DNA of 64,000 bases from Rhodopseudomonas faecalis (lineage in GTDB: Bacteria; Pseudomonadota; Alphaproteobacteria; Rhizobiales; Xanthobacteraceae). Below, in pieces: positions 1 to 64,000 of this stretch. The stretch's first letter is position 1, and each line of letters starts with the position of its first letter. The position numbers and the translations under genes are program-made. The notes below the pieces were generated by a model that was not told the origin of the DNA, searched no databases, and saw nothing but the letters and a program-made list of their open reading frames with translations. Location: positions 62,001-126,000 of the forward strand of contig NZ_QJTI01000006.1 of NCBI RefSeq assembly GCF_003217325.1, given 5' to 3'.

Positions 1-2905
1 GCAGCGTCTCGCCGAAATAGCCGGCGACCACGCCGAGCTTGACGTCGATATCGACATCGAACGCCTTGGACTTGCTCTTGGCGTCGTTGTCGCGCCCGGA
101 GATCGCCGATTTGATGAAGCCGCGGCCGTCGAACACGTCGCCGCGCATCGTCACCTTCATCACGCCGTCCGGCGCGCGCTCAGCTTTCAGCGTCGCCTTA
201 TCGCCTTCCGAGGGCGCGTAGTTCGGGAAGTTGGCGTTGACCAGATCACCATTCTCGTCGACTTCCAGCGCGCCCTTGATGTTGGCGCCGGCGCCTTCGA
301 TCACGATGTCCTCAAACCGGGTGGCCTGCGGCCGCTGCAGCAGAGTGAACACCGCGCGGCTCGACTTGCCCTGCGCCTTGACCCAGCCCGGCAGCACATT
401 GTCGACCTTGGCCGCAGTCAGATCAGCATCGATGCCGAGCCGGGTTTCGCGATCCGGTTCGCTGATCTTGCCCGACAGCTTGACCGGAATGGCGCCGCTC
501 AGGCCGCTGCCGAGATCAAAACCGAGCCGCGCGCGGCTGGCGTCATCGAGCGTGGCCTGCAGCTTGACCTCGGCGTCGCCTTCGCTCGGCTTGCGATATT
601 CCAGCGCGGCGGCCTGGCCGTTGATCTTGACGTCGCCCTTGATCTGAAAGCCCTGGGTGTTGGCCACCACTTTCAGGGCATTCGCCTCGAGCTTCTGGTT
701 CATCACCAGCTTCTCGGCGGAAAAATTGGTGAGATCGGCGGTCACCGCGTAGCTGGTGTCGGCCTTGGTCAGCTCGCGCTTGATCGGCATGCCCATCGCG
801 ACCTGCGCCGCCACCATGCCTTTGCTGGTGTTGGGGTCGATCAACGCGCCGCCGACATCGCTGAGCCGATCCGAGGCCAGGATTTCGGCAACCGCCGCGA
901 CCTGCCCTTCGACCCGGAACTTGACCTTCGCCGGTGCCGGCTTCGGCGCCATGTCGGGCACCTCGAACACGATGTCCGACATCGTCAGCCGCCGGCCCTG
1001 CGCGGTATCAGCCACCGCCTGGCCGATCGTGACCGTCGCCGTGCGCCCGGTCACCATAGCCTTGAGATCGCCCTCGCGGATCGCCGGCATCTCGTCGACC
1101 GGACGGATCATCGCGCCGGTGGCGACGATGTTGACCGCGAGCCCCTCATCCGGGATCGGCGGGCCGCGCCGCGACAGATTCTTGAACGGCGAGTTGACGG
1201 CGATATCGATGCGCTGGATGGCGCCGCGCGCAATCCGCTCGATCACCCATTCGCGCAGTTCCGGCACGATCAGGATCGGCCACATGCGCTTCAGGGCGCC
1301 GACCGACATCGGCGTGCCGGTGAAACCCAGCGTCAGACGCGGTTCGCCGGCATAGTCGATGAAGCCGCTACCGGCGACACCGATCTCGCCATTGCTGATA
1401 TTGGCCTGGGTGATAGTCATGCGGTGCGCGTCGGTGTCGAAGCGGATGCCGATCGCGATCCGATTGAAGATCAGCGGCGGCTCCTGCTCCGAGCCGGGCA
1501 GCACGATGGTGCCGCCGCTCAGACCCAGCTGCCAGTCGTTGGAGCGATCATTGGGCGGCTCGAGATGGGCGAGCAGCGTGACGCGATTGCCGCCAGCCAC
1601 CACTTTGAACGGCGCAACCAGCACCCGCCGGCCGGCATCCCATTCGACGCTGAGCTCGGCCTGATCGATCGGCATCGGATATTCCGGGGTATCGAGGTCG
1701 GTGATGTGCCCGGCCCCGGCCACTAGTTTGCCGCGGAAGAAGGTCGGCACGCCGTCGCGGCCGAGTTCGCCCTTCAATTCGCCGCTGAGCGGCAGATCGG
1801 CGGTGTAGGTGAAATCCTTCAGCCGCAGCGCCAGCAAAATGGTCTTGGTGGAGACATTGTTGGCGCGCAGCTCCACCGGGCGCACGCCATTGGTCTGCGG
1901 TCCGACCGCAACGCGCAGCGACCAGGCGCGCTTGGGATCATCGCCAGCCTCCGCCTCCTCGCCGACACTCATGACAATGCCGCCGCCGCTCGGCCGGCGC
2001 AGGCTCAGCGCGACGTTCTCGAAGGTCAGGCGGTTGCCGCTCTGCTGATCATCGACAATCAGATTGCCGCTCTTGAGGCCGATTTCGTTGAGGTTCTGGC
2101 CATCCAGACCGCTGAGATTGAGGCTATCGAGCCAATCCAGCCCGGCCAGCAGGCTGGCAAAGGCTTCGTCGCGGCCATGCGTCCGGACCGCGGTCGCGGG
2201 TGCGCCCGGCGATGGCGTTGCGGCCGGGGTGCTGGGCGTCGCGGCGGGCGGCGGTATCACTGTCTTGGCGATACCGGTCGCCAGCGGCCGCGCCGTGTCG
2301 CCGGTCGAAACCGTCACCTCGCCATCCGGGGTGATGCGAATCGCGAGCTCGGCATCGACCAGCTTCAGGCTCTCGGCGCGCAGCCGGCCCATCAGCAGTG
2401 CAGCGCCGGACAGCCGGACCTCGGCTTTCGGCGCGGTGGCGACAATGGCGCGTTCGCGGTCCCGCACCACGATATTGCGGATGCGCACCGCGACCCGAAT
2501 CCGGCCGGCGCGCTCGATCTGGGTGCCGCCGATTTCGACGGTGTTGCCATTGCCGAGGTTTTGTTCGATCGCGGCCACCAGCCATGGCGTCGCCAGATCG
2601 AGACCGATCGGCCCGGCACCGAGCCGCAGCCACAGGCCGCCAAAGCAGGCGGTAAACAGCGCACCGAGCACGGTGACGGACAGCACGATGCGCGGCAGCC
2701 AGCGGCCGCTGCTCAGCCAGCTGACCAGCGAATTGGTGCCGTCGGCGAAACGATGGAGCCGCGCCTGCGGGCTCGACAGCAGCATCCGTGCGCGCTGCGA
2801 GCCGTCTTCATCATGGTGATGATCGGGCCAGCCGTGCTCATGCCAACCATCGGGCTCGGATTCGGCACGGGGATGCGGCGTGGGGGGCGGCTCAGTCCTT
2901 GGCAT
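1..2905 (-). CDS. AsmA/YhdP-like (DUF3971) membrane-anchored protein, C-terminus outside window
   Basis: From an ATG at 2905 the minus strand appears open to base 1 (I read the frame at both ends and spot-checked the middle), giving at least 968 codons with the stop outside the window. The N-terminus is a cytosolic Pro/His/Asp-rich stretch (residues 1-70), then one predicted membrane helix (about 71-93), then a very long periplasmic-type region. The last visible part contains GRDNDAKSKSKAFDVDID, a pattern I associate with the DUF3971/AsmA-C region of YhdP-like proteins. Such proteins form long hydrophobic grooves thought to carry phospholipid between inner and outer membranes. It is divergent from the peroxiredoxin gene at 3185. 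The family call is good, the transport role is inferred from the family, and the start is the first good ATG with a weak GAGAG upstream. Confidence 0.8.
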   Translation of the reverse strand, partial: MPRTEPPPTPHPRAESEPDGWHEHGWPDHHHDEDGSQRARMLLSSPQARLHRFADGTNSLVSWLSSGRWLPRIVLSVTVLGALFTACFGGLWLRLGAGPIGLDLATPWLVAAIEQNLGNGNTVEIGGTQIERAGRIRVAVRIRNIVVRDRERAIVATAPKAEVRLSGAALLMGRLRAESLKLVDAELAIRITPDGEVTVSTGDTARPLATGIAKTVIPPPAATPSTPAATPSPGAPATAVRTHGRDEAFASLLAGLDWLDSLNLSGLDGQNLNEIGLKSGNLIVDDQQSGNRLTFENVALSLRRPSGGGIVMSVGEEAEAGDDPKRAWSLRVAVGPQTNGVRPVELRANNVSTKTILLALRLKDFTYTADLPLSGELKGELGRDGVPTFFRGKLVAGAGHITDLDTPEYPMPIDQAELSVEWDAGRRVLVAPFKVVAGGNRVTLLAHLEPPNDRSNDWQLGLSGGTIVLPGSEQEPPLIFNRIAIGIRFDTDAHRMTITQANISNGEIGVAGSGFIDYAGEPRLTLGFTGTPMSVGALKRMWPILIVPELREWVIERIARGAIQRIDIAVNSPFKNLSRRGPPIPDEGLAVNIVATGAMIRPVDEMPAIREGDLKAMVTGRTATVTIGQAVADTAQGRRLTMSDIVFEVPDMAPKPAPAKVKFRVEGQVAAVAEILASDRLSDVGGALIDPNTSKGMVAAQVAMGMPIKRELTKADTSYAVTADLTNFSAEKLVMNQKLEANALKVVANTQGFQIKGDVKINGQAAALEYRKPSEGDAEVKLQATLDDASRARLGFDLGSGLSGAIPVKLSGKISEPDRETRLGIDADLTAAKVDNVLPGWVKAQGKSSRAVFTLLQRPQATRFEDIVIEGAGANIKGALEVDENGDLVNANFPNYAPSEGDKATLKAERAPDGVMKVTMRGDVFDGRGFIKSAISGRDNDAKSKSKAFDVDIDVKLGVVAGYFGETL

Positions 2906-3184
2906 AGGCTCTCAATGGGAGCGCGTGCGCGACGCCTGATTGTCCTTCGGCATATGCCCGCTGCCACGCTCCCCGCGCAGCTATCGCGGCCCTGCTGCCA
3001 ATCCTCGTTCGATTACGAATGTGCATCTCCCGGCCCCGTGAGCCTTGCTCGCAACGGGGACTGCTGGTCACGAATCCGGTGGACCATACCCCGACGCCTA
3101 CGCGCTTGCCCAGATGCACCTGATTGCCACCACGTCGGTGAACCGGCGATTATTGGCCCGCGGAAAGCGACGAAAGGAAGGCGC

Positions 3185-3868
3185 ATGACCAAGCAACCGC
3201 GTAACAATCATTCTAGTTCCGGCGCGACAGCCAAAGCAGCGGCGCCGCGCAGCAGCCGCAGCAAGACGGCCGCGCCGCGCAAGACTGCCAAAAAGGTGGC
3301 GGCCGATGACGCGCCAGCGAAGCGCAAGACAGCCTTGGCCTCAGCGTCGCAGGGCGCCGGCGCCAAATCGTCAAAGAGCGCCGCGGCTCCTGCGGCGAGC
3401 GGCGCGCTGGCGGAGGGCGACCGCGCTCCAAGCTTCTCGTTGCCACGCGATCGCGGCGGCACGATCGGCCTTGCCGATTTTGCCGGGCGCCAATTGGTGG
3501 TGTTCTTCTATCCGCGTGCCGGCACCTCCGGCTGCACGCGCGAGGCGGTCGATTTCACCCGGCTGGCGGCGGAGTTTGAGCGGGCCAACACCGCGCTGCT
3601 GGGCGTCTCCGCCGATCCGCCGGCCGCGCAGGACAAGTTCCGCGACAAGTATCAACTGACCATGCCGCTCGGCTCCGACGAGCGCCACGCCATGCTGCAA
3701 GCCTACGGCGCCTGGGGCGAAAAAAGCCTGTACGGCAAGAAGTTCGAGGGCATCATTCGCACCACGGTGTTGATCGGCACCGATGGTCGCGTCAAACGCC
3801 TCTGGCGCAAAGTCAAAGTCGATGGCCACGCTGAAGCTGTTCTTGCCGCAGCAAAAATGCAGCCGTGA
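3185..3868 (+). CDS. bcp: BCP/PrxQ-type peroxiredoxin with Lys/Ala-rich N-terminal tail
   Basis: 227 aa. Residues 1-75 are a low-complexity tail rich in Lys, Arg, Ala, Ser and Pro, resembling histone H1-like or nucleoid-binding tails. Residues 76-227 form an AhpC/TSA thioredoxin-fold peroxiredoxin. The PxxxTxxC active site is PRAGTSGC, with peroxidatic Cys117. Ordinary BCP proteins often carry a resolving Cys five residues later (CTKEAC). Here the motif is CTREAV, and Cys117 is the only cysteine in the protein, so it should work as a 1-Cys enzyme needing an external thiol. Expected activity is reduction of H2O2 and organic peroxides in the cytosol. The start at 3185 is supported by GAAAGGAAG just upstream; a longer open frame further 5' has no support. 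Confidence 0.9.
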   Translation: MTKQPRNNHSSSGATAKAAAPRSSRSKTAAPRKTAKKVAADDAPAKRKTALASASQGAGAKSSKSAAAPAASGALAEGDRAPSFSLPRDRGGTIGLADFAGRQLVVFFYPRAGTSGCTREAVDFTRLAAEFERANTALLGVSADPPAAQDKFRDKYQLTMPLGSDERHAMLQAYGAWGEKSLYGKKFEGIIRTTVLIGTDGRVKRLWRKVKVDGHAEAVLAAAKMQP

Positions 3869-3908
3869 GCGGCTGGTCTTACCCGAATGTTAACTATGAG
3901 GGGGTCAA

Positions 3909-3935
3909 ATCCGCCGGCGAACTAAGCCGGCGGAT
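3909..3935 (+). terminator. Hairpin downstream of the peroxiredoxin gene
   Basis: A perfect 10-bp stem (ATCCGCCGGC at 3909-3918, GCCGGCGGAT at 3926-3935) with a 7-nt loop lies 41 bases after the peroxiredoxin stop. There is no clear U-tract, so it may terminate transcription weakly or only stabilise the mRNA end. Confidence 0.5.
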
Positions 3936-3965
3936 CTGTATTCCGACCGGCGCCTGGAAGCCAAG

Positions 3966-5336
3966 ATGCCTCACCGTTCCGGTCCTCCTCCTCAACCCAT
4001 GCCGCACTATGGCCAGCACCATGGCCGTCCGCCGCAGCGTTACCCGGCCTCTGCCCATCCGCGCCACGCGGTCGCCGCGGCACCTGGCGGTTACGCGATC
4101 GTTCATGCCGGCAGGCAGGTGCGGATCGGGCCGGTGCTGTTCTGGATCGTGGTCGGCTCGGTGGTGCTGCTCGCGCTGTGGACGGCGGCGACCGCGACTT
4201 ATTTCGCGTTCCGCGACGACGTACTGACCCGGTTGATCGCGCGTCAGGCCGAGATGCAATACGCCTATGAGGACCGCATCGCCGAGCTGCGCGCCAAGGT
4301 CGATCGCACCACCAGCCGGCAGCTGCTTGATCAGGAACAGTTCGACCAAAAGCTCGAACAAGTGATGCGTCGCCAGAGCCTCTTGGAGTCGCGCACCAAC
4401 GCGCTCGGCACGCTGCCGGACGTCGGCATTACCGGCTCGATCGGCAAGCCAGCGCGCCAAGCCCCGATCACCGATTTTGGCAGCTCCAGCATCCCCAAAC
4501 CGTCGCCGATCAGCGACACCGTGATCTTCGTGGCGCCGCCCGACCGGGAAGCCCGGTTGGAATCCCGCACCCCGAATCGCATTGCCGCCGGCCCGACCCA
4601 ACTGGCCAAGAACGCCGGCGTCGACAACGTCATCACCAAGCTGCAACGCTCGCTCGATCAGATCGAAAGCCGGCAGGTCGCCGTGCTCAACGTGGTCGAG
4701 GAGAGTTTTGAAAGCCGGGCGCGACGCATGCGCGGCGTGCTCAGCGACCTCGGCCTCAATGTTGCGCAGATGGAAGCCGCGACACCGCGCGGCGGCATCG
4801 GCGGGCCATTCGTGCCGGTCAAGACGCCGTCCAGCAACAGCGCCAGCTTCGAGAAGCAGCTGTATCGCATCAACATCTCGCGCGCCCAGGTCGAGCGGCT
4901 CAACCGCACCCTGGCGCTGGTGCCGTACCGCAAGCCGGTGGTCGGCGAAGTGGAATTCAGCTCCGGCTTCGGCGTGCGCACCGACCCGTTCCTTGGCCGT
5001 CCGGCGATGCATACCGGCCTCGATTTCCGCGGCAGCATGGGCGATCCGGTCCGCGCCACCGCGCAGGGCAAAGTGGTCGGCGCCGGCTGGAGCGGCGGCT
5101 ATGGCCGCATGGTCGAGATCGACCATGGCAACGGCCTGACCACCCGCTACGGCCACCTGTCCGCGATCAACGTCAAGGTCGGCGACGTCATCAAGATCGG
5201 CCAGATCGTCGGCGCCGTCGGCTCGACCGGCCGCTCGACCGGCCCGCATCTGCATTACGAAACCCGCATCGACGGCGAGCCTGTCGATCCGCAGAAGTTT
5301 TTGCGCGCAGGCGTGCGGCTCGGCGGCGCGGGTTAG
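3966..5336 (+). CDS. M23 family metalloendopeptidase, membrane anchored
   Basis: 456 aa. A Pro/His-rich cytosolic segment (1-52) is followed by one membrane helix (about 57-82), a coiled-coil region (about 88-140), a linker, and a C-terminal LytM/M23 domain (about 325-445). The zinc ligands are all present: H349 and D353 in HTGLDF, and H430 in HLHYE, with H428 as the catalytic His. Active M23 enzymes cut peptide cross-links in peptidoglycan, and coiled-coil forms may instead regulate amidases. The intact site suggests real activity. The start is supported by GGAAG five bases upstream. It is convergent with prfB. Confidence 0.93.
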   Translation: MPHRSGPPPQPMPHYGQHHGRPPQRYPASAHPRHAVAAAPGGYAIVHAGRQVRIGPVLFWIVVGSVVLLALWTAATATYFAFRDDVLTRLIARQAEMQYAYEDRIAELRAKVDRTTSRQLLDQEQFDQKLEQVMRRQSLLESRTNALGTLPDVGITGSIGKPARQAPITDFGSSSIPKPSPISDTVIFVAPPDREARLESRTPNRIAAGPTQLAKNAGVDNVITKLQRSLDQIESRQVAVLNVVEESFESRARRMRGVLSDLGLNVAQMEAATPRGGIGGPFVPVKTPSSNSASFEKQLYRINISRAQVERLNRTLALVPYRKPVVGEVEFSSGFGVRTDPFLGRPAMHTGLDFRGSMGDPVRATAQGKVVGAGWSGGYGRMVEIDHGNGLTTRYGHLSAINVKVGDVIKIGQIVGAVGSTGRSTGPHLHYETRIDGEPVDPQKFLRAGVRLGGAG

Positions 5337-5350
5337 TCACGCCACGGCGA

Positions 5351-5465
5351 TTGATACCAACCACTCTGCAAGTCATGGTGGCCGGGCTCGTCCCGGCCAT
5401 CTACGTCTGTGATTGAGCTGAGCTGTTAAGACGTGGATGCGGCGACAAGCGCGGGCATGACGGGT
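5351..5465 (+). repeat. Dispersed palindromic intergenic repeat, copy 1
   Basis: The element begins TTGATACCAACC and contains an inner hairpin (GGCCGGGCTCGTCCCGGCC), then the pair TCTACGTCT / AGACGTGGA, then CGACAAGCGCGGGCATGACG. Copies with the same order of blocks occur at about 14789-14938 (same orientation) and 38791-38960 (opposite orientation). All three are intergenic. This resembles the abundant dispersed palindromes of Bradyrhizobium/Rhodopseudomonas genomes. Confidence 0.8.
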
Positions 5466-5568
5466 CTCGCCGGCATCAATCAGCGCCCGTTATAGAAAAA
5501 GCGCGCGGCGGGCGATCACAACCCGTCGCGACGTCAGATTCAAACTACAAGCTGATCGACAAACGCCA

Positions 5569-5601
5569 ACGCGATTGCCGTTGCTACACAGGCAATCGCG
5601 T
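5569..5601 (-). terminator. Hairpin downstream of prfB
   Basis: An 11-bp perfect stem (ACGCGATTGCC at 5569-5579, GGCAATCGCGT at 5591-5601) with an 11-nt loop lies 17 bases past the prfB stop. On the minus strand it is followed by a modestly U-rich stretch. It is a weak intrinsic terminator or 3'-end stabiliser. Confidence 0.45.
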
Positions 5602-5617
5602 CAGCTAGTAAGCGTGA

Positions 5618-6749
5618 TTAATCCACGTCCTCAACGCTGCCCGGCCCGCCGCCGAAGGCGCGCTGTGCCAGCGTTGCGGCCATGAACTCGTCGAGATCGC
5701 CGTCGAGCACGCCGGCGGTGTCCGAGGTCTGCACCCCGGTGCGCAGGTCCTTGACCATCTGATAGGGCTGCAGCACGTAGGAGCGGATCTGGTGACCCCA
5801 GCCGATATCGGTCTTGGCGGCTTGGTCGGCGGCGGCCTTTTCCTCGCGCTTCTTCAGCTCGATCTCATACAGCCGCGCGCGCAGCATGTCCCACGCCTGG
5901 GCGCGGTTCTTATGCTGCGAACGGCCGGCCTGACACACCACCGCGACGCCGGTCGGAATGTGCGTGAGCCGCACCGCCGATTCGGTCTTGTTGACGTGCT
6001 GACCGCCCGCGCCGCCCGAGCGCATGGTGTCGACGCGAACATCGCTCTCGTTGATGTCGATCTTGATCGAGGTGTCGACCACCGGGAAGATCTGCACGCT
6101 CGAAAACGAGGTGTGACGGCGCGCGTTGGAATCGTAAGGCGAAATCCGCACCAGGCGGTGCACGCCGGCCTCGGTCTTCAGCCAGCCATAGGCGTTGTGG
6201 CCGGAGATCTGGATGGTCGCCGACTTGATACCAGCCTCTTCGCCCTCGGTCTCTTCGAGATACTCGATCTTGAAGCCGCGCTTTTCAGCCCAGCGCACAT
6301 ACATGCGCAGCAGCATCGACGCCCAATCCTGGCTCTCGGTGCCGCCGGCGCCGGCGTGGACTTCGAGATAGGTGTCGAACCGATCGGCTTCGCCGGACAG
6401 CAGCGCTTCCAGCTCGCGCCGCGCCACTTCCTTCTTCAAAGCTTTCAAGGCGGCTTCGGCTTCGGCCACGACGGCATCGTCGCCCTCGGCCTCGCCGAGT
6501 TCGATCATGCCGACATTGTCCTCAAGCTCGTTTTCGACCTTGCCGATGCCGGCCAGCGCATCCTCAAGCGAGGTACGCTCCTGCATCAGTTTTTGGGCCT
6601 TTTGCGGATCGTTCCAGAGCTCGGGGTCTTCAGCGAGCTTGTTCAGCTCAGCGAGGCGTGCAGTGGCTTGGTCGACGTCAAAGATGCCTCCTCAGCAGCC
6701 CGACTGACTGCTTGATCTCTTCGACGAGCCTTTCGATTTCGGCGCGCAT
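5618..6749 (-). CDS. prfB: Peptide chain release factor 2 with programmed +1 frameshift
   Basis: RF2 releases the finished peptide at UGA and UAA. The GGQ peptidyl-hydrolysis motif is present ([14 protein letters not shown]). Translation starts at ATG 6749 ([23 protein letters not shown]) and meets an in-frame TGA at 6680-6678 after 23 codons. The slip site is AGGAGGCATCTTTGAC: an internal Shine-Dalgarno-like AGGAGG, then CTT TGA C. This is the classic RF2 autoregulatory site, where low RF2 lets the ribosome shift +1 and continue as [22 protein letters not shown]. Downstream the frame is open to TAA at 5618. A gene call starting at the internal Met at 6586 would lose the N-terminal domain. 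PBP1A lies just upstream on the same strand. Confidence 0.97.
6678..6693 (-). promoter_or_regulatory. Programmed +1 ribosomal frameshift site of prfB
   Basis: The minus-strand sequence AGGAGGCATCTTTGAC matches the conserved RF2 site: AGGAGG, a short spacer, a CTT slippery codon, TGA, then C. The stop is in the starting frame and the +1 frame continues the RF2 protein. It is read directly from the sequence; the mechanism is established for the family. Confidence 0.95.
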
Positions 6750-6837
6750 GGGAACTCTATATTGCGAGGGATCGCGTGAAGCGATGTGTTGCCTGCGGTG
6801 TAACGACGACTGCGGCAAAGCGCAATCGTCGAGATCG

Positions 6838-9327
6838 TCAATACAACCCGCCGGTGCCGGGACGCAGAATCATGCGATCGGCTTCAGGCGGCACCGTCAC
6901 CGAGCGGCCATCGGCATCGGCAACACCGATCACCGAGTAATTGTCCGGCGGCGCGGTGCCCGGCTTGAACGCCTCAAGAATGGTGCGGCCGCTTTCGGGG
7001 CCGGCACGCATGCCGCTCTTGGCGTCGACGCGGATCAGCTTGATGCCGGCCGGCACGCGGAACGGCACCGCCGGCTTGTCGGCCAGCGCCAATTTCAGGA
7101 AATCCTTGGCGATCGGCGCCGCCAGATGACCGCCGGTCATGCCGCGGCCGAGATTGCGCGGCTTGTCGTAGCCGACATAGATGCCCACCACCACATCGGG
7201 CGAGAAGCCGATGAACCAAGCGTCCTTCTCGTCATTGGTGGTGCCGGTCTTGCCGGCAATCGGCTTGCCGACCTCGCGGATCACGGTCGCGGTACCGCCC
7301 TGCACCACGCCTTCCATCATCGAGGTGATCTGATAGGCGGTCATCGCGTCCAGCACCTGCTCGCGGCGGTCAACGAGCTGCGGTTCGGCCTGGTTCTTCC
7401 AGCCCTCCGGCGCCTCGCAGCCGCGGCATTCGCGCTGGTCGTGCCTAAAGATGGTGCGGCCGTAGCGGTCCTGGATCCGGTCGATCAGCGTCGGCTTCAC
7501 CCGGCGGCCGCCATTGGCGAACATCGAATAGGCAGTGACCATGCGCATCACCGTGGTCTCGCCGGCGCCGAGTGCGTAGGAGAGATAGTTGGGCAGATCG
7601 TCATAGACCCCGAAGCGCTTGGCGTATTCGCCGATCAGCGGCATGCCGATATCCTGCGCCAGCCGCACCGTCACGGTGTTGAGCGAGCGCTGCAGCGCGT
7701 TGCGCAGCGTGGTCGGGCCATAATACTTGCCGGTCGAGTAGTTCTCCGGACGCCAAACCCCGATGCCCTGGCCCTGATCGATTTCGATCGGCGCGTCGAT
7801 CACCACGGTCGAAGGCGTGTAGCCATTATCCATCGCCGCCGAATAGACCAGCGGCTTGAACGACGAGCCCGGCTGCCGATAGGCCTGGGTGGCGCGGTTG
7901 AACTGGCTCTGGTCGAACGAGAAGCCGCCGACCATCGCCAGCACGCGCCCGGTCCACGGGTCCATCACCACCATGGCGCCAGACACTTCCGGCAGCTGCC
8001 GCAGCCGGTACTGACCCTCGACGCGCGAACCGTCCTTGTTGACCAGCGGGTCGGCATAGATGATGTCGCCCGGCGACAGCACCTGCGACACCGAGCTCGG
8101 GGTTTTGCCGCGGCCCGGCCCGGAAGCAGCCTTTGCCCAACGCACGCCATCAAGCGTGATCAGGCCGATCTGGCGCTCCTTGGAGACGGCACCGCCGAGT
8201 TCGCGCCCTGGCTGAAAGCCGATTCGAGCCGAGTGGTCCGAGGTCTCCAGCACCACGGCCATGCGCCAGGGCGAGACGTCGGACAGCGATTTCACGTCGG
8301 CGAGTTTGAGCCCCCAATCGCCGGACACGTCGATCTTGTTGACCGGGCCACGCCAGCCCTGAGCTTCGTCATAACGCACCAAGCCCGCGGTCATGGTCTG
8401 ACGCGCGAACACCTGCAGCTTAGGATCGAGCGTGGTACGGACCGACAGCCCGCCTTCATACAGCTTCTTCTCGCCATAGCGCTCGAACACATCGCGCCGC
8501 ACCTCCTCGGCAAAATATTCGCCGGCGAAAGTGTGCGCCGCATTGGCACGGCTGGTGACGGCGAGCGGGTCCTTGCGCGCCTTGTCGGCGTCGGCCTGCT
8601 TGATCCAGCCGTTCTCCATCAGCCGGTCGAGCACGTAATTGCGGCGCTCAATGGCGCGGTCGCGGTTGCGGACCGGATGCAGCGCCGCCGGCGCCTTGGG
8701 CAGCGCAGCGAGATAGGCGGCTTCGGCGACGGTCAGCTCGTTGACCGACTTGTCGAAATAGACCAGCGAAGCCGCGGCGATGCCATAGGCACCGAGCCCG
8801 AGATAAATCTCGTTCAGATACAGTTCGAGGATGCGGTCCTTGGAATAGGCCCGCTCGATCCGCATCGCCAGCAGCGCTTCCTTGATTTTGCGGGTGAACG
8901 ACACCTCGTTGGTCAGCAGGAAGTTTTTCGCGACCTGCTGGGTGATGGTCGAGGCGCCCTGCGGCCGGCGATTCGAGCCGATGTTCTGGGCATAGAGCAG
9001 CGCGGCGCGCGCCAAGCCCTGATAATCGATGCCGCCGTGCTCATAGAAATTCTTGTCTTCGGCGGCGAGGAAGGCGTTGATCACCATCTTCGGCACCGCC
9101 TGGATCGGCAGATACAGCCGGCGCTCGCGCGAATATTCGCCGAGCAGCGAACCGTCGGCCGCATGCACGCGGGTCATCACCGGCGGCTCGTAGTCCTGCA
9201 ACTGCGAATAATCTGGCAGGTCCTTCGAGTAGTGCCAGATCAGCCCGGCGACTGCCGCAACGCCGACCAGGAACACGATGGTTCCAACGGCGAACAGGAA
9301 GCCCATAAACCGAAACAGCAATCGCAT
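6838..9327 (-). CDS. mrcA: Penicillin-binding protein 1A (bifunctional transglycosylase/transpeptidase)
   Basis: 829 aa, normal for class A PBPs. One N-terminal membrane helix (about 8-32), then a GT51 glycosyltransferase domain (about 60-235) with EDKNFYEHGGID and GASTITQQVAKN, an insert of the PBP1A OB type, and a transpeptidase domain (about 420-720) with the SxxK serine in PGSSFKPL, the SLN motif and KTGTT. It polymerises and cross-links peptidoglycan at the periplasmic face. It lies between the amidase gene and prfB on the same strand, an order common in alphaproteobacteria. The same interval is also open on the plus strand (899 codons), which is a codon-bias shadow. Confidence 0.96.
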   Translation of the reverse strand: MRLLFRFMGFLFAVGTIVFLVGVAAVAGLIWHYSKDLPDYSQLQDYEPPVMTRVHAADGSLLGEYSRERRLYLPIQAVPKMVINAFLAAEDKNFYEHGGIDYQGLARAALLYAQNIGSNRRPQGASTITQQVAKNFLLTNEVSFTRKIKEALLAMRIERAYSKDRILELYLNEIYLGLGAYGIAAASLVYFDKSVNELTVAEAAYLAALPKAPAALHPVRNRDRAIERRNYVLDRLMENGWIKQADADKARKDPLAVTSRANAAHTFAGEYFAEEVRRDVFERYGEKKLYEGGLSVRTTLDPKLQVFARQTMTAGLVRYDEAQGWRGPVNKIDVSGDWGLKLADVKSLSDVSPWRMAVVLETSDHSARIGFQPGRELGGAVSKERQIGLITLDGVRWAKAASGPGRGKTPSSVSQVLSPGDIIYADPLVNKDGSRVEGQYRLRQLPEVSGAMVVMDPWTGRVLAMVGGFSFDQSQFNRATQAYRQPGSSFKPLVYSAAMDNGYTPSTVVIDAPIEIDQGQGIGVWRPENYSTGKYYGPTTLRNALQRSLNTVTVRLAQDIGMPLIGEYAKRFGVYDDLPNYLSYALGAGETTVMRMVTAYSMFANGGRRVKPTLIDRIQDRYGRTIFRHDQRECRGCEAPEGWKNQAEPQLVDRREQVLDAMTAYQITSMMEGVVQGGTATVIREVGKPIAGKTGTTNDEKDAWFIGFSPDVVVGIYVGYDKPRNLGRGMTGGHLAAPIAKDFLKLALADKPAVPFRVPAGIKLIRVDAKSGMRAGPESGRTILEAFKPGTAPPDNYSVIGVADADGRSVTVPPEADRMILRPGTGGLY

Positions 9328-9500
9328 TATCGAGATTCCGATCCAACCCGGGTCTAATCCCGGTCTGTCGCGCGCCGACTGGCCAAAACCCGGCAGCAGC
9401 CCCCGAAAACCGGGCGCTTGTCATGGCAGCCGACATCAATCGCGCGCGTCGCCTTTGTATAGGAGACGCTGTGGCCAAACTAGGGCTTAGCCACGGTTTT

Positions 9501-10790
9501 TCAGTTGGGATTGGCGGTCGTCGAGACCACCCGTTTGCCGAAGAAGCCATCGACCGCCTGCGCCACCGCGCCCACGGTCTTGCTGCGCCAATCCTCGGAA
9601 ACCAGGTGCTTGAGGTCGCCCTTGTTGGTGACATAACCAAGCTCGATCAGCACCGAGGGCACGTCCGGCGCCTTCAACACCCTGAATCCTGCCGACTTGA
9701 GCGGCCGCTTGTGCATGCGTGCTGCCTGTTTCATTTCGGCGACCAGAATGCGGGCGAAGCGGTTCGAGAAGGTTTTGGTCTCGCGCTGCGCGAGGTCGAT
9801 CAGAATGTCGGCGACCTCGGTTGGTTCCTCGGTGAGGTTGACGCCGCCGATCGCGTCCGCCTTGTTTTCGGCGTCGGCCAGCCGCTGCGCCTCGGCGTCC
9901 GACGCCTTGTCGGACAGGGTGTAAACGGTGGCGCCCTGGGCATCGCCCTCGCCGCGCGGCAAAGCGTCGGCATGGATCGAGACGAACAGCGCCGCGGAAT
10001 TGTTGCGCGCCACCCGCACCCGATCGGCCAGCGGAATAAAGGTGTCGTCGGTGCGCGTCATCACCACCCGGTATTTTCCGGATTTCTCGATCTGGTCGCG
10101 CAGCGCCAGCGCGAAATCCAGCACCAGCACCTTCTCTGATTCGCCGCTGGCGGCCTGGGTACCGTTGTCGATGCCGCCATGGCCGGGATCGAGCACCACC
10201 ACCGGGCGATCATCCGGCACTGGCATCGGCACCGGCGCGTCGGCGGCGTTACCGTCGCTGGCGCCGACCGCGGCGCGCAGTTGCGGCCGATCCTCGGACG
10301 CCAGCGCTTGCACGAACGCGGTGCGGTCGACCGTTTCCAGTTCCAGCACCAGCCGCGGCGGCTGGCCGTTGGCAGCGCCGAGCACATAAGATTTTTCGAC
10401 TTTGGCCGGCCCGGTCAGATCGAGCACGATGCGCGAGCCGCCCGGCATCACCAGCCCATAGCGGAATGCCTTGATCAGCCCGCGGCCCTGGGTTCCGGTC
10501 CCGGCCGGCAACCGGAAATTGACCTGCGGCAGGTCGATCACCACCCGATACGGATCGGCAAGCACGAAGGCGCGCTGCTGCACCTCTTTGTCGAGATCGA
10601 GAATGAAGCGCGTCTGCCGTTCGTCGCCGGCGAGCCTCGCCTCCGATACCACCGGGAAGCTGGCATGGATCGCGCCGGTCGACTCCTGATCGTCAGCCAA
10701 CGCCAAGCGCGGCGGCGCGAGAAAGGCTGCAACCAACGCCAATCCCAGGACCGCTCCCAACACAAATTTATGATTTGCGCGGCGAGCCAA
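9501..10790 (-). CDS. N-acetylmuramoyl-L-alanine amidase (AMIN + Amidase_3)
   Basis: 429 aa. A signal peptide (about 1-32, ending in ALA), an AMIN domain that targets such enzymes to septal or polar peptidoglycan (about 45-150), and a zinc amidase_3 domain (about 195-420). Zinc and catalytic residues are visible: H in DPGHGG, E in SGESEK, H in SIHAD, E in LIELGY. It hydrolyses the bond between N-acetylmuramic acid and the stem peptide during cell separation, as AmiC does. The start is TTG at 10790, chosen because AGAGGAA lies just upstream and the signal peptide follows at once. It is divergent from rne. Confidence 0.94.
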   Translation of the reverse strand: MARRANHKFVLGAVLGLALVAAFLAPPRLALADDQESTGAIHASFPVVSEARLAGDERQTRFILDLDKEVQQRAFVLADPYRVVIDLPQVNFRLPAGTGTQGRGLIKAFRYGLVMPGGSRIVLDLTGPAKVEKSYVLGAANGQPPRLVLELETVDRTAFVQALASEDRPQLRAAVGASDGNAADAPVPMPVPDDRPVVVLDPGHGGIDNGTQAASGESEKVLVLDFALALRDQIEKSGKYRVVMTRTDDTFIPLADRVRVARNNSAALFVSIHADALPRGEGDAQGATVYTLSDKASDAEAQRLADAENKADAIGGVNLTEEPTEVADILIDLAQRETKTFSNRFARILVAEMKQAARMHKRPLKSAGFRVLKAPDVPSVLIELGYVTNKGDLKHLVSEDWRSKTVGAVAQAVDGFFGKRVVSTTANPN

Positions 10791-11483
10791 CGATTCCTCT
10801 CTCTTCGTGAGGGTGCTTATTGCATTAGAAGTGTACGGTTAACTCGAGTTTAAGCGGCAACGGGTGATTCAGATAGGGCGATATCCTCGTGTGACGCCTC
10901 GCTTGCCAGCGCTAGGCATTCGACGTATGTACGAGGAGCTGACGGTATTAACTCACGGTTGCGTCGCATTAGACCTCTTGGCGCACGCCAACACCTCTGC
11001 AGTTTTTTCGGCTGAGGTGTTGCGGTTTCCGCCCCCTTCCCGGCAAGCGCAGCGCGCGGCCGGGGTTAGAGCGGCGGTTGATCCAAGGGGTGTCCGATCC
11101 CGGTCCCAACAGCACCAGGGACGTTGTGCGGCACGACATGACCAACGATTTCGGCCTTAGGGCCGCGATTTGCGAAAGCCGGCGAAGCGCTTCGGCGCAC
11201 AACCGCCGTTCAGCAAAACCAGGCGGCCCCCGCCGCCACTCTGATCAGACGGGCCGACGCTTGATGCGCCAGACTGTGTTGCCGACCAAGACCCACGACA
11301 AGGACGCGCCGCTGCGAGGCAATAGCTTCGCGCGCTGCGGCGCCCCGGGTCTTCAAGCGGCGCAGCGCTCCGGGTTGCGCTTCGGCCTTTCCTTCACCCC
11401 CGAATCAGGTGGACCGTTGCATTGTCCGGCCGCGCCACGTGCGCGGGCCGAGTTGCGCGTCATCCGCCGCCATGAGTCCTCCA
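10791..11483 (+). promoter_or_regulatory. Long divergent control region and probable rne 5' leader
   Basis: About 690 bases separate the amidase start from the RNase E start, the longest gene-free stretch in the window. I find no convincing gene. An inverted repeat, CAACACCTC (10989-10997) and GAGGTGTTG (11014-11022), flanks a loop containing TTTTTT. RNase E mRNAs often have long structured leaders used for self-cleavage and autoregulation, so a leader RNA is likely, but no specific element can be proven here. Confidence 0.45.
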
Positions 11484-14400
11484 ATGGCCAACAAAATGCT
11501 GATCGATGCCACCCACCCGGAAGAGACCCGGGTGGTCGTGGTCCGCGGCAACCGCGTCGAAGAGTTTGATTTCGAGACCGCCCAACGCAAACAACTGCGC
11601 GGCAACATCTATCTGGCGAAGGTCACCCGCGTTGAACCCTCGCTGCAGGCCGCCTTCATCGAATATGGCGGTAATCGCCACGGCTTCCTGGCCTTTAGCG
11701 AAATCCATCCGGACTATTACCAGATCCCGATGGCGGACCGTCAGGCGCTGATCGAGGCCGACGAACGCGCCCATCGCGAGGAAGAAGAAGAGAGCGAAAG
11801 CCGCTCCAATCGCCGCCGCTCCCGGCATCGCAATTCGCGCCGTCGCGGCAATGGCGAGCGCGTGCAGAGCGAGATCATCGAAGGCGCGCCGCTTGATGCC
11901 GAAACGTTGGAGCCGGTCTTTGTTGAAGGCGGCGAGCACGGCGAAGCGTCCGAGCCGAGCGCGGATGACGCGCATGAGCTGGCTGCGGTCGCCGACCAGC
12001 ACGATGCCGATCACCACGAGGATGCCCACCACGACCAGGACGGCGGCCAGCACGACGAGCCGCAGCCGCACGCGGTAGCCTCGACCGAGCTGCTGCCCGC
12101 GGTCGATTATGCGCCGCACCATCAGCCGTTCGCCCATGACGAGCCGGCCGCGCCGCAAGGCAGCGCCGAAGCCGCGCCGATCGCTCCGGAACAGCCCGCC
12201 GCTGTTGCATCCGACGCGCTTGCACCGGTGCTTCCCGAAACGGAAGCCGAACAGACCGGCTATGCCGAGGATGCGCCGTTCCCGATCGATCAAACCGCTG
12301 TCGCCAGCGAAGCCGGCGCCGATGAGTCGCACGCCGACCATGACGATCATGGCGACGACGACGACGACGATGAGGACGGCGACGACGATGCCGAGGACTC
12401 CGAAGAGGACGTCGTCGAGTCGGTCGGCGGCGACGACGTGCTCGAAGAAGTGCCCGAGCGCGCGTTCCGTCCGCGCCGCCAGTACAAGATTCAGGAAGTC
12501 ATCAAGCGCCGCCAGGTGATGCTGGTGCAGGTGGTCAAGGAAGAACGCGGCAACAAGGGTGCGGCGCTCACCACCTATCTGTCGCTGGCCGGCCGCTATG
12601 CCGTGCTGATGCCGAACACCGCGCGCGGCGGCGGCATCAGCCGCAAGATCACCTCGGCGCAGGATCGCTCGCGCCTCAAGGAAGTGGTGCAGGATCTCGA
12701 CGTGCCGGAGGGCATGGGCATCATCCTGCGTACCGCCGGTGCCTCGCGCACCAAGCAGGAAATCAAGCGCGACTTCGAATATCTGATCCGGATGTGGGAA
12801 ACCGTGCGCGACATGACGCTGCGCTCGCAGGCCCCGACCCTGGTCTATGAGGAAGGCTCGCTGATCAAGCGCTCGCTGCGCGATCTCTACAACAAGGAGA
12901 TCGACGAAATTCAGGTGGCGGGTGAAGCCGGCTACCGCGAAGCGCGCGACTTCATGCACATGCTGATGCCGTCCAATGTGCGCGCGGTGAAGCTGTATCG
13001 CGACGCCCAGCCGCTGTTCTCGCGCATGGGCGTGGAAAGCCAGCTCGACGCGATGTTCTCGCCGACCGTGCAACTGCGCTCCGGCGGCTACATCGTCATC
13101 AACCAGACCGAAGCGCTGGTCGCGATCGACGTCAACTCGGGCCGCTCGACCCGCGAACATCACATCGAAGACACCGCGCTGAAGACCAATCTCGAAGCGG
13201 CCGAGGAAGTGGCGCGCCAGCTGCGCTTACGCGATCTCGCCGGCCTGATCGTGATCGACTTCATCGACATGGAGGAGAAGCGCAACAACCGTGCGGTTGA
13301 GCGCAAGCTCAGCGAATGTCTGCGCCAGGATCGCGCCCGCATCCAGATCGGCCGCATCTCGCATTTCGGTCTGCTGGAAATGTCGCGCCAGCGCATCCGT
13401 GCCAGCGTGCTGGAAAGCTCGACCGAGCCCTGCCCGCATTGCGGCGGCTCCGGCCATCTGCGTTCGGTGTCGTCGGTGGCGCTGCAATTGCTGCGCGGCC
13501 TGGAAGAAATCCTGATGAAGGGCGCGACCCACAATCTGGTGGTCCGCACCCGCACCGACGTTGCGCTCTATGTGCTCAACCACAAGCGCGGCCATCTGCG
13601 CGATCTGGAGAGCAGCTTTAAGGTCTCGCTGTTCGTCAACGCCGATCCGACCGTGACCGGTCAGCAGTCCTATGTGATCGATCGCGGCGACCAGGTGCAC
13701 ACGCTGGAAGCCGCCAAGGCCACGCTGGCCGCGCAGCTCGCCGCCGTGCCAGCCGACGACGGCTTTGAGGACGACGACTACGAGTTCGAAGCCGAGATCG
13801 AAACCGACGAGACCATCGGCCTTGCGGACGAAGCCGGTGCGACCGACGCCGACGGTGACGGCGAAGGCCGCAGCAAGCGCAAGCGTCGGCGCCGTCGTCG
13901 GCCGCGGTCGGCGGAAGCGCGCGAAGGCGCTCAGCCGCAGGACGACGATTTCCCGATCGCGCCGCTCAACACCGTCGAAGTCGTGGAATCCGATGAAAGC
14001 GGCGACGAGGCCGCCGAGGAAAGCGAAGGCGAAAGCGAAGGCGACACCCGCGCCGATCAGAACGGCGAAGGCGAGCGTCGTCCGCGGCGCCGTGGCCGCC
14101 GCGGTGGACGGCGTCGTCGTGGCACTGGCTCGGGCAATGGCGAGGACGCACTGGCGCTGGGCGGCGACGACGAGGCCGCTGGCGACGATCAGGACCTCAA
14201 TGGCGACACGCCGCAGGCCGACGACACCGACAGCGATCAGGACGACGTGACCGAAGCTCCGTCCGTTGCCGCGCAGCAGCCCGACGACCAGCCGAAGCTG
14301 AATGGCGCCGCGCCGCAGGAGCCGCAGCCGGTCGAAGCGCGGGTTGTTGAAGCGCCGTCGGCCGAGGCCCAGCCCGAAGCCGCGCAGGCCGACGAGGGCA

Positions 14401-14684
14401 GCGAAGCCAACGGTCACGACTCCAAGCCGGCCCGCCGTCGCTCGACGGTGCGCGAGAAGGTCAGCTTCGCTTCGGCACCGGCTGTGGCCGAGCCGCAGCT
14501 TGCGATCGATGCCCCGACCGCGCCGGCTGAGCCGAGCGTCGAGGCTGCTGTGGCTCAGGCTCCTGAAGTGACCGCCGAACCGGTCGCTCCGTCCGCGGAC
14601 ACCACTGAGCAGCCCCCTGCTCCGCAGCCCGTGCAGCCGCGCCGCATCGGCTGGTGGTCACGCCGCTTTGGTGGCGGCCAGTAA
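11484..14684 (+). CDS. rne: Ribonuclease E
   Basis: 1066 aa from ATG 11484 (MANKMLIDATHPEETRVVVV, the usual alphaproteobacterial start); ATG 11472 is an alternative. RNase E makes single-strand endonucleolytic cuts and scaffolds the degradosome. Domain order: an N-terminal S1/RNase H-like part split by a very acidic Asp/Glu/His-rich insert (about residues 95-330), the rest of S1 and the 5' sensor, the DNase I-like catalytic core with Asp in AIDVNSG (about 547) and IDFIDMEEK (about 591), the Zn-link CPHCGGSG (about 649), then a disordered tail (about 760-1066) with Arg-rich patches (KRKRRRRRRPRS and RRPRRRGRRGGRRRRG) that probably bind RNA and partners. Confidence 0.97.
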   Translation: MANKMLIDATHPEETRVVVVRGNRVEEFDFETAQRKQLRGNIYLAKVTRVEPSLQAAFIEYGGNRHGFLAFSEIHPDYYQIPMADRQALIEADERAHREEEEESESRSNRRRSRHRNSRRRGNGERVQSEIIEGAPLDAETLEPVFVEGGEHGEASEPSADDAHELAAVADQHDADHHEDAHHDQDGGQHDEPQPHAVASTELLPAVDYAPHHQPFAHDEPAAPQGSAEAAPIAPEQPAAVASDALAPVLPETEAEQTGYAEDAPFPIDQTAVASEAGADESHADHDDHGDDDDDDEDGDDDAEDSEEDVVESVGGDDVLEEVPERAFRPRRQYKIQEVIKRRQVMLVQVVKEERGNKGAALTTYLSLAGRYAVLMPNTARGGGISRKITSAQDRSRLKEVVQDLDVPEGMGIILRTAGASRTKQEIKRDFEYLIRMWETVRDMTLRSQAPTLVYEEGSLIKRSLRDLYNKEIDEIQVAGEAGYREARDFMHMLMPSNVRAVKLYRDAQPLFSRMGVESQLDAMFSPTVQLRSGGYIVINQTEALVAIDVNSGRSTREHHIEDTALKTNLEAAEEVARQLRLRDLAGLIVIDFIDMEEKRNNRAVERKLSECLRQDRARIQIGRISHFGLLEMSRQRIRASVLESSTEPCPHCGGSGHLRSVSSVALQLLRGLEEILMKGATHNLVVRTRTDVALYVLNHKRGHLRDLESSFKVSLFVNADPTVTGQQSYVIDRGDQVHTLEAAKATLAAQLAAVPADDGFEDDDYEFEAEIETDETIGLADEAGATDADGDGEGRSKRKRRRRRRPRSAEAREGAQPQDDDFPIAPLNTVEVVESDESGDEAAEESEGESEGDTRADQNGEGERRPRRRGRRGGRRRRGTGSGNGEDALALGGDDEAAGDDQDLNGDTPQADDTDSDQDDVTEAPSVAAQQPDDQPKLNGAAPQEPQPVEARVVEAPSAEAQPEAAQADEGSEANGHDSKPARRRSTVREKVSFASAPAVAEPQLAIDAPTAPAEPSVEAAVAQAPEVTAEPVAPSADTTEQPPAPQPVQPRRIGWWSRRFGGGQ

Positions 14685-14704
14685 CCGGGCCAACAACTGA
14701 TACG

Positions 14705-14738
14705 AAAAAGCCGTCCGGCATCACCGGGCGGCTTTTTT
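14705..14738 (+). terminator. Rho-independent terminator of rne
   Basis: The stem GCCGTCCGG (14710-14718) pairs with CCGGGCGGC (14724-14732, one G-U pair), with a 5-nt loop and TTTTTT at 14733-14738. It lies about 20 bases after the rne stop. Confidence 0.9.
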
Positions 14739-14788
14739 GTTGGTCGATCGAAAAGCGTCGATGGAGTGAGTTTGAGCTTATACTAGCG

Positions 14789-14938
14789 GCGATTGATGCC
14801 AACCGATCCGCACGTCATGGCCGGGCTCGTCCCGGCCATCCACGTCTTTGATCTTGCAGCGATTTTAAGACGTGGATACCCGCGACAAGCGCGGGTATGA
14901 CGGTCAATGATACGACCCGATGGTATTAGTCGCACGCG
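14789..14938 (+). repeat. Dispersed palindromic intergenic repeat, copy 2
   Basis: It shares the block order of copy 1: TTGATGCCAACCGATCCGC, GGCCGGGCTCGTCCCGGCC, CCACGTCT, AAGACGTGGATA, CGACAAGCGCGGGTATGACG. The outer ends (ATACTAGCGGCGATTGATG near 14780 and GATGGTATTAG near 14928-14938) are loosely inverted. It sits between rne and dctA. Confidence 0.8.
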
Positions 14939-14962
14939 CCATCAGTTGCGGCGGGGCGCTCG

Positions 14963-15004
14963 GTTAGAGCTCTGGTTCTGATGGGGCAGAACCAAAGCTC
15001 TAAC
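14963..15004 (-). terminator. Long 18-bp hairpin at the dctA 3' end
   Basis: The arms at 14963-14980 and 14987-15004 are complementary over 18 bp with one mismatch, around a 6-nt loop. The hairpin starts 14 bases beyond the dctA stop. There is no U-tract on either side, so it may act as an mRNA 3' stabiliser, a factor-assisted terminator or a double-stranded RNase III site. Confidence 0.6.
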
Positions 15005-15017
15005 TTGAAGTTGGTCA

Positions 15018-16352
15018 TCAGCCGGTGGTCACCGCGGTTTCGACATCGGACGGATCGACGGTGCGGTTCAACGCCGCCTTGAGCTTGTTGCGATCCAGCT
15101 CGCCCTCCCACCACGACACGAACACGGTGGCGATGCCGTTGCCGGTGATGTTGGTGAGCGCCCGCACCTCGCTCATGAACTTGTCGACCGAAAATACGAT
15201 CGCCATGCCCGGCACCAGCGCCGGATTGACCACCGAGAGCGTCGCGGCCAGCGTGACGAAGCCGGCGCCGGTGACGCCGCTGGCGCCCTTCGAGGTCAGC
15301 ATTGCCACCACGAAAATGGTGAACTGCTCACCCCAGGTCAGATCGACGCCGAGCGCCTGCGCGATGAACAGCGTGGCCAGCGTCATATAGATGTTGGTGC
15401 CGTCGAGATTGAAGGAATAGCCGGTCGGCACCACCAGGCCGACCACCGACTTCGAACAGCCGAGCCGCTCGAGCTTTTCCATCAATTGCGGCAGCGCGCT
15501 TTCCGAGGACGAGGTGCCGAGCACGATCAACAGCTCGTCCTTGATGTAGCCGAGGAACTTGAAGATGTTGAAGCCGATCACGCGAGCGATCAGCCCCAGC
15601 ACCAGGAACACGAACAGCGCCGCGGTGATGTAAAACACTGCGATCAAACCGATCAGATTGCCGAGCGCCGCCGGACCGAATTTGCCGATCGTGTAAGCCA
15701 TCGCGCCGAACGCGCCGATCGGCGCCGCCTTCATCACGATGGCGATCACGCCAAACACGGCGTGCGCACAATCGTCGATCACATCGCGCACGCGATGACC
15801 GCGCTCGCCGAGCGTCATCAGCGCGAAGCCGAACAGGATCGCAAACAGCAGCACCTGCAGAATGTCGCCTTTGGCAAAAGCGCCGACTACGCTGTCGGGA
15901 ATGATGTTGAGCACGAAATCGACGGACTTCTGCGTTTCCGCCTGCTTCAGATATTTGACGACCGCGCCGGCATCGCCGGTGGCGCCGAGCCCCTGCCCGA
16001 TCGGAATGAGATTGCCAACCACAAGGCCGATCAGCAGCGCAAACGACGACACCACTTCGAAATAAAGTAGCGCCTTGATGCCGACCCGGCCGACCTTGCT
16101 GGCGTCCTGAATATGCGCAATGCCCGACACCACCGTGCAGAAGATGATCGGCGCGATCACCATCTTGATCAGCTTGATGAAGCCGTCGCCGAGCGCCTTC
16201 ACCCATTCGTTGGTGGCAAGATCGGGCCACAGCCAGCCCATGAGCACGCCGATGATGATCGCAATCAGCACCTGAACGTACAGAACCTTGTACCAAGGCT
16301 TCGATTTGCTTCGGCGCATCGTACCCATGGCATTGATCTGTGTGGTCGACAT
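15018..16352 (-). CDS. dctA: C4-dicarboxylate:cation symporter DctA
   Basis: 444 aa, DAACS/glutamate transporter family, with eight membrane helices and re-entrant loops. Signature stretches are present: [18 protein letters not shown] (hairpin 1 serine-rich motif) and [18 protein letters not shown] (TM7 NMDGT-type motif, here NLDGT). It imports succinate, fumarate and malate across the inner membrane. Start ATG 16352 is preferred over a GTG nine bases upstream because GGAG lies 8 bases before the ATG. The usual dctB/dctD sensor-regulator pair is not in the window. Confidence 0.94.
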
Positions 16353-16472
16353 GGCGATCACTCCATCCGCTCGCAGAATGTGCCTGTCGTTGTCACGTCG
16401 GGTACCGTGCCGACCACGGGCAATACGGTCAGCCCAGTCATTGCAAAGCTTGAGCGGCGGCGAAGGCCGCGA

Positions 16473-17093
16473 TCACCGATGACGGCGATCGAGCCCACGT
16501 CGGATAGTTGGCAGCAGAAAGGCTCCCAGCGCGTTCTTGATCAGCGCGCCGCCGAGAAATGGCAGGACGCCGACCAGCCAGGCGCGTTCGGCCTCAAACT
16601 CAAGACCGTAAGCAAGCCAGGCAAAGCCGAGCGCGAAAATGATGAAATGACCGATCGCCATCACGGCAAACAGCCGCAGCATGGTGCGATCCTCGCCGCG
16701 TTCGGCGAGCCAGCCGACCACAAAGGCGGCGGCGACAAAGCCGGCGAGATAGCCACCGCTCGGCCCGATGAGCACAGCAAGACCAGCTGTTGGTCCCGCA
16801 AACACCGGCAGGCCGATCGCCCCTTCAGCCACATAGACGAGCACGGTGGCCGCGCCCAAGCGCGCGCCATAGACGGCGCCGATCAGCAGCACCATCAACG
16901 ACTGCAACGTCATTGGTACCAGCGGCAATGGCAGATTGGCCTTGGCCGAGACCGACAGCAGCGCGGTGCCGAACACGATCAGAACAGCAAGACGCAACCA
17001 GTTGGGGAATTGCTCTGCGCGCTGCGGCCAGAGCATCGCCGCAAGCGCGACGTGCCCGCGCGAGCATCGCGGCGCTGAAAGGCTGATCGGCAA
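16473..17093 (-). CDS. bioY: BioY-type biotin transporter (ECF S component), orphan
   Basis: 206 aa with about six hydrophobic helices, and the BioY pattern from residue 50 (NLPLPLVPMTLQSLMVLLIG then GPSGGYLAGF). BioY binds biotin with high affinity and moves it across the inner membrane, either with BioM/BioN energising subunits or, in some alphaproteobacteria, alone. No bioM or bioN is near. The start is TTG 17093, supported by GGAG eight bases upstream; an internal ATG at residue 20 would still leave the domain intact. I see no convincing BioR operator in the 100 bases upstream. The biotin-dependent accB/accC lie 6 kb away. Confidence 0.9.
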   Translation of the reverse strand: MPISLSAPRCSRGHVALAAMLWPQRAEQFPNWLRLAVLIVFGTALLSVSAKANLPLPLVPMTLQSLMVLLIGAVYGARLGAATVLVYVAEGAIGLPVFAGPTAGLAVLIGPSGGYLAGFVAAAFVVGWLAERGEDRTMLRLFAVMAIGHFIIFALGFAWLAYGLEFEAERAWLVGVLPFLGGALIKNALGAFLLPTIRRGLDRRHR

Positions 17094-17191
17094 ACGAATT
17101 TCTCCGGAAGGAATTATTCGCAGCCGGCTATAGCGACGAAATGCCGCTCAGATCAAGCTTGGAATCGCCCGACCATGTACAATCGTAGTGA

Positions 17192-18394
17192 TTAACGTCC
17201 GAGCCAGCGGCCGATACGCGCCACCGCCTCGCGCATGTCGTCCGCAGAGCGCGCATACGAGAACCGTATGAAGTGCCGGCCACGCACCGGATCGAAATCC
17301 GCCCCTGGCGTTGCCGCCACCCGCGCCTCGGCCAACATTCGCTGGGCGAACTCAGCACTATCTGACGTGAACTTTGACACGTCGGCATACAGATAGAACG
17401 CGCCATCGGCCGGCAGGAATTCAGTCAGGCCCGCCTGCGGCAAGCCGTTGATCAGAATTTCGCGGTTGAGTTGATAGCCACGCTTGACCGCCTCCATTTC
17501 CTCGCGACCTTCAAAGGCCGCGGCGGCTGCGATCTGCGACAGCGTCGGCACCGAGATCGCAAGATTTTGGTGCAGACGCTCGATCGGCCGCACCAAGGCG
17601 TCGGGCACCACCATCCAGCCGACGCGCCAGCCGGTCATGCAGAAGTATTTTGAAAACGAGTTGATCACCACCGCATGCGGCGACATTTCCGCCGCACTGA
17701 CCGCCGGAAATGCGTAATCGAGGCCGTGATAGATCTCATCGGAAATGAACTTGATGCCCTCGCGCTCGGCGACCGCGATCAGATCGGCCAGCGCTTCGCG
17801 CGTCATCATCGTGCCGGTCGGATTGCCAGGACTGGCGACCAGCACGCCCTTGAGCGGCGCCTGGCGATGCGCGGCCAGCAGCGCCTCGCCGGTCAAGGCG
17901 TAGCGGGTGTCGGCGTGGGTCTCGATCTCGACCGGCACGCAGCCCAGCGCCTTGAGGATATGGCGATAGGGCGGATAGCCCGGCACGGTGACCGCGACCC
18001 GATCGCCCGGTTCGAACATGGCCAGAAATGCCAGCACAAACGCCGCCGATGATCCGGTGGTGACCACCACGCGCTCGGCCGGCACGTTGCAGCGATAGAC
18101 GTCCTGATAGTGCTGCGCGATCCGCGTCCGCAGCGGCGCAATGCCGAGCGCCGACGTATAATCGATGCGGTTCTGATCGAGCGCGGCGTGCGCGGCGGCG
18201 ATCGCGGCGCGCGGCGCCGGCGCTGCCGGTTGTCCGACCTCGCAATGGATCACATGACCGCCGGCGGCTTCGATGCGCTCGGCCGCGGCCATCACATCCA
18301 TCACCATGAATGGCGGAACATCGCTGCGCGCCGATGGCGCCAGCAGCCGTGCGAGCGTTTCGCGATTGTGGTCGGTGGTGGTCGCATCCAGCAT
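17192..18394 (-). CDS. PLP-dependent aminotransferase, class I/II
   Basis: 400 aa, fold type I aminotransferase. The PLP-binding lysine lies in SFSKYFCMTGWRVGW, the Asn/Asp/Tyr PLP contacts in ASPGNPTG and ISDEIYHGL, and a C-terminal Arg for substrate carboxylate in FIRFSYA. It moves an amino group between an amino acid and a 2-oxo acid; the substrate cannot be assigned (aspartate/aromatic-type AspC-like is most likely). It is divergent from the M48 metalloprotease gene, 106 bases apart. Start ATG 18394 has only a distant GGAG. Confidence 0.9.
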   Translation of the reverse strand: MLDATTTDHNRETLARLLAPSARSDVPPFMVMDVMAAAERIEAAGGHVIHCEVGQPAAPAPRAAIAAAHAALDQNRIDYTSALGIAPLRTRIAQHYQDVYRCNVPAERVVVTTGSSAAFVLAFLAMFEPGDRVAVTVPGYPPYRHILKALGCVPVEIETHADTRYALTGEALLAAHRQAPLKGVLVASPGNPTGTMMTREALADLIAVAEREGIKFISDEIYHGLDYAFPAVSAAEMSPHAVVINSFSKYFCMTGWRVGWMVVPDALVRPIERLHQNLAISVPTLSQIAAAAAFEGREEMEAVKRGYQLNREILINGLPQAGLTEFLPADGAFYLYADVSKFTSDSAEFAQRMLAEARVAATPGADFDPVRGRHFIRFSYARSADDMREAVARIGRWLGR

Positions 18395-18500
18395 CGGAAT
18401 CTGCTATCTCCGGGTGTCTTCGCCGGGCCGGGTGGGCCCGCCGCTGTGCCGCCCCATTCGGCGGCATGCTAGGGCATATCCCGCAAATGAACCGTGGCCA

Positions 18501-19910
18501 ATGACGAAACTGCAAAGCTCCCATCGCGCCCCCTTGCGCCGACTGCTGGGCCAATTGGTGGCATGCGTGGTCACGGTCGCCATGGCGCTGCCGCCGCTGC
18601 CGGCCAAGGCACAGGGCCCCGGCCCGCGGCTGCTGCGCGACACCGAAATCGAGCAATTGCTGCGCGACTATACTAGGCCGCTGCTGCGCACCGCGGGGCT
18701 CGAGAAGCACAATATTCAGGTCGCAATCATCAACGATCCGAGCTTCAACGCTTTCGTCGCTGACGGCCGCCGAATTTTTGTCAATTACGGCGCGCTGATG
18801 CAGTCGCAAACCCCGAACCAGCTGATCGGGGTGCTGGCGCACGAGACCGGGCATCTGGCCGGCGGCCATCTGTCAAAACTGCGCGAGCAATTGGCGCAGG
18901 CTCAGACCCAGATGATCGTCGCGATGCTGCTCGGGGTCGGCGCCATGGTCGCCGGCTCCAAGACCGGCCCGAACAGCTCTGGCAGCAATATCGGCATGGC
19001 CGCGCTCAGCGCGCCGCAGGAGATGATCCGCCGCAACCTGTTGTCCTATCAGCGCCAGCAGGAGGAAAACGCCGACCGCGCCGGCGTCAAATTCCTGACC
19101 GCCACCGGCCAATCGCCGCGCGGCATGTATGAGACTTTTCAGCGCTTCAGCAGCGAAAGCCTGTTCGCCGCGCGCGGCGCCGATCCCTATGCGCAGTCGC
19201 ACCCGATGCCGGCCGAGCGCGTGCGCGCGCTGGAAGAACTGGCGCGTTCCAGCGCGTTCTGGGACAAGAAGGACGACCCGGCGCTGCAACTGCGCCACGA
19301 CATGATGCGCGCCAAAACTTCCGGCTTCATGGAAAAGCCCGATACGGTGTCGCGGCGCTATCCGCCCTCCAATGACAGCCTGCCGGCACGCTATGCCCGC
19401 GCCATCAGCACCTATCTGCATGGCGATTTGCGCTCGGCGCTGAGCCAGATCGATGCGCTGATCCAGGCTCAACCCAACAATCCCTATTTCCACGAGCTGC
19501 GCGGCCAGGCGCTGCTGGAAGGCGCGCGGCCGGCCGAAGCAATCCCGTCGCTGCGCAAGGCGGTGCAACTGTCCGGCGGCGCGCCGCTGATCGAAATGCT
19601 GCTCGGTCAGGCGATGGTGGCGAGCAACAACCCGGCCTCGACCGACGAAGCGATCCGGCTGCTGCGCAACGCGCTGGCGCGCGAGAACGAGGCGCCGCTC
19701 GGCTACTCGCAGCTCGCGATGGCCTATGGCCGCAAGGGCGACTATGCCCAGGCCGACCTTGCCGCAGCGCAAGCGGCGTTTTTGCGCGGTGACAACAAGA
19801 CCGCACGCGAACTGGCCGCCCGCGCCAAAACCCGGTTCCCGGTGGGATCGCCGGGCTGGGTCAAAGCCGACGACATCGTCGCCGCCAAGCCGCCGGGCTC
19901 TGACAAATAG
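18501..19910 (+). CDS. M48 family zinc metalloprotease with TPR repeats (BepA/YfgC-like)
   Basis: 469 aa. A signal peptide (about 1-37, ending in AKA), an M48 domain (about 55-260) with the zinc motif HETGH (H114, E115, H118) and the third ligand Glu in EENADRAG, then TPR-like helices (about 300-460). BepA-type enzymes act in the periplasm, assembling or degrading outer-membrane proteins such as LptD. The start ATG 18501 begins MTKLQSS, directly before the signal peptide; a longer in-frame extension upstream overlaps the aminotransferase promoter and is unlikely. Confidence 0.92.
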   Translation: MTKLQSSHRAPLRRLLGQLVACVVTVAMALPPLPAKAQGPGPRLLRDTEIEQLLRDYTRPLLRTAGLEKHNIQVAIINDPSFNAFVADGRRIFVNYGALMQSQTPNQLIGVLAHETGHLAGGHLSKLREQLAQAQTQMIVAMLLGVGAMVAGSKTGPNSSGSNIGMAALSAPQEMIRRNLLSYQRQQEENADRAGVKFLTATGQSPRGMYETFQRFSSESLFAARGADPYAQSHPMPAERVRALEELARSSAFWDKKDDPALQLRHDMMRAKTSGFMEKPDTVSRRYPPSNDSLPARYARAISTYLHGDLRSALSQIDALIQAQPNNPYFHELRGQALLEGARPAEAIPSLRKAVQLSGGAPLIEMLLGQAMVASNNPASTDEAIRLLRNALARENEAPLGYSQLAMAYGRKGDYAQADLAAAQAAFLRGDNKTARELAARAKTRFPVGSPGWVKADDIVAAKPPGSDK

Positions 19911-20143
19911 CGCCGCTGCCCCCAGCCGGCGATCAGGCGGACCAAGCGCCGCGGCGATGGCGGCGCTCCGGCTCTGTCAAGGAGCCCTCCGTTTGTGATA
20001 GGGATCGGCCCGAACTCGCCTGTCGACCATGCCCGGGGCTGTGCGCCTCCTGCCGAGGGCGTATGCCGGTTCACATTGCGTCCATGGAGCCGCATCGTCG
20101 CGGCTCATTCGCCAATCGAGCAATTCCCAAAAGGATTTCGCCC

Positions 20144-20911
20144 ATGTCCGCCGCCCGCTTCGCCGCTCCTGCCCTGCTCGCATTCGCGCTTGGCGCCATG
20201 CCCGCGCTCGCCAGCGAGCCGAGTTTTAGTGATGCCCAGCGCAAGGAGATCGAATCGATCGTGCGCGGCTATCTGCTGTCGCACCCCGAAGTGCTGGAAG
20301 AAGTGTCGGCCGAGCTGAACAAGCGCCAGGCGCTCGCCGAGGCCGAGAAGCACAAGGCGGCGATCGCCGAAAACGCCGACACGATCTTCAATTCGCCGCG
20401 CGGCGTCACGATCGGCAACCGCGCCGGCGACGTCACCATGGTCGAGTTCTTCGACTACAATTGCGGTTACTGCAAACGCGCCATGCTCGACATGATGGAG
20501 CTGCTCAAGGCCGATCCGAAGCTGAAGGTGGTGCTGAAAGAATTCCCGGTGCTGGGGCCGACCTCGATGGAAGCCGCGCAAGTGGCGATCGCGGTGCGCA
20601 TGCAGGACCCGACCGGCCAAAAATATCTCGACTTCCACCAAAAACTGCTGAACGGCCGCGGCCAGGCCGACAAGGCGCGCTCGATGGCCGCCGCCAAGGA
20701 TGCCGGCCTCGACATGGCGCGGCTGGAAAAGGACATGGCGAGCCCGGAAGTGCGCGCCACCATCGAAGAAAATTTTAAGCTCGCCGAAGCGATGGGCATG
20801 AACGGCACGCCGAGCTACGTGATCGGCAACCAGGTGGTGATCGGCGCAGTCGGCCACTCGACGCTGCGCGAGAAGATCAACATCGCGCGCTGCGGCAAGC
20901 CGTCCTGCTAA
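20144..20911 (+). CDS. DsbA-family periplasmic thiol oxidoreductase
   Basis: 255 aa. A signal peptide (about 1-25, ending ALA), an N-terminal helical extension rich in Lys/Glu (about 30-90), then a thioredoxin fold with an inserted helical domain. The active site is CGYC (C107, C110) in FFDYNCGYCKRAM, with the cis-Pro in GTPSY. A second cysteine pair ends the protein (CGKPSC). It resembles the DsbA/BdbD/Com1-like group that makes or reshuffles disulfides in exported proteins. Start ATG 20144 has AAAAGGA upstream. No DsbB is adjacent. Confidence 0.9.
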   Translation: MSAARFAAPALLAFALGAMPALASEPSFSDAQRKEIESIVRGYLLSHPEVLEEVSAELNKRQALAEAEKHKAAIAENADTIFNSPRGVTIGNRAGDVTMVEFFDYNCGYCKRAMLDMMELLKADPKLKVVLKEFPVLGPTSMEAAQVAIAVRMQDPTGQKYLDFHQKLLNGRGQADKARSMAAAKDAGLDMARLEKDMASPEVRATIEENFKLAEAMGMNGTPSYVIGNQVVIGAVGHSTLREKINIARCGKPSC

Positions 20912-20945
20912 TCACTCGAGTCTGATCTGGCCCACACGAACACGT

Positions 20946-21032
20946 ACGGCGGGTTAGCGCGACGCGCGTAACCCGCCAGCCTTGTCGATTTGACGCCATG
21001 TGACGGCGGATGACGCTTCGCTCATCCGCCAT
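20946..21032. repeat. Pair of intergenic hairpins, second dispersed-repeat type
   Basis: Two adjacent hairpins: GGCGGGTTA (20948-20956) with TAACCCGCC (20969-20977), and GGCGGATGA (21005-21013) with TCATCCGCC (21022-21030). They fill the gap between two convergent genes. Short hairpins of this GGCGGRTKA...TMAYCCGCC form are common as dispersed repeats in this bacterial group. They could also serve as a two-sided terminator. Confidence 0.6.
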
Positions 21033-21076
21033 ACGGGCTACGGGCGCAAAGGGCTGCCCGCCGATCAGGACCGGGC

Positions 21077-21304
21077 CTATGGATGCGGCGTGGCGGCAGG
21101 CCGTTCGCATTCGCTGACATGCAGCCGGTCGGCATGCAGCGACCAATGATCGAGCCGCTCGGACTCGCAAAACCGCTTCTTGGCCTTTTCGCAGGCCTCG
21201 CCGCTGTTGTCGGCCTCGACTTCAACGAAGCTCTGGCAGACCTCGGATTGCCGGCCATTCTCCCCAAGGATCTCCTTGAAGAATTTTACGATGTAGAGCG
21301 CCAT
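21077..21304 (-). CDS. Small conserved-looking hypothetical protein
   Basis: 75 aa, start ATG 21304 with AGGAG eight bases upstream. The sequence begins MALYIVKFFKEILGENGRQ, is acidic and has three Cys and two His near the C-terminus, with no signal peptide or membrane helix. I do not recognise a named family. A good ribosome site, plausible composition and convergent placement against the DsbA-like gene support a real gene. A cytosolic role is all that can be inferred. Confidence 0.7.
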   Translation of the reverse strand: MALYIVKFFKEILGENGRQSEVCQSFVEVEADNSGEACEKAKKRFCESERLDHWSLHADRLHVSECERPAATPHP

Positions 21305-21559
21305 GACCGTGCTCCTGAACCCAGCCGGGTACCACCGGGATTAAGAGTGTCACAGAACTATCGCATAGAGGTCACGACATCGCCACGGCGAACTCTGTGG
21401 TTTCGCTGAATAGTGACTACAGCCGCGGGGTTCGGCATCTGATTTCGCCCGGCGCAGGCGGCGTTCAGAAAACAAAATTGCCAGCACTCTCGGAACTCCG
21501 GAACGGCCGTCGCTGGTTGTCGTTTGTTCCGCGGGCAGTGCAAACGCGAGGAGAGTGCA

Positions 21560-22309
21560 ATGAATCGTTTCCTGATTTCCGCCGCAGCCGTTGCGATGTT
21601 CGCCAGCAGCGGCGTGGTCCACGCCCAGGGAACGGGTGGCGGATCGATGGGTGGGAGTGGTGGCGCCGCCCAGCAGAGCGGCAGCCCATCGTCTCAGGGC
21701 GGCGCCAGCTCGCCGAGCAGCCGCGACAGCCTCGGAACCAGTAAGGGTGCCGAGTCGGGCCGCGGATCAGAGCCCGGCATGAAATCGAGCGACTCGATGC
21801 GGGATGGTTCTAGATCCAGCCAGACCACCGGCCAAAGCACCGGCAAGGATGGCGATCGGGACCGCGGCCAGCGCGCTCAGGACGGTTCGCAATCCAACAT
21901 GAAGTCGGATCGCAACAGCACCAAGTCTGACAGCACCAAGTCGGACAAGGACATGCGTTCCAGCGACCGGATGCGCGATGACAATCGCAACGCCGCCGAG
22001 CAACGGGGCGATGACGACAGCCGGTCCACCACCACCGGGCAAGCCGGCGGCGGCGCCAAGCTATCGGCCGATCAGCGCACCCGGATCACCACCGTGATCA
22101 AGCAGCAGCGGGTCGAGCCGGCCACCAACGTCAACTTCAACATCGCGATCGGCACAAGGGTGCCGCGAGAGGTGCGCTTCCATCCGCTGCCCTCGGAGAT
22201 CATCACGATCTATCCCGATTGGCGCGGCTATGAGTTCTTCCTGGCCCGCGGTGAGATCATCGTGGTCAATCCGCGCACCATGGAGATCGTGGCGGTGCTG
22301 CCCGCCTGA
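21560..22309 (+). CDS. Secreted DUF1236-domain protein with charged low-complexity region
   Basis: 249 aa. Signal peptide (1-22, VVHAQ), a Gly/Ser-rich stretch (23-75), then a Ser/Asp/Lys/Arg-rich disordered region (75-170) with near-repeats such as KSDRNSTKSDSTKSDKD, and a C-terminal DUF1236 domain (about 175-245: FNIAIGTRVPREVRFHPLP and YEFFLARGEIIVVNP). DUF1236 is common in rhizobial exported proteins of unknown function. A start-proximal GAGGAGAG supports ATG 21560. A strong terminator follows at 22374. Confidence 0.88.
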   Translation: MNRFLISAAAVAMFASSGVVHAQGTGGGSMGGSGGAAQQSGSPSSQGGASSPSSRDSLGTSKGAESGRGSEPGMKSSDSMRDGSRSSQTTGQSTGKDGDRDRGQRAQDGSQSNMKSDRNSTKSDSTKSDKDMRSSDRMRDDNRNAAEQRGDDDSRSTTTGQAGGGAKLSADQRTRITTVIKQQRVEPATNVNFNIAIGTRVPREVRFHPLPSEIITIYPDWRGYEFFLARGEIIVVNPRTMEIVAVLPA

Positions 22310-22373
22310 CGGGGCCCTTTGCCGGGCAGCCGCGCCCTGCCCCGAGCCCGACCCGGCCTTTCAACGACCTGCA

Positions 22374-22406
22374 CCTCGCCCGCCGCAGTCCGGCGGGCGA
22401 GGTTTT
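22374..22406 (+). terminator. Rho-independent terminator after the DUF1236 gene
   Basis: A perfect 12-bp stem, CCTCGCCCGCCG (22374-22385) with CGGCGGGCGAGG (22391-22402), loop CAGTC, followed by TTTT. Confidence 0.85.
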
Positions 22407-22988
22407 GATTCCCGTGACAAGGAATGATCCGCACCAGCGCTCGACACTGCGCTCGCCTTCCGCATGTTACCGTCAGCTCCCCGTCGGCAAGCCGCCAACA
22501 GCCTGCATCAGACATTGTCCGGTGCGGCAGGACCACGAAGCCAAGCTGTAAGCTGATGTTCCGGCGGGTTTTCCTGGCGCGGCCCGGCCTTTTACGCAGG
22601 GGATAAGCCATAGACTAAAGGTCAGACGTCCCGCGCCCCGGAAAAACCGGCAGCACGAGTTTTGTTGTTTTGCCAATCATCTGGCGGCAAGCCCAAACAT
22701 GCAGATTTAACGGAACGGCTGCGGCTTTTGTCCCTGGGAGGCTTCCCCTTCGCCGCGAGGTTACATATAACGCGCAGGCAATGAGCGTGCCGGGTGTCCC
22801 TGCCCACTGATTGGACAGTGTGGCGCCCGTTCACAGCCTAGCCGCACTGGAAATCAAGATTTCTGGTCACCCTTTTGTGCCGACGCTCCCGGGTGAGCGA
22901 CCCGAATTGATTGTCGGCCGAACGGTGGAACACCGGAGCTGCCTGCAACGGACCATCGCAGGATGACCAGAACCTGTTCGGGATTGAG
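22407..22988. other. Gene-free interval upstream of aroQ
   Basis: About 580 bases between the DUF1236 terminator and aroQ. Short open frames here on the minus strand lack ribosome sites and plausible composition. The region should hold the aroQ-accB-accC promoter. I see no repeat or recognisable operator. Confidence 0.5.
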
Positions 22989-23444
22989 ATGCCAAAGACC
23001 ATCTATGTGCTGAACGGCCCGAACCTCAATCTGCTTGGGCTCCGCGAGCCGGAGGTCTATGGACACGCCACGCTGGCGGATGTCGAAAAACTCTGCGTCG
23101 AAACGGCGGCCAGCTTCGGCCTCTCCGTCGATTGCCGGCAGTCCAACCACGAAGGCGACCTGATCGATTTCATTCACGACGCCCGCGCCAACGGTGCGGT
23201 CGGGATCGTGATCAACCCCGGCGGCTACACTCATACCTCAGTCGCGTTGCACGACGCGGTCGCAGCCGTTCAGCTGCCGACCATCGAAGTGCATATCAGC
23301 AACATCCACGCCCGCGAAAGTTTCCGCCACCAGTCCTTCATTGCGAAGGCCGCATTCGCCAGCCTGTGTGGCTTCGGTATCGATGGATACCGGCTGGCGA
23401 TCAGCGGTCTCGCTGCAAAACTCGGTTTCAGCGCAACAGCCTGA
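22989..23444 (+). CDS. aroQ: 3-dehydroquinate dehydratase, type II
   Basis: 151 aa, a normal type II length. It converts 3-dehydroquinate to 3-dehydroshikimate in the shikimate pathway. Signatures: [17 protein letters not shown] with the catalytic Tyr, the lid Arg region, the active-site His in PGGYTHTS (catalytic Asn in INPGGYTH), and [14 protein letters not shown]. Start ATG 22989 ([12 protein letters not shown]). It is followed after 35 bases by accB and then accC, a conserved alphaproteobacterial operon. Confidence 0.97.
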
Positions 23445-23479
23445 CGCCTTCCCTTCACCTCGAAAGTTTGGATCGACCT

Positions 23480-23959
23480 ATGGCCCGCCAGCCTGAAGAT
23501 ACCCCCGCCGCAAAGACCAAGGCTGCCGATGACAGCGTGCTGATTCGCGAACTGGCACTGCTGCTCGAAGAGACCAATCTGACCGAGATCGAGATCGAGC
23601 GTTCAGGACTGCGGCTGCGCGTGGCCCGCAACGTCACCGTCGCGGCGACCATGCCGGCGATGGCGGCCAATTATGCACCGGCCGCCGCTGCGGCGCCGGC
23701 TGCTCCGGCCGATGTCAGCAAGCATCCGGGCATGGTGCCGTCGCCGATGGTCGGCACCGTCTATGTCGCGCCCTCGCCCGGCGCCAAGCCGTTTATCGAG
23801 GTCGGCAGCCGGGTCAGCGCCGGTGACACGCTGTTCATCGTGGAGGCGATGAAGACCATGAATCAGATCCCGTCGCCGCGCGCCGGCACGGTGACCCAGA
23901 TTCTGGTCGAAGACGGCCAGCCGGTGGAATTCGGCGAACCGCTGGTGGTCATCGAGTAG
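23480..23959 (+). CDS. accB: Biotin carboxyl carrier protein of acetyl-CoA carboxylase
   Basis: 159 aa. An N-terminal AccC-interacting helical part (to about 55), an Ala/Pro-rich linker (about 60-80), and a biotinyl domain (about 85-159) with the biotinylated Lys in [10 protein letters not shown] and the protruding-thumb region. It carries CO2 from AccC to the carboxyltransferase in the first step of fatty acid synthesis. Start ATG 23480; second gene of aroQ-accB-accC. Confidence 0.97.
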
Positions 23960-24058
23960 CAAGCGGGGTTTTGGAGTAGCGGCGCTGGTTAGCGCTCAAA
24001 GCCACTGCTCCTGGTCGCGCCTCGCCCTCCTCATTCTCATTGCGCAGTCTGGAACGCC

Positions 24059-25414
24059 ATGTTCGACAAGATCCTGATAGCCAATCGCGGCGAAATCGCG
24101 CTGCGCATTTTGCGGGCCTGCAAGGAGCTCGGCATCGCCACCGTGGCGGTGCATTCCACCGCAGACGCTGACGCGATGCACGTCCGGCTCGCCGACGAAA
24201 GCGTCTGCATCGGCCCGCCGCAGTCCAAGGACAGCTACCTCAACATCCCGGCGCTGCTGGCGGCCTGCGAGATCACCGGCGCCGATGCCGTCCATCCCGG
24301 CTACGGCTTCCTGTCGGAAAACGCCCGGTTTGCCGAAATCCTGGCCGACCATAATCTGCAGTTCATCGGACCGAAGGCCGAGCACATCCGGCTGATGGGC
24401 GACAAGATCGAAGCCAAGAAAACCGCCAAGCGGCTCGGCATCCCGGTGGTGCCGGGCTCCGACGGCGGGGTCGGCCCCGACGACGACGCGATGGCGATCG
24501 CGCGCGAGATCGGCTTTCCGGTGCTGGTCAAGGCGGCAGCCGGCGGCGGCGGCCGCGGCATGAAGGTGGCGCACACCGAGGCCGACCTGCAATTTGCGCT
24601 GTCGACCGCGGCCACCGAAGCCAAGGCGGCGTTTGGCGACGCCTCGGTCTATCTGGAAAAGTACCTGACCAAACCGCGCCACATCGAAATCCAGATTCTG
24701 GGCGATGGCCGCGGCGGCGCGATCCATCTCGGCGAACGCGACTGCTCGCTGCAGCGGCGCCATCAGAAGGTCTGGGAAGAAGGTCCCTCGCCGATCCTCT
24801 CCCCGGAAGCGCGCGCCCGCATCGGCGGCATCTGCGCCAAGGCGATGCAGGATATGCAGTATCTCGGCGTCGGCACCATCGAGTTTCTCTATGAAGACGG
24901 CGAGTTCTACTTCATCGAGATGAACACCCGTATTCAGGTCGAGCATCCGGTCACCGAAATGATCACCGGCATCGATCTGGTACTGGAGCAGATCCGGGTG
25001 GCGGCTGGCGGCGACCTGCCGGCGACCCAGGACGAGATCGTCTTGACCGGCCACGCCATCGAATGCCGCGTCAACGCCGAAAACCCGGTGACCTTCCGGC
25101 CCTCGCCGGGCCGCATCCAGCGTTACCACCCGCCCGGCGGGCTCGGGGTGCGCATCGATTCGGCGGTGTATCAGGGCTACATGATCCCGCCCTATTACGA
25201 CTCGATGGTCGGCAAGCTGATCGTGCACGGCAAGACTCGCGCCGAGTGCCTGATGCGGCTGCGCCGCTCGCTCGACGAGATGGTGGTGGACGGCATCGAA
25301 ACCACGCTGCCGCTGTTCCGGGCGCTGGTGCGCGAGCCGAATATCATCGACGGCGACTACCACATTCACTGGCTCGAACATTACCTGGCTACAGGCGAGA
25401 CCAAGAACAGCTAA
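24059..25414 (+). CDS. accC: Biotin carboxylase subunit of acetyl-CoA carboxylase
   Basis: 451 aa, full length. ATP-grasp enzyme that carboxylates the biotin on AccB. Visible features: [14 protein letters not shown] at the N-terminus, the Gly-rich ATP loop [36 protein letters not shown] with the catalytic Glu/Arg, and [11 protein letters not shown]. It ends in TAA inside a 15-bp direct duplication, followed by an intrinsic terminator. Confidence 0.98.
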
Positions 25415-25432
25415 GACAAGAACAGCTAAGAC
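25403..25432 (+). repeat. 15-bp tandem duplication across the accC stop codon
   Basis: The unit AAGAACAGCTAAGAC occurs twice in direct tandem (25403-25417 and 25418-25432). The first copy encodes the last residues and TAA stop of accC; the second lies in the 3' untranslated region. The protein is unchanged. Confidence 0.95.
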
Positions 25433-25471
25433 AAAGGCGGCTCCGAGCAATCAGAGCCGCCTTTATTTTAT
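25433..25471 (+). terminator. Rho-independent terminator of aroQ-accB-accC
   Basis: AAAGGCGGCTC (25433-25443) pairs perfectly with GAGCCGCCTTT (25454-25464), with a 10-nt loop and a T-rich tail (TTTATTTTA). Confidence 0.9.
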
Positions 25472-25632
25472 CGAGACAGGTCTGGCGGACGCCTGCCCCG
25501 CGACGCCCCATGGCGCGGCCCGATTGGCTGCCCGGACGGGAACCGAAGCCTGCGGTCCGCGTTAGTCCCGGCTCGTGGTGTGAGCGGGGGCAATGTGGAA
25601 TTGACGTGCAGAGTCAGTCACGAGGCGACGCG

Positions 25633-27153
25633 ATGACGCCTAATCGCGGACGCTGGTTGCAGGTAGCGCTGCTGTCGGCGGCCTTTGTGGTGTTGGTGGC
25701 GATTAGTCTGGCCTCCATTTATTGGCTGAACCGCGCGCGCGATGATGCGGCGTGGGTCGCCCATACGCTCGAAGTGGAGAACAACATCTCGCTGGCGCTG
25801 GTTCAGATCCGGCGCGCGGAGAGCGCCGAGCGCGGCTATCTGCTGACCGATCAAAAGGAGTTCCTCGACGAATTCGAGGAAGCGGCCAGCGCGATCTTGC
25901 CGCGGCTGCAGACGCTGCAGCAGCAAATCCGCGACAATTCCCAGCAGCAACAGGCGCTGCGCGAGATCATGAGGCTGTCGGAAAATCGGCTGGACCAGTT
26001 CCGGCAGGTGCTGGAGCTCGGCAAGAACAAGAAGATCAGCGAAGCCACCGAACAGCTGCGCATCAGCGCCGGTCGCGAAACCATGAACCGGATTCGCGAA
26101 CTGGCCGGCGAGATGCGCCGCGAGGAGCAGCGGCTGTTTCGGGAGCGCACGATCGCCGCAGATCGCAGTCAGTCGCTGGCCGCCGCCGTGACCACCTCAG
26201 GTGCCTGGCTGGTGGTGATCTTGGCCACCATCTCGATCGCGCTACTGCGCCGCTCGGCGAAAGCACGCGACGAGGCGGAGGCCAAATTGCTCGACGCCAA
26301 TCTCAATCTGGAATCGATCGTGACCGAGCGCACCGCCGATCTGCGCGAGGCCAATGAGGAAATCCAGCGCTTCGCTTACATCGTCAGCCACGATCTGCGC
26401 TCGCCGCTGGTCAACATCATGGGCTTTACCAGCGAGCTGGAAGAACTGCGCAACGATATTTTTCGGCGTATTGAGACGCTGAGTCGCGATCCGGCCGCAG
26501 CGCCCATGCCCGAAACGGCCGACAGTGACAGCGATCCGCAGTTGTCGGAAACCGATCAGAAGCTGTCGCAGGACTTTTCCGAGGCGCTCGGCTTCATCAA
26601 GTCATCAATCGGCAAGATGGACCGGCTGATCACCGCGATTCTGGCGCTCAATCGCGAGGGCCGCCGCGAATTCCGGCCGGTGCGGATCGACACCCGCGAA
26701 CTGATCGAAGGCATCGTCAGCACGGTCGCCCATCAGGCCGCCGAGGCCAATGCGCAGATCCGCGTCGAACCGCTGCCCGAGATCGTCAGCGACCGGCTGG
26801 CGCTCGAGCAGATCTTCTCCAACCTGATCGACAATGCGCTGAAATATCTGAAAGCCGGCGCGCCCGGCGATATCGCGATCCGCGGCCGGGAAAAACTCGG
26901 CTTTGCGATCTTTGAAATCCAGGACAATGGCCGCGGCATCGATCCCAAGGATCACCAGCGCATCTTCGAGCTGTTTCGCCGCGCCGGCCCGCAGGATCGG
27001 CCCGGTCAGGGCATCGGTCTTGCGCATGTCCGCGCCCTGGTGCGCCGCCTTGGCGGAACGATGTCGGTCGCGTCCACCTTGGGCAGAGGCTCGACTTTCA
27101 CAATCACCCTGCCGACCAAATGGCTGGCAACATCTCGGGATACCTCTAAATGA
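25633..27153 (+). CDS. CHASE3-type sensor histidine kinase
   Basis: 506 aa from ATG 25633 (MTPNRGRWLQ). TM1 at about 8-31, a periplasmic four-helix CHASE3 sensor (about 35-180, ESAERGYLLTDQKEFLDEF), TM2 at about 182-205, a coiled coil, HisKA with H253 in IVSHDLRSPLVNIMG, an acidic 45-residue insertion within the HisKA region, and an HATPase with IDNALKYLKAG and DNGRGIDPKD. It autophosphorylates on His in response to an unknown signal. Its stop overlaps the next gene's start (ATGA), so it surely partners the receiver at 27150. The architecture resembles bacteriophytochrome-style CHASE3 kinases that pair with Rcp1-like receivers. Confidence 0.92.
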   Translation: MTPNRGRWLQVALLSAAFVVLVAISLASIYWLNRARDDAAWVAHTLEVENNISLALVQIRRAESAERGYLLTDQKEFLDEFEEAASAILPRLQTLQQQIRDNSQQQQALREIMRLSENRLDQFRQVLELGKNKKISEATEQLRISAGRETMNRIRELAGEMRREEQRLFRERTIAADRSQSLAAAVTTSGAWLVVILATISIALLRRSAKARDEAEAKLLDANLNLESIVTERTADLREANEEIQRFAYIVSHDLRSPLVNIMGFTSELEELRNDIFRRIETLSRDPAAAPMPETADSDSDPQLSETDQKLSQDFSEALGFIKSSIGKMDRLITAILALNREGRREFRPVRIDTRELIEGIVSTVAHQAAEANAQIRVEPLPEIVSDRLALEQIFSNLIDNALKYLKAGAPGDIAIRGREKLGFAIFEIQDNGRGIDPKDHQRIFELFRRAGPQDRPGQGIGLAHVRALVRRLGGTMSVASTLGRGSTFTITLPTKWLATSRDTSK

Positions 27154-27590
27154 GCAAACCTGTTACCATCATCATGATCGAGGACGACGAGGGCCACGCG
27201 CGCCTGATCGAGCGCAACATCCGGCGCTCCGGCGTCAACAATGAGATCGTGCCATTCACGAATGGGACGGCAGCGATCGACTATCTGTTTGGCGGCGATG
27301 GAACCGGTCTTCATCATAAGGGCCAAGCTTTGCTGATCCTGCTTGACCTTAATTTGCCCGATATGTCCGGCATCGATATCCTGCGCCGAGTCAAAGAGAA
27401 CGATCATCTCAAGTGTTCTCCGGTGGTGGTGCTCACCACCACCGACGATGCCCAGGAGATCAAGCGCTGCTACGAATTCGGCTGCAACGTCTACATCACC
27501 AAGCCCGTGAACTATGAGAGCTTCGCCAACGCCATTCGCCAGCTAGGATTGTTTTTCTCCGTGATTCAGGTTCCGCAAGCCGTCGCATGA
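27150..27590 (+). CDS. Single-domain response regulator (Rcp1-like)
   Basis: 146 aa, receiver domain only. Acidic pocket E11/D12/D13, phospho-acceptor D66 in LLDLNLPDMSG, Thr in VLTTTDD and the conserved Lys in ITKPVNY. The long loop before D66 and NDHLKCSPVVVLTT are typical of the Rcp1/CheY-like group that pair with CHASE3 or phytochrome kinases. There is no output domain, so it passes phosphate or acts by protein contact. It overlaps both neighbours by 4 bases, implying coupled translation. Confidence 0.93.
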   Translation: MSKPVTIIMIEDDEGHARLIERNIRRSGVNNEIVPFTNGTAAIDYLFGGDGTGLHHKGQALLILLDLNLPDMSGIDILRRVKENDHLKCSPVVVLTTTDDAQEIKRCYEFGCNVYITKPVNYESFANAIRQLGLFFSVIQVPQAVA

Positions 27591-28699
27591 CCGAAACAGC
27601 TCCGACGCTCCTCTATATCGATGACGACGAGGCGCTGGGGCAGCTCGTGATCCGCGGGCTGCAGCGGAGAGGCTATCAGGTCGAACATGCCACCGACGGC
27701 GAAACCGGCCTCGCCCGGCTGCGCCAAGGCGGCATCGACGTGGTGGCGCTCGACCAATACATGCCGGGACTCGACGGCCTGGAAACGCTGGAGCAGATCC
27801 AGCTCATTCCCGACCCGCCGCCGGTGGTGTTCGTCACGGCCTCGCAGGATTCGGCGATCGCGGTCACGGCCTTGAAGGCCGGCGCCGCCGATTACCTGGT
27901 GAAAGACACTATGGGCGATTTCGTGCCGCTGCTGCATGTCGCGGTCGAACAGGCGATCAAGCAGGCGCGGCTGCGCAAGGCGCGCGACGAAGCGGTCGCC
28001 GAGGTTCATGCGTCGCGCGACCGTTATGCGGCGCTGGCGGCCGAGCGCGAATTGCTGCTGCGCGAGGTCAATCACCGCGTCGGCAACTCGCTGCAAATCA
28101 TCGCGTCGCTGCTCCATCTGCAAGCCTCGTCAACGCAGCAGGCCGATGTCAAAGCGGCGCTGACCAACGCCATGGGCCGGGTCGCCGCGGTCGCGCAGGT
28201 GCATCGCCGACTCTATACGTCGCAAGATCTCAACAGCGTGCTGCTCAATCAATATCTCGAAGCGCTGCTGGAAGACCTGCGCCGCTCGGCCGAGGGCAAC
28301 CGGATGTCGCGGCTCACGCTGCACTCCGATCCGGTCGAGATCGATCCCGACCGCGCGGTCGCGATCGGCATCATCGTCAATGAGCTGATCATGAACGCGG
28401 TGAAATACGCCTATCCGGATGGCTCGGGGCCGATTCACGTTGCGTTGCGCGGCAACGGCAATGAGGTCGAACTGTCGATTGCCGATGACGGCGTGGGCCT
28501 CGCCGCAAAATGCCCCGACCCGCGCTCAACCGGGATGGGCCAGCGCATCGTCAGCGCGATGGCGAGCAAACTGGAAGCCAGCGTCGAACGCGACCCCAAT
28601 CATGCAGGCACCCGGATGGTGCTGCGTTTCCAGCGCCAGAAGCCCCCTCCTCCCGATGTCAGCCGGGCGCCGCAGGGCGCGGCGCAGAACGCCGACTGA
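27587..28699 (+). CDS. Receiver-histidine kinase fusion (HWE/HisKA_2 class)
   Basis: 370 aa. N-terminal receiver (1-125, acidic I11/D12-D14 region, phospho-acceptor D56 in ALDQYMPGLDG), a coiled-coil linker (125-155), then a HisKA_2 dimerisation domain with H163 in REVNHRVGNSLQ, and an HATPase (IIVNELIMNAVKYAYP, ADDGVGL). Kinases with a receiver before HisKA_2 usually receive phosphate and pass it on, as in alphaproteobacterial general-stress or light signalling. The start overlaps the previous stop by ATGA. Third gene of a signalling operon; the final output is not encoded here. Confidence 0.91.
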   Translation: MTETAPTLLYIDDDEALGQLVIRGLQRRGYQVEHATDGETGLARLRQGGIDVVALDQYMPGLDGLETLEQIQLIPDPPPVVFVTASQDSAIAVTALKAGAADYLVKDTMGDFVPLLHVAVEQAIKQARLRKARDEAVAEVHASRDRYAALAAERELLLREVNHRVGNSLQIIASLLHLQASSTQQADVKAALTNAMGRVAAVAQVHRRLYTSQDLNSVLLNQYLEALLEDLRRSAEGNRMSRLTLHSDPVEIDPDRAVAIGIIVNELIMNAVKYAYPDGSGPIHVALRGNGNEVELSIADDGVGLAAKCPDPRSTGMGQRIVSAMASKLEASVERDPNHAGTRMVLRFQRQKPPPPDVSRAPQGAAQNAD

Positions 28700-28782
28700 T
28701 CCGGCCCACCAGCGACGATTGAGCGGCGATCAGCCACGGTATTCGGTATTCGCGGCCGGCGCCGGCCTTGTTAAGATGTGGA

Positions 28783-29478
28783 ATGACCAGCCGCGATCCC
28801 TCCACTTCCGACATCACCCCGGAAATGCTGCTGCGCGCCTATACCTGCGGCATCTTTCCGATGGCAGAGAGCGTCGACGACCCGACGCTGTTCTGGGTGG
28901 AGCCGGAACAGCGCGGCATCATCCCGCTCGACGGCTTTCGGGTGGCGTCGCGGCTGGCGCGCACCGTGCGCTCCGATGTGTTCACCGTCACGGTCGACCA
29001 AGCATTTAGCGCGGTGATCGACGGCTGCGCCGAGCCGCAACCGGGCCGCGAGGGCACCTGGATCAATCGCCGGATTCGCGAGCTCTATATTGGGCTGTTC
29101 GAGATCGGCCACTGCCACAGCGTCGAGGTCTGGCAGGACAGCGATCTGGTCGGCGGACTATACGGCGTCAGCCTCGGCCGCGCGTTTTTTGGCGAGAGCA
29201 TGTTCCACCGCGCCCGCGATGCCTCGAAAGTGGCGCTGGTGCATCTGGTGGCGCGGCTGCTTGCCGGCAATTTCGTGCTGCTCGATACCCAGTTCGTCAC
29301 CGATCATTTGCGCAGTTTCGGCGCGATCGAAGTGCCGCGGCGACGTTATCGGGTGATGCTGGACGTCGCGCTCAAGGGCCAGGCCAACTTCGCGCAATTG
29401 CCGATCGCGCAGCCGGTTCTAGGGGCGCGGGCGCTGGAAATCATTGCCGCGACCCCTCCGCCGATCAAGCTGCGATAG
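28783..29478 (+). CDS. aat: Leucyl/phenylalanyl-tRNA-protein transferase
   Basis: 231 aa. It adds Leu or Phe from aminoacyl-tRNA to proteins with N-terminal Lys or Arg, marking them for ClpS/ClpAP (N-degron pathway). Family motifs: [63 protein letters not shown] and [18 protein letters not shown]. Start ATG 28783; the signalling operon ends 83 bases upstream. Confidence 0.97.
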
Positions 29479-29545
29479 CCTATCGCTCAGCGCGTTGCGG
29501 CTGGCCCGAAAGGGTGCCGAGCCGATGGCCGATCAGCCCTCAGGA

Positions 29546-30517
29546 TCAGCGATAAGGAGGCGGATAGGCTGGTGCTTGCTGCGGCGGATAGACCTGCGGC
29601 TGCGGGCGCGGCTTGGGCGGCGCGCGCTTCTGGGCCGGCGGCGGCGGCGCGGGCTTCGGCTGTGCGTCGGCCTGGCCGGCGGCCACCGTGGTCTCCGGCG
29701 CTTTGCAGTCCGTCAGCCAGATATCGTAGATCGGGTGCTCGACGCCGTGCAAACCGGGGCTGGCCGCGAACATCCAACCCGAGAAGATCCGTTTCACCTC
29801 GCCTTGCAGCGTGATCTCATCGACCTCGACAAAGGCGTCGGTGTTGGCGGATTCGGTCGACGGCCGCGTGTAACAGGCGTCGGTCTTCACCCGCAGCGCA
29901 CCGAACTGCACGATCTCGCCGATATCGACGTCGAAATTGATAATGCGGCCGGTGATCTTGTCGAGACCGGAGAACACCGCCTTCTTATTGACGATCTTCT
30001 GGGCCGGCGGCTCGGTCACCACCTCATCGCCCGGCTGCAACGTCGCCGGAACCGGCGGCGCGGTGGTTTTGGGCTGAGGCTGGGCAGCGCCGCTCGGCGC
30101 GGCGGCAACGCCAGGCGCTGGCGGCGGCACGGCGGCCGCAGGAGGCACCGCGGCATTAGGAGCTGTTTGCGGGGGCGGCAGCGCGGCGCCTGGCGGCGGC
30201 GGCAGCGGCTGCGATTGCACCGGGCCAGGCAGCGCGCTCTGTCCCTGCCCGTGCCCCGGCAACGGCCGGTTCGGGGTCGGCAACAGCCGGCCTTGCGGCG
30301 GCAAATCCGGCACCTCTTCCTCGTCTTCGTAAGCGCCACCGCGCGGCACATTGCCCGGCGGCCGCAGCGGCGGATCAGAGAAAATGGTGCCGATTTGAGC
30401 GTCAGCAGGTGTCGCCGATAGCATCATCGGCGCTGCCAACAGCGCGGCCAAACCAGCAATACCAAAAAATCGCAACATCTCGCGCGGCTCACAGCGACGA
30501 ATCAAGGCTCGCGACAT
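29546..30517 (-). CDS. DUF2155 secreted protein with Pro-rich regions
   Basis: 323 aa. A signal peptide follows either the first Met or, more cleanly, Met14 at 30478 (MLRFFGIAGLAALLAAPMML). Long Pro/Gly/Ala-rich linkers flank a DUF2155 domain (about 165-275: IVNKKAVFSGLDKITGRI and GWMFAASPGLHGVEHPIYD) with two Cys (DACY, TDCK). DUF2155 is a conserved alphaproteobacterial domain, usually located near aat and the NDUFA12 homologue, of unknown biochemical role. Neither start has a good ribosome site. Convergent with aat. Confidence 0.88.
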   Translation of the reverse strand: MSRALIRRCEPREMLRFFGIAGLAALLAAPMMLSATPADAQIGTIFSDPPLRPPGNVPRGGAYEDEEEVPDLPPQGRLLPTPNRPLPGHGQGQSALPGPVQSQPLPPPPGAALPPPQTAPNAAVPPAAAVPPPAPGVAAAPSGAAQPQPKTTAPPVPATLQPGDEVVTEPPAQKIVNKKAVFSGLDKITGRIINFDVDIGEIVQFGALRVKTDACYTRPSTESANTDAFVEVDEITLQGEVKRIFSGWMFAASPGLHGVEHPIYDIWLTDCKAPETTVAAGQADAQPKPAPPPPAQKRAPPKPRPQPQVYPPQQAPAYPPPYR

Positions 30518-30678
30518 TGTACAGCCGTGATGAGGACTTCCCGGGCCGCTCGCGGCTTTTCCGTTAACACGCCGAATACGGCGGGGAAAGGGCGGCGCGG
30601 ACCAGCGGCGCTGGTTGTGAACCGTCCACAGCCCAGCTGGTCAGTTCAGCTGTTGATTGAGATATTGGGGCCGACGAA

Positions 30679-31653
30679 GTGCGTTCGACAATGGACCTTG
30701 CAGTCATGACGGTGAAACTCGATCCAGATGCCGAAGCGGTTTACCGGGCGTTCCAGCTCGCGGCCCGGCCGCCCTTGGATACGCTGACGCCGGAGCACGC
30801 GCGCCAGCTGTACCGGCAAAGCGCCGCCGAGGCCTGCCCGGACTCGCTGGAAATGGCGTCGGTCAATGATTGCATGATTCCCGGACCGGCCGGCGATCTC
30901 GAAACCCGAATCTACACCCCGAAGAAGCTGCGGCAACAGGACGGGCTCGCGCCCGGGCTGGTGTTCTTTCACGGCGGCGGCTGGGTCGCCGGCGATCTCG
31001 ACAGCCATGACGCGGTGTGCCGCTGCATCGCCGACAGCGGCGAGCTGATCGTGGTCGCGGTTCATTATCGGCTGGCGCCCGAGCACAAGTTTCCGGCCGC
31101 GGTCGAGGACGCCATTGCCGCGGCGAAATGGGTGTCGTTCAACGCCCATGTGCTGAAGATCGACCCCGCCAAACTGTTCGTCGGCGGCGACAGCGCCGGT
31201 GGCAATCTCGCGGCGGTGGTGTCGATCGAGGCCCGCGACCGCGCCGACCCGATGTTTGCCGGGCAAGTGCTGATCTGTCCGGCGACCGACTTCGCATTGA
31301 CCCAGCCCTCGCATAGCGAGGCCGAGACCAGCGTGCTCACCACCCATTCGCTGATCCGCTGGTTCCGCGATCACTATCTCAGCGCCGATCACGACGCCCA
31401 TGATTGGCGCGCGTCGCCGGCCCAGGTCGATGACCTCGCCGGTCTGCCGCCGACCTACATCGTCACCGCCGGCGCCGATCCGCTGCGCGACGAAGGGCAG
31501 GACTACGCCAAGCGCCTGGAGCAAGCCGGCGTCGCGGTGGTGCACCGCTCGTTCCCTGGTCAGTTCCACGGCTTCGTCACCATGGGCAAGCTGCTGCCGC
31601 AGGCCAATGTCGCGATCGCGGAAATCGGCGACTGGCTGAAGCGGATGTCCTGA
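30679..31653 (+). CDS. Alpha/beta hydrolase, hormone-sensitive-lipase family esterase
   Basis: 324 aa. HSL-family signatures: oxyanion motif HGGGW (98-102), nucleophile S172 in GDSAGGN, acid Asp in TAGADPLRDEG and His in GQFHGF. It hydrolyses carboxylic esters, probably short-chain; the substrate is unknown and there is no signal peptide. The start is GTG 30679 with GGGG eight bases upstream; ATG 30691 or 30706 are alternatives. It lies convergent with the large hybrid kinase and may be part of an accessory insertion between DUF2155 and NDUFA12. Confidence 0.9.
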   Translation: MRSTMDLAVMTVKLDPDAEAVYRAFQLAARPPLDTLTPEHARQLYRQSAAEACPDSLEMASVNDCMIPGPAGDLETRIYTPKKLRQQDGLAPGLVFFHGGGWVAGDLDSHDAVCRCIADSGELIVVAVHYRLAPEHKFPAAVEDAIAAAKWVSFNAHVLKIDPAKLFVGGDSAGGNLAAVVSIEARDRADPMFAGQVLICPATDFALTQPSHSEAETSVLTTHSLIRWFRDHYLSADHDAHDWRASPAQVDDLAGLPPTYIVTAGADPLRDEGQDYAKRLEQAGVAVVHRSFPGQFHGFVTMGKLLPQANVAIAEIGDWLKRMS

Positions 31654-31695
31654 CGCCGCGCTGATCCTCGGCACGGCAACGACGCCGCGGCGCTG

Positions 31696-34179
31696 TTACT
31701 TCTCCAGCACTTTGCGCACCTGCTCGGCGAGCTGATCGATCCCGAACGGCTTGCCGAGCAGCACCACGCCGGGATCGAGCACGCCGTTATGAACCACGGC
31801 ATTGCGGGTGTAGCCGGTGGTGAACAACACTTTCAAATCGGGCCGGCGCCGGCAGGCTTCCTCGGCGAGCTGCTGACCATTCATGTCCGGCATCACGATA
31901 TCGGTGAACAGCAATTCGATCTGCGGATGCTGCCCCAGCAGCGCCAGCGCCGCCGCGCCGCCATCGGCGGCAAACACCTGGTAGCCGAGCGAGGTCAGCG
32001 CTTCGACGCTGAAATCACGCATCGCCGCTTCGTCTTCGACCACCAGCACCGCGGCGCCCTCCGCCGCCGGAGCCTCCGCGCGCGGCATTGCGACGGGCAG
32101 GTCGCCCTGCTCCAGCATGCGCGGCAGATAGACCTTTACGGTCGTTCCGCGCTCTAGCTCGGAGTAGATCTTGACGTGGCCGCACGACTGCCGAATGAAG
32201 CCATACACTTGGCTCAGTCCCAGGCCTGTGCCCTTGCCGACCTCCTTGGTGGTGAAGAACGGATCGAACGCTTTCGCCATCACTTCCGGTGTCATGCCGG
32301 TGCCGCTATCCGACACCGCGATCATCACGAATTGCCCCGGCGACACGCCAAAATTGGCGGCGGAATAGGCATCATCGAGATAGAAGTTCTGAGTCTCGAT
32401 GGTGAGACGGCCACCATCCGGCATGGCATCGCGGGCATTGACCGCAAGATTGAGCAGCACGCTGGCGAGCTGATTGGGATCGGCATGAACTCGCCATAGC
32501 CCGCCGGCCAGCACGGTTTCCAGCCGGACGTTGGCGTCGATACTATGGCGCAGCAGCTCCGACGTTTCGGCAACCAACCGGTTGGCATCGACAATCTGCG
32601 GATTGAGCGGTTGCTGCCGGGAAAATGCCAGCAGTCGCTGGGTCAACGCCGCCGAGCGCCGCGCGCCGTCCATCGCGGCATCGATATAGCGTTTCACCAG
32701 CGGCGATGGATCGCCAAGCTTGCGGTTGAGCAGTTCCAGCGAGCCGATCACCACCGCGAGCATGTTGTTGTAGTCATGGGCGATGCCGCCGGTGAGCTGG
32801 CCGACCGCTTCCATCTTCTGCGATTGCCGCAGTTGTTCCTCCGCCGCCAGCAGCGCCAGCGCCTGCTGCTTTTCGGCGGTGATGTCGCGGCCATAGGCAT
32901 AGACCAGTCGATCTTCCAACGAGGTGTTCCAGGAGATCCAGCGGACCTCGCCCGACTTGGCCACCACGCGGTTCTCAAACGCGGTCAGGTTGTCGGATCG
33001 CACCGCAGTCGCCAGCGCTTCTTCTGACTGTGCCAGATCATCAGGATGGACGAATTTGCGAAAATCACTGCCCAACAGTTCGTCCGGGGCATAGCCGAGC
33101 ACGCGCGTCCAGGACGGGCTGACGGCGCGAAACACGCCGTCTTGATCGACCACCAGCAGCAGATCGCGCGAATTCATCCAGATGCGATCGGCGCGGCGCC
33201 GCTCGCTATCGAGCGCCTCGACATTGGCCAGGGCACCGGAAATCTGCCCGGCGATCAGCTGCGAGAAGCCGACGATATCGTAATCGCGCGGCCGATAAGG
33301 ATTGAGGCCGAGTACCAAGGTGCCGAACGGCTTGCCGGTGCCGCGCGTGATCGGTAGCAGCAACGCCTCGCTCGGTGGAATCTGCCAAGCGCCGCGCGGC
33401 AGATGGTGCGACAGCCCCTGCAGCGCAATGCGCCTTGCGCTGACGCTGCCTTCAAAACCCTGCAGCGGCCATTCCACGCCGAGCAGCGGCTGAGCCTCGC
33501 GGCTCAAAGCTTCCGCACGCCAGCCTCCGGACGGTTCCAGCAGATAGATGAGGCCAAAAGGAAAATCGCGATTGTTGAACGCGAGCGCGGTCCGCACCTC
33601 GCCGATCACCTGATTGATGGTCTGCGTTCCGATCAGCCCGTCAGCGAGCGCACGCAGCGTATTGAGCCGTCGCTCGCTGATCACGCGCTCGGTCTCTTCG
33701 GTGACCACGCACATCAAGCCTTCGGTCGCGCCAGTGTCGCCGCGCAGCGGGCTGTAGGAGAAGGTGTGGTAGGTTTCCTCCAAATAGCCATTGCGGTTCA
33801 GCAGCAGCAACAGCGCCTTGTCCCAAGTGGCGATGCTATCGACCATCACCGAACGGATGCGGTCCTCGACATCGGCGAACACTTCGCGCCAGACTTCGCG
33901 CATCGGCTGGCCGAGCGCTTTGGGATGTTTGGCACCGAGCGTCGGGATGTAGGCATCATTGTAGAAGAACGCGAGATCGGGCCCCCAGCCGAGCCACATC
34001 TCGAAGCGCGATGTCAGCATCATGCGCAGTGGAACTTTGAGCCCTTCGGGCCAGCTGGTCGGCGGCCCAAGCGGCGTCGACGCCCAATCATGAGCGCGCA
34101 TTAGCTGGCTGAGTTCACTCGCCCCGGGAAAAATGTCGGCAAGTATCGATGACGAGGGCAAGCCTTGGTTCCATCGCAT
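31696..34179 (-). CDS. Hybrid sensor histidine kinase (PAS-GAF-PAS-HisKA-HATPase-REC)
   Basis: 827 aa and no membrane helix, so probably cytosolic. A PAS-like domain (about 30-170), a GAF domain (about 175-325), a second PAS with PAC (about 335-455), HisKA with the phospho-His in GGIAHDYNNMLAVV (about 480), HATPase (LLNLAVNARDAMPDGG, GKGTGLGLSQVYG), and a C-terminal receiver with Asp in LFTDIVMPDMNGQ. It is a self-contained phosphorelay front end. The receiver's phosphate would pass to an unlinked phosphotransfer protein or regulator, as none is adjacent. Ligand or light sensing through the PAS/GAF part cannot be decided; no bilin Cys is evident. Confidence 0.92.
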   Translation of the reverse strand: MRWNQGLPSSSILADIFPGASELSQLMRAHDWASTPLGPPTSWPEGLKVPLRMMLTSRFEMWLGWGPDLAFFYNDAYIPTLGAKHPKALGQPMREVWREVFADVEDRIRSVMVDSIATWDKALLLLLNRNGYLEETYHTFSYSPLRGDTGATEGLMCVVTEETERVISERRLNTLRALADGLIGTQTINQVIGEVRTALAFNNRDFPFGLIYLLEPSGGWRAEALSREAQPLLGVEWPLQGFEGSVSARRIALQGLSHHLPRGAWQIPPSEALLLPITRGTGKPFGTLVLGLNPYRPRDYDIVGFSQLIAGQISGALANVEALDSERRRADRIWMNSRDLLLVVDQDGVFRAVSPSWTRVLGYAPDELLGSDFRKFVHPDDLAQSEEALATAVRSDNLTAFENRVVAKSGEVRWISWNTSLEDRLVYAYGRDITAEKQQALALLAAEEQLRQSQKMEAVGQLTGGIAHDYNNMLAVVIGSLELLNRKLGDPSPLVKRYIDAAMDGARRSAALTQRLLAFSRQQPLNPQIVDANRLVAETSELLRHSIDANVRLETVLAGGLWRVHADPNQLASVLLNLAVNARDAMPDGGRLTIETQNFYLDDAYSAANFGVSPGQFVMIAVSDSGTGMTPEVMAKAFDPFFTTKEVGKGTGLGLSQVYGFIRQSCGHVKIYSELERGTTVKVYLPRMLEQGDLPVAMPRAEAPAAEGAAVLVVEDEAAMRDFSVEALTSLGYQVFAADGGAAALALLGQHPQIELLFTDIVMPDMNGQQLAEEACRRRPDLKVLFTTGYTRNAVVHNGVLDPGVVLLGKPFGIDQLAEQVRKVLEK

Positions 34180-34251
34180 GCGGACACACCTGTGAGGCTA
34201 TAGCAGAGCCGGACGATGCGAACCAGATGCGACCATGATTGCCAAGCGCGG

Positions 34252-34757
34252 TCAATGGTGCGCCGTCGCGCGGGACGCGCGGCGCAGCGCCTGCGGCGGC
34301 TGCTCAAAGGCACGGATGAAGGCGCGTCGCATCCGTTCGGGATCACCAAAGCCGGTTGCCTGCGCAACGCGCTCAATACTACTTGCCGAGGATTGCACCA
34401 TCGAACGCGCCGCTTCGATCCGCAGCCGCTCCACGGCTTTGGCTGGCGTGGTTCCGATCTCGGTGATGAAGGCGCGCGCAAAATGCCGCGGGCTCATCGC
34501 GACCCGCGCAGCAAGTTCCTCAACGGTGAGCCGCTGATGAAGATGCGCACGCACCCAATCGAGCAGCGCGCCGAACCGGCCAGCCGGCGACTGCAACTCC
34601 AGCTATGACGAGAACTGCGACTGACCGCCGCTGCGGCGGTGATACACGACCAGCTGCCGTGCGGTCTGCTGCGCAATGGCATCGCCAAAATCCTCGGCGA
34701 TGATCGCCAAAGCGAGGTCGATGCCGGGCTGATACCCGCCGAACTCCAAATCGCACC
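34252..34757 (-). pseudogene. GlxA-type AraC regulator remnant, broken by deletion, frameshift and stop
   Basis: The C-terminal AraC/XylS HTH is intact (LTVEELAARVAMSPRHFARAF; VAQATGFGDPERMRRAFIR). Upstream in the same direction comes the end of a DJ-1-type domain (PGIDLALAIIAEDFG ... RQLVVYHRRSGGQSQFSS). Two lesions separate the parts: an in-frame TAG at 34605-34603 after QSQFSS, and a frame change near 34723-34730, where WSSAGIS reads in one frame and GIDLALAI in another, as if one base were lost. The first ~200 residues are missing; the sequence runs directly into an opposite-strand DJ-1/PfpI fragment at about 34758. It could give a short HTH-only product, but no start signal supports this. 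Confidence 0.82.
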
Positions 34758-34940
34758 GTCGCTGAGATGATCCAGCTGATCCTGGAATATGACCCGGCGC
34801 CGCCATTTTCGGCCGGCTCGCCGCAGAGCGCGGCACCGGAGACGCTGGCCAAACTGAGAGATCTGACCGCCGGCGCCCGCGAGCAGCGTCAGGCCGCGAT
34901 CGAACGCGCGGCCCGCAGGCTGGCCACAGCACAGGTTTGA
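34758..34940 (+). pseudogene. DJ-1/PfpI family protein, C-terminal remnant
   Basis: About 60 codons ending in TGA at 34938-34940, starting VAEMIQLILEYDPAPPFSAG, a typical C-terminus of DJ-1/PfpI-family proteins (the EYDPxPPF...GSP pattern). The 5' two-thirds are gone; the coding sequence starts abruptly where the antisense GlxA-type remnant ends. Intact loci often carry a GlxA-type regulator divergent from a DJ-1 gene, so one deletion spanning both 5' ends and the shared promoter explains the arrangement. Confidence 0.72.
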
Positions 34941-34956
34941 TCGAGCAGCGGCGCCG

Positions 34957-35367
34957 TTAGGCCGACGGCGTCCAGGGCTGATAATCGCCGGTCGCTTTCG
35001 GGCGCCGCCCGCTGGCAAGCGTCGAGCCGGACGGACGATACGCGCCCGCCGTTCCGGTGAGGTTGGGCTGATGCGGCTTTTCCCACTCGCGCGGCGTGTA
35101 GTGCTCCGCGGTCGGAGGCACGTCAACCGAGTGGTGCAGCCAGCCATGCCATGCCGCTGGTACGCTGGTGGGTTCAGTATAGCCATTATACAGCACCCAG
35201 CGGCGCTCGAAGCCCAGCGACGGATCGATCTTGCCACCCTTGGTCCGGAAATAGCGGTTGCCGGACTCATCGACGCCGACCAGTTCGCCGAACCGCCAGG
35301 TCCAGAATTGGGTGCCGAAGGTGAAGCCCGTCCACCAGGTAAAAAACCGGAGCAGAAACAATTTCAT
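34957..35367 (-). CDS. NADH:ubiquinone oxidoreductase NDUFA12-type subunit (B17.2)
   Basis: 136 aa from ATG 35367 (MKLFLLRFFTWWTGFTFGTQ), with GAGG about nine bases upstream. The family pattern is clear: GELVGVDESGNRYFRTK, RRWVLYNGYTEPTSVPAAWHGWLHH and PPTAEHYTPREWEKPHQPNLTGT. This is the bacterial homologue of mitochondrial complex I accessory subunit NDUFA12, found in alphaproteobacteria and associated with assembly or stability of the hydrophilic arm. A 16-residue longer frame upstream has no ribosome site. Confidence 0.95.
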   Translation of the reverse strand: MKLFLLRFFTWWTGFTFGTQFWTWRFGELVGVDESGNRYFRTKGGKIDPSLGFERRWVLYNGYTEPTSVPAAWHGWLHHSVDVPPTAEHYTPREWEKPHQPNLTGTAGAYRPSGSTLASGRRPKATGDYQPWTPSA

Positions 35368-35598
35368 ACCGTGTCCTCGGATCGCCGGGAGTTTCGTGAT
35401 GCCACCGGCTGGCAAGAATGTCCAGCGGCGTTCGCGCGCTGCGGCAGCATGCCGTGGTTTCTCCGCAATCTGTTCAGGGCATTGTCAGGCGTCAGGACCT
35501 ATTCTCGGCGAGGTATTCGCAAGACTGGCGGGCTGAACGAACGACGGGAACGACCCGCTTGAACTGCGGTTGAACCCGTCTGTTGAAAGGAGTTGACG

Positions 35599-36240
35599 AT
35601 GATCAGTGCGAGAATTCTCACAAGCGCGGCCGTGGCCGCGTTGCTGACAATCGGCCTGCCTGGAGCGGTGGTTGATGCCTCGGCGCAAGGCGGCCCCTCG
35701 GTCGGCGGCCCGTCAGTTGGTGGCGGTGGAAGTCCAGGCCCGAGTGTCGGAGGCGGTGGCGGACCGTCGGTCGGCGGCGGTGGTCGAGGTGGTCCGATCG
35801 TCGGTGCCGGACCGTCGGTCGGCGGTGGTCGAGGTGGTCCGATCGTCGGTGCCGGACCGTCGGTCGGCGGCGGCCGAGGTGGTCCGATCGTCGGTGCCGG
35901 ACCGTCGGTCGGCGGCCCAGTCGCAGGTCGTCCGGGCTGGCAGGGTGGCAGACCCGGCTGGCATGGCGGACGACCGGGATGGCACGGCGGCGGCTGGCGT
36001 CATTACCATAACCGCGGCTTCTACCCGGGCTATGCGACCGGGTTTGGGTTCGGGTTTGGCAGCCCATACTACTATTATGGGACGCCTTACACTTATTACG
36101 ATTATGAGGACGACGAGCCGGTGGTCGCCATCAATAGAGACCGGCGCACGGTCGACTATTGCAAGCGTCGCTTCAAATCCTACGACCCTCGGTCGGGAAC
36201 TTACCTCGGCTATGACGGCCGACGGCACCCCTGCCCCTGA
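35599..36240 (+). CDS. Secreted Gly-rich repeat protein with BA14K-type C-terminus
   Basis: 213 aa from ATG 35599 (GGAG six bases upstream). Signal peptide (about 1-30, ASAQ), a Gly/Pro/Ser/Val repeat region including three copies of RGGPIVGAGPSVGGG, a W/G/H/R segment (RPGWHGG repeats), an aromatic Tyr-rich segment (PYYYYGTPYTYYDYEDDE), and a C-terminal BA14K domain (VDYCKRRFKSYDPRSGTYLG). BA14K proteins are small exported rhizobial/Brucella proteins, some lectin-like. Function unknown. Confidence 0.87.
   Translation: MISARILTSAAVAALLTIGLPGAVVDASAQGGPSVGGPSVGGGGSPGPSVGGGGGPSVGGGGRGGPIVGAGPSVGGGRGGPIVGAGPSVGGGRGGPIVGAGPSVGGPVAGRPGWQGGRPGWHGGRPGWHGGGWRHYHNRGFYPGYATGFGFGFGSPYYYYGTPYTYYDYEDDEPVVAINRDRRTVDYCKRRFKSYDPRSGTYLGYDGRRHPCP
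35785..35919 (+). repeat. 45-bp coding tandem repeat, three copies
   Basis: The unit starts CGAGGTGGTCCGATCGTCGG and spans 45 bp (15 codons: RGGPIVGAGPSVGGG), repeated at 35785, 35830 and 35875 with only a few base changes. A degenerate precursor lies just upstream. Its in-frame unit size allows copy-number changes without breaking the protein. Confidence 0.93.
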
Positions 36241-36268
36241 TCGTCGATCCTGAACTCGATTTGCTTGC

Positions 36269-36298
36269 AGAGCAGCGCCTCTTGGGCGCTGCTCTTTG
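36269..36298 (+). terminator. Terminator hairpin after the BA14K gene
   Basis: AGAGCAGCGCC (36269-36279) pairs perfectly with GGCGCTGCTCT (36285-36295) around a 5-nt loop, followed by a short T stretch. Confidence 0.7.
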
Positions 36299-36465
36299 CA
36301 TATCACTTGAAGCGCGGAGACCGACGCGGAACGGTCCTGACCGCCTTGGCTGCGACAATCCGCAGCCTCATGGTTGCTATTTGGAAACCGCAATTTCAAC
36401 ATTTCGGTCGCAATCTGAGCCGACAACGAATCCCACCATCGAATCAGATCTGAGGACCGATCGGT

Positions 36466-38676
36466 TTGTCCCTTCTCTCGTCACCGCCAAGCGGCGTGCT
36501 GGCAGTGTCAACGACGGCGCTGCGCGGTTCGGCGGCAACGCTCGCTCTCCTGATCGGCCTGGGCTGCTCGCTGGAAGCGGTCGCTGCGGCCAAAGTCCCC
36601 CTGCCCAAACCGCGCCCGATCGCCCGGCAAGCGACGCCCGCAGCGACATCCGACCGAGTACCGCTCGCCACCGCGACATCGCGCGCGCCGGCGCTGGAGC
36701 CGGCGACCCGGCAACATGCCGTCACCGCCGCCAAGCCGGCCAAACGAATCGCCCCGGCCGCCCTCGCCGCCACCACCAGCACCTCGCAGGCCGATGTCGA
36801 GACGCTGGAAACCGTGATCGAACTGATCCGCAAGCGCAATCCGGCCGAAGCAACCCAGGCGGCCGCCGCGATTTCCGATCCGGTGGCGCGCAAACTCTCG
36901 GAATGGCTGATCCTGCGCAGCGATAACAATGGTGCCAGCGTCGAACGCTATCGCGCATTCCTGGCCGCCAATCCGAGCTGGCCGTCGCAGACCTTCCTGC
37001 GCCGCCGCACCGAAGCGGCGCTGTGGGACGACAAGCGCGACGACGCCACCATCCTCGGCTATTTCCAGAACGAGACGCCGATTTCCGGCAAGGGCAAACT
37101 GGCGCTGGCCCGCGCGCTGCTGACGCGCGGCGACCGCCGCGAAGCCGAGCGGCTGGTGCGCGACGCCTGGCGCAGCGATTCCATGTCCGAAACCATGGAA
37201 ACGCTCGCGCTGGAACAGTTCGGCGCGTTGCTGTCGGGCAGCGACCACAAAGCGCGTATGGACTACCTCGCCTATGGCAGCGACGGCGACGGCGCCCTGC
37301 GCGCCGCCCGTCGCCTCGGTCCGGGCTATGTGGCGCTGGTGCGCGCGCGGCTCGCGCTGGCGCGCAAGACACCGAATGGCAAAGCGCTGCTCGACGCCGT
37401 GCCGCACGAATTGCGCAGCGATCCCGGTTATCTGTTTGCCCGCATCCAGATGCTGCGCCGGGACGAGGAGTTTGAGGCGGCTGCCAGGCTGATGCTGAGC
37501 GCGCCGCGCGATCCCGGCCGGCTGTACAATCTCGACGAATGGTGGATCGAGCGCCGCCTTTTGGCGCGCAAGATGATCGATGTCGGCGACTATCGGTCGG
37601 CCTATCTGATCGCCCGTGACGCGGCGCTGCCGGCCCGCGACATTTACAAGACCGAGCAGGAATTCACTGCCGGCTGGATCGCGCTGCGTTTTCTGAAAGA
37701 TCCGGCGACGGCCGCGCAGCATTTTGCGCGGATCGGCGTCGGCAGCGTCAACCCGACCGCGCTGGCGCGCGCCGGCTATTGGCAGGGCCGCGCCGCAGAA
37801 GCCGCCGGTCGCAGCCAGGAAGCCCGCCAAGCCTATGCAGCCGCCGCGCAGCAATCGACCAGCTATTACGGCCAGCTGGCGCGCGCCAAGCTCGGCCTGC
37901 CGCAGATCGAGCTGAATGGCCCGCTGCGCGGCCGCGGCGCGCAGCTGGAGGTGGTCCGCGCCGTGCAGCTGCTTTACGCGCTCGACGAACGAGAGATCGC
38001 CGTCCCGATCTTCGCCGACATGGGCGAGAACGGCGATCCCGACGCCTTGGTGGGCCTGGCGGAGCTGGCTGCCCGCAACAATGATGCCCGCGGCATGCTG
38101 CTGGTCGGCAAGGCCGCGCTCAACCGCGGCCTGCCGTTCGATCACTACGCCTATCCGCTGGTCGGCATTCCGCAATTCCGTCCGATCGGCCCGGAGGTCG
38201 AGCGCAGCGTGATCTATTCGATCGCGCGCCAGGAAAGCGCGTTCAATCCGGCAGTGGTGTCGCCAGCCAACGCTTATGGGCTGATGCAGGTCACCCCGGA
38301 TGCCGGGCGCTATGTCTGCAAGAAATATGGCGCCACTTTCGATCTGGCGCGGCTGAAAACCGATTCGGTCTACAACGCCGCGCTCGGCGCCGCTGAACTC
38401 GGCGGCCTGCTGGACGACTATCGCGGCTCCTACATCCTGACCTTCGCCGCCTACAATGCCGGCCGCGGCAGCGTGCGCAAATGGATCGAGCGTTATGGCG
38501 ATCCGCGCGACCCCAAGGTCGATGCCGTCGATTGGGTGGAGCTGATCCCATTCTCCGAAACCCGCAACTATGTGCAGCGCATCATGGAGAATCTGCAGGT
38601 CTATCGCGCCAGGTTCGGCGGCGGCACCAGATTGCAGATCGAAGCCGATTTGCACCGCGGCGCCGGCGGGGACTGA
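36466..38676 (+). CDS. Soluble lytic murein transglycosylase (Slt70-like)
   Basis: 736 aa. Signal-like hydrophobic N-terminus (about 15-40), long alpha-solenoid U-domain (about 90-560) and a C-terminal SLT goose-lysozyme-like domain (about 575-720) with the catalytic Glu in SIARQESAFNPAVVSP, AYGLMQVTP and TFAAYNAGRGSV. It cleaves the MurNAc-GlcNAc bond with 1,6-anhydro product in the periplasm. The TTG start at 36466 is favoured by GAGGA upstream and the following signal sequence; no ATG is nearby in frame. Confidence 0.92.
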   Translation: MSLLSSPPSGVLAVSTTALRGSAATLALLIGLGCSLEAVAAAKVPLPKPRPIARQATPAATSDRVPLATATSRAPALEPATRQHAVTAAKPAKRIAPAALAATTSTSQADVETLETVIELIRKRNPAEATQAAAAISDPVARKLSEWLILRSDNNGASVERYRAFLAANPSWPSQTFLRRRTEAALWDDKRDDATILGYFQNETPISGKGKLALARALLTRGDRREAERLVRDAWRSDSMSETMETLALEQFGALLSGSDHKARMDYLAYGSDGDGALRAARRLGPGYVALVRARLALARKTPNGKALLDAVPHELRSDPGYLFARIQMLRRDEEFEAAARLMLSAPRDPGRLYNLDEWWIERRLLARKMIDVGDYRSAYLIARDAALPARDIYKTEQEFTAGWIALRFLKDPATAAQHFARIGVGSVNPTALARAGYWQGRAAEAAGRSQEARQAYAAAAQQSTSYYGQLARAKLGLPQIELNGPLRGRGAQLEVVRAVQLLYALDEREIAVPIFADMGENGDPDALVGLAELAARNNDARGMLLVGKAALNRGLPFDHYAYPLVGIPQFRPIGPEVERSVIYSIARQESAFNPAVVSPANAYGLMQVTPDAGRYVCKKYGATFDLARLKTDSVYNAALGAAELGGLLDDYRGSYILTFAAYNAGRGSVRKWIERYGDPRDPKVDAVDWVELIPFSETRNYVQRIMENLQVYRARFGGGTRLQIEADLHRGAGGD

Positions 38677-38790
38677 TTCCGGAACGGCTGGCCCCGTGAA
38701 TGAGGTCGTGAGCGCTGAAAGGCGGCGGCCGTAGCGTGGCCGGAAGGCTCCCCAGGCTTAGCTCCAAATGAGTTCGCAGGAACTGCGTAC

Positions 38791-38960
38791 TTATACCAAC
38801 GGCTCCGACCATTGACTCGTCATGCCCGCGCTTGTCGCTGGCATCCACGTCTTGAAAGCGCTGCAAGATGAAAGACGTGGATGGCCAGGACAGAACCTCG
38901 CCATGACATGCGGATCGGTTGGTATCAATTGCCGTTGCTATCAATTGCCGTTGGTATTAG
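38791..38960 (-). repeat. Dispersed palindromic intergenic repeat, copy 3 (inverted)
   Basis: Read on the minus strand it starts CAATTGATACCAACCGATCC and follows the same block order as the copies at 5351 and 14789, with a shorter inner hairpin and CGACAAGCGCGGGCATGACG at its 38812-38832 end. A partial 16-bp duplication (ATCAATTGCCGTTG, near 38934-38953) extends its right end. The rest of the 38677-39179 gap holds nothing I recognise. Confidence 0.75.
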
Positions 38961-39179
38961 GCCGGCGCCAATGTTGGCCTGGAGCTAGCCTATGTGGCGA
39001 AAGCCGAGTGCCGTGCCCGATCCGCCGAAGGCGCCCCGATCTGACTCAACGGGAAACTTCCCACTCAACATGAATAGTTCAAGCTAAGCGATTAACAATT
39101 AACGCTATTTAACCTCAATCGCCGGTCACGCGGGTCCGACCCGTCCGCAGGCATCACCAACAACCGCTGCCGCCAAATG

Positions 39180-39209
39180 AAAAACCCCGGCGGTTGCCCG
39201 CCGGGGTTT
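39180..39209 (-). terminator. Rho-independent terminator of the first porin gene
   Basis: On the minus strand CCCCGGCGG pairs with CCGCCGGGG (9 bp, 39185-39206) around a 4-nt loop, followed by TTTTT at 39184-39180. Confidence 0.9.
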
Positions 39210-39238
39210 CGAGATCGTAGGTCTTTTCAGACCAGAGC

Positions 39239-40738
39239 TTAGAAGGTGCGCTGCGCACGGAGCAGACCGGACCAGGTATCTTGATCCTTGAACTCATAGG
39301 TCCGAACCGGCTTACCAGCACCAGGCCCCCCAGTGATAAAGCCAGAATTGTTCTGATCCAAGTGTGTATACATAACTTCACCCGAGAAGGTCAGCCCCCT
39401 GACCGGAGTCCAACGGGTAACAGTTCCGATCTGCGAGATCGCGAAGTCCGGGTTGCAATTTCCTGCAGCGAACGGAGCAGTGAGGGCTTGAGCAGTACAA
39501 ATCAGGTTAGAACCGCCGCCGCCCCAGTTAACCGAGGTGTAGGCACCGAACAGCGAAGACGACCAAGTCGGGCTCCAGTTGTGGTTGAATGCACCGCGAA
39601 CGCCCCAGATGCTGGACAACTCGATACCAGTCTGATTGCCAAACACACCATCGCCCGAGGTCGCGTATGCGATGCTCTGGTAAGCCGCCGGATTACCAGT
39701 ACCACCGAACATCGCAAAGTTATTCGGGCTCACGCCGCCAATCACGTAGCGGCTGGCACCGTGCGCATAAGTGGCGGTGATGTTAACGCTGTCGCCGGGG
39801 CCGGTCGGCAGATTCTTGAGCGAGAGGGCTGCCTGAACAGCGTAGCCCCACTTGTCGCCTGGATGGCCAAGCGTTTCATCGAGGGTCGCCCCAGCACCGC
39901 GGAGAGCACCGCTCGTGTAGTAGCTCGCCCGAACCTGATGCGCAGCCGCCGACAACTGGAACAGACCCCAAGCCTGGTCAACGCGGATCTGACCAACGAT
40001 ATCCGGAGCCTGGACACCTGCGTAGCTGTTCACGCCGGGAACACCCGCGAGATAGAGCGGACCAGCCGTAGCAGCGACAGCCGGGATAGCATCAACGTTA
40101 TACAGACCACCCTGCAGATAGGCGCTCTGATCTTCCAACGAGATCGCCGCCGACACGCCGTTGCCGAACTGCATCGTGTACGAAATCTGGTTGATACCGG
40201 TCACGTCATCGTAACCGCCGATCAGGAACGAGGTGTTGTTGCCCGGATAACCGGTCCAGGGCGTATCGAACTGAGACACGGCCTTACCGATCGTGAACCC
40301 GGCGAACTGGATGAAGGCATAGTACACGCCGACCGAACCGCCGGCGATCGAGTCTGAACCAGTGGTCCAGTTGAACACCGCATCAAAATAGGTGCGAACC
40401 ACGCCGTATTCGGTGGCGGTGCGGGTGTCGATGTTGATGTCTTGCCGCGACCGGAAGATGTAGTCGTTCTTCAGGCGAGTGCCCTTGCCGGCGTCGCCAG
40501 CCCAGGCTGGCGCATTGTAGGCGCCCGAACCGTTGAAGGTCACGTCGGCGCGCAGATAGCCGCCGAGCTTGATGCAGGTGTCGGTGCCCGGGATGTAGTA
40601 GAAACCAGCGCCGTACAGCGAGCAGACCTTCACGTATTCGACCGCCTTGGCCTTCAACGGGAGATCGGCCGCTTGAGCTCCGCCCATCGCGACCAGGGCC
40701 GCCGCTGAGCCGAGGATAAGGCTCTTAACCATCTTCAT
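39239..40738 (-). CDS. Type-2 (Rhizobiales) outer-membrane porin, paralogue 1
   Basis: 499 aa from ATG 40738, which has GGAGG six bases upstream. Signal peptide (about 1-23, GGAQAAD), then the porin_2 signature (VEYVKVCSLYGAGFYYIPG, TCIKLGGYLRADV), and a C-terminal strand ending in aromatic Phe (LRAQRTF), the outer-membrane sorting signal. It makes a trimeric general diffusion pore. It is paralogous to the gene at 41304 and in the same orientation; both are probably highly expressed. A longer open frame 5' of 40738 lacks any start signal. Confidence 0.93.
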   Translation of the reverse strand: MKMVKSLILGSAAALVAMGGAQAADLPLKAKAVEYVKVCSLYGAGFYYIPGTDTCIKLGGYLRADVTFNGSGAYNAPAWAGDAGKGTRLKNDYIFRSRQDINIDTRTATEYGVVRTYFDAVFNWTTGSDSIAGGSVGVYYAFIQFAGFTIGKAVSQFDTPWTGYPGNNTSFLIGGYDDVTGINQISYTMQFGNGVSAAISLEDQSAYLQGGLYNVDAIPAVAATAGPLYLAGVPGVNSYAGVQAPDIVGQIRVDQAWGLFQLSAAAHQVRASYYTSGALRGAGATLDETLGHPGDKWGYAVQAALSLKNLPTGPGDSVNITATYAHGASRYVIGGVSPNNFAMFGGTGNPAAYQSIAYATSGDGVFGNQTGIELSSIWGVRGAFNHNWSPTWSSSLFGAYTSVNWGGGGSNLICTAQALTAPFAAGNCNPDFAISQIGTVTRWTPVRGLTFSGEVMYTHLDQNNSGFITGGPGAGKPVRTYEFKDQDTWSGLLRAQRTF

Positions 40739-41257
40739 GTAAACCTCCAAGTTTGCTCTGTAGGGATGGTTCCGAACCTGCTCGGTGTGTCCCGAAGGTT
40801 GGTTCCCTGCTCCCCCTGAAAGCCCGCTTAGTCTGCTTCGCGTCTTTGGACACACCCGCTGAACGCGAGGGACGTAAGCGAACCGTCTAAACGGGGCGAC
40901 CTCGGGATGCCCCCCTCCGTCGCAGACATGACAATTACTCAACACCCGACTACGCGCAACAAAGGAAAGGCCCCAAGCGGAACTGAGCCCCTGCTTTTCG
41001 AACCGGTGTTGCACAAATAACACGGATCAGGTGCTGCACCGCACCAATAAGCTCATGATAAAATGAGGTTTTTCAATTCTGTCCGCGACGCCATCGGAAA
41101 GCGTGGCTCTCAGGCCACGGTTCGCTGGACAACTACTCAAGTGGCCCAACTACCCGAATCGCAGCCTTTGACTGTGGAGAAGTGCCGCGCCGAAACTGGC
41201 ATCATGACACGGCGCGATGGCGCGGAACGCCCTTGGTCCGCATCACAGTCGAACGGC
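40739..41257 (-). promoter_or_regulatory. Porin 1 upstream region, no gene
   Basis: About 520 bases between the ribosome site of porin 1 and the terminator of porin 2. No convincing gene. It must carry the porin 1 promoter and 5' untranslated region; I could not identify a specific operator. Confidence 0.4.
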
Positions 41258-41293
41258 AAAAGCCATGCGCCGCACGGATGCAGCGCATGGCTT
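41258..41293 (-). terminator. Terminator hairpin of the second porin gene
   Basis: AAGCCATGCGC (41260-41270) pairs perfectly with GCGCATGGCTT (41283-41293). On the minus strand the stem is followed by a short U stretch from 41261 to 41258. Confidence 0.75.
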
Positions 41294-41303
41294 GCCCTTG
41301 AGG

Positions 41304-42779
41304 TTAGAAGTTCCGCTGAGCGCGGATCACGCCGGACCAGGTGTCCTGATCCTTGAGTTCGTAGCGAGCGCCAACCGGCTTGGTACCACCCGCATTTACC
41401 GCCCCGGTCACGCCCGAGTAGTTCTGGTCGAGCTGGGTCCACATCACTTCGCCGGTGAAGGTCAGGTTCTTGACCGGAGTCCAGGCGGTACGGGTACCGA
41501 TCTGGATGATGTTGAAGTCCGGGCTACCGACAACGCCGTTGCCGAGCTTGTTCTGCAGCGCCGCGTTGTACATCGCTTTGCCCGTACTGCTGTATTCCAG
41601 CGAGCTGTACGAACCGAAGATCGAGGTCGCCCAATTCGGGTTCCAATTGTGGTTGAAGGCGCCGCGGATACCCCAGGCCTTGGTGGTTTCGATGCCGAAG
41701 CCGTTGGCGAAGATGCCGTCCGCCGCAGCACCAAAACCGACGCTCTGATAGGCCAGACCGCTGCCACCGAACATCGAGAAATAATTGTCCGTGGTGCCGC
41801 CAATGACGTAGCGCGAGGCGCCGTCAGCATAAACGGCATCGATGTTCAGGGTGTCGCCAGCCCCGGTCGGCAAGTTCTTCAGCTGCAATGCCGCCATCAC
41901 CGCGTAGCCCCACTTGTCGCCAGGGTGGCCTGTCGACTCGTCGGTCGGCACATAATAGGACGCCCGCACCTGATGAGCAGCCGCACCCACCTGGAACAGA
42001 CCCCAGGCCTGCTCGACACGGATTCGGCCAACAATATCCGGCACCTGCACGCCGGCGTAGTTGTTTACACCGGAGCCAAGACCGCCGAGATAGGAAGCCG
42101 CATCACCCGCGTAGCCGCCGGCCGCATTGTTGATATTGAACAGCTGCGACTGGCGATAGCGGGACTGGTCTTCCAGCGAAATCGTGCCCGACACGCCATT
42201 GCCGAACTGCGCGGTGTACGAAATCTGATTGATGCCGGTGGAGACGTCGTCACCGCCGAGCAAGTTCGAGGTGATGTTGCCCGGCGTGCCGTTCCACGGC
42301 GCCGAGAACTGCGACACCGCCTTACCAAAGGTGAAGCCGGCGAACTGGATGAAGGCGAAGTAGACACCAAGCTCACCGCCGGCGATGGTCGAGCTGCTTC
42401 CGCCACTGGTCCAGGTGAACACCGCGTCAAAATAGGTGCGCACCACGCCATATTCGGTGGCCGTGCGGGTGTCGATGTTAACGTTCTGGCGCGAGCGGAA
42501 GATGTAGTCGTTCTTCTTGCGATTGTCCTGGCCGGCATCCTTGTTCCAGGCCGGCGTGCCGGTCATGCCGGAGGCATTGAACGCCACTTCGGCGCGGGTG
42601 TAGCCGCCCAGCTTGATGCAGGTGTCGGTGCCGGGGATGTAGTAGAAGCCCGCGCCATACAGCGAGCAGACCTTCACATACTCGACCGCCTTGGCTTTGA
42701 GCGGCAGATCGGCCGCCTGCGCGGCCCCGATGGTCAGCAGGCTGGCCGCCGAACCGATGATGAAGTGTCGAATTGACAT
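41304..42779 (-). CDS. Type-2 (Rhizobiales) outer-membrane porin, paralogue 2
   Basis: 491 aa from ATG 42779 with GGAGG eight bases upstream. Signal peptide (about 1-22, AAQAAD), an N-terminus nearly identical to paralogue 1 after cleavage (LPLKAKAVEYVKVCSLYGAG), and a C-terminus LRAQ/IRAQRNF ending in Phe. Differences cluster in the middle, where surface loops are expected. A tandem duplication of porin genes is the simplest explanation. Confidence 0.93.
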   Translation of the reverse strand: MSIRHFIIGSAASLLTIGAAQAADLPLKAKAVEYVKVCSLYGAGFYYIPGTDTCIKLGGYTRAEVAFNASGMTGTPAWNKDAGQDNRKKNDYIFRSRQNVNIDTRTATEYGVVRTYFDAVFTWTSGGSSSTIAGGELGVYFAFIQFAGFTFGKAVSQFSAPWNGTPGNITSNLLGGDDVSTGINQISYTAQFGNGVSGTISLEDQSRYRQSQLFNINNAAGGYAGDAASYLGGLGSGVNNYAGVQVPDIVGRIRVEQAWGLFQVGAAAHQVRASYYVPTDESTGHPGDKWGYAVMAALQLKNLPTGAGDTLNIDAVYADGASRYVIGGTTDNYFSMFGGSGLAYQSVGFGAAADGIFANGFGIETTKAWGIRGAFNHNWNPNWATSIFGSYSSLEYSSTGKAMYNAALQNKLGNGVVGSPDFNIIQIGTRTAWTPVKNLTFTGEVMWTQLDQNYSGVTGAVNAGGTKPVGARYELKDQDTWSGVIRAQRNF

Positions 42780-43244
42780 GGTCTCAAACCTCCAAGTTGC
42801 TGTCGGGAGGATGCCAAGGTCGGCCGCCCTCGCCTGTCATGATTCAAGCCTTGAGCAACGTCCGGCGGCGCGTGCGGCGGCCAGTGCTGGCAGGCTTAAT
42901 ACGTGCTCGAGAGTGCCCCCTCTGCCGTGCGCTGGACGTTAGAGGCGATCAGCCAATCGAAGATGACAGTTGAGTAAAAATCCGCAGTATGCCACGGTTT
43001 GCGCAGCCATCGTTGCTCAAAAACCACGGATTGTGACAGAGAAGCGACCGGGATCGTGCGGCCAATCCCGCAGCATCGGCGCTGCTAACAACAGCCCTGC
43101 AACGTCGGCGGACAACCACAGATTCTGCAACCAAGCGTCGATTTGATCGGCGCCTAATTGCGCAAGCGGACGCTACGCCGCGCAGCGCGATTCGCGGATG
43201 GCCACACCGCGGCGATCGTGCCGCTACTGGCCGATATCAATTGA
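42780..43244. other. Gene-free interval between porin 2 and the OprB-like porin
   Basis: 465 bases. No plausible gene, repeat or hairpin. It should contain the porin 2 promoter. Confidence 0.4.
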
Positions 43245-45251
43245 TCAGAACTGAGTGTGCAGCCGCGTTGCGATCACCGACACTGGGCCGCGATCGCGGT
43301 TGTAAGCCGGGTTGGCGATATACTGATAATCCGCCGTCAGCCGCCAGGAATAGACCGGCAAACTGTAATAGGCCTCAAGCACCCGCTCGCTGCCGGGATT
43401 GGGCAGACGGCCATCGCCAATAATGGCGGTCATGCCGCCAGCATCGAGATAAGCGATCCGCGACGCCGAGATGTTGTGAACCAACCCACCAAGGCCGAAC
43501 GTATCGTCCGCCCGCCCCCACAGCCGCCCCGAGACCGAGAGCCCCGCCGACAGCGTGCGGTCGGCATCGGTGAAGGCATTGGTCTCGAGATTCGGGCTGG
43601 AGAAACCGGCGCGCGCAAACATGCCGATATCATCGGTCAGCTGCTGCTCGAGATTAGCCGACACGCCGGTCTTGCTGGTGTAGCGCCGCACCATATCGAT
43701 GCTCGGCGTGGTGCCGGTGATCTGCCCCTGCCGCACGGCGTCGTCGAACCGGCCGAGCCGGGCGCGGTTCAGGAAGCCGGTAACCATCACCTTGCCGGCG
43801 CGTCCAAAGACATTGTAGCGGCGCTCGATCTCGCCGACGACCTGGAACTGGCTGAATGACGGATCGAGATCGGTGCTGTTCGGCGTGGCCGGCAGATCGA
43901 ACAGGCCGGCCCGCATTGTCCAGGCCCCGGTGTACCATTCGACCGCGCCGCCATAGGTGAACGCCCAGGCATCGGCGGCGTAGTCGAAGGTGGTGGCATC
44001 GACCAGGCCCCAGTTCAGGAAGTCGACGCGCGGATCGTGGGCATAGCGGTTGACGTCAAAAATATCGCCGACCGAAAATTTGCCGGTGGTGATCACCACC
44101 CGATCGGGCGATTGTTTGCCGGCAAACTGGTTCGGACCGCCGGAAATGGTCTCGGTCGCCTCGCCAAGATCGATGGTCTGGCGCACGAAATAGCGTGTCA
44201 GCCGGGCATAGGGATAGTCGGAGCCCACCTTGTAGGACTCGGCACTCGGAAATGCGGCGACGCCAAAAGTGCCGCTCAAACCATAGCCTTGATCGATCTC
44301 AGGATTGACCCAGGCTTCCGCGCCTTCCCACAGTTTGGTACCGATATAGAGCGTGGTGTCCCAGGTCTGGCGGGCCTGGTTCGGCAAAAGACTGTTCGTG
44401 CCGCGATAGGGCGAACGGAACGGCAATGCGTATTGCCACGTAAAGGTGGTCTGGCCGTGGAATGCGAAGCGATCCAGTTCGATCGCATCGACCCCGCGGG
44501 TGAAGATATCACTTTTGCCGAGATCCTCGCCGATCCGATAGTTGAGCCCGAGCCGCAGGCTGTGCAGCATCAGATCGGACTGAACGCGCTGTCCCGCGGC
44601 CGGGAAATCGACGGCATCCTTGCCAAAGCCGCTGGCCAGATATTCGACGCGCGCGCTCCACGCCGGCGCCAGCGGCACCTCGACGCCCGCGCCCGCCGCC
44701 CAGCCGAGCCGCCACAGCAAGGCGGTCTCTTGCTGATCGGCGGCCGGATTATTCCAGTGCAGCCGATCATAGCTCCACGCAAATCCCGCGGTGGCATAAG
44801 GCAGCCAGCCGTGAACTTCGTAGCCAAGCCGGCCGCGCACCGTGCCCGACACTACGGTCTGGGTCTGATATTCGCGCGTGCCATCTTGCGGCAGCGCGAA
44901 GCTTTGGCTGCCGTGGATCAGATTCGGCGTCACGATGTCGGCTTCGACACCGAGCAGCCATCCCGAGGGCAGCACGAAATTGTAGCCGCCCTGCAAACCC
45001 AGGGCATAGCTGCCGCTGCCGCGGAACGCATCGAACATATCGAACAAGCCGATGGTGCCCGAGGGCCCCTGCGCCGCCGCCCAATGCGAGTCGCCGGTGA
45101 GGTGGCTGAAGTGGCTGCCAACATAAAAGCCGCGCCAATCGAACCGATCGAGTCCCGCAGCAGCTGGCGGCGCCTTGACCGCGATCTCGTTGCCCAGCGC
45201 AGGCGCCGCGATCAACATCGCGAACACACCCTGCATAACTGCCTGCCGCAT
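43245..45251 (-). CDS. Outer-membrane protein: opacity-type barrel fused to OprB-like carbohydrate porin
   Basis: 668 aa from ATG 45251, chosen because AGGAG lies eight bases upstream (a GTG nine codons earlier is weaker). Signal peptide (about 1-20, PALGN). Residues about 30-240 look like an Omp25/OmpA-like eight-strand barrel (FDWRGFYVGSHFSH ... GLQGGYNFVLPSG ... LRLGLNYRIGEDL). Residues about 255-668 resemble OprB-type sugar-selective porins (HGQTTFTWQYALPFRSPY ... LYIGTKLWEGAEAWVNPEID), ending LHTQF with terminal Phe. The fused layout is unusual for a single pore. It is divergent from an ABC transporter permease gene, so it may supply solutes to it. Confidence 0.88.
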   Translation of the reverse strand: MRQAVMQGVFAMLIAAPALGNEIAVKAPPAAAGLDRFDWRGFYVGSHFSHLTGDSHWAAAQGPSGTIGLFDMFDAFRGSGSYALGLQGGYNFVLPSGWLLGVEADIVTPNLIHGSQSFALPQDGTREYQTQTVVSGTVRGRLGYEVHGWLPYATAGFAWSYDRLHWNNPAADQQETALLWRLGWAAGAGVEVPLAPAWSARVEYLASGFGKDAVDFPAAGQRVQSDLMLHSLRLGLNYRIGEDLGKSDIFTRGVDAIELDRFAFHGQTTFTWQYALPFRSPYRGTNSLLPNQARQTWDTTLYIGTKLWEGAEAWVNPEIDQGYGLSGTFGVAAFPSAESYKVGSDYPYARLTRYFVRQTIDLGEATETISGGPNQFAGKQSPDRVVITTGKFSVGDIFDVNRYAHDPRVDFLNWGLVDATTFDYAADAWAFTYGGAVEWYTGAWTMRAGLFDLPATPNSTDLDPSFSQFQVVGEIERRYNVFGRAGKVMVTGFLNRARLGRFDDAVRQGQITGTTPSIDMVRRYTSKTGVSANLEQQLTDDIGMFARAGFSSPNLETNAFTDADRTLSAGLSVSGRLWGRADDTFGLGGLVHNISASRIAYLDAGGMTAIIGDGRLPNPGSERVLEAYYSLPVYSWRLTADYQYIANPAYNRDRGPVSVIATRLHTQF

Positions 45252-45686
45252 GGGTTTTACTCCTCGACTCACACTCAAGCCCGCCCCGTATCACAATGCC
45301 CTGGCGCCGACCGCCAAATCCGGACGACCTGGACAATTTTCCTGTGGGTGTCGCCGGTCGGCCACAACCTCGCCCACGCCGCCGAAGCGATGCCGATCGT
45401 TGACGACAGGCGCATGACAGGGTGGCGCCTGCTATGCGATCCGCTGTGGTGTTGACCGCCATTGCGGGTGGTCCGCTGCAAATCCGATCGTCGCTCCCAG
45501 CAAATCACTGAAGCTCTGCTTCAATGGCACCCGATTCGGATTGACAACAATTCGGGGCTTGACTAGGTCGCCCGCACAGCCGGCTTCCCGAGCGAACCGG
45601 TTTCGTTCCCGTCGGACAACGCCGCAATCGACAGTATTGTGGCGCCGGCGTCAGCAACTTCAGCAAGTCGATCCACGGTGCCGCGC
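45252..45686. promoter_or_regulatory. Divergent control region, OprB-like porin / ABC transporter
   Basis: 435 bases, no gene. A possible -35 TTGACA (45541-45546) is followed 17 bases later by a poor -10 (TAGGTC at 45564). This reading is weak. Confidence 0.3.
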
Positions 45687-47420
45687 ATGCCAGCTCATGT
45701 CGTTACGCCGCCCTCGCTCGGGCGCAGCTTTGTGCCGAACCTGTGGGACATTGTCGCCCTGGTGCTGATCGTCGGCGTGATGGCGCTGGTGGTCTATGGC
45801 GGCGAACAGATCAATGTGCCGCTGTCGGCGCTCGACAACCCTGCGGTGTCGCTCGATCCGTGGAATCTGCCGGAATATGCGCTGCGCACCACGCTGCGCA
45901 TGCTGACCGCGATCGCCTGTTCGCTGCTGTTCACGCTGGTCTATGCCACGGTGGCCGCCAAGAGCCGGCGCGCCGAGATGGTGCTGATCCCGCTGCTCGA
46001 CATTTTGCAGTCGGTGCCGATCCTCGGCTTTCTGACCTTCACCGTCGTGTTCTTCATGAGCCTGTTTCCGGGCCGTGTGCTCGGCGCCGAACTCGCTTGC
46101 GTGTTCGCGATCTTCACCAGCCAGGCCTGGAACATGACGTTCAGCATGTACCAGTCGATCCGCAACGTGCCCAAGGATCTGGAGGAAGCCTCGCGCAGCT
46201 TCCATCTCAGCGCCTGGCAGCGGTTCTGGCGGCTCGACGTGCCATTCGCGATGCCCGGGCTGATCTGGAACACGATGATGTCGATGTCCGGCGGCTGGTT
46301 TTTCGTGGTCGCCTCGGAAGCGATCACGGTTGGCAATTCCACGGTCACCCTGCCCGGCGTCGGCTCCTATGTCGCGCTCGCGATCCAGCAGCGCGATCTT
46401 GCCGCGATCGGCTACGCGCTGCTGACCATGCTGCTGGTGATCATCGCCTATGATCAGTTGTTGTTCCGGCCGATTGTGGCCTGGGCCAACAAATTCCGCT
46501 TCGAGCAGACCTCGTCGGGTAATGAGCCGACCTCCTGGGTGCTCGATCTGTTTCGCCGCACCCGCGCATTGCGCGCGCTGTCGGTGCCGTTCGATGCGGT
46601 GACCCATTCGATCTCGAACTGGCAATTCCGGATGCCGTGGCGTTGGCCGCGCGGCGTCGCGCCAAAATGGTTGTCGAGGCTGCTCGATGTGCTCTGGGTG
46701 CTCGGCATCGGCGTCGGCGCCTTCTATGTCGGCTGGCGTATCTATGGCCAGCTGTCAGAGACGCTGGCGTTCGCCGACGTGTTGAACGCGGTCGGGCTCG
46801 GTCTGATCACCCTCACCCGCGTTGTGGTGCTGATCGCGCTCGCCAGCCTGATCTGGGTGCCGATCGGGGTCTGGATCGGACTGCGCCCAAAACTGGCCGA
46901 GCGCGTGCAGCCGATCGCGCAGTTCTTGGCGGCGTTTCCGGCCAATCTGGCGTTTCCGATCTTCGTGGTCGGCATCGTGCAATACGGCCTCAACCCGGAC
47001 ATCTGGCTGAGCCCGCTGATGATCCTGGGCACGCAATGGTACATCCTGTTCAACGTCATTGCCGGCGCCAGCGCCTTCCCGAATGATCTGCGTGAGGCGG
47101 CCAGCAGCTTTCATCTGCGCGGCTGGCGCTGGTGGGTGAAAGTGGTGCTGCCCGGCATCTTCCCGTACTACATCACGGGCGCGATCACCGCGTCGGGCGG
47201 CTCCTGGAACGCCTCGATCGTCGCCGAGGTGGCGAGTTGGGGCCAGACCCAGCTGCAAGCCACCGGGCTTGGCGCTTACATCGCCGGCGCCACCGTGTCG
47301 GGTGATTTCCCGCGCGTGGTGCTCGGCATCACCGTGATGTGCGTGACGGTCACGCTGTTCAATCGGCTGTTCTGGCGGCCGCTCCACGCCTTTGGCGAAC
47401 GTCGCCTGCGGCTCGGCTGA
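45687..47420 (+). CDS. ABC transporter permease, tandem (double) BPD_transp_1 domains
   Basis: 577 aa with about ten to twelve membrane helices. Two permease halves each show the EAA-type loop: EEASRSFHLSAWQRFWRLDVP and EAASSFHLRGWRWWVKVVLPG. This belongs to the nitrate/sulfonate/taurine-type (NitT/TauT) permease group, but duplicated in one chain. It pairs with the ATPase 12 bases downstream. No periplasmic binding protein is in the cluster. Start ATG 45687 is chosen over a GTG 48 bases upstream, as the residues between have no helix or ribosome support. Confidence 0.9.
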   Translation: MPAHVVTPPSLGRSFVPNLWDIVALVLIVGVMALVVYGGEQINVPLSALDNPAVSLDPWNLPEYALRTTLRMLTAIACSLLFTLVYATVAAKSRRAEMVLIPLLDILQSVPILGFLTFTVVFFMSLFPGRVLGAELACVFAIFTSQAWNMTFSMYQSIRNVPKDLEEASRSFHLSAWQRFWRLDVPFAMPGLIWNTMMSMSGGWFFVVASEAITVGNSTVTLPGVGSYVALAIQQRDLAAIGYALLTMLLVIIAYDQLLFRPIVAWANKFRFEQTSSGNEPTSWVLDLFRRTRALRALSVPFDAVTHSISNWQFRMPWRWPRGVAPKWLSRLLDVLWVLGIGVGAFYVGWRIYGQLSETLAFADVLNAVGLGLITLTRVVVLIALASLIWVPIGVWIGLRPKLAERVQPIAQFLAAFPANLAFPIFVVGIVQYGLNPDIWLSPLMILGTQWYILFNVIAGASAFPNDLREAASSFHLRGWRWWVKVVLPGIFPYYITGAITASGGSWNASIVAEVASWGQTQLQATGLGAYIAGATVSGDFPRVVLGITVMCVTVTLFNRLFWRPLHAFGERRLRLG

Positions 47421-47431
47421 GGAGAAACGAG

Positions 47432-48742
47432 ATGGTCGAGGATCGCATGACCGCCGATCTCATTGAGCTACGAAACGTCTCGCGGCTGTTTCCCAAGGGT
47501 AGCGGCGAAGACCTGGTGGTGCTGGAAGACGTCGATCTGACGCTGCGCGCCGGCGAAATCGTCGGCCTGCTCGGCCGCTCGGGCTCGGGCAAGTCAACGC
47601 TGCTGCGTATCATCGCCGGCTTGATTTCGCCGTCGGGCGGCTCGGCGCGCTGCCGCGGCCAGGACATCAACGGCCCGCCGGATGGCGTGTCCATGGTGTT
47701 TCAGTCCTTCGCGCTGTTCCCCTGGCTGACCGTGCTGCAAAACGTCGAACTCGGCCTGGAAGCGCTCGGCATCGATCGCGCCGAACGGCGTTCGCGCGCG
47801 CTGGCCGCGATCGACCTGATCGGTCTCGACGGCTATGAATCCGCCTATCCCAAGGAGCTATCGGGCGGCATGCGGCAGCGCGTCGGCTTTGCCCGCGCGC
47901 TGGTGGTTCATCCCGATCTGCTGCTGATGGACGAGCCGTTTTCGGCGCTCGACGTGCTCACCGCCGAAACGCTGCGTACCGACCTGATCGAGCTGTGGGT
48001 CGAAGGTCGGCTGCCGATCAAATCGGTGCTGATGGTGACCCACAACATCGAAGAAGCGGTGCTGATGTGCGACCGCATCCTGGTGTTTTCATCCAATCCT
48101 GGCCGGGTCGCCGCCGAGATCAAGGTCGAGCTGCCGCATCCGCGCAATCGTCTCGACCCGTCGTTCCGGCAGCTGGTCGACAGCATCTATGCGCGCATGA
48201 CGCAGCGCCCCGAGCCGCGTGCCGCGACGATTGAGGGCCTGCCCGGCACCGGCGTCGGCCTGGTGCTGAATCACATCTCCTCCAACCTGATGGCCGGTCT
48301 GATGGAGACGCTGGCGCGCGAGCCCTATAACGGCCGCGCCGACCTGCCGGTGCTGGCCGAGACCTTGCAGCTCGAAGCCGACGAATTGTTCGTGCTCGCC
48401 GAAACGCTGCAACTGCTGCGCTTTGCGCAAGTCAGCGAGGGCGACATCGTGCTGGCCGAACCGGGCCGGCGCTTTGCCGAACTCGATACCGACGCCCGTA
48501 AAAAGCTGTTTGCCGAACATCTGATCACCTATGTGCCGGTGATCGGCCTGATCCGGCGCGTGCTCGACGAGCGGCCCTCGCACACCGCCCCGGCCGCCCG
48601 GTTCCGCAACGAGCTCGAAGACTATATGTCGGAGGACTATGCCGACGAGACCTTGAAGACCATCGTGTCGTGGGGCCGCTACGCCGAGCTGTTCGCCTAT
48701 GACGAACAGTCCGAGCTGTTCAGCCTGGAAAACCCGCACTGA
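47432..48742 (+). CDS. ABC transporter ATP-binding protein with C-terminal AAA-associated domain
   Basis: 436 aa. NitT/TauT-type ATPase: Walker A GRSGSGKST, signature LSGGMRQRV, Walker B LLLMDEPFSALD and switch His in MVTHNIEEA (residues 1-260). Residues about 270-425 form the ABC-transporter AAA-associated domain (PF09821-like: VGLVLNHISSNLMAG, LFAEHLITYVPVIGLIRRVL). This extension is thought to regulate the transporter. GGAG precedes ATG 47432 closely. It drives the permease at 45687; the substrate is unknown. Confidence 0.92.
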   Translation: MVEDRMTADLIELRNVSRLFPKGSGEDLVVLEDVDLTLRAGEIVGLLGRSGSGKSTLLRIIAGLISPSGGSARCRGQDINGPPDGVSMVFQSFALFPWLTVLQNVELGLEALGIDRAERRSRALAAIDLIGLDGYESAYPKELSGGMRQRVGFARALVVHPDLLLMDEPFSALDVLTAETLRTDLIELWVEGRLPIKSVLMVTHNIEEAVLMCDRILVFSSNPGRVAAEIKVELPHPRNRLDPSFRQLVDSIYARMTQRPEPRAATIEGLPGTGVGLVLNHISSNLMAGLMETLAREPYNGRADLPVLAETLQLEADELFVLAETLQLLRFAQVSEGDIVLAEPGRRFAELDTDARKKLFAEHLITYVPVIGLIRRVLDERPSHTAPAARFRNELEDYMSEDYADETLKTIVSWGRYAELFAYDEQSELFSLENPH

Positions 48743-48844
48743 CCGGCCAAACCGGCGCCGCTCGACCGGCGCCCGGCGCTCCGCTATCGTGGCCGCAACG
48801 GCGCAGCACGCATCTTGCGCCGGCGTTCAGGGGGAGGACGGCCG

Positions 48845-49333
48845 ATGCAGCGGATCACCATGACGCTCGACGGTGAATTGATGGACGAGCTCGATCGCTT
48901 CATCGCGGCGCGCGGCTATCAGAACCGTTCGGAAGCGATGCGCGATCTGGTGCGCGCCGGCCTGCAGCGCGAGCGCGAGGACGCCAGCGCCGCACCCGCC
49001 GCCGAGGCGCCGACCTGCATGGCGGCGCTGGTCTATGTCTACGATCATCACATCCGCGAGCTGTCGAAACGCCTCGCCCATACCCACCACGATCATCATG
49101 ATCTGTCGGTCGCAACGCTGCATGTTCATCTCGACCATGACAGCTGCATGGAAGTGGCGGTGCTGCGCGGCGACACGGCTGCGGTCCGCCACCTCTCCGA
49201 GCATGTGATCGCCGAGCGCGGGGTGCGCCATGGCCGGCTGGTGACCATTCCGGTCGATCTGCGCAGCGAGCAACACGCCCATGGCGAGCACAGCCATCAC
49301 CATCAGCACGCTTACGTCAAAGAGGCCGGCTAA
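48845..49333 (+). CDS. nikR: NikR nickel-responsive ribbon-helix-helix regulator
   Basis: 162 aa from ATG 48845 (GGGGAGG upstream). Residues 1-45 are the RHH DNA-binding arm (MQRITMTLDGELMDELDRFI), and 55-140 the ACT-like metal domain. All four high-affinity Ni ligands are visible in E. coli spacing: H82, H93, H95 and C101. The C-terminus carries a His-rich tail (about 145-155: HAHGEHSHHHQHA) missing in E. coli NikR. It is the third gene after an ABC transporter pair and convergent with tonB. Known NikR targets are nickel uptake genes; here the neighbours suggest it could also control TonB-dependent uptake, as in some other bacteria. Confidence 0.94.
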   Translation: MQRITMTLDGELMDELDRFIAARGYQNRSEAMRDLVRAGLQREREDASAAPAAEAPTCMAALVYVYDHHIRELSKRLAHTHHDHHDLSVATLHVHLDHDSCMEVAVLRGDTAAVRHLSEHVIAERGVRHGRLVTIPVDLRSEQHAHGEHSHHHQHAYVKEAG

Positions 49334-49345
49334 ACGCCGGTTCCG

Positions 49346-50194
49346 TCACCGCACCGAAAAACGCACCGGCACCGAAAAGCTCATCTGGGCATGCGGCACG
49401 TCATCGGGGAATGACGGCAGCGGCTGGGCGCGCTGGATCATCGCCATGGTCTCGGCATCGAGCGCGCCATAGCCGGATGACGACGCCAGCCTGCTGCTCA
49501 GCACCCGGCCGTTGCGCGCCACCACAAAACTCAGCATGGCCGTGCCCTGCTCGCCCGCCGCCCGCGACGCCGCCGGATATTGCTTGAAGCGCTGCAGATG
49601 CGCGGCCAGCAGCGCCCGATAGGACGGCAGCGACAGCGCCGCCTGGGCGCCGGCGACCGAGCCGGTCAGCGTTGGTGCGCTGCGCTCGGCGCGCGGCGCG
49701 GCGCTGGTGCGCGGCGCCGGCGGCTGCTCGGACTGGTGCAGCTTGGCTTCGCGCTGCCGCTTGACCGGCTTCTGACGCGCCACCTGCTGCTTGCGCTGCT
49801 CTGCGGGCTTCTCCGCAGGCTCAATCTTGTCGGCCGCCGGCAGCGTCACCACCGGCGCCGGCTGAGGCGGCGTCGGCGCTATTGCGGCCGCCGCGGCGGT
49901 GTCCGGCTCAGGCTCGGGCGGCGGTGCCGATTCCGCAGCCTGCTGCATCTCGGGTCCCGGCGCCAGATCGAGCGGCGTGGTTTGCGGCGACGCGGACGCT
50001 GGCGCCAGATCGATCAGGATCGCGGCGGTCGGCGATCCGGGCGGCGGGCTCGGCACCTGCAGCGCCAGCGCGGCGGCAACGGCCCCGGCGTGCAGGCCGA
50101 CGATCACCGCGGCCGACAACACCCAGCGCGAGGTCGCGCCGCGCTCACCCAACACATGCAGTGCCAGACAATTGCCGCCGATGGTGTTGCTCAT
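49346..50194 (-). CDS. tonB: TonB energy-transducer protein
   Basis: 282 aa. N-terminal membrane anchor (about 23-47), a Pro/Ala/Glu/Gln-rich periplasmic spacer including a Lys/Arg/Gln segment (EKPAEQRKQQVARQKPVKRQ), and a C-terminal TonB domain (about 195-282: YRALLAAHLQRFKQYPAAS, GTAMLSFVVARNGRV). It links ExbB/ExbD to TonB-dependent receptors. Its start overlaps the exbD stop by ATGA, so the two are translationally coupled. Last gene of the long minus-strand haem cluster. Confidence 0.93.
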   Translation of the reverse strand: MSNTIGGNCLALHVLGERGATSRWVLSAAVIVGLHAGAVAAALALQVPSPPPGSPTAAILIDLAPASASPQTTPLDLAPGPEMQQAAESAPPPEPEPDTAAAAAIAPTPPQPAPVVTLPAADKIEPAEKPAEQRKQQVARQKPVKRQREAKLHQSEQPPAPRTSAAPRAERSAPTLTGSVAGAQAALSLPSYRALLAAHLQRFKQYPAASRAAGEQGTAMLSFVVARNGRVLSSRLASSSGYGALDAETMAMIQRAQPLPSFPDDVPHAQMSFSVPVRFSVR

Positions 50195-50625
50195 GGCATC
50201 GCTCCACTACCTTCCAGCCCGACCAACGCCACCTTGAGATAGCCGGCGTCGCGCAGCAGGTTCATTGCCGCCATCAGCTCGCCATAGCTGACGGCCTTGT
50301 CGGCGCGCAGAAACAGCCGCTCGTCCTTGTTGCCCTTGGTGGCGCCATCGAGCGCACCAGCCAAACCCTCGCGCGCCACGATCTGTTCGCCGACCGCGAG
50401 CGACAGATCCGATCGCAGCGACACAAACACCGGCTGCTCCGGCCGCGGCTGCGGCTGCGCGGTGCTCGACGGCAGATCAACGCCGAGATCGACGGTGGCG
50501 AGCGGCGCGGCCACCATGAAGATGATCAGCAGCACCAGCATCACGTCGATGAACGGCGTGACGTTGATCTCATGCGCCTCAACCAGATCATCATCGCCGC
50601 CGCGGCGCCTCACCCATCCGGCCAT
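50191..50625 (-). CDS. exbD: ExbD biopolymer transport protein
   Basis: 144 aa. One membrane helix with the conserved proton-carrying Asp in INVTPFIDVMLVLLIIFMV, followed by a periplasmic domain. With ExbB and TonB it uses the proton gradient to energise outer-membrane haem receptors. exbB ends 4 bases upstream. Confidence 0.95.
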   Translation of the reverse strand: MAGWVRRRGGDDDLVEAHEINVTPFIDVMLVLLIIFMVAAPLATVDLGVDLPSSTAQPQPRPEQPVFVSLRSDLSLAVGEQIVAREGLAGALDGATKGNKDERLFLRADKAVSYGELMAAMNLLRDAGYLKVALVGLEGSGAMP

Positions 50626-50628
50626 GGC

Positions 50629-51435
50629 CTACCTCACCGCCCGCACCGAGCGCGTGGTCGCGCGCGTGCCTTCACGGCCAAGCATCAGCACAATCTGGGC
50701 AGCGGCATCGCCGAGCAGCGCGCGATAACCGGAAATCCGCCAGGCAAGATGGTTGTAGATCACCACCGCCGGAATCGCGGCAACGAGCCCGAGCGCGGTC
50801 GCCAGCAACGCTTCGGCGATGCCGGGCGCGACCACGGCCAGATTGGTGGTGTGCGCTTCGGAAATGCCGATGAAGGCATTCATGATGCCCCACACCGTTC
50901 CGAACAGGCCGACGAACGGCGCGGTGGCGCCGATCGTCGCCAACAGCCCGGTGCCGATGCCGATGCGCCGCGCCGCCGCGGCTTCGACCCGCTCCAGCCG
51001 CAGCAGCACCCGTTCCTTGAACTCGGCGCTCTGCACCACGCCCGACGACAGCCGGGCTTCGCGCCCGACCGTCCGGATCATCTCGGCAACCGCGTCGCTC
51101 GCCTCGCCGCAATCCGTTTCGGCCTGTTCGAGGCTGCTGTCGCTTTCCAGTGAACGCAGCCGGCCGCGCGCCAAGGCCAGCTCGCGGTGCAGCTCGATCG
51201 ATTTGGCCAGCCACACCGTCCATGCCGCCAGCGAAGCTGCCGCCAGTCCGACCATCACCACTTTCACCACCACATCGGCATTTTGGAACATGCCCCATGG
51301 CGACAAATCGCGCGGCAGCGACGCCGCATCCGGCGCCGCCGCTGCCGATGTCGCGGTAAGGCCGAGCAGCACGATCACCGCGCTGGTCATTGCTAGCTGT
51401 CGCCGCGCAGCGATCAGCTGATTGCGCCCCGTCAT
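50629..51435 (-). CDS. exbB: ExbB biopolymer transport protein (MotA/TolQ/ExbB channel)
   Basis: 268 aa from ATG 51435. Hydrophobic N-terminal signal-like helix (about 10-33), then three membrane helices of the MotA_ExbB domain with LLATIGATAPFVGLFGTVWG and the C-terminal VAAIPAVVIYNHL. The extra N-terminal helix matches ExbB rather than TolQ. A 68-residue longer frame upstream has no translation signals and overlaps hutX. Confidence 0.94.
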   Translation of the reverse strand: MTGRNQLIAARRQLAMTSAVIVLLGLTATSAAAAPDAASLPRDLSPWGMFQNADVVVKVVMVGLAAASLAAWTVWLAKSIELHRELALARGRLRSLESDSSLEQAETDCGEASDAVAEMIRTVGREARLSSGVVQSAEFKERVLLRLERVEAAAARRIGIGTGLLATIGATAPFVGLFGTVWGIMNAFIGISEAHTTNLAVVAPGIAEALLATALGLVAAIPAVVIYNHLAWRISGYRALLGDAAAQIVLMLGREGTRATTRSVRAVR

Positions 51436-51457
51436 CTCCGGCACATCCTTATCGTCG

Positions 51458-51976
51458 CTACGCCGCTTGCTTGGCTTCCAGGCTGGCCGCCAGCGCTCTG
51501 AACTGCGCGAGCTGGTCGGCGCGCAGCTCCTTGGCTTCGTCGCGGCCGACAAACACCTTGAACATGATGCCGCCGTGCTGATTGAGGAACGCGATGAACG
51601 CGGTGGCCTTGCCCATGAACGGCCGCTCCACAAAGGCAATCGCCGCGCAATTGTCGTGACGGAGGTGACCGTGCAGTCCCTTGGGCTGCATCAGATTGAA
51701 GTAACCGCGCGACAGCTCGCCAGGCGGCACGCTGCCGGTGAATTCAAAGATCGCGTCGTCAGTGTGCACGATCAGAGTCACCTCGCCCCAGCCGGAGATT
51801 TCCTCCATCACCGTGGCAAAGGCTTCGCCGAGTGCGAACTTCACCATGCCGGCCGGCAGCGCTTCCAGCACCGCCCGCGGTGCAATCTGGCGTTCCTTGG
51901 CCACCTCCTCGATCACCGCGCCAGGGCGCTGCGCCAGATAGGTTTTGAGATCAGCCAGCGTCGTTTCGGTGGTCAT
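51458..51976 (-). CDS. hutX: HutX/ChuX-type cytosolic haem carrier
   Basis: 172 aa from ATG 51976 with AGGGAG nine bases upstream. HutX/ChuX family: VMEEISGWGEVTLIVHTDDA, IFEFTGSVPPGELSRGYFN, GHLRHDNCAAIAFVERPFMGKATAFIAFLN. In Vibrio and E. coli these proteins bind haem and pass it to a partner enzyme (HutZ, or after HutW/ChuW). It sits between the haem oxygenase-like gene and exbB in the minus-strand haem operon. Confidence 0.93.
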   Translation of the reverse strand: MTTETTLADLKTYLAQRPGAVIEEVAKERQIAPRAVLEALPAGMVKFALGEAFATVMEEISGWGEVTLIVHTDDAIFEFTGSVPPGELSRGYFNLMQPKGLHGHLRHDNCAAIAFVERPFMGKATAFIAFLNQHGGIMFKVFVGRDEAKELRADQLAQFRALAASLEAKQAA

Positions 51977-51999
51977 CGTTATTTCTCCCTGCATTATGG

Positions 52000-52335
52000 T
52001 CAGGCCGCAGCGTCGGCTTTGGACTCGGAACGGATCACCTCAAAGCCCTCAAAGCGCGGATGGCCGAGATAGAGGCTCTCGCCACTGTCATTGCCGGCGC
52101 GGGCATGGGACCGGCGGAATTGTTCAGAGCTGGTCCAGGCTTCAAACGACGCCTTGTCGGCCCAGCTGGTGTGAGTGGCATACAGCGTGTGATCGTCGAG
52201 CGTTGGCCCCTTGAGCAGCCGGAATTCGATGAACCCTGCCATGTCGTTCAAATACGACTCGCGCGTCCGCCAGATCGCCTCGAAAGTCGGCTCCGCGCCG
52301 ATCCGCACCTGAAATCGGTTCATGGCAATGTACAT
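52000..52335 (-). CDS. IsdG/HmuQ-type haem oxygenase (ABM domain)
   Basis: 111 aa from ATG 52335 (GGAGG four bases upstream; a GTG one codon earlier has none). Antibiotic-biosynthesis monooxygenase fold. The catalytic triad of IsdG-family enzymes is present at the expected spacing: N6 (MNRF), W67 (FEAWTSS) and H77 (RRSHARAG). In rhizobia the related HmuQ/HmuD proteins open haem with O2 and release iron. It lies 23 bases from hutX, downstream of the haem receptor. Confidence 0.9.
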   Translation of the reverse strand: MYIAMNRFQVRIGAEPTFEAIWRTRESYLNDMAGFIEFRLLKGPTLDDHTLYATHTSWADKASFEAWTSSEQFRRSHARAGNDSGESLYLGHPRFEGFEVIRSESKADAAA

Positions 52336-52419
52336 CACGCCTCCTTGCTTGCTGCTTGCTATTATCCGCTGGCTATGCAGCGCCGCCGCCGGTGATCGGC
52401 GGCGGCACTCCGTATTTGA

Positions 52420-54744
52420 TCAGGCGCCCCCAAAATGCACTCTCAGGCCGCCCTTGTAGACAATGCCGGGACCGGGGCTGCTGAACAGCACGTCGTTCTG
52501 GGTCGAACCATCAACTGACGACCCCGGGATCGCATAAGGCCGGTAATACGCGTTCAGCAGGTTATCGATCGAGAAGTTGAGCGTGATATCGGCGGTCGGC
52601 CGATAGGCCACGTTGAGATTGACGAGGTCATAGGCGGTCGACGGCAGATAGCCCGGAATGGTCGGTGTAGCCGCGTACGACGCCCATTGCGCGGCGATCG
52701 TCAGTTGCCGGTCGAGCAGCCGCACGCCGCCGCCGGTGACGATCTTGCGCGGCTGCACGGTGGCGAGCGCGACGCCGGTTTCGACATTGTTGCCTTGCTG
52801 CCAGGTGCCGGTCACGCCGACAAACCACATGCCGGCATCATAGGCGGTCTCGAACTCGACGCCTTCGATCCGCACCTGGGGGATGTTCTGGTACTGATAG
52901 AACTTGCTGTACATGCCGAACATGGTGGCCTGCGGTGCCGAGCCCACCATCTCGATATAGTCGTCGACGTCGTTGCGGAACACGTTGATCTTGCCGCGCA
53001 ACGTGTCGCCTGCGGCGAAGACGTCGTTGTATTTCAGGTTGACGCCCGCTTCCTTGTTCTTGCCGACTTCCGGACGCAGGCCCGGATTGGGCAACAGGCA
53101 GAACAGCGCCGCGCGGCCATCCGGGCAGATGAAGATCGGCGGACCGCCGCCGGTCGAGTGGCTGCCGGTCACCAGCGTTTCGGTGATCGACGGCGCGCGA
53201 TAGCCTTCGGCATAGCTGACATAGGGCGTGACGCCGGCGAGCGGCGTGACGCCGATCGTGATCTTCGGCGACAGCCGGCTGCCGCTGGCGCTGGTGGTCA
53301 GCGATGACAGCTCATAATGGTCGTAGCGCGCCGCGCCGATCACTTCGAGCCAGTTGGCGTAATTGTTCTTGAGCTGCACAAAGCCGCCGGACACGGTGCG
53401 TTCGCCGCTCGGCGTGGTGACGTTGGAGTTGCCGCGCGAATCCGTGGTCTTGACGCTGTCGTTGAAGGCATCGACGCCATAGGTGACCGCGGTGCGCCAA
53501 TCGCCGAACTGGAAGCGGCTGGTGTTGTTGGCATCAATGCCGATGGTGTCGAGCAGATAGCTGCGCTTGTCGCCGATACAGCCGGAAATGTTGTTGCCGT
53601 AATTGCCGGGGCCGCAATAGGACGAGCCGCTGGTGGAATAATGATAGGTCTTGGTCTGGTCGTTGTCGGTGCGATTGCCGTACAGATTGACGTTCCAATC
53701 GAACCAGGTGTCGTCGGGCTTGGCGTAGCGCCAGGAGATCGTGCCGGTCGAATTGCGGACATTCGAGGCATAGACCGACGAGCCCTGATACAGCGCGCGC
53801 TGCGCCGCGGTCAGCACCGGGCCGCGGTTGAACTGGCCCATGTTGTAATCATAGTCCTGATAGAGGCCGCCGAATTTGATCTCGTGGCCGTCGGCCGGGC
53901 GCACCGTGAACTTCATCAGGCCCGCGGCAATGTCGTTGCCGGTGTTGCCGATCTCGGTGCCGGCACCATCCTTGTAGTTGCCCTGGGTGCGATAGACCGC
54001 GCCGCCGAACACATCGACGGTGGGATCGACGCGCACGCCGCCGAAGATCGACCCGAGCCCGCGCGCGTTGTTGGAGCCGTAAGAACCGGCCATATCGACG
54101 CCCCAGCGCTCGCCGGGACGCACCACGTCATTGATGTCCTTGGTGCGGAGCGACACCACGCCGCCGATCGCGCCAGAGCCAAAGATGTTGGCGCTCGGGC
54201 CGCGCACCACATCGACGCCGCCGATCAGTTCCGGATCGAGGAAGAACGAACCCTGGGCATGATGGCCGGAGCGCTGATAGTTCTGGCGCGCGCCATCGAC
54301 CACCACGGCGACCCGGCCGAAATCCTGCAAACCGCGGATGTTGATCGAGCTGGAGGCATCATCGCCGCGATCCTGGAACGACACGCCGGGCATGGCGGTG
54401 AACACGTCCTGCAGGCGCTTGGGCTGAATGCCCTGGATCTGTTCCAGGGTGACGACGCTGACCGGCGCCAGCGCGTCGATCGCCTTCTCTTCGCTCTTGC
54501 TGGCGACGATGGTGATGGCATCGAGCGATTGCTGGCTCGGCTGGCCGACCTGCGCATACGCGCGCTCGAACCGGCTGTGCGCGGCGGCCTGTTGCGGCTG
54601 CGCTTCGGCCGGCCTCAGTTGCTTCTGCTTCTTGGACGGCTGCGACGGCGTGGCCGCACTCTGCGCATGGCTTTGCGCTGCCGTGAGCGCAATCACCGAA
54701 ACGGAAAGGACCAGCGCTCGCGCGCCATTGTTCAACACCAGCAT
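52420..54744 (-). CDS. hmuR: TonB-dependent haem/haemoprotein receptor
   Basis: 774 aa from ATG 54744 (GGGG six bases upstream; a GTG 14 codons earlier is poorly placed). Signal peptide (about 1-28, SHAQ), a Gln/Pro-rich linker, TonB box-like ITIVASKSEEK, plug domain (about 90-230, INIRGLQDFGRVAVVVDGARQNYQ), and a 22-strand barrel. Haem-receptor features: YRAP (variant of FRAP) and NPGLRPE (variant of NPNL), with a His between them in GSHSTGGG, and a Cys pair in the loop. C-terminus ends near VHFGGA. It transports haem across the outer membrane using TonB. Confidence 0.92.
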   Translation of the reverse strand: MLVLNNGARALVLSVSVIALTAAQSHAQSAATPSQPSKKQKQLRPAEAQPQQAAAHSRFERAYAQVGQPSQQSLDAITIVASKSEEKAIDALAPVSVVTLEQIQGIQPKRLQDVFTAMPGVSFQDRGDDASSSINIRGLQDFGRVAVVVDGARQNYQRSGHHAQGSFFLDPELIGGVDVVRGPSANIFGSGAIGGVVSLRTKDINDVVRPGERWGVDMAGSYGSNNARGLGSIFGGVRVDPTVDVFGGAVYRTQGNYKDGAGTEIGNTGNDIAAGLMKFTVRPADGHEIKFGGLYQDYDYNMGQFNRGPVLTAAQRALYQGSSVYASNVRNSTGTISWRYAKPDDTWFDWNVNLYGNRTDNDQTKTYHYSTSGSSYCGPGNYGNNISGCIGDKRSYLLDTIGIDANNTSRFQFGDWRTAVTYGVDAFNDSVKTTDSRGNSNVTTPSGERTVSGGFVQLKNNYANWLEVIGAARYDHYELSSLTTSASGSRLSPKITIGVTPLAGVTPYVSYAEGYRAPSITETLVTGSHSTGGGPPIFICPDGRAALFCLLPNPGLRPEVGKNKEAGVNLKYNDVFAAGDTLRGKINVFRNDVDDYIEMVGSAPQATMFGMYSKFYQYQNIPQVRIEGVEFETAYDAGMWFVGVTGTWQQGNNVETGVALATVQPRKIVTGGGVRLLDRQLTIAAQWASYAATPTIPGYLPSTAYDLVNLNVAYRPTADITLNFSIDNLLNAYYRPYAIPGSSVDGSTQNDVLFSSPGPGIVYKGGLRVHFGGA

Positions 54745-54959
54745 GACAGCCCCGGTTGTTCTGAGTTTTGAGGCTGGCGGGCTCACCTCCTGCGAGGCAG
54801 CTGGCTGGCAGTTTGCGATCAGCGATTGCCAATCGTTCGCATTTTGCTAACCAATCGCGCCGGCACCGTCAATCGCAGTTCGCGTGAGATTAAAGCGATT
54901 ATAGATGCCGGCTGCGGGTTGCTGCGCGGCACGCTGGCGCCGCACAGCCGATGATCGTC
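54745..54959 (-). other. Short gap between the receptor and reductase genes
   Basis: 215 bases without a gene. No terminator-type hairpin is visible, so transcription from the hutW side could continue into the receptor gene, though a separate promoter is possible. Confidence 0.35.
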
Positions 54960-55619
54960 TCAGAGCTGAAACTCGCGCAGATCGGCGGGTTCCAGCGGCA
55001 GCGTCGTGCGATCGACGGTGGCGAGCACGCGCTTGATGGAACCGGGCGCGTCCAGACACTTCAACACCATCTCGGCCAGATCGGCGCGGTTGATCCGGCC
55101 ATGGACGCGCGGGTCCTCATAGAGCGCGCCATTGCCGGTCGGTTCGCCCTCGGTCAGGCCGCCCGGCCGGATGATGGTCCAATCAAGATCGAGCGCACGC
55201 AAATGATCTTCGGCGCGGGTCTTGGCCTCCAGCACTGGGCCGATCGCGGCGATGATGCGCTCCGACGCATAGGCCCGGCTATCGCCGCACGCCAGCGACG
55301 ACACTTGCAGCACCCGGCGCACGCCGCAGGCCGCCGCGGCATTGCTGATCGCGTTGTTACCGTCCTCATCGACCATGCGCCGTTCGCTGGGTCCCGCGCC
55401 GACCGTGGAAATGATCACATCCGGCACCAGCGCGCGCACCGTGCTCACCACCTGTTGGTCATCGAACAAATCAAGCGCCACGGCATCAGCGACGCCCTGC
55501 AGCGCCTGCAGCCGGGCTTGATCGCGCCCTGCGGCCAAAACCTGCAGGCCACGCGCGGCGGCCATTGTGGTCAGATGCTGACCGGTGCGGCCGGTCGCGC
55601 CAAAAATCAGAACCTTCAT
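54960..55619 (-). CDS. NAD(P)H-dependent reductase, BLVRB/ChuY-like
   Basis: 219 aa, NAD(P)-binding Rossmann fold with VLIFGATGRTGQHL at the N-terminus, VISTVGAGPSE, the motif region RVLQVSSLACGDS and TIIRPGGLTEG. This matches the biliverdin-IXbeta-reductase-like group (human BLVRB, E. coli ChuY). ChuY reduces anaerobilin, the product of ChuW/HutW. The position directly after hutW, 40 bases apart, supports such a role. A general SDR function for another substrate cannot be excluded. Confidence 0.82.
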   Translation of the reverse strand: MKVLIFGATGRTGQHLTTMAAARGLQVLAAGRDQARLQALQGVADAVALDLFDDQQVVSTVRALVPDVIISTVGAGPSERRMVDEDGNNAISNAAAACGVRRVLQVSSLACGDSRAYASERIIAAIGPVLEAKTRAEDHLRALDLDWTIIRPGGLTEGEPTGNGALYEDPRVHGRINRADLAEMVLKCLDAPGSIKRVLATVDRTTLPLEPADLREFQL

Positions 55620-55659
55620 GCTGGGTAAACAACTCCAATTCGATCGATAAAGCGAGCGA

Positions 55660-57087
55660 TCACGGACAACCGCGAGGGGTAATCACCGGCGGCGAACTGT
55701 CCAGCCCCGCCGACAGGCCGCTGGTGAGATTGCCGATCCAGAACGCCCCTGCCCGGCTCGGCACGAAACTGTTGTGATTGAGTTCGCCAAGCCCCGCTTC
55801 AGTCCAATTGGCAAGCAGCGGCGCCACGGCGGCGCGGAACCCGGGACGCAGCGCTTCGACCGCGGCGAGATCGAGCTGCCCGGCCTCGAGCCCGGCGGCG
55901 ATGGCGGCATGCGCGCCGTGATGCGTTGGCACCAGCGCCAAGCCCTCGACCGGCGCACGGTGCTCGGCCAGCATCTGCCGGCGCTCAGCGACATTGATGA
56001 CGTTGCGCCAGCGATAGCCATGAGCCTGACCGCCAGCTCCCGGCCCAAACGGCAGGCAGGGCGCACCGCGCTTGATTGAGGAATTGTAGCGATTGCGCTC
56101 GCGCTGTGACTTCACCATGTGCGACTGCGAGACTTGCAGCCAGCCATAGGCTTCCAGCCGATCGACCGCGTCGGCATAAGCGCGCGCCTGCACCGCGATG
56201 CCGGCCTGGGCCGGCAGCTTGCCGCTGGCGATCGCGCGCGACAGCGGACCGCCCGGGAACACGTTGAGCGCATAGAGCGTGACGCCATCGAGCCCGATGT
56301 CATTGACGGTCTCGATATCGCGCCGCCAATCTTCGGCGCTCTGCCCCGGCAGGCCATACATCAGATCGCACACCACCACGGTGCGATCGAGTGCCACCAG
56401 CTCAGCCAAGAACGCCTTGACGTCGTCGCCGTTCAGCTTGCGGCCGAGCCGCCGACGCACTTCGCTGGCAAAGCTCTGCACGCCGATCGACAGCCGCGTG
56501 ACGCCGGCATCGGCAACCGCGATGGCTTTGGAGGGCGCAAATCCGAAGGAACGACCCTCCATGGTGATTTCGCAATCTGGCGCGAGCGGCAGATAATCGT
56601 GCAGCGCCCGCACCAGCCGCGCCATCTGATCTTCCGGCAGCGCCGACGGCGTGCCGCCGCCGATATAGACCGCATCGATCGGCGCCGACGCGACCAACGC
56701 CGTGTCAGCCTTGCTGGCAAGCTCGGCGATGACATCATCCACATAGTCCGCCGCCACCTCCGGCCGCCAGACATTTTGGAAGAAGCCGCAGAACAGGCAG
56801 TGGTTCTGACAATACGGCACGTGCAGATAGGCGACCGCGGCCTGTTCGCGCGGTGTCGCATAGATTTCATGCAACACTGCATCGACATCATCCGCTTCGA
56901 CCGGGCGACTGCCGCGCCACGGCGGCGAGAACGATCGCTTGGCAAAGGCTTCCGTCAACGGATCACAGCCGACCCGAACCAAATAATCGGCGATCCGCGG
57001 CGGCTCCATGCTGCCGGGATGGTGATGAAATTTCGGCTTTGCCTGTGCAGCCGCGCTACTGACACCGCTCGCGTCACTCATCCGCAC
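55660..57087 (-). CDS. hutW: HutW/ChuW-type radical SAM haem-opening enzyme
   Basis: 475 aa. Radical SAM cluster motif CxxxCxxC as CQNHCLFC (C93, C97, C100), IGGGTPSAL, MEGRSFGF, LSIGVQSF and a HemN-like C-terminus. The HutW/ChuW group is a relative of HemN that opens haem without O2 by methyl transfer, giving anaerobilin and free iron. The genomic context (haem receptor, hutX, hmuP-hmuTUV) favours HutW over HemN. Start GTG 57087 has AGGGGG upstream; ATG 57081 is possible. Divergent from hmuP. Confidence 0.92.
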   Translation of the reverse strand: MRMSDASGVSSAAAQAKPKFHHHPGSMEPPRIADYLVRVGCDPLTEAFAKRSFSPPWRGSRPVEADDVDAVLHEIYATPREQAAVAYLHVPYCQNHCLFCGFFQNVWRPEVAADYVDDVIAELASKADTALVASAPIDAVYIGGGTPSALPEDQMARLVRALHDYLPLAPDCEITMEGRSFGFAPSKAIAVADAGVTRLSIGVQSFASEVRRRLGRKLNGDDVKAFLAELVALDRTVVVCDLMYGLPGQSAEDWRRDIETVNDIGLDGVTLYALNVFPGGPLSRAIASGKLPAQAGIAVQARAYADAVDRLEAYGWLQVSQSHMVKSQRERNRYNSSIKRGAPCLPFGPGAGGQAHGYRWRNVINVAERRQMLAEHRAPVEGLALVPTHHGAHAAIAAGLEAGQLDLAAVEALRPGFRAAVAPLLANWTEAGLGELNHNSFVPSRAGAFWIGNLTSGLSAGLDSSPPVITPRGCP

Positions 57088-57402
57088 TCACGCCCCCTTG
57101 CGAAGTGATGAGCACGCCCGATCGTCTCCGCCGCCTGCCTTACAGACGCGCGGATCCGACAGGCCGATCTGTCATCACGCCCGATTGCATCAATTCGTTT
57201 GAAAGGCTGGCGGGCGCTGCCGAAGGCAGGAAGCTAGCTGGCTGAAGACGCACCACGACCAAGGCGTTGCGTCACAACGAGACTTACGCCGCAGTTTCGA
57301 ACGTCTCAAGTTCAACAGTCGCTCTTTATAGTGATTATAAGATACATTCCCGGATCACGGCCTATAAAGGAACGAGTTCGTTTCACTGACAATGACAGGC
57401 GC
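57088..57402. promoter_or_regulatory. Divergent control region hutW / hmuP
   Basis: About 315 bases without a gene between the two arms of the haem locus. It contains the inverted repeat listed separately at 57326-57340. Promoters for both directions should be here. I could not identify -35/-10 boxes with confidence. Confidence 0.6.
57326..57340. promoter_or_regulatory. Inverted repeat, candidate iron/haem-responsive operator
   Basis: TTATA-gtgat-TATAA, two 5-bp arms with a 5-nt spacer, in an AT-rich island in otherwise GC-rich DNA, 63 bases before hmuP. It only loosely resembles the Irr-bound iron control element of rhizobia (TTTAGAA...TTCTAAA-type). Irr or a related Fur-family regulator is an inference. 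Confidence 0.45.
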
Positions 57403-57609
57403 ATGACTGCATCTTCCGACAATCCGCCGCTGACAACTAACTCGGCGGCCTCCTCCAGCTCCCGCGTCACCCGCAGCGTTGCGGTGACCGGCAACGAAAT
57501 CAATAGCCGCGACCTGTTCTGCAGCGACCGGGAACTTGTTATCGCCCATGGCGGCGACCGCTACCGGCTGCGCCTGACATCGCAGAACAAGCTGATCCTG
57601 ACCAAATGA
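57403..57609 (+). CDS. hmuP: HmuP haem uptake protein
   Basis: 68 aa from ATG 57403. The HmuP C-terminal pattern is clear: INSRDLFCSDRELVIAHGGD then YRLRLTSQNKLILTK. In Bradyrhizobium HmuP is needed for haem uptake and acts as a co-activator of the haem receptor gene with Irr. It is the first gene of the plus-strand arm, 16 bases before hmuT. A longer frame reaching 57331 lacks support. Confidence 0.9.
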   Translation: MTASSDNPPLTTNSAASSSSRVTRSVAVTGNEINSRDLFCSDRELVIAHGGDRYRLRLTSQNKLILTK

Positions 57610-57625
57610 TCGCCGTTGCAATTGG

Positions 57626-58597
57626 ATGCGCGCACTGATGAAGCATTGTTCGAAAACCAACGCCGCGCTCGCCGCCGCGCTGTTGTGCGTGATCGCCAGC
57701 GCGCCAAGCGTCGCACGCGACATCACCGTCCAAGGCGCACATGGCCGCACGCTGACCATCACTGATAGTTCGCGCACCGTGTCGATCGGCGGCGCAATCA
57801 CCGAAATCATGGTCGCGCTCGGCGTTGGCTCGAAATTGGTCGGCATCGATTCGACCAGCACCTTTCCGCCGGACGCCGTCAAAGGCAAAGCCAATGTCGG
57901 CTATCTCCGCCAACTCTCTGCCGAGGGCGTCATTGGATTACGTCCAACCCTGATCGTGGCGATGGATAGCGCCGGGCCGAAGCAGGCCGTGCAAGCGTTT
58001 GAAGCGGCGCAAATCCCGCTGCTGCAGGTTCCAGAGGATTTCTCTGAAAAAGGCCTTTTGGACAAGATCGCCTTGATCGGCCGCGCCATGGACGCCGAGC
58101 CGGCCGCGTCCTGCCTGGCGCGCGCGGTCGCGCAGGATTTCGACTATCTGCGCCAGCTGCGTAGCAAGGTGACCAAGCCGGTGCGGGTGATGTTCGTGAT
58201 GTCGCTGGTCAACGGCCAGGCAATGGCGGCCGGCAACAACACCGCCGCCAATGAAATCATCGCGCTGTCGGGCGGCGTCAACGCTATCACCGACTATGAT
58301 GGCTACAAGACCATCAACAATGAAGCGATCGTCGCCGCCAAGCCGGACGTGGTGCTGACCATCAAGCGCGACAAGGATTCGTTCGAGTCAGCCGCGTTCT
58401 TCGCGCACCCCGCTTTCGCCCTCACCCCCGCCGGCGCCAACAAGGCGTTCATCTCGATGGATGGCCTCTATCTGCTCGGCTTTGGTCCGCGCACGCCGAC
58501 CGCCGCGCGCGAGGTCGCCACCAAGCTCTATCCGCAGCTCGCGGCGCCATCGGTGCCATCGCACGCGCTGCGCGCCGAACAAGAGTGCCGGCCATGA
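57626..58597 (+). CDS. hmuT: HmuT periplasmic haem-binding protein
   Basis: 323 aa. Signal peptide (about 1-30, SVA), PF01497 periplasmic-binding fold. The haem-family motif is NVGYLRQLSAEGVIGLRPTL, with Tyr93 as the likely axial haem ligand. It delivers haem from the receptor to HmuUV. Two start Mets (57626, 57638) are possible. It overlaps hmuU by 4 bases. Confidence 0.92.
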   Translation: MRALMKHCSKTNAALAAALLCVIASAPSVARDITVQGAHGRTLTITDSSRTVSIGGAITEIMVALGVGSKLVGIDSTSTFPPDAVKGKANVGYLRQLSAEGVIGLRPTLIVAMDSAGPKQAVQAFEAAQIPLLQVPEDFSEKGLLDKIALIGRAMDAEPAASCLARAVAQDFDYLRQLRSKVTKPVRVMFVMSLVNGQAMAAGNNTAANEIIALSGGVNAITDYDGYKTINNEAIVAAKPDVVLTIKRDKDSFESAAFFAHPAFALTPAGANKAFISMDGLYLLGFGPRTPTAAREVATKLYPQLAAPSVPSHALRAEQECRP

Positions 58598-59691
58598 CCG
58601 CGATCGACCTCGGCCATCGTCGCAGCAGTAGCACCGTCGGCCGATCGCTGCGGCCGCGCGCAGGCCTGGTGCTAGCGACCTTGGCGCTGCTGCTGGTCGT
58701 GGTTGCGGCCGCGGCGCTGACAGTCGGCGCCGCCGGCATTCCGCTCGATCGGCTGCCGGCTGCGCTGCTCGCGCGCGGCGATGCCATGCTCGATCCGCAG
58801 CTCGCCCGCGATCAGCTGGTGCTGTGGACCATTCGGCTGCCGCGCGTGCTGATCGCGGCGATCGTCGGCAGCCTGCTCGCCACCGCCGGCGCCTTGATGC
58901 AGGGGCTGTTTCGCAATCCGCTGGCCGATCCGGCGCTGGTCGGCGTCGCCAGCGGCGGCGCGCTGGCGGCAGCCGCCTCGATTGTGCTGATCGATCTGTC
59001 GCTAGGCGCCAGCCTGCACTTCATGCAGGACCAGATTCTGCCAATCGCGGCGTTTGTCGGCTCGCTTACCACTACTGTACTGCTGTATCGCATCGCCAGC
59101 CGCGAAGGCCGCACCTCGATCGCGCTGTTCCTGCTCGCCGGCATCGCCATTGCCGCGATCGCCAATGCCGGCATCGGCGTGCTGGTGTTCGTCGCCGATG
59201 ACCGGCAACTGCGCGACATCACCTTTTGGATGATGGGTTCACTGAGCGGCGCGACCTGGAGCAAAGCGTTCACCACCGCGAGCGTGCTGGCGGTCTCGCT
59301 GCTGTTGCTCGTGCGGCTGGGCCGCCAGCTCGACCTTTTGGTGCTGGGCGAAGCCGAAGCGTTCCACAGCGGCGTCGATGTCGAACGCTTGAAAATGCTG
59401 TCGATCCTGATGGTGTCGGCGATGACCGGCGTCGCGGTGTCGGTGTGCGGCGTGATCGGCTTTGTCGGCATCGTGGTGCCGCATCTGCTGCGGCTGTTGA
59501 TCGGGCCCTCGCATCGGCTGCTGCTGCCAGCCTCCGCGCTGCTCGGCGCGGTGATGCTGGTCGCGGCTGATACGCTGGCGCGCACCATGGTGGCGCCAGC
59601 GGAAATGCCGATCGGCATTCTCACCGCCGCGATTGGCGCGCCGTTCTTCCTCGGACTGCTGTTGCGGCAGCGCAAGCTGGTGGGGCTATGA
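58594..59691 (+). CDS. hmuU: HmuU haem ABC transporter permease
   Basis: 365 aa, FecCD-type permease with about ten membrane helices: RLPRVLIAAIVGSLLATAGALMQ, GLFRNPLADPALVGVASGG, and VVPHLLRLLIGPSHR near the coupling helix. Start ATG 58594 overlaps the hmuT stop by ATGA. It forms the inner-membrane haem channel with HmuV. Confidence 0.94.
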   Translation: MTAIDLGHRRSSSTVGRSLRPRAGLVLATLALLLVVVAAAALTVGAAGIPLDRLPAALLARGDAMLDPQLARDQLVLWTIRLPRVLIAAIVGSLLATAGALMQGLFRNPLADPALVGVASGGALAAAASIVLIDLSLGASLHFMQDQILPIAAFVGSLTTTVLLYRIASREGRTSIALFLLAGIAIAAIANAGIGVLVFVADDRQLRDITFWMMGSLSGATWSKAFTTASVLAVSLLLLVRLGRQLDLLVLGEAEAFHSGVDVERLKMLSILMVSAMTGVAVSVCGVIGFVGIVVPHLLRLLIGPSHRLLLPASALLGAVMLVAADTLARTMVAPAEMPIGILTAAIGAPFFLGLLLRQRKLVGL

Positions 59692-60479
59692 GCGAAGTGC
59701 TGCGCACCAATGCGGCGTCATTTGCCATTGCCGGCAAGACGCTGCTCGATCGCGTCGATCTGTCGATCGACGCCGGCGAACTGATCGCGATCGTCGGCCC
59801 GAACGGCGCCGGCAAATCGACGCTGCTGCGGCTGTTGTCCGGCGATCTGCGCCCGAGCAGCGGCGCGGTTCAGCTGCGCGGCAAGGATTTGTCAGGCTAC
59901 CCCGCGCGCGAATTGGCGCTGCGCCGCGCCATGCTGGCGCAGCACGTCAATGTCAGCTTTCCGTTCACGGTCGAGGAAGTGGTGTGGATGGGCGCCGGCG
60001 AGTTTGAGCGCGCCCGCGCCGCACCCTTCGTCGAGGCGGCGCTGCGCGAAGTCGGCCTTCAGGAGTTCCGCAGCCGCACCATCACCACGCTGTCGGGCGG
60101 CGAGCAGCAGCGCGCGCATTTCGCCCGCATCCTGGTGCAGTTGTGGGGCAGCGAAGCCGGCCATGGTCCCGGCATCCTGCTGCTCGACGAACCGACTTCC
60201 AGCCTCGACATCCGCCATCAGCTCGATCTCGCCAACACCGCACGGCGCTGCGCCCGCAACGGCACCACGGTGATCGCGATTCTGCACGATCTTAATCTGG
60301 CGGTGCGCTTTGCCGATCGCATCATCGTGCTGCATGGCGGCACAATCGCCGCCGATGGCGCGCCGATGCAGGTGATGCAGAATGCGGTGATCGACCGGGT
60401 GTTCGACGTCGAGCTCGCCATTCAGCTCGATGGCACTGGGCGGCCGTTCGTGCTGCCCGAACTCGCCGGCGTCGCCTGA
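59688..60479 (+). CDS. hmuV: HmuV haem ABC transporter ATP-binding protein
   Basis: 263 aa. Walker A GPNGAGKST, signature LSGGEQQRAHFARIL, Walker B ILLLDEPTSSLD, switch His in AILHDLNLA. FecE-like ATPase that powers HmuU. The start overlaps the hmuU stop by ATGA; the stop lies within a 10-bp hairpin. Confidence 0.95.
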   Translation: MSEVLRTNAASFAIAGKTLLDRVDLSIDAGELIAIVGPNGAGKSTLLRLLSGDLRPSSGAVQLRGKDLSGYPARELALRRAMLAQHVNVSFPFTVEEVVWMGAGEFERARAAPFVEAALREVGLQEFRSRTITTLSGGEQQRAHFARILVQLWGSEAGHGPGILLLDEPTSSLDIRHQLDLANTARRCARNGTTVIAILHDLNLAVRFADRIIVLHGGTIAADGAPMQVMQNAVIDRVFDVELAIQLDGTGRPFVLPELAGVA

Positions 60480-60487
60480 CGCCGGCG
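60464..60487. terminator. Hairpin overlapping the hmuV stop codon
   Basis: CGCCGGCGTC (60464-60473) and GACGCCGGCG (60478-60487) form a perfect 10-bp stem with loop GCCT; the hmuV TGA (60477-60479) lies at the loop edge. No U-tract follows on either strand. Placed between convergent hmuV and cobQ, it may reduce read-through. Confidence 0.5.
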
Positions 60488-60507
60488 CATCTGTTGTCGG
60501 CGATGCG

Positions 60508-62088
60508 TTAGCGCGCCAGTTTCAGCAGCGCATCGAGATCGAGATTCTGCTCGCAATGATCGGCGAGCGCTTCCAGCGCCTCTTCGACACGCTGCTCGAA
60601 CGCCAGCCCAGCCGCTTCCGCGCCGATCTGCTTCAGCCATGCCGAGCGGAATTGATCGCCGCCAAAGATGCCGTGCAGATAGCCGCCCATCACCCGGCCA
60701 TTGGCCGAGACCGCGCCTTCCGGCTGAAGCTTGCCGCTACCGTCATCGAGCAGCAGCCACGGCTTTTCCAGGCCGGCGCCGGTGGTACGGCCCATATGCA
60801 TTTCATAGCCGCGCACCCGGCAGCCGCTGCGTTGATCGAAGGCATCGACGTCGACCAGACGCTTATCACCCGAAATCTCGGTTTCGAGATCGAGCAGCCC
60901 AAGCCCCTGGGTTTCGCCCGGCGCACCTTCGATGCCCATCGGATCGCGCACCACGCGGCCCAGCATCTGGAAGCCGGCGCACAGGCCGACCACCCGGCCG
61001 CCGCGGCGCACATGGGCAAGAATGTCGATGTCCCAGCCTTCGCGGCGCATCAGATCGAGTTCGCTGCGCGTGGTCTTCGATCCCGGCAGCACGATCACGT
61101 CGATATTGGCGGGGATCGGCGAGCCCGGCTGAATCCATTGCAGGTCGATATCGGGCTCGGCCACCAAGGGATCGAGATCGTCGAAATTGGCAACGCGCGC
61201 GAGCCGCGGCACCGCGATCTTGATGCGGCCACGGCTTGCCGCCGCCGCGCGCTCCAGCGCCAGCGAATCTTCCGCCGGCAGCCGGTCCGCGCCGGGAAAC
61301 CAGCGCAGCACGCCGAGGAACGGCCAGCCGGTCTGTTCGGTGATGGTGCGGCAGCCCGGCTCGAACAGCGAGAAATCGCCGCGGAATTTGTTGATCAGAT
61401 AGCCGACCACGCGGGCGCGATCGCCCTCATTGAGCAGCACATAGCTGCCGACCAGTGCCGCCATGGTGCCGCCGCGGTCGATGTCGGACAAAAACACCAC
61501 CGGCAGATCGGCGGCTTCCGCAAAGCGCATATTGGTGATGTCGGAGGAGCGCAGATAGACCTCGGCGCCGCTGCCGGCGCCCTCCACCAGCATCAGATCG
61601 GCCTCCGCCGCCATGCGCTCAAAACTGTCGACCACCGCCGGGATCAGCCGCTGGCGCATGTGATGATAGATGCGTGCCGGGCAATTGCCGAGCACGCGGC
61701 CGCGCAGCACCACCTGCGAGCCGATATCGGTCTGCGGCTTGAGCAGCACCGGGTTCATGTGAATCGACGGCGCCGCTTTGCAGGCGCGCGCCTGCATCGC
61801 CTGGGCGCGGCCGATCTCGCCGCGCGGCCGCTCACCGTCCGGCCCGGGCGGCAGATCGGAGTCGCTGGCGACCGCGGCGTTGTTGCTCATGTTCTGCGCC
61901 TTGAACGGCCGCACCACCAGCCCGCGCCGGGTGTAGGCGCGGCACAGGCCGGCGACCACCATGCTCTTGCCGACATCCGAACTGGTGCCCTGGATCATCA
62001 GCGATCGGGCGCGGCGCGGCCCGCTCTCGGTGCGCGGCGTGAATTGGATGCGGGAAATCAGTTCGGAGACGTCAGGGGTCGTCGTCAT
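60508..62088 (-). CDS. cobQ: Cobyric acid synthase
   Basis: 526 aa. Amidates adenosyl-cobyrinic acid a,c-diamide at positions b, d, e and g using glutamine and ATP. N-terminal P-loop region (LMIQGTSSDVGKSMVVAGLC), FKAQNMSNNAAV, and a C-terminal glutamine amidotransferase domain with Cys in GLCAGFQMLG and His in GGYLHGIF. Start ATG 62088. It follows cobS on the same strand with a 51-base gap. Confidence 0.96.
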   Translation of the reverse strand: MTTTPDVSELISRIQFTPRTESGPRRARSLMIQGTSSDVGKSMVVAGLCRAYTRRGLVVRPFKAQNMSNNAAVASDSDLPPGPDGERPRGEIGRAQAMQARACKAAPSIHMNPVLLKPQTDIGSQVVLRGRVLGNCPARIYHHMRQRLIPAVVDSFERMAAEADLMLVEGAGSGAEVYLRSSDITNMRFAEAADLPVVFLSDIDRGGTMAALVGSYVLLNEGDRARVVGYLINKFRGDFSLFEPGCRTITEQTGWPFLGVLRWFPGADRLPAEDSLALERAAAASRGRIKIAVPRLARVANFDDLDPLVAEPDIDLQWIQPGSPIPANIDVIVLPGSKTTRSELDLMRREGWDIDILAHVRRGGRVVGLCAGFQMLGRVVRDPMGIEGAPGETQGLGLLDLETEISGDKRLVDVDAFDQRSGCRVRGYEMHMGRTTGAGLEKPWLLLDDGSGKLQPEGAVSANGRVMGGYLHGIFGGDQFRSAWLKQIGAEAAGLAFEQRVEEALEALADHCEQNLDLDALLKLAR

Positions 62089-62139
62089 GAAACAACTCGG
62101 GGTCAGATGGGATGATGGATTGTCAGGAATGAGGATGCG

Positions 62140-62898
62140 TCAAATCAGGGCGGCGACACCGAGCAGCAGGCCGATTTCCGCCATTTGCTCGGTCGCGCCC
62201 AAAATGTCGCCGGTGTAACCGCCGAGCAGCTTCTGCGCCGCCAGGATCGGCAGTGTCGCCAGCAGCACCGCGAACACGGCGCCAAGCAGCGCGGACCACG
62301 GCGCCAAGGCAAGCAGCGCGCCAAAACCGAGCATGGTGAAGGCGAGCGTGATCACGACGCCAGCCATCGACAACCGCTGCTGCGGATAATCGAGTTTGGC
62401 GGTGTCTAGATTGCCGCCATAGGGCAGCAGCGTCATGCCCGCCGTGACGCCGGCGCGGCCGATACTATGCGCCGCCACCAGCGCGGCGGCGGCAATCGGC
62501 ACCGGCAGGCTGGCAAGCAGCGCGATGCGCAGCGCCAGCGAGAATGCCAGCGCCAGCGCGCCATAGGTGCCGATCCGGCTGTCCTTGATGATGGTCAGCC
62601 GCTGTTCGCGGCTGCGGCCACCAAAAAGCCCGTCGGCGGTGTCAGAGACGCCGTCCTCGTGAATGCCGCCAGTCAGCGCCACGCCAACCCCGACCGCAAT
62701 GATCGCCGGCACCGCGCCGGACCAGAACAGATCGGCGATCAGCAGCGCGCCAGCGCAGGCGGTGCCGATCAGCGCGCCGACCAGCGGAAAGTATTTTGCC
62801 GATTGCAGCCAATCGCCGTCGATCCGCGTCGCCGCGGGGGTCGGCACGATGGTCATGATCTGCACGGCCTGGAAGAACGGTCGCGAGGTCGCCATCAC
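62140..62898 (-). CDS. cobS: Adenosylcobinamide-GDP ribazoletransferase (cobalamin synthase)
   Basis: 252 aa, an integral membrane protein with about six helices (called cobV in the aerobic nomenclature). Motifs: GALIGTACAGALL, GGIHEDGVSDTADGLFGGRSREQRL with the metal-binding Asp cluster, and IKDSRIGTYGALAL. It joins alpha-ribazole(-phosphate) to adenosylcobinamide-GDP. The start overlaps the cobT stop by ATGA. Confidence 0.95.
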   Translation of the reverse strand: MMATSRPFFQAVQIMTIVPTPAATRIDGDWLQSAKYFPLVGALIGTACAGALLIADLFWSGAVPAIIAVGVGVALTGGIHEDGVSDTADGLFGGRSREQRLTIIKDSRIGTYGALALAFSLALRIALLASLPVPIAAAALVAAHSIGRAGVTAGMTLLPYGGNLDTAKLDYPQQRLSMAGVVITLAFTMLGFGALLALAPWSALLGAVFAVLLATLPILAAQKLLGGYTGDILGATEQMAEIGLLLGVAALI

Positions 62899-63956
62899 GA
62901 CGCCGCTTCGCTGGCGGTCAGCACGTCGGCAAGGTCAGCCATGCCGTTCAGGATGCCGGCCGCGGCGCGCACCAGCGGCACCGCGAGCACCGCGCCGGTG
63001 CCCTCGCCGAGCCGCAGCCCGAGATCGAGATAAGGCTCGGCATCAAGCGAGCGCAGCATCTGGCCATGGCCGCGCTCGGCCGAGCGATGCGAGAACACGC
63101 AGTAATCGCGCACGGCGGGCACGAGCCGGATCGCCACCAGCGCGGCCGAGCCGGCGATGAAACCGTCGATCATCACCGGCCGGCGTTTTGAGGCCGCGCC
63201 GAGGATCGCGCCGCACATCATCGCGATTTCATAGCCGCCGAATTCGGCGAGCACGTCGAGCGGCGCGGTGGCAGCGCTGCGCGCCGCGGCGCGGCCAGCG
63301 ACCGCGAGCTTATGCGCCACGCCCGCGGCATCAAGGCCGGTCCCCGGCCCAACGCAATCGGCGAGCGGCGCGGGGCCGAGACGATGCGCCAGCAGCGCCG
63401 CCGCCGTGGTGTTGCTGATGCCGACCTCGCCGATCGCAACGATATCGAGCCCATCGTCGATCGCGCGCCGCACCATCTCGGCGGCCACGGTGATGGCTTG
63501 GCGCGCTTCGGCCAGCGTCAGCGCCGGCTCGACCACGGAATTGCGGCTGCCATGCCTGATCTTGCAATTGATCAGCTCCGGATGCGGCGGCAGATCGCCA
63601 TTGACGCCGGCATCGACCACCACCACCTCAGCGCCGGCCGCTTGCGCCAGCAGATTGATGCCCGCCGTGCCGTTCAGGCAGGCGGCGACCATCAGCGCGG
63701 TCACGCTCGCCGGAAACGGCGAGACGTTTTCGGCGGCGATGCCGTGATCGCCGGCGAACATGAACACCGCGGCGCGCCCGGTGCGCGGCGGCGCCGGCTG
63801 CCAGATCAACCCAAGCTGTACGGCCAAGTCTTCCAGCCGGCCGAGCGAGCCAACCGGCTTGGCCTTGCCATCGACCCGGCTGCGCAGCGCCGCTTCGCGC
63901 GAACGATCAACGGGGGTGATGGATTGGAGAAGGAGATCGTAGGACAGGCTGGGCAT
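62895..63956 (-). CDS. cobT: Nicotinate-nucleotide--dimethylbenzimidazole phosphoribosyltransferase
   Basis: 353 aa (cobU in aerobic nomenclature). Makes alpha-ribazole phosphate for the cobalamin lower ligand. Features: SRVDGKAKPVGSLGRLEDLA, FAGDHGIAAENVSPFP, EVGISNTTAAALLAH, and the catalytic Glu in LRLGEGTGAVLA. Start ATG 63956; only 44 bases upstream are visible, so a cobalamin riboswitch cannot be judged. Confidence 0.96.
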   Translation of the reverse strand: MPSLSYDLLLQSITPVDRSREAALRSRVDGKAKPVGSLGRLEDLAVQLGLIWQPAPPRTGRAAVFMFAGDHGIAAENVSPFPASVTALMVAACLNGTAGINLLAQAAGAEVVVVDAGVNGDLPPHPELINCKIRHGSRNSVVEPALTLAEARQAITVAAEMVRRAIDDGLDIVAIGEVGISNTTAAALLAHRLGPAPLADCVGPGTGLDAAGVAHKLAVAGRAAARSAATAPLDVLAEFGGYEIAMMCGAILGAASKRRPVMIDGFIAGSAALVAIRLVPAVRDYCVFSHRSAERGHGQMLRSLDAEPYLDLGLRLGEGTGAVLAVPLVRAAAGILNGMADLADVLTASEAAS

Positions 63957-64000
63957 GGCACCACACGAGAGGATGTGAGGGTTTGGGCGCCACAGGTCGC

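Follow-up and report, generated by a model that had tools for sequence, protein, structure and literature searches.

A haem-uptake locus of Rhodopseudomonas faecalis with predicted oxygen-dependent and oxygen-independent haem-opening enzymes and similar leaders before hmuR and hutW

Positions 49346-60479 of the window (the whole 64-kb stretch of Rhodopseudomonas faecalis DNA that was analysed) contain 12 open reading frames, eight on the minus strand and four on the plus strand, in agreement with the divergent 12-gene locus described in a first-pass annotation. The leftward genes are arranged in the order hutW-chuY, followed by hmuR-hmuQ-hutX-exbB-exbD-tonB, while hmuP-hmuT-hmuU-hmuV are read rightward. 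Several genes overlap (tonB/exbD by 4 nt, hmuT/hmuU by 13 nt and hmuU/hmuV by 4 nt). The gaps within the hmuR unit amount to 3 nt (exbD-exbB), 22 nt (exbB-hutX), 5 nt (hutX-hmuQ) and 84 nt (hmuQ-hmuR), and the remaining ones to 173 nt (hmuR-chuY, counted from the hmuR GTG), 40 nt (chuY-hutW), 315 nt (hutW-hmuP) and 16 nt (hmuP-hmuT). The start of hmuR is probably the ATG at 54744 rather than the listed GTG at 54786, since a GTCATG precedes a signal-peptide-like start that is kept throughout the genus; the starts of exbB and hmuP were corrected to the ATG at 51435 and to 57403, respectively. Scanning of the 64-kb window yielded no Rfam family above threshold and no tRNA. The arrangement is not a product of chance, because the same gene set recurs in relatives.

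Ten of the 12 genes exceeded curated cut-offs (NCBIfam or Pfam), the exceptions being hmuT and chuY. The energy-transducing genes are tonB (49346..50194, minus strand; TIGR01352, 69.9 bits, cut-off 27.1), exbD (50191..50625, minus; TIGR02803, 212.3 bits, cut-off 152.95) and exbB (50629..51435, minus; TIGR02797, 298.6 bits with the frame scanned from one codon upstream, cut-off 206.2). The TonB-dependent haem receptor is encoded by hmuR (52420..54744, minus; TIGR01785, 640.7 bits, cut-off 316.85). On the plus strand, hmuP, a member of the hemP family (57403..57609; PF10636, 62.8 bits, cut-off 25), ends in KLILTK, which fits the KLILXK motif named for HemP/HmuP (PMC9241770). It is followed by hmuT (57626..58597), hmuU for the permease (58585..59691; PF01032, 294 bits, cut-off 26.5) and hmuV for the ATP-binding protein (59688..60479; NF010068, 313.5 bits, cut-off 261). 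The assignment of HmuT as the periplasmic haem-binding protein is the weakest of the set: the protein passed no NCBIfam cut-off, and its naming is based on the operon position and on its matches, which are ABC substrate-binding proteins including the haem-binding IsdE (54.4 bits).

The remaining four genes, all on the minus strand, encode the predicted intracellular part of the pathway. The product of hutW (55660..57087; TIGR04107, 516.6 bits, cut-off 400) is a putative radical SAM enzyme of anaerobic haem degradation, whose CX3CX2C cluster motif (C93, C97, C100) is invariant in 20/20 aligned sequences. The adjoining chuY-like gene (54960..55619; PF13460, 132.1 bits) matched no NCBIfam model above its cut-off. 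Among proteins of solved structure it is closest to ChuY (5guy, E 6.8e-25) and ShuY (5ffq, E 9.6e-24), with an NAD(P)-binding fold, and it is a predicted anaerobilin/bilin reductase. The hutX gene (51458..51994; TIGR04108, 200 bits, cut-off 110) encodes a predicted cytosolic haem carrier, among whose solved relatives are 2ph0, 2hqv and 2ovi (ChuX). The hmuQ product (52000..52335) is a predicted haem-degrading monooxygenase of the IsdG/HmuQ type, which exceeded its model by a narrow margin (NF053649, 142.8 bits against a cut-off of 130) and matched IsdI (2zdp) weakly, over residues 1-80 (E 0.0009). Its residues N6, W67 and H77, which we take to be the Asn-Trp-His catalytic residues as in IsdG, are invariant in all 15 sequences of the alignment and also in a sixteenth (locus L079), examined separately afterwards. 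The earlier proposal of haem import combined with two ring openers differing in their need for oxygen is thus borne out at the level of protein families.

Among 149 genomes of the family, HmuQ is encoded in 101, HutX in 58 (with HmuQ alongside in 58/58) and HutW in 18, invariably together with HutX and HmuQ (18/18); the hutX and hmuQ genes lie on the same strand in all 45 pairs separated by 1 kb or less. A homologue scan of further genomes added at least 80 loci, 43 of which (L095-L137) were analysed, while 37 (L138-L174), which aligned with a portion of the query at 26-36% identity, were left out. The high frequency of HmuQ relative to HutW indicates that HmuQ has a role without HutW. It is conceivable, though in our opinion improbable, that the two enzymes do not divide their work by oxygen, HmuQ serving mainly in protection against excess haem or in signalling instead of iron supply and HutW being the main iron releaser, or the reverse. 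A classical haem oxygenase gene, at a distance of some 7 kb from those for the reaction centre, points in the same direction, since it implies that ring opening has other uses in the host cell; the position of hmuQ in the uptake operon, between the receptor and carrier genes, argues against such a separation of roles.

The regions preceding hmuR and hutW share a common architecture. Each contains an A+T-rich operator-like motif, followed 71-84 nt further on by a second element; both motifs occur before both genes in all seven genomes of the genus examined, and the distance between them stays within this range in 14/14 leaders. The motif before hmuR (54889..54903) matches WTTAWAGYRATTRTA, and the other lies between hutW and hmuP (57325..57339). 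With one mismatch allowed, the pattern TTAWAGYRATTRTAA occurs at three places in the 4.07-Mb genome, two of them in this locus, as compared with none for the reversed pattern. The third match (C37:16588) is probably due to chance; the genes near it were named by eye as coding for an ABC substrate-binding protein of the branched-chain type and for a formyltransferase-like protein. When compared with the ICE consensus, the two operators of the window show 4 and 5 mismatches, and sites with at most three mismatches to this consensus are present in the hmuR-hmuP gap of eight of the nine loci L082-L090 (14 sites), with two more in locus L075. A further candidate ICE, with 5 mismatches, at 57295 coincides in part with a conserved TTGA box and was discarded for that reason. 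The genome encodes Irr (NF045678, 218.9 bits, cut-off 150). Outside the two motifs, an origin of the hutW leader by promoter duplication is unsupported, since the stretch between operator and element revealed no clear similarity between the two genes (199, 203, 223, 65, 97, 24 and 38 of 300 shuffles equalled or exceeded the observed value).

The second element has the form GCCAGCYAGC-hairpin-GCCCGCCAGC and resembles the HmuP-responsive element (HPRE) known from receptor genes; GCCAGCC repeats lie upstream of the receptor start in the window. Its copies, both on the minus strand and both part of the training set of model R1, are located at 54764..54814 in the hmuR leader (55.4 bits) and at 57197..57247 in the hutW leader (55.5 bits), the latter being present in 7/7 genomes of the genus. 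In 1.31 Mb of sequence the model produced 22 matches of at least 39 bits (20 training sequences and two held out), all of them before hmuR (15) or hutW (7). A further 1.18 Mb of the host genome contained no comparable match; the best one (27.7 bits, L185) was rejected as antisense within a reading frame. None of the 11 hutW loci of other genera carries an element of hutW's own, and no paired GCCAGC repeat precedes hmuQ in the window, though some relatives have one before this gene. The presence of the same kind of control region before both genes suggests that hutW and hmuR are switched on together.

It is possible, but rather unlikely, that these elements have no connection with HmuP and act as DNA sites or attenuator hairpins. 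Four folded 61-nt elements were not more stable than their shuffles (z 0.30, 0.39, 1.35 and -0.08), and stem arms swapped among hmuR elements still paired in 80% of cases against 88% observed, the observed value being reached in 55 of 2000 swaps; moreover, for B. japonicum and B. multivorans there are reports that HemP/HmuP activates at the level of DNA (PMC9131926). On the other hand, the inner segment pairs with itself despite its differing sequence: the first five pairs are standard in 49/55 cases in hmuR elements and in 28/28 in hutW elements, compared with the controls with a slid partner (20/54, 22/49 and 23/59 for hmuR; 1/24, 7/30 and 12/22 for hutW). One hairpin test missed locus L089, whose element falls outside the search pattern. 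In addition, the GCCAGCC repeats resemble the HPRE of C. violaceum printed in PMC9131926, which also argues for a connection with HmuP.

The host is a phototroph, judging from two reaction-centre genes in its genome, so that life both with and without oxygen is plausible. Taking this into account, together with the separate leader of hutW-chuY, which makes separate control possible, oxygen might determine which route is made, through anaerobic induction of hutW-chuY by a regulator of the FNR/FixK, Reg/Prr or PpsR type. This seems quite unlikely to us. Neither leader contains an FNR/FixK box with two or fewer mismatches, and the single match with three, of which there are 193 across the window, is the operator itself. 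The only TGT-N12-ACA sequence (PpsR type; nine in the window) between 54700 and 57500 lies at 55698, inside hutW. Neither pattern exceeds background in the leaders, and the hutW leader carries elements of the receptor type. The first-pass claim that the cell switches route with oxygen can therefore be retained only in part: switching by enzyme chemistry remains likely, whereas the DNA, searched for FNR/FixK-type and PpsR-type patterns, offers no sign of oxygen-responsive control and places both routes behind the same kind of leader. Co-induction by iron and haem, with oxygen choosing chemically, reads best.

We favour, with moderate confidence, the following model. Haem would be imported by HmuR, TonB-ExbB-ExbD and HmuTUV, and HutX probably delivers it to both HmuQ and HutW. 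In the presence of oxygen HmuQ would cleave the haem; in its absence HutW would open the ring by radical SAM chemistry, after which ChuY would reduce the linear product. The leftward genes may form two transcription units, hutW-chuY and hmuR-hmuQ-hutX-exbB-exbD-tonB, with leaders built alike from (i) an ICE-like operator, (ii) the TTGA box, perhaps a -35 element, and (iii) the hairpin element of the HmuP-responsive type. Iron and haem status, acting via Irr and HmuP, would induce import and both ring openers jointly, and oxygen would determine the route according to the requirement or tolerance of each enzyme.

Most work on anaerobic haem degradation has dealt with pathogens and gut bacteria. 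A phototroph with both routes in one locus would permit a clean test of how the work is divided, and the shared leader provides a handle on the disputed point of whether HmuP acts on DNA or RNA, and bears on its reach beyond receptor genes.

Several known systems share parts of this design. As in the chu locus of E. coli O157:H7, relatives of HutW/ChuW, HutX/ChuX and ChuY are encoded together. To our knowledge, that locus lacks HmuQ, whereas the window contains hmuQ, and its hutX is separated from hutW and adjoins hmuQ instead; the order hutW-hutX-chuY is also found in the enteric loci L100, L102 and L103 and in locus L094. Bradyrhizobium japonicum has the layout hmuVUT-hmuR-exbBD-tonB with HmuQ, HmuP and Irr, and the window resembles it in its uptake genes, HmuQ, and HmuP with Irr. 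GCCAGCC repeats just upstream of the haem receptor start are likewise a feature of the HPREs of Ensifer meliloti shmR and C. violaceum chuR, but in the window hutW, which codes for an enzyme, is preceded by a second copy, and the repeats are separated by a hairpin. Anaerobic haem degradation genes in an alphaproteobacterium are represented by ChuW-ChuX-ChuY of Hyphomicrobium denitrificans (PMC12423496); the word HmuQ is absent from the main text of that paper, whereas hmuQ is present here. Clusters for haem uptake that include HmuW, a homologue of HutW, have also been described, with HugZ listed in a figure legend (PMC10404700).

A parallel in principle is hutWXZ of Vibrio cholerae, in which oxygen-dependent and oxygen-independent ring openers and one HutX carrier are encoded near haem uptake genes (PMC12670364, PMC6018153), and for HutX serving both routes there is a published precedent (PMC12670364, section 5.4). 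The window differs in encoding a ChuY-like reductase, V. cholerae being without one in the account of PMC10035031, and in possessing HmuP and HPRE-like leaders. The earlier remark that no described system with this exact set was known to its author holds insofar as we found no paper naming the 12 genes together, but the principle is published and the core of HutW, HutX and HmuQ recurs in the family, as noted above; the locus is a variant form of a system type already known, in which the IsdG-type HmuQ takes the place of HutZ.

The twelve genes that the first-pass annotation assigned to a haem import locus (49346..60479) are present at those coordinates, as supported by reading frames and curated models. 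Eight are read leftward (hutW, chuY, hmuR, hmuQ, hutX, exbB, exbD and tonB) and four rightward (hmuP, hmuT, hmuU and hmuV); start codons were placed at 51435 for exbB and at 57403 for hmuP. HutW, HutX, HmuQ, the receptor, ExbB, ExbD, TonB, HmuP, HmuU and HmuV all pass the cut-offs of curated models, HmuQ narrowly (142.8 bits, cut-off 130). ChuY was assigned because its best solved relatives are ChuY (5guy) and ShuY (5ffq), while HmuT, for which no NCBIfam cut-off was reached, is the least secure assignment of the twelve. The hmuR frame can open at a GTG (54786), but a start at 54744 is more likely, since members of the genus share, at the equivalent position, both GTCATG and the beginning of a signal-peptide-like sequence.

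The locus is adjoined on the tonB side by the nickel regulator gene nikR (48845-49333; NF002815, 196.2 bits, cut-off 83), and on the hmuV side by homologues of the cobalamin synthesis genes cobQ, cobS and cobT on the opposite strand (60508-63956). The segment 45639-48742 encodes a double-length ABC permease (593 aa) together with an ATP-binding protein extended at its C-terminus, a pair closest to nitrate/taurine types, yet below the cut-offs compared. The genome (4,065,356 bases, 62 contigs) contains two photosynthetic reaction-centre genes and, some 7 kb from these, a single haem oxygenase gene of the classical kind; the organism is a phototroph.

Family membership and conserved residues predict that HutW and HmuQ are haem-opening enzymes. 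C93, C97 and C100 of HutW are invariant in all 20 aligned sequences, i.e. 17 of the 18 family copies (a short one from L091, a locus that begins inside hutW, was excluded) and three of the six found elsewhere in the phylum. N6, W67 and H77 of HmuQ, which we take to be the IsdG catalytic residues, are invariant in 15/15 aligned sequences and also in L079, these 16 being every copy encoded by the window or by the hutW loci retrieved. The HutW proteins of two relatives in the genus (L076 and L077) carry a His/Gly-rich N-terminal stretch (HGGHGGHHG), possibly a metal- or haem-binding tail.

All twelve genes form a single cluster in five of six same-genus relatives (L076-L081); tonB, exbD and exbB were not found within the stretch fetched for L078. 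In other genera hutW lies behind hmuV (L082-L085, L088, L089), closes the hmuR operon (L086, L087, L090) or faces hmuTUV, with hmuQ-hutX further on (L075), and ChuY was not found in any of these ten loci. Among the loci compared, hutW-chuY stands between hmuP and hmuR only in the window's genus. HutX proteins encoded next to hmuQ (L055, L061, L066, L067, L075, L086, L087), together with the L090 copy, are 57-66% identical to that of the window, and those encoded next to hutW behind hmuV (L082-L085, L088, L089) merely 41-44%. HutX falls into two lineages and seems to have been swapped, with HutW itself remaining similar.

Among 149 family genomes, counting the window's own, 18 have HutW above the cut-off, 101 HmuQ and 58 HutX. 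These sets are nested: HmuQ is present in all 58 HutX genomes, and both HutX and HmuQ in all 18 HutW genomes (Fisher p, uncorrected for kinship, 0.0008 for HutW with HmuQ and 6e-9 for HutW with HutX). HutX lies less than 1 kb from HmuQ in 44 genomes, with the strand shared in 45/45 pairs, and they are within 1 kb of each other in 34 of the 40 HutX genomes without HutW. In this family, therefore, HmuQ and HutX look to be the earlier pair, which HutW would have joined. HutW is at most 10 kb from HmuQ in 15 of 18 genomes; the remaining three have the two genes separated by 17 kb, by 1.5 Mb or by a contig boundary. In a phylum sample of 299 genomes HutW passes in seven, with HmuQ also present only in the window's own genome, which is also the only HutW genome in a class sample (1/337; HmuQ in 44). 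Among 43 named loci (L095-L137) analysed from at least 80 matches listed, some ending at contig ends, a ChuY-like gene is near HutW in nine (L095, L096, L100, L102, L103, L105, L107, L109, L131) and HmuQ in one (Pseudovibrio flavus, L098). HutW with ChuY is thus the widespread pair and HutW with HmuQ the rarer one. In Brucella thiophenivorans (L131) hutW matches as two pieces, so the gene may be disrupted or its sequence of low quality.

Two kinds of candidate regulatory sequence are shared by the hmuR and hutW leaders. The first is an A+T-rich, operator-like motif, present in the genus before hmuR (54889..54903) and between hutW and hmuP (57325..57339). The pattern WTTAWAGYRATTRTA fits 13 of 14 places exactly in seven genus genomes, with one mismatch at the remaining place (L078). 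A search of the whole genome with TTAWAGYRATTRTAA, one mismatch being allowed, gave three matches, two of which are these sites, and the reversed pattern gave none. The ICE consensus is TTTAGAA-N3-TTCTAAA. ICE-like dyads with at most three mismatches to this consensus occur in the hmuR-hmuP gap of eight of nine other-genus loci (L082-L088, L090; none in L089), paired 31-32 nt apart in six (L083-L088); outside these gaps, across 17 loci and the window, they occur only in L075 (two). The window's own sites have four and five mismatches. We call these operators ICE-like, and Irr, which is encoded in the genome, may be the protein acting on them.

The second sequence resembles the HPRE printed for C. 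violaceum chuR in PMC9131926, which, after Amarelle 2019, ascribes the HmuP-responsive element to haem receptor genes. GCCAGC[CT]AGC is found twice in the 64-kb window, before hmuR and before hutW, and the full element comprises GCCAGCYAGC, a variable segment and GCCCGCCAGC. Run against 1.31 Mb from 94 sources, a covariance model (R1) built from 20 copies gave 22 matches of at least 39 bits, 15 before hmuR, seven before hutW and none elsewhere; 20 of these are the training copies, and those in L085 and L088 are new. The element before hmuR in L089 (23.6 bits) does not score above chance, because a further 1.18 Mb of the window's genome yielded a best match of 27.7 bits, antisense within a reading frame. 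The element is absent before hutW in 11/11 other-genus loci (for genome G069, locus L026 was used), and the top R1 match in the 43 named loci has 17.3 bits. In 14/14 leaders of seven genomes the operator is followed by the element after 71-84 nt, in fixed orientation to the gene, with a TTGA box between them kept in 7/7 on each side. The intervening sequences of hutW and hmuR leaders are without clear similarity, and therefore we do not claim duplication of the leader.

The variable segment of this element is likely to form an RNA stem, as predicted from its pairing. For thirteen of 18 distinct segments, folding is stronger than in 95% of shuffles keeping the mononucleotide composition, the mean z being -2.6, and the five pairs nearest the stem base are standard in 49/55 cases for hmuR and 28/28 for hutW, against 20/54 to 23/59 and 1/24 to 12/22, respectively, with slid partners. 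Pair 1 of the hmuR elements (n=12) is C-G in six, A-U in three, U-G in two and mispaired in one. Several results speak against a stem: swapping arms among the hmuR elements still gave 80% pairing versus 88% observed, a value reached by 55 of 2000 swaps, pair 6 is kept in only 3/6, the outer arms of the element are nearly invariant, and four whole 61-nt elements folded no more stably than shuffles.

A post hoc observation was that paired GCCAGC copies, 10-15 nt apart and 17-49 nt upstream of hmuQ, are present in 7 of 46 loci (L049, L055, L064, L076, L077, L086, L087), three of them from HutW-less genomes (G071, G052, G078). The rate among 120-nt windows drawn at random from those 46 loci was 0.8%. 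A single copy precedes hmuQ in the window, and 33/46 loci have none. These pairs, which give weak R1 matches in L064 (17.6 bits) and L087 (21.4 bits), are nearer to the plain direct repeat described in PMC9241770, and suggest that HmuP-type control may extend to hmuQ in some relatives.

Most likely, iron and haem signals would switch on import and both ring openers jointly, and oxygen would next decide which opener can work. The hutW and hmuR leaders contain no FNR/FixK-type box with up to two mismatches. According to PMC12670364 (section 5.4), oxygen inhibits the iron-sulphur cluster of ChuW, and HutX supplies HutZ with air and HutW without it. The oxygen-driven change of route suggested earlier therefore need not involve gene control.

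The first-pass annotation knew of no described system with this exact set. No paper with hutW and hmuQ together was found in the literature searched, most subscription papers lying outside its scope, and none among the ranked matches listed, with the same restriction, joins HmuP with hutW; the HPRE-like element before hutW therefore appears, as far as seen, to be new to print. The principle itself is already known from Vibrio hutWXZ and from ChuWXY, and its combination with HmuQ and HmuP is a variant occurring in part of one family.
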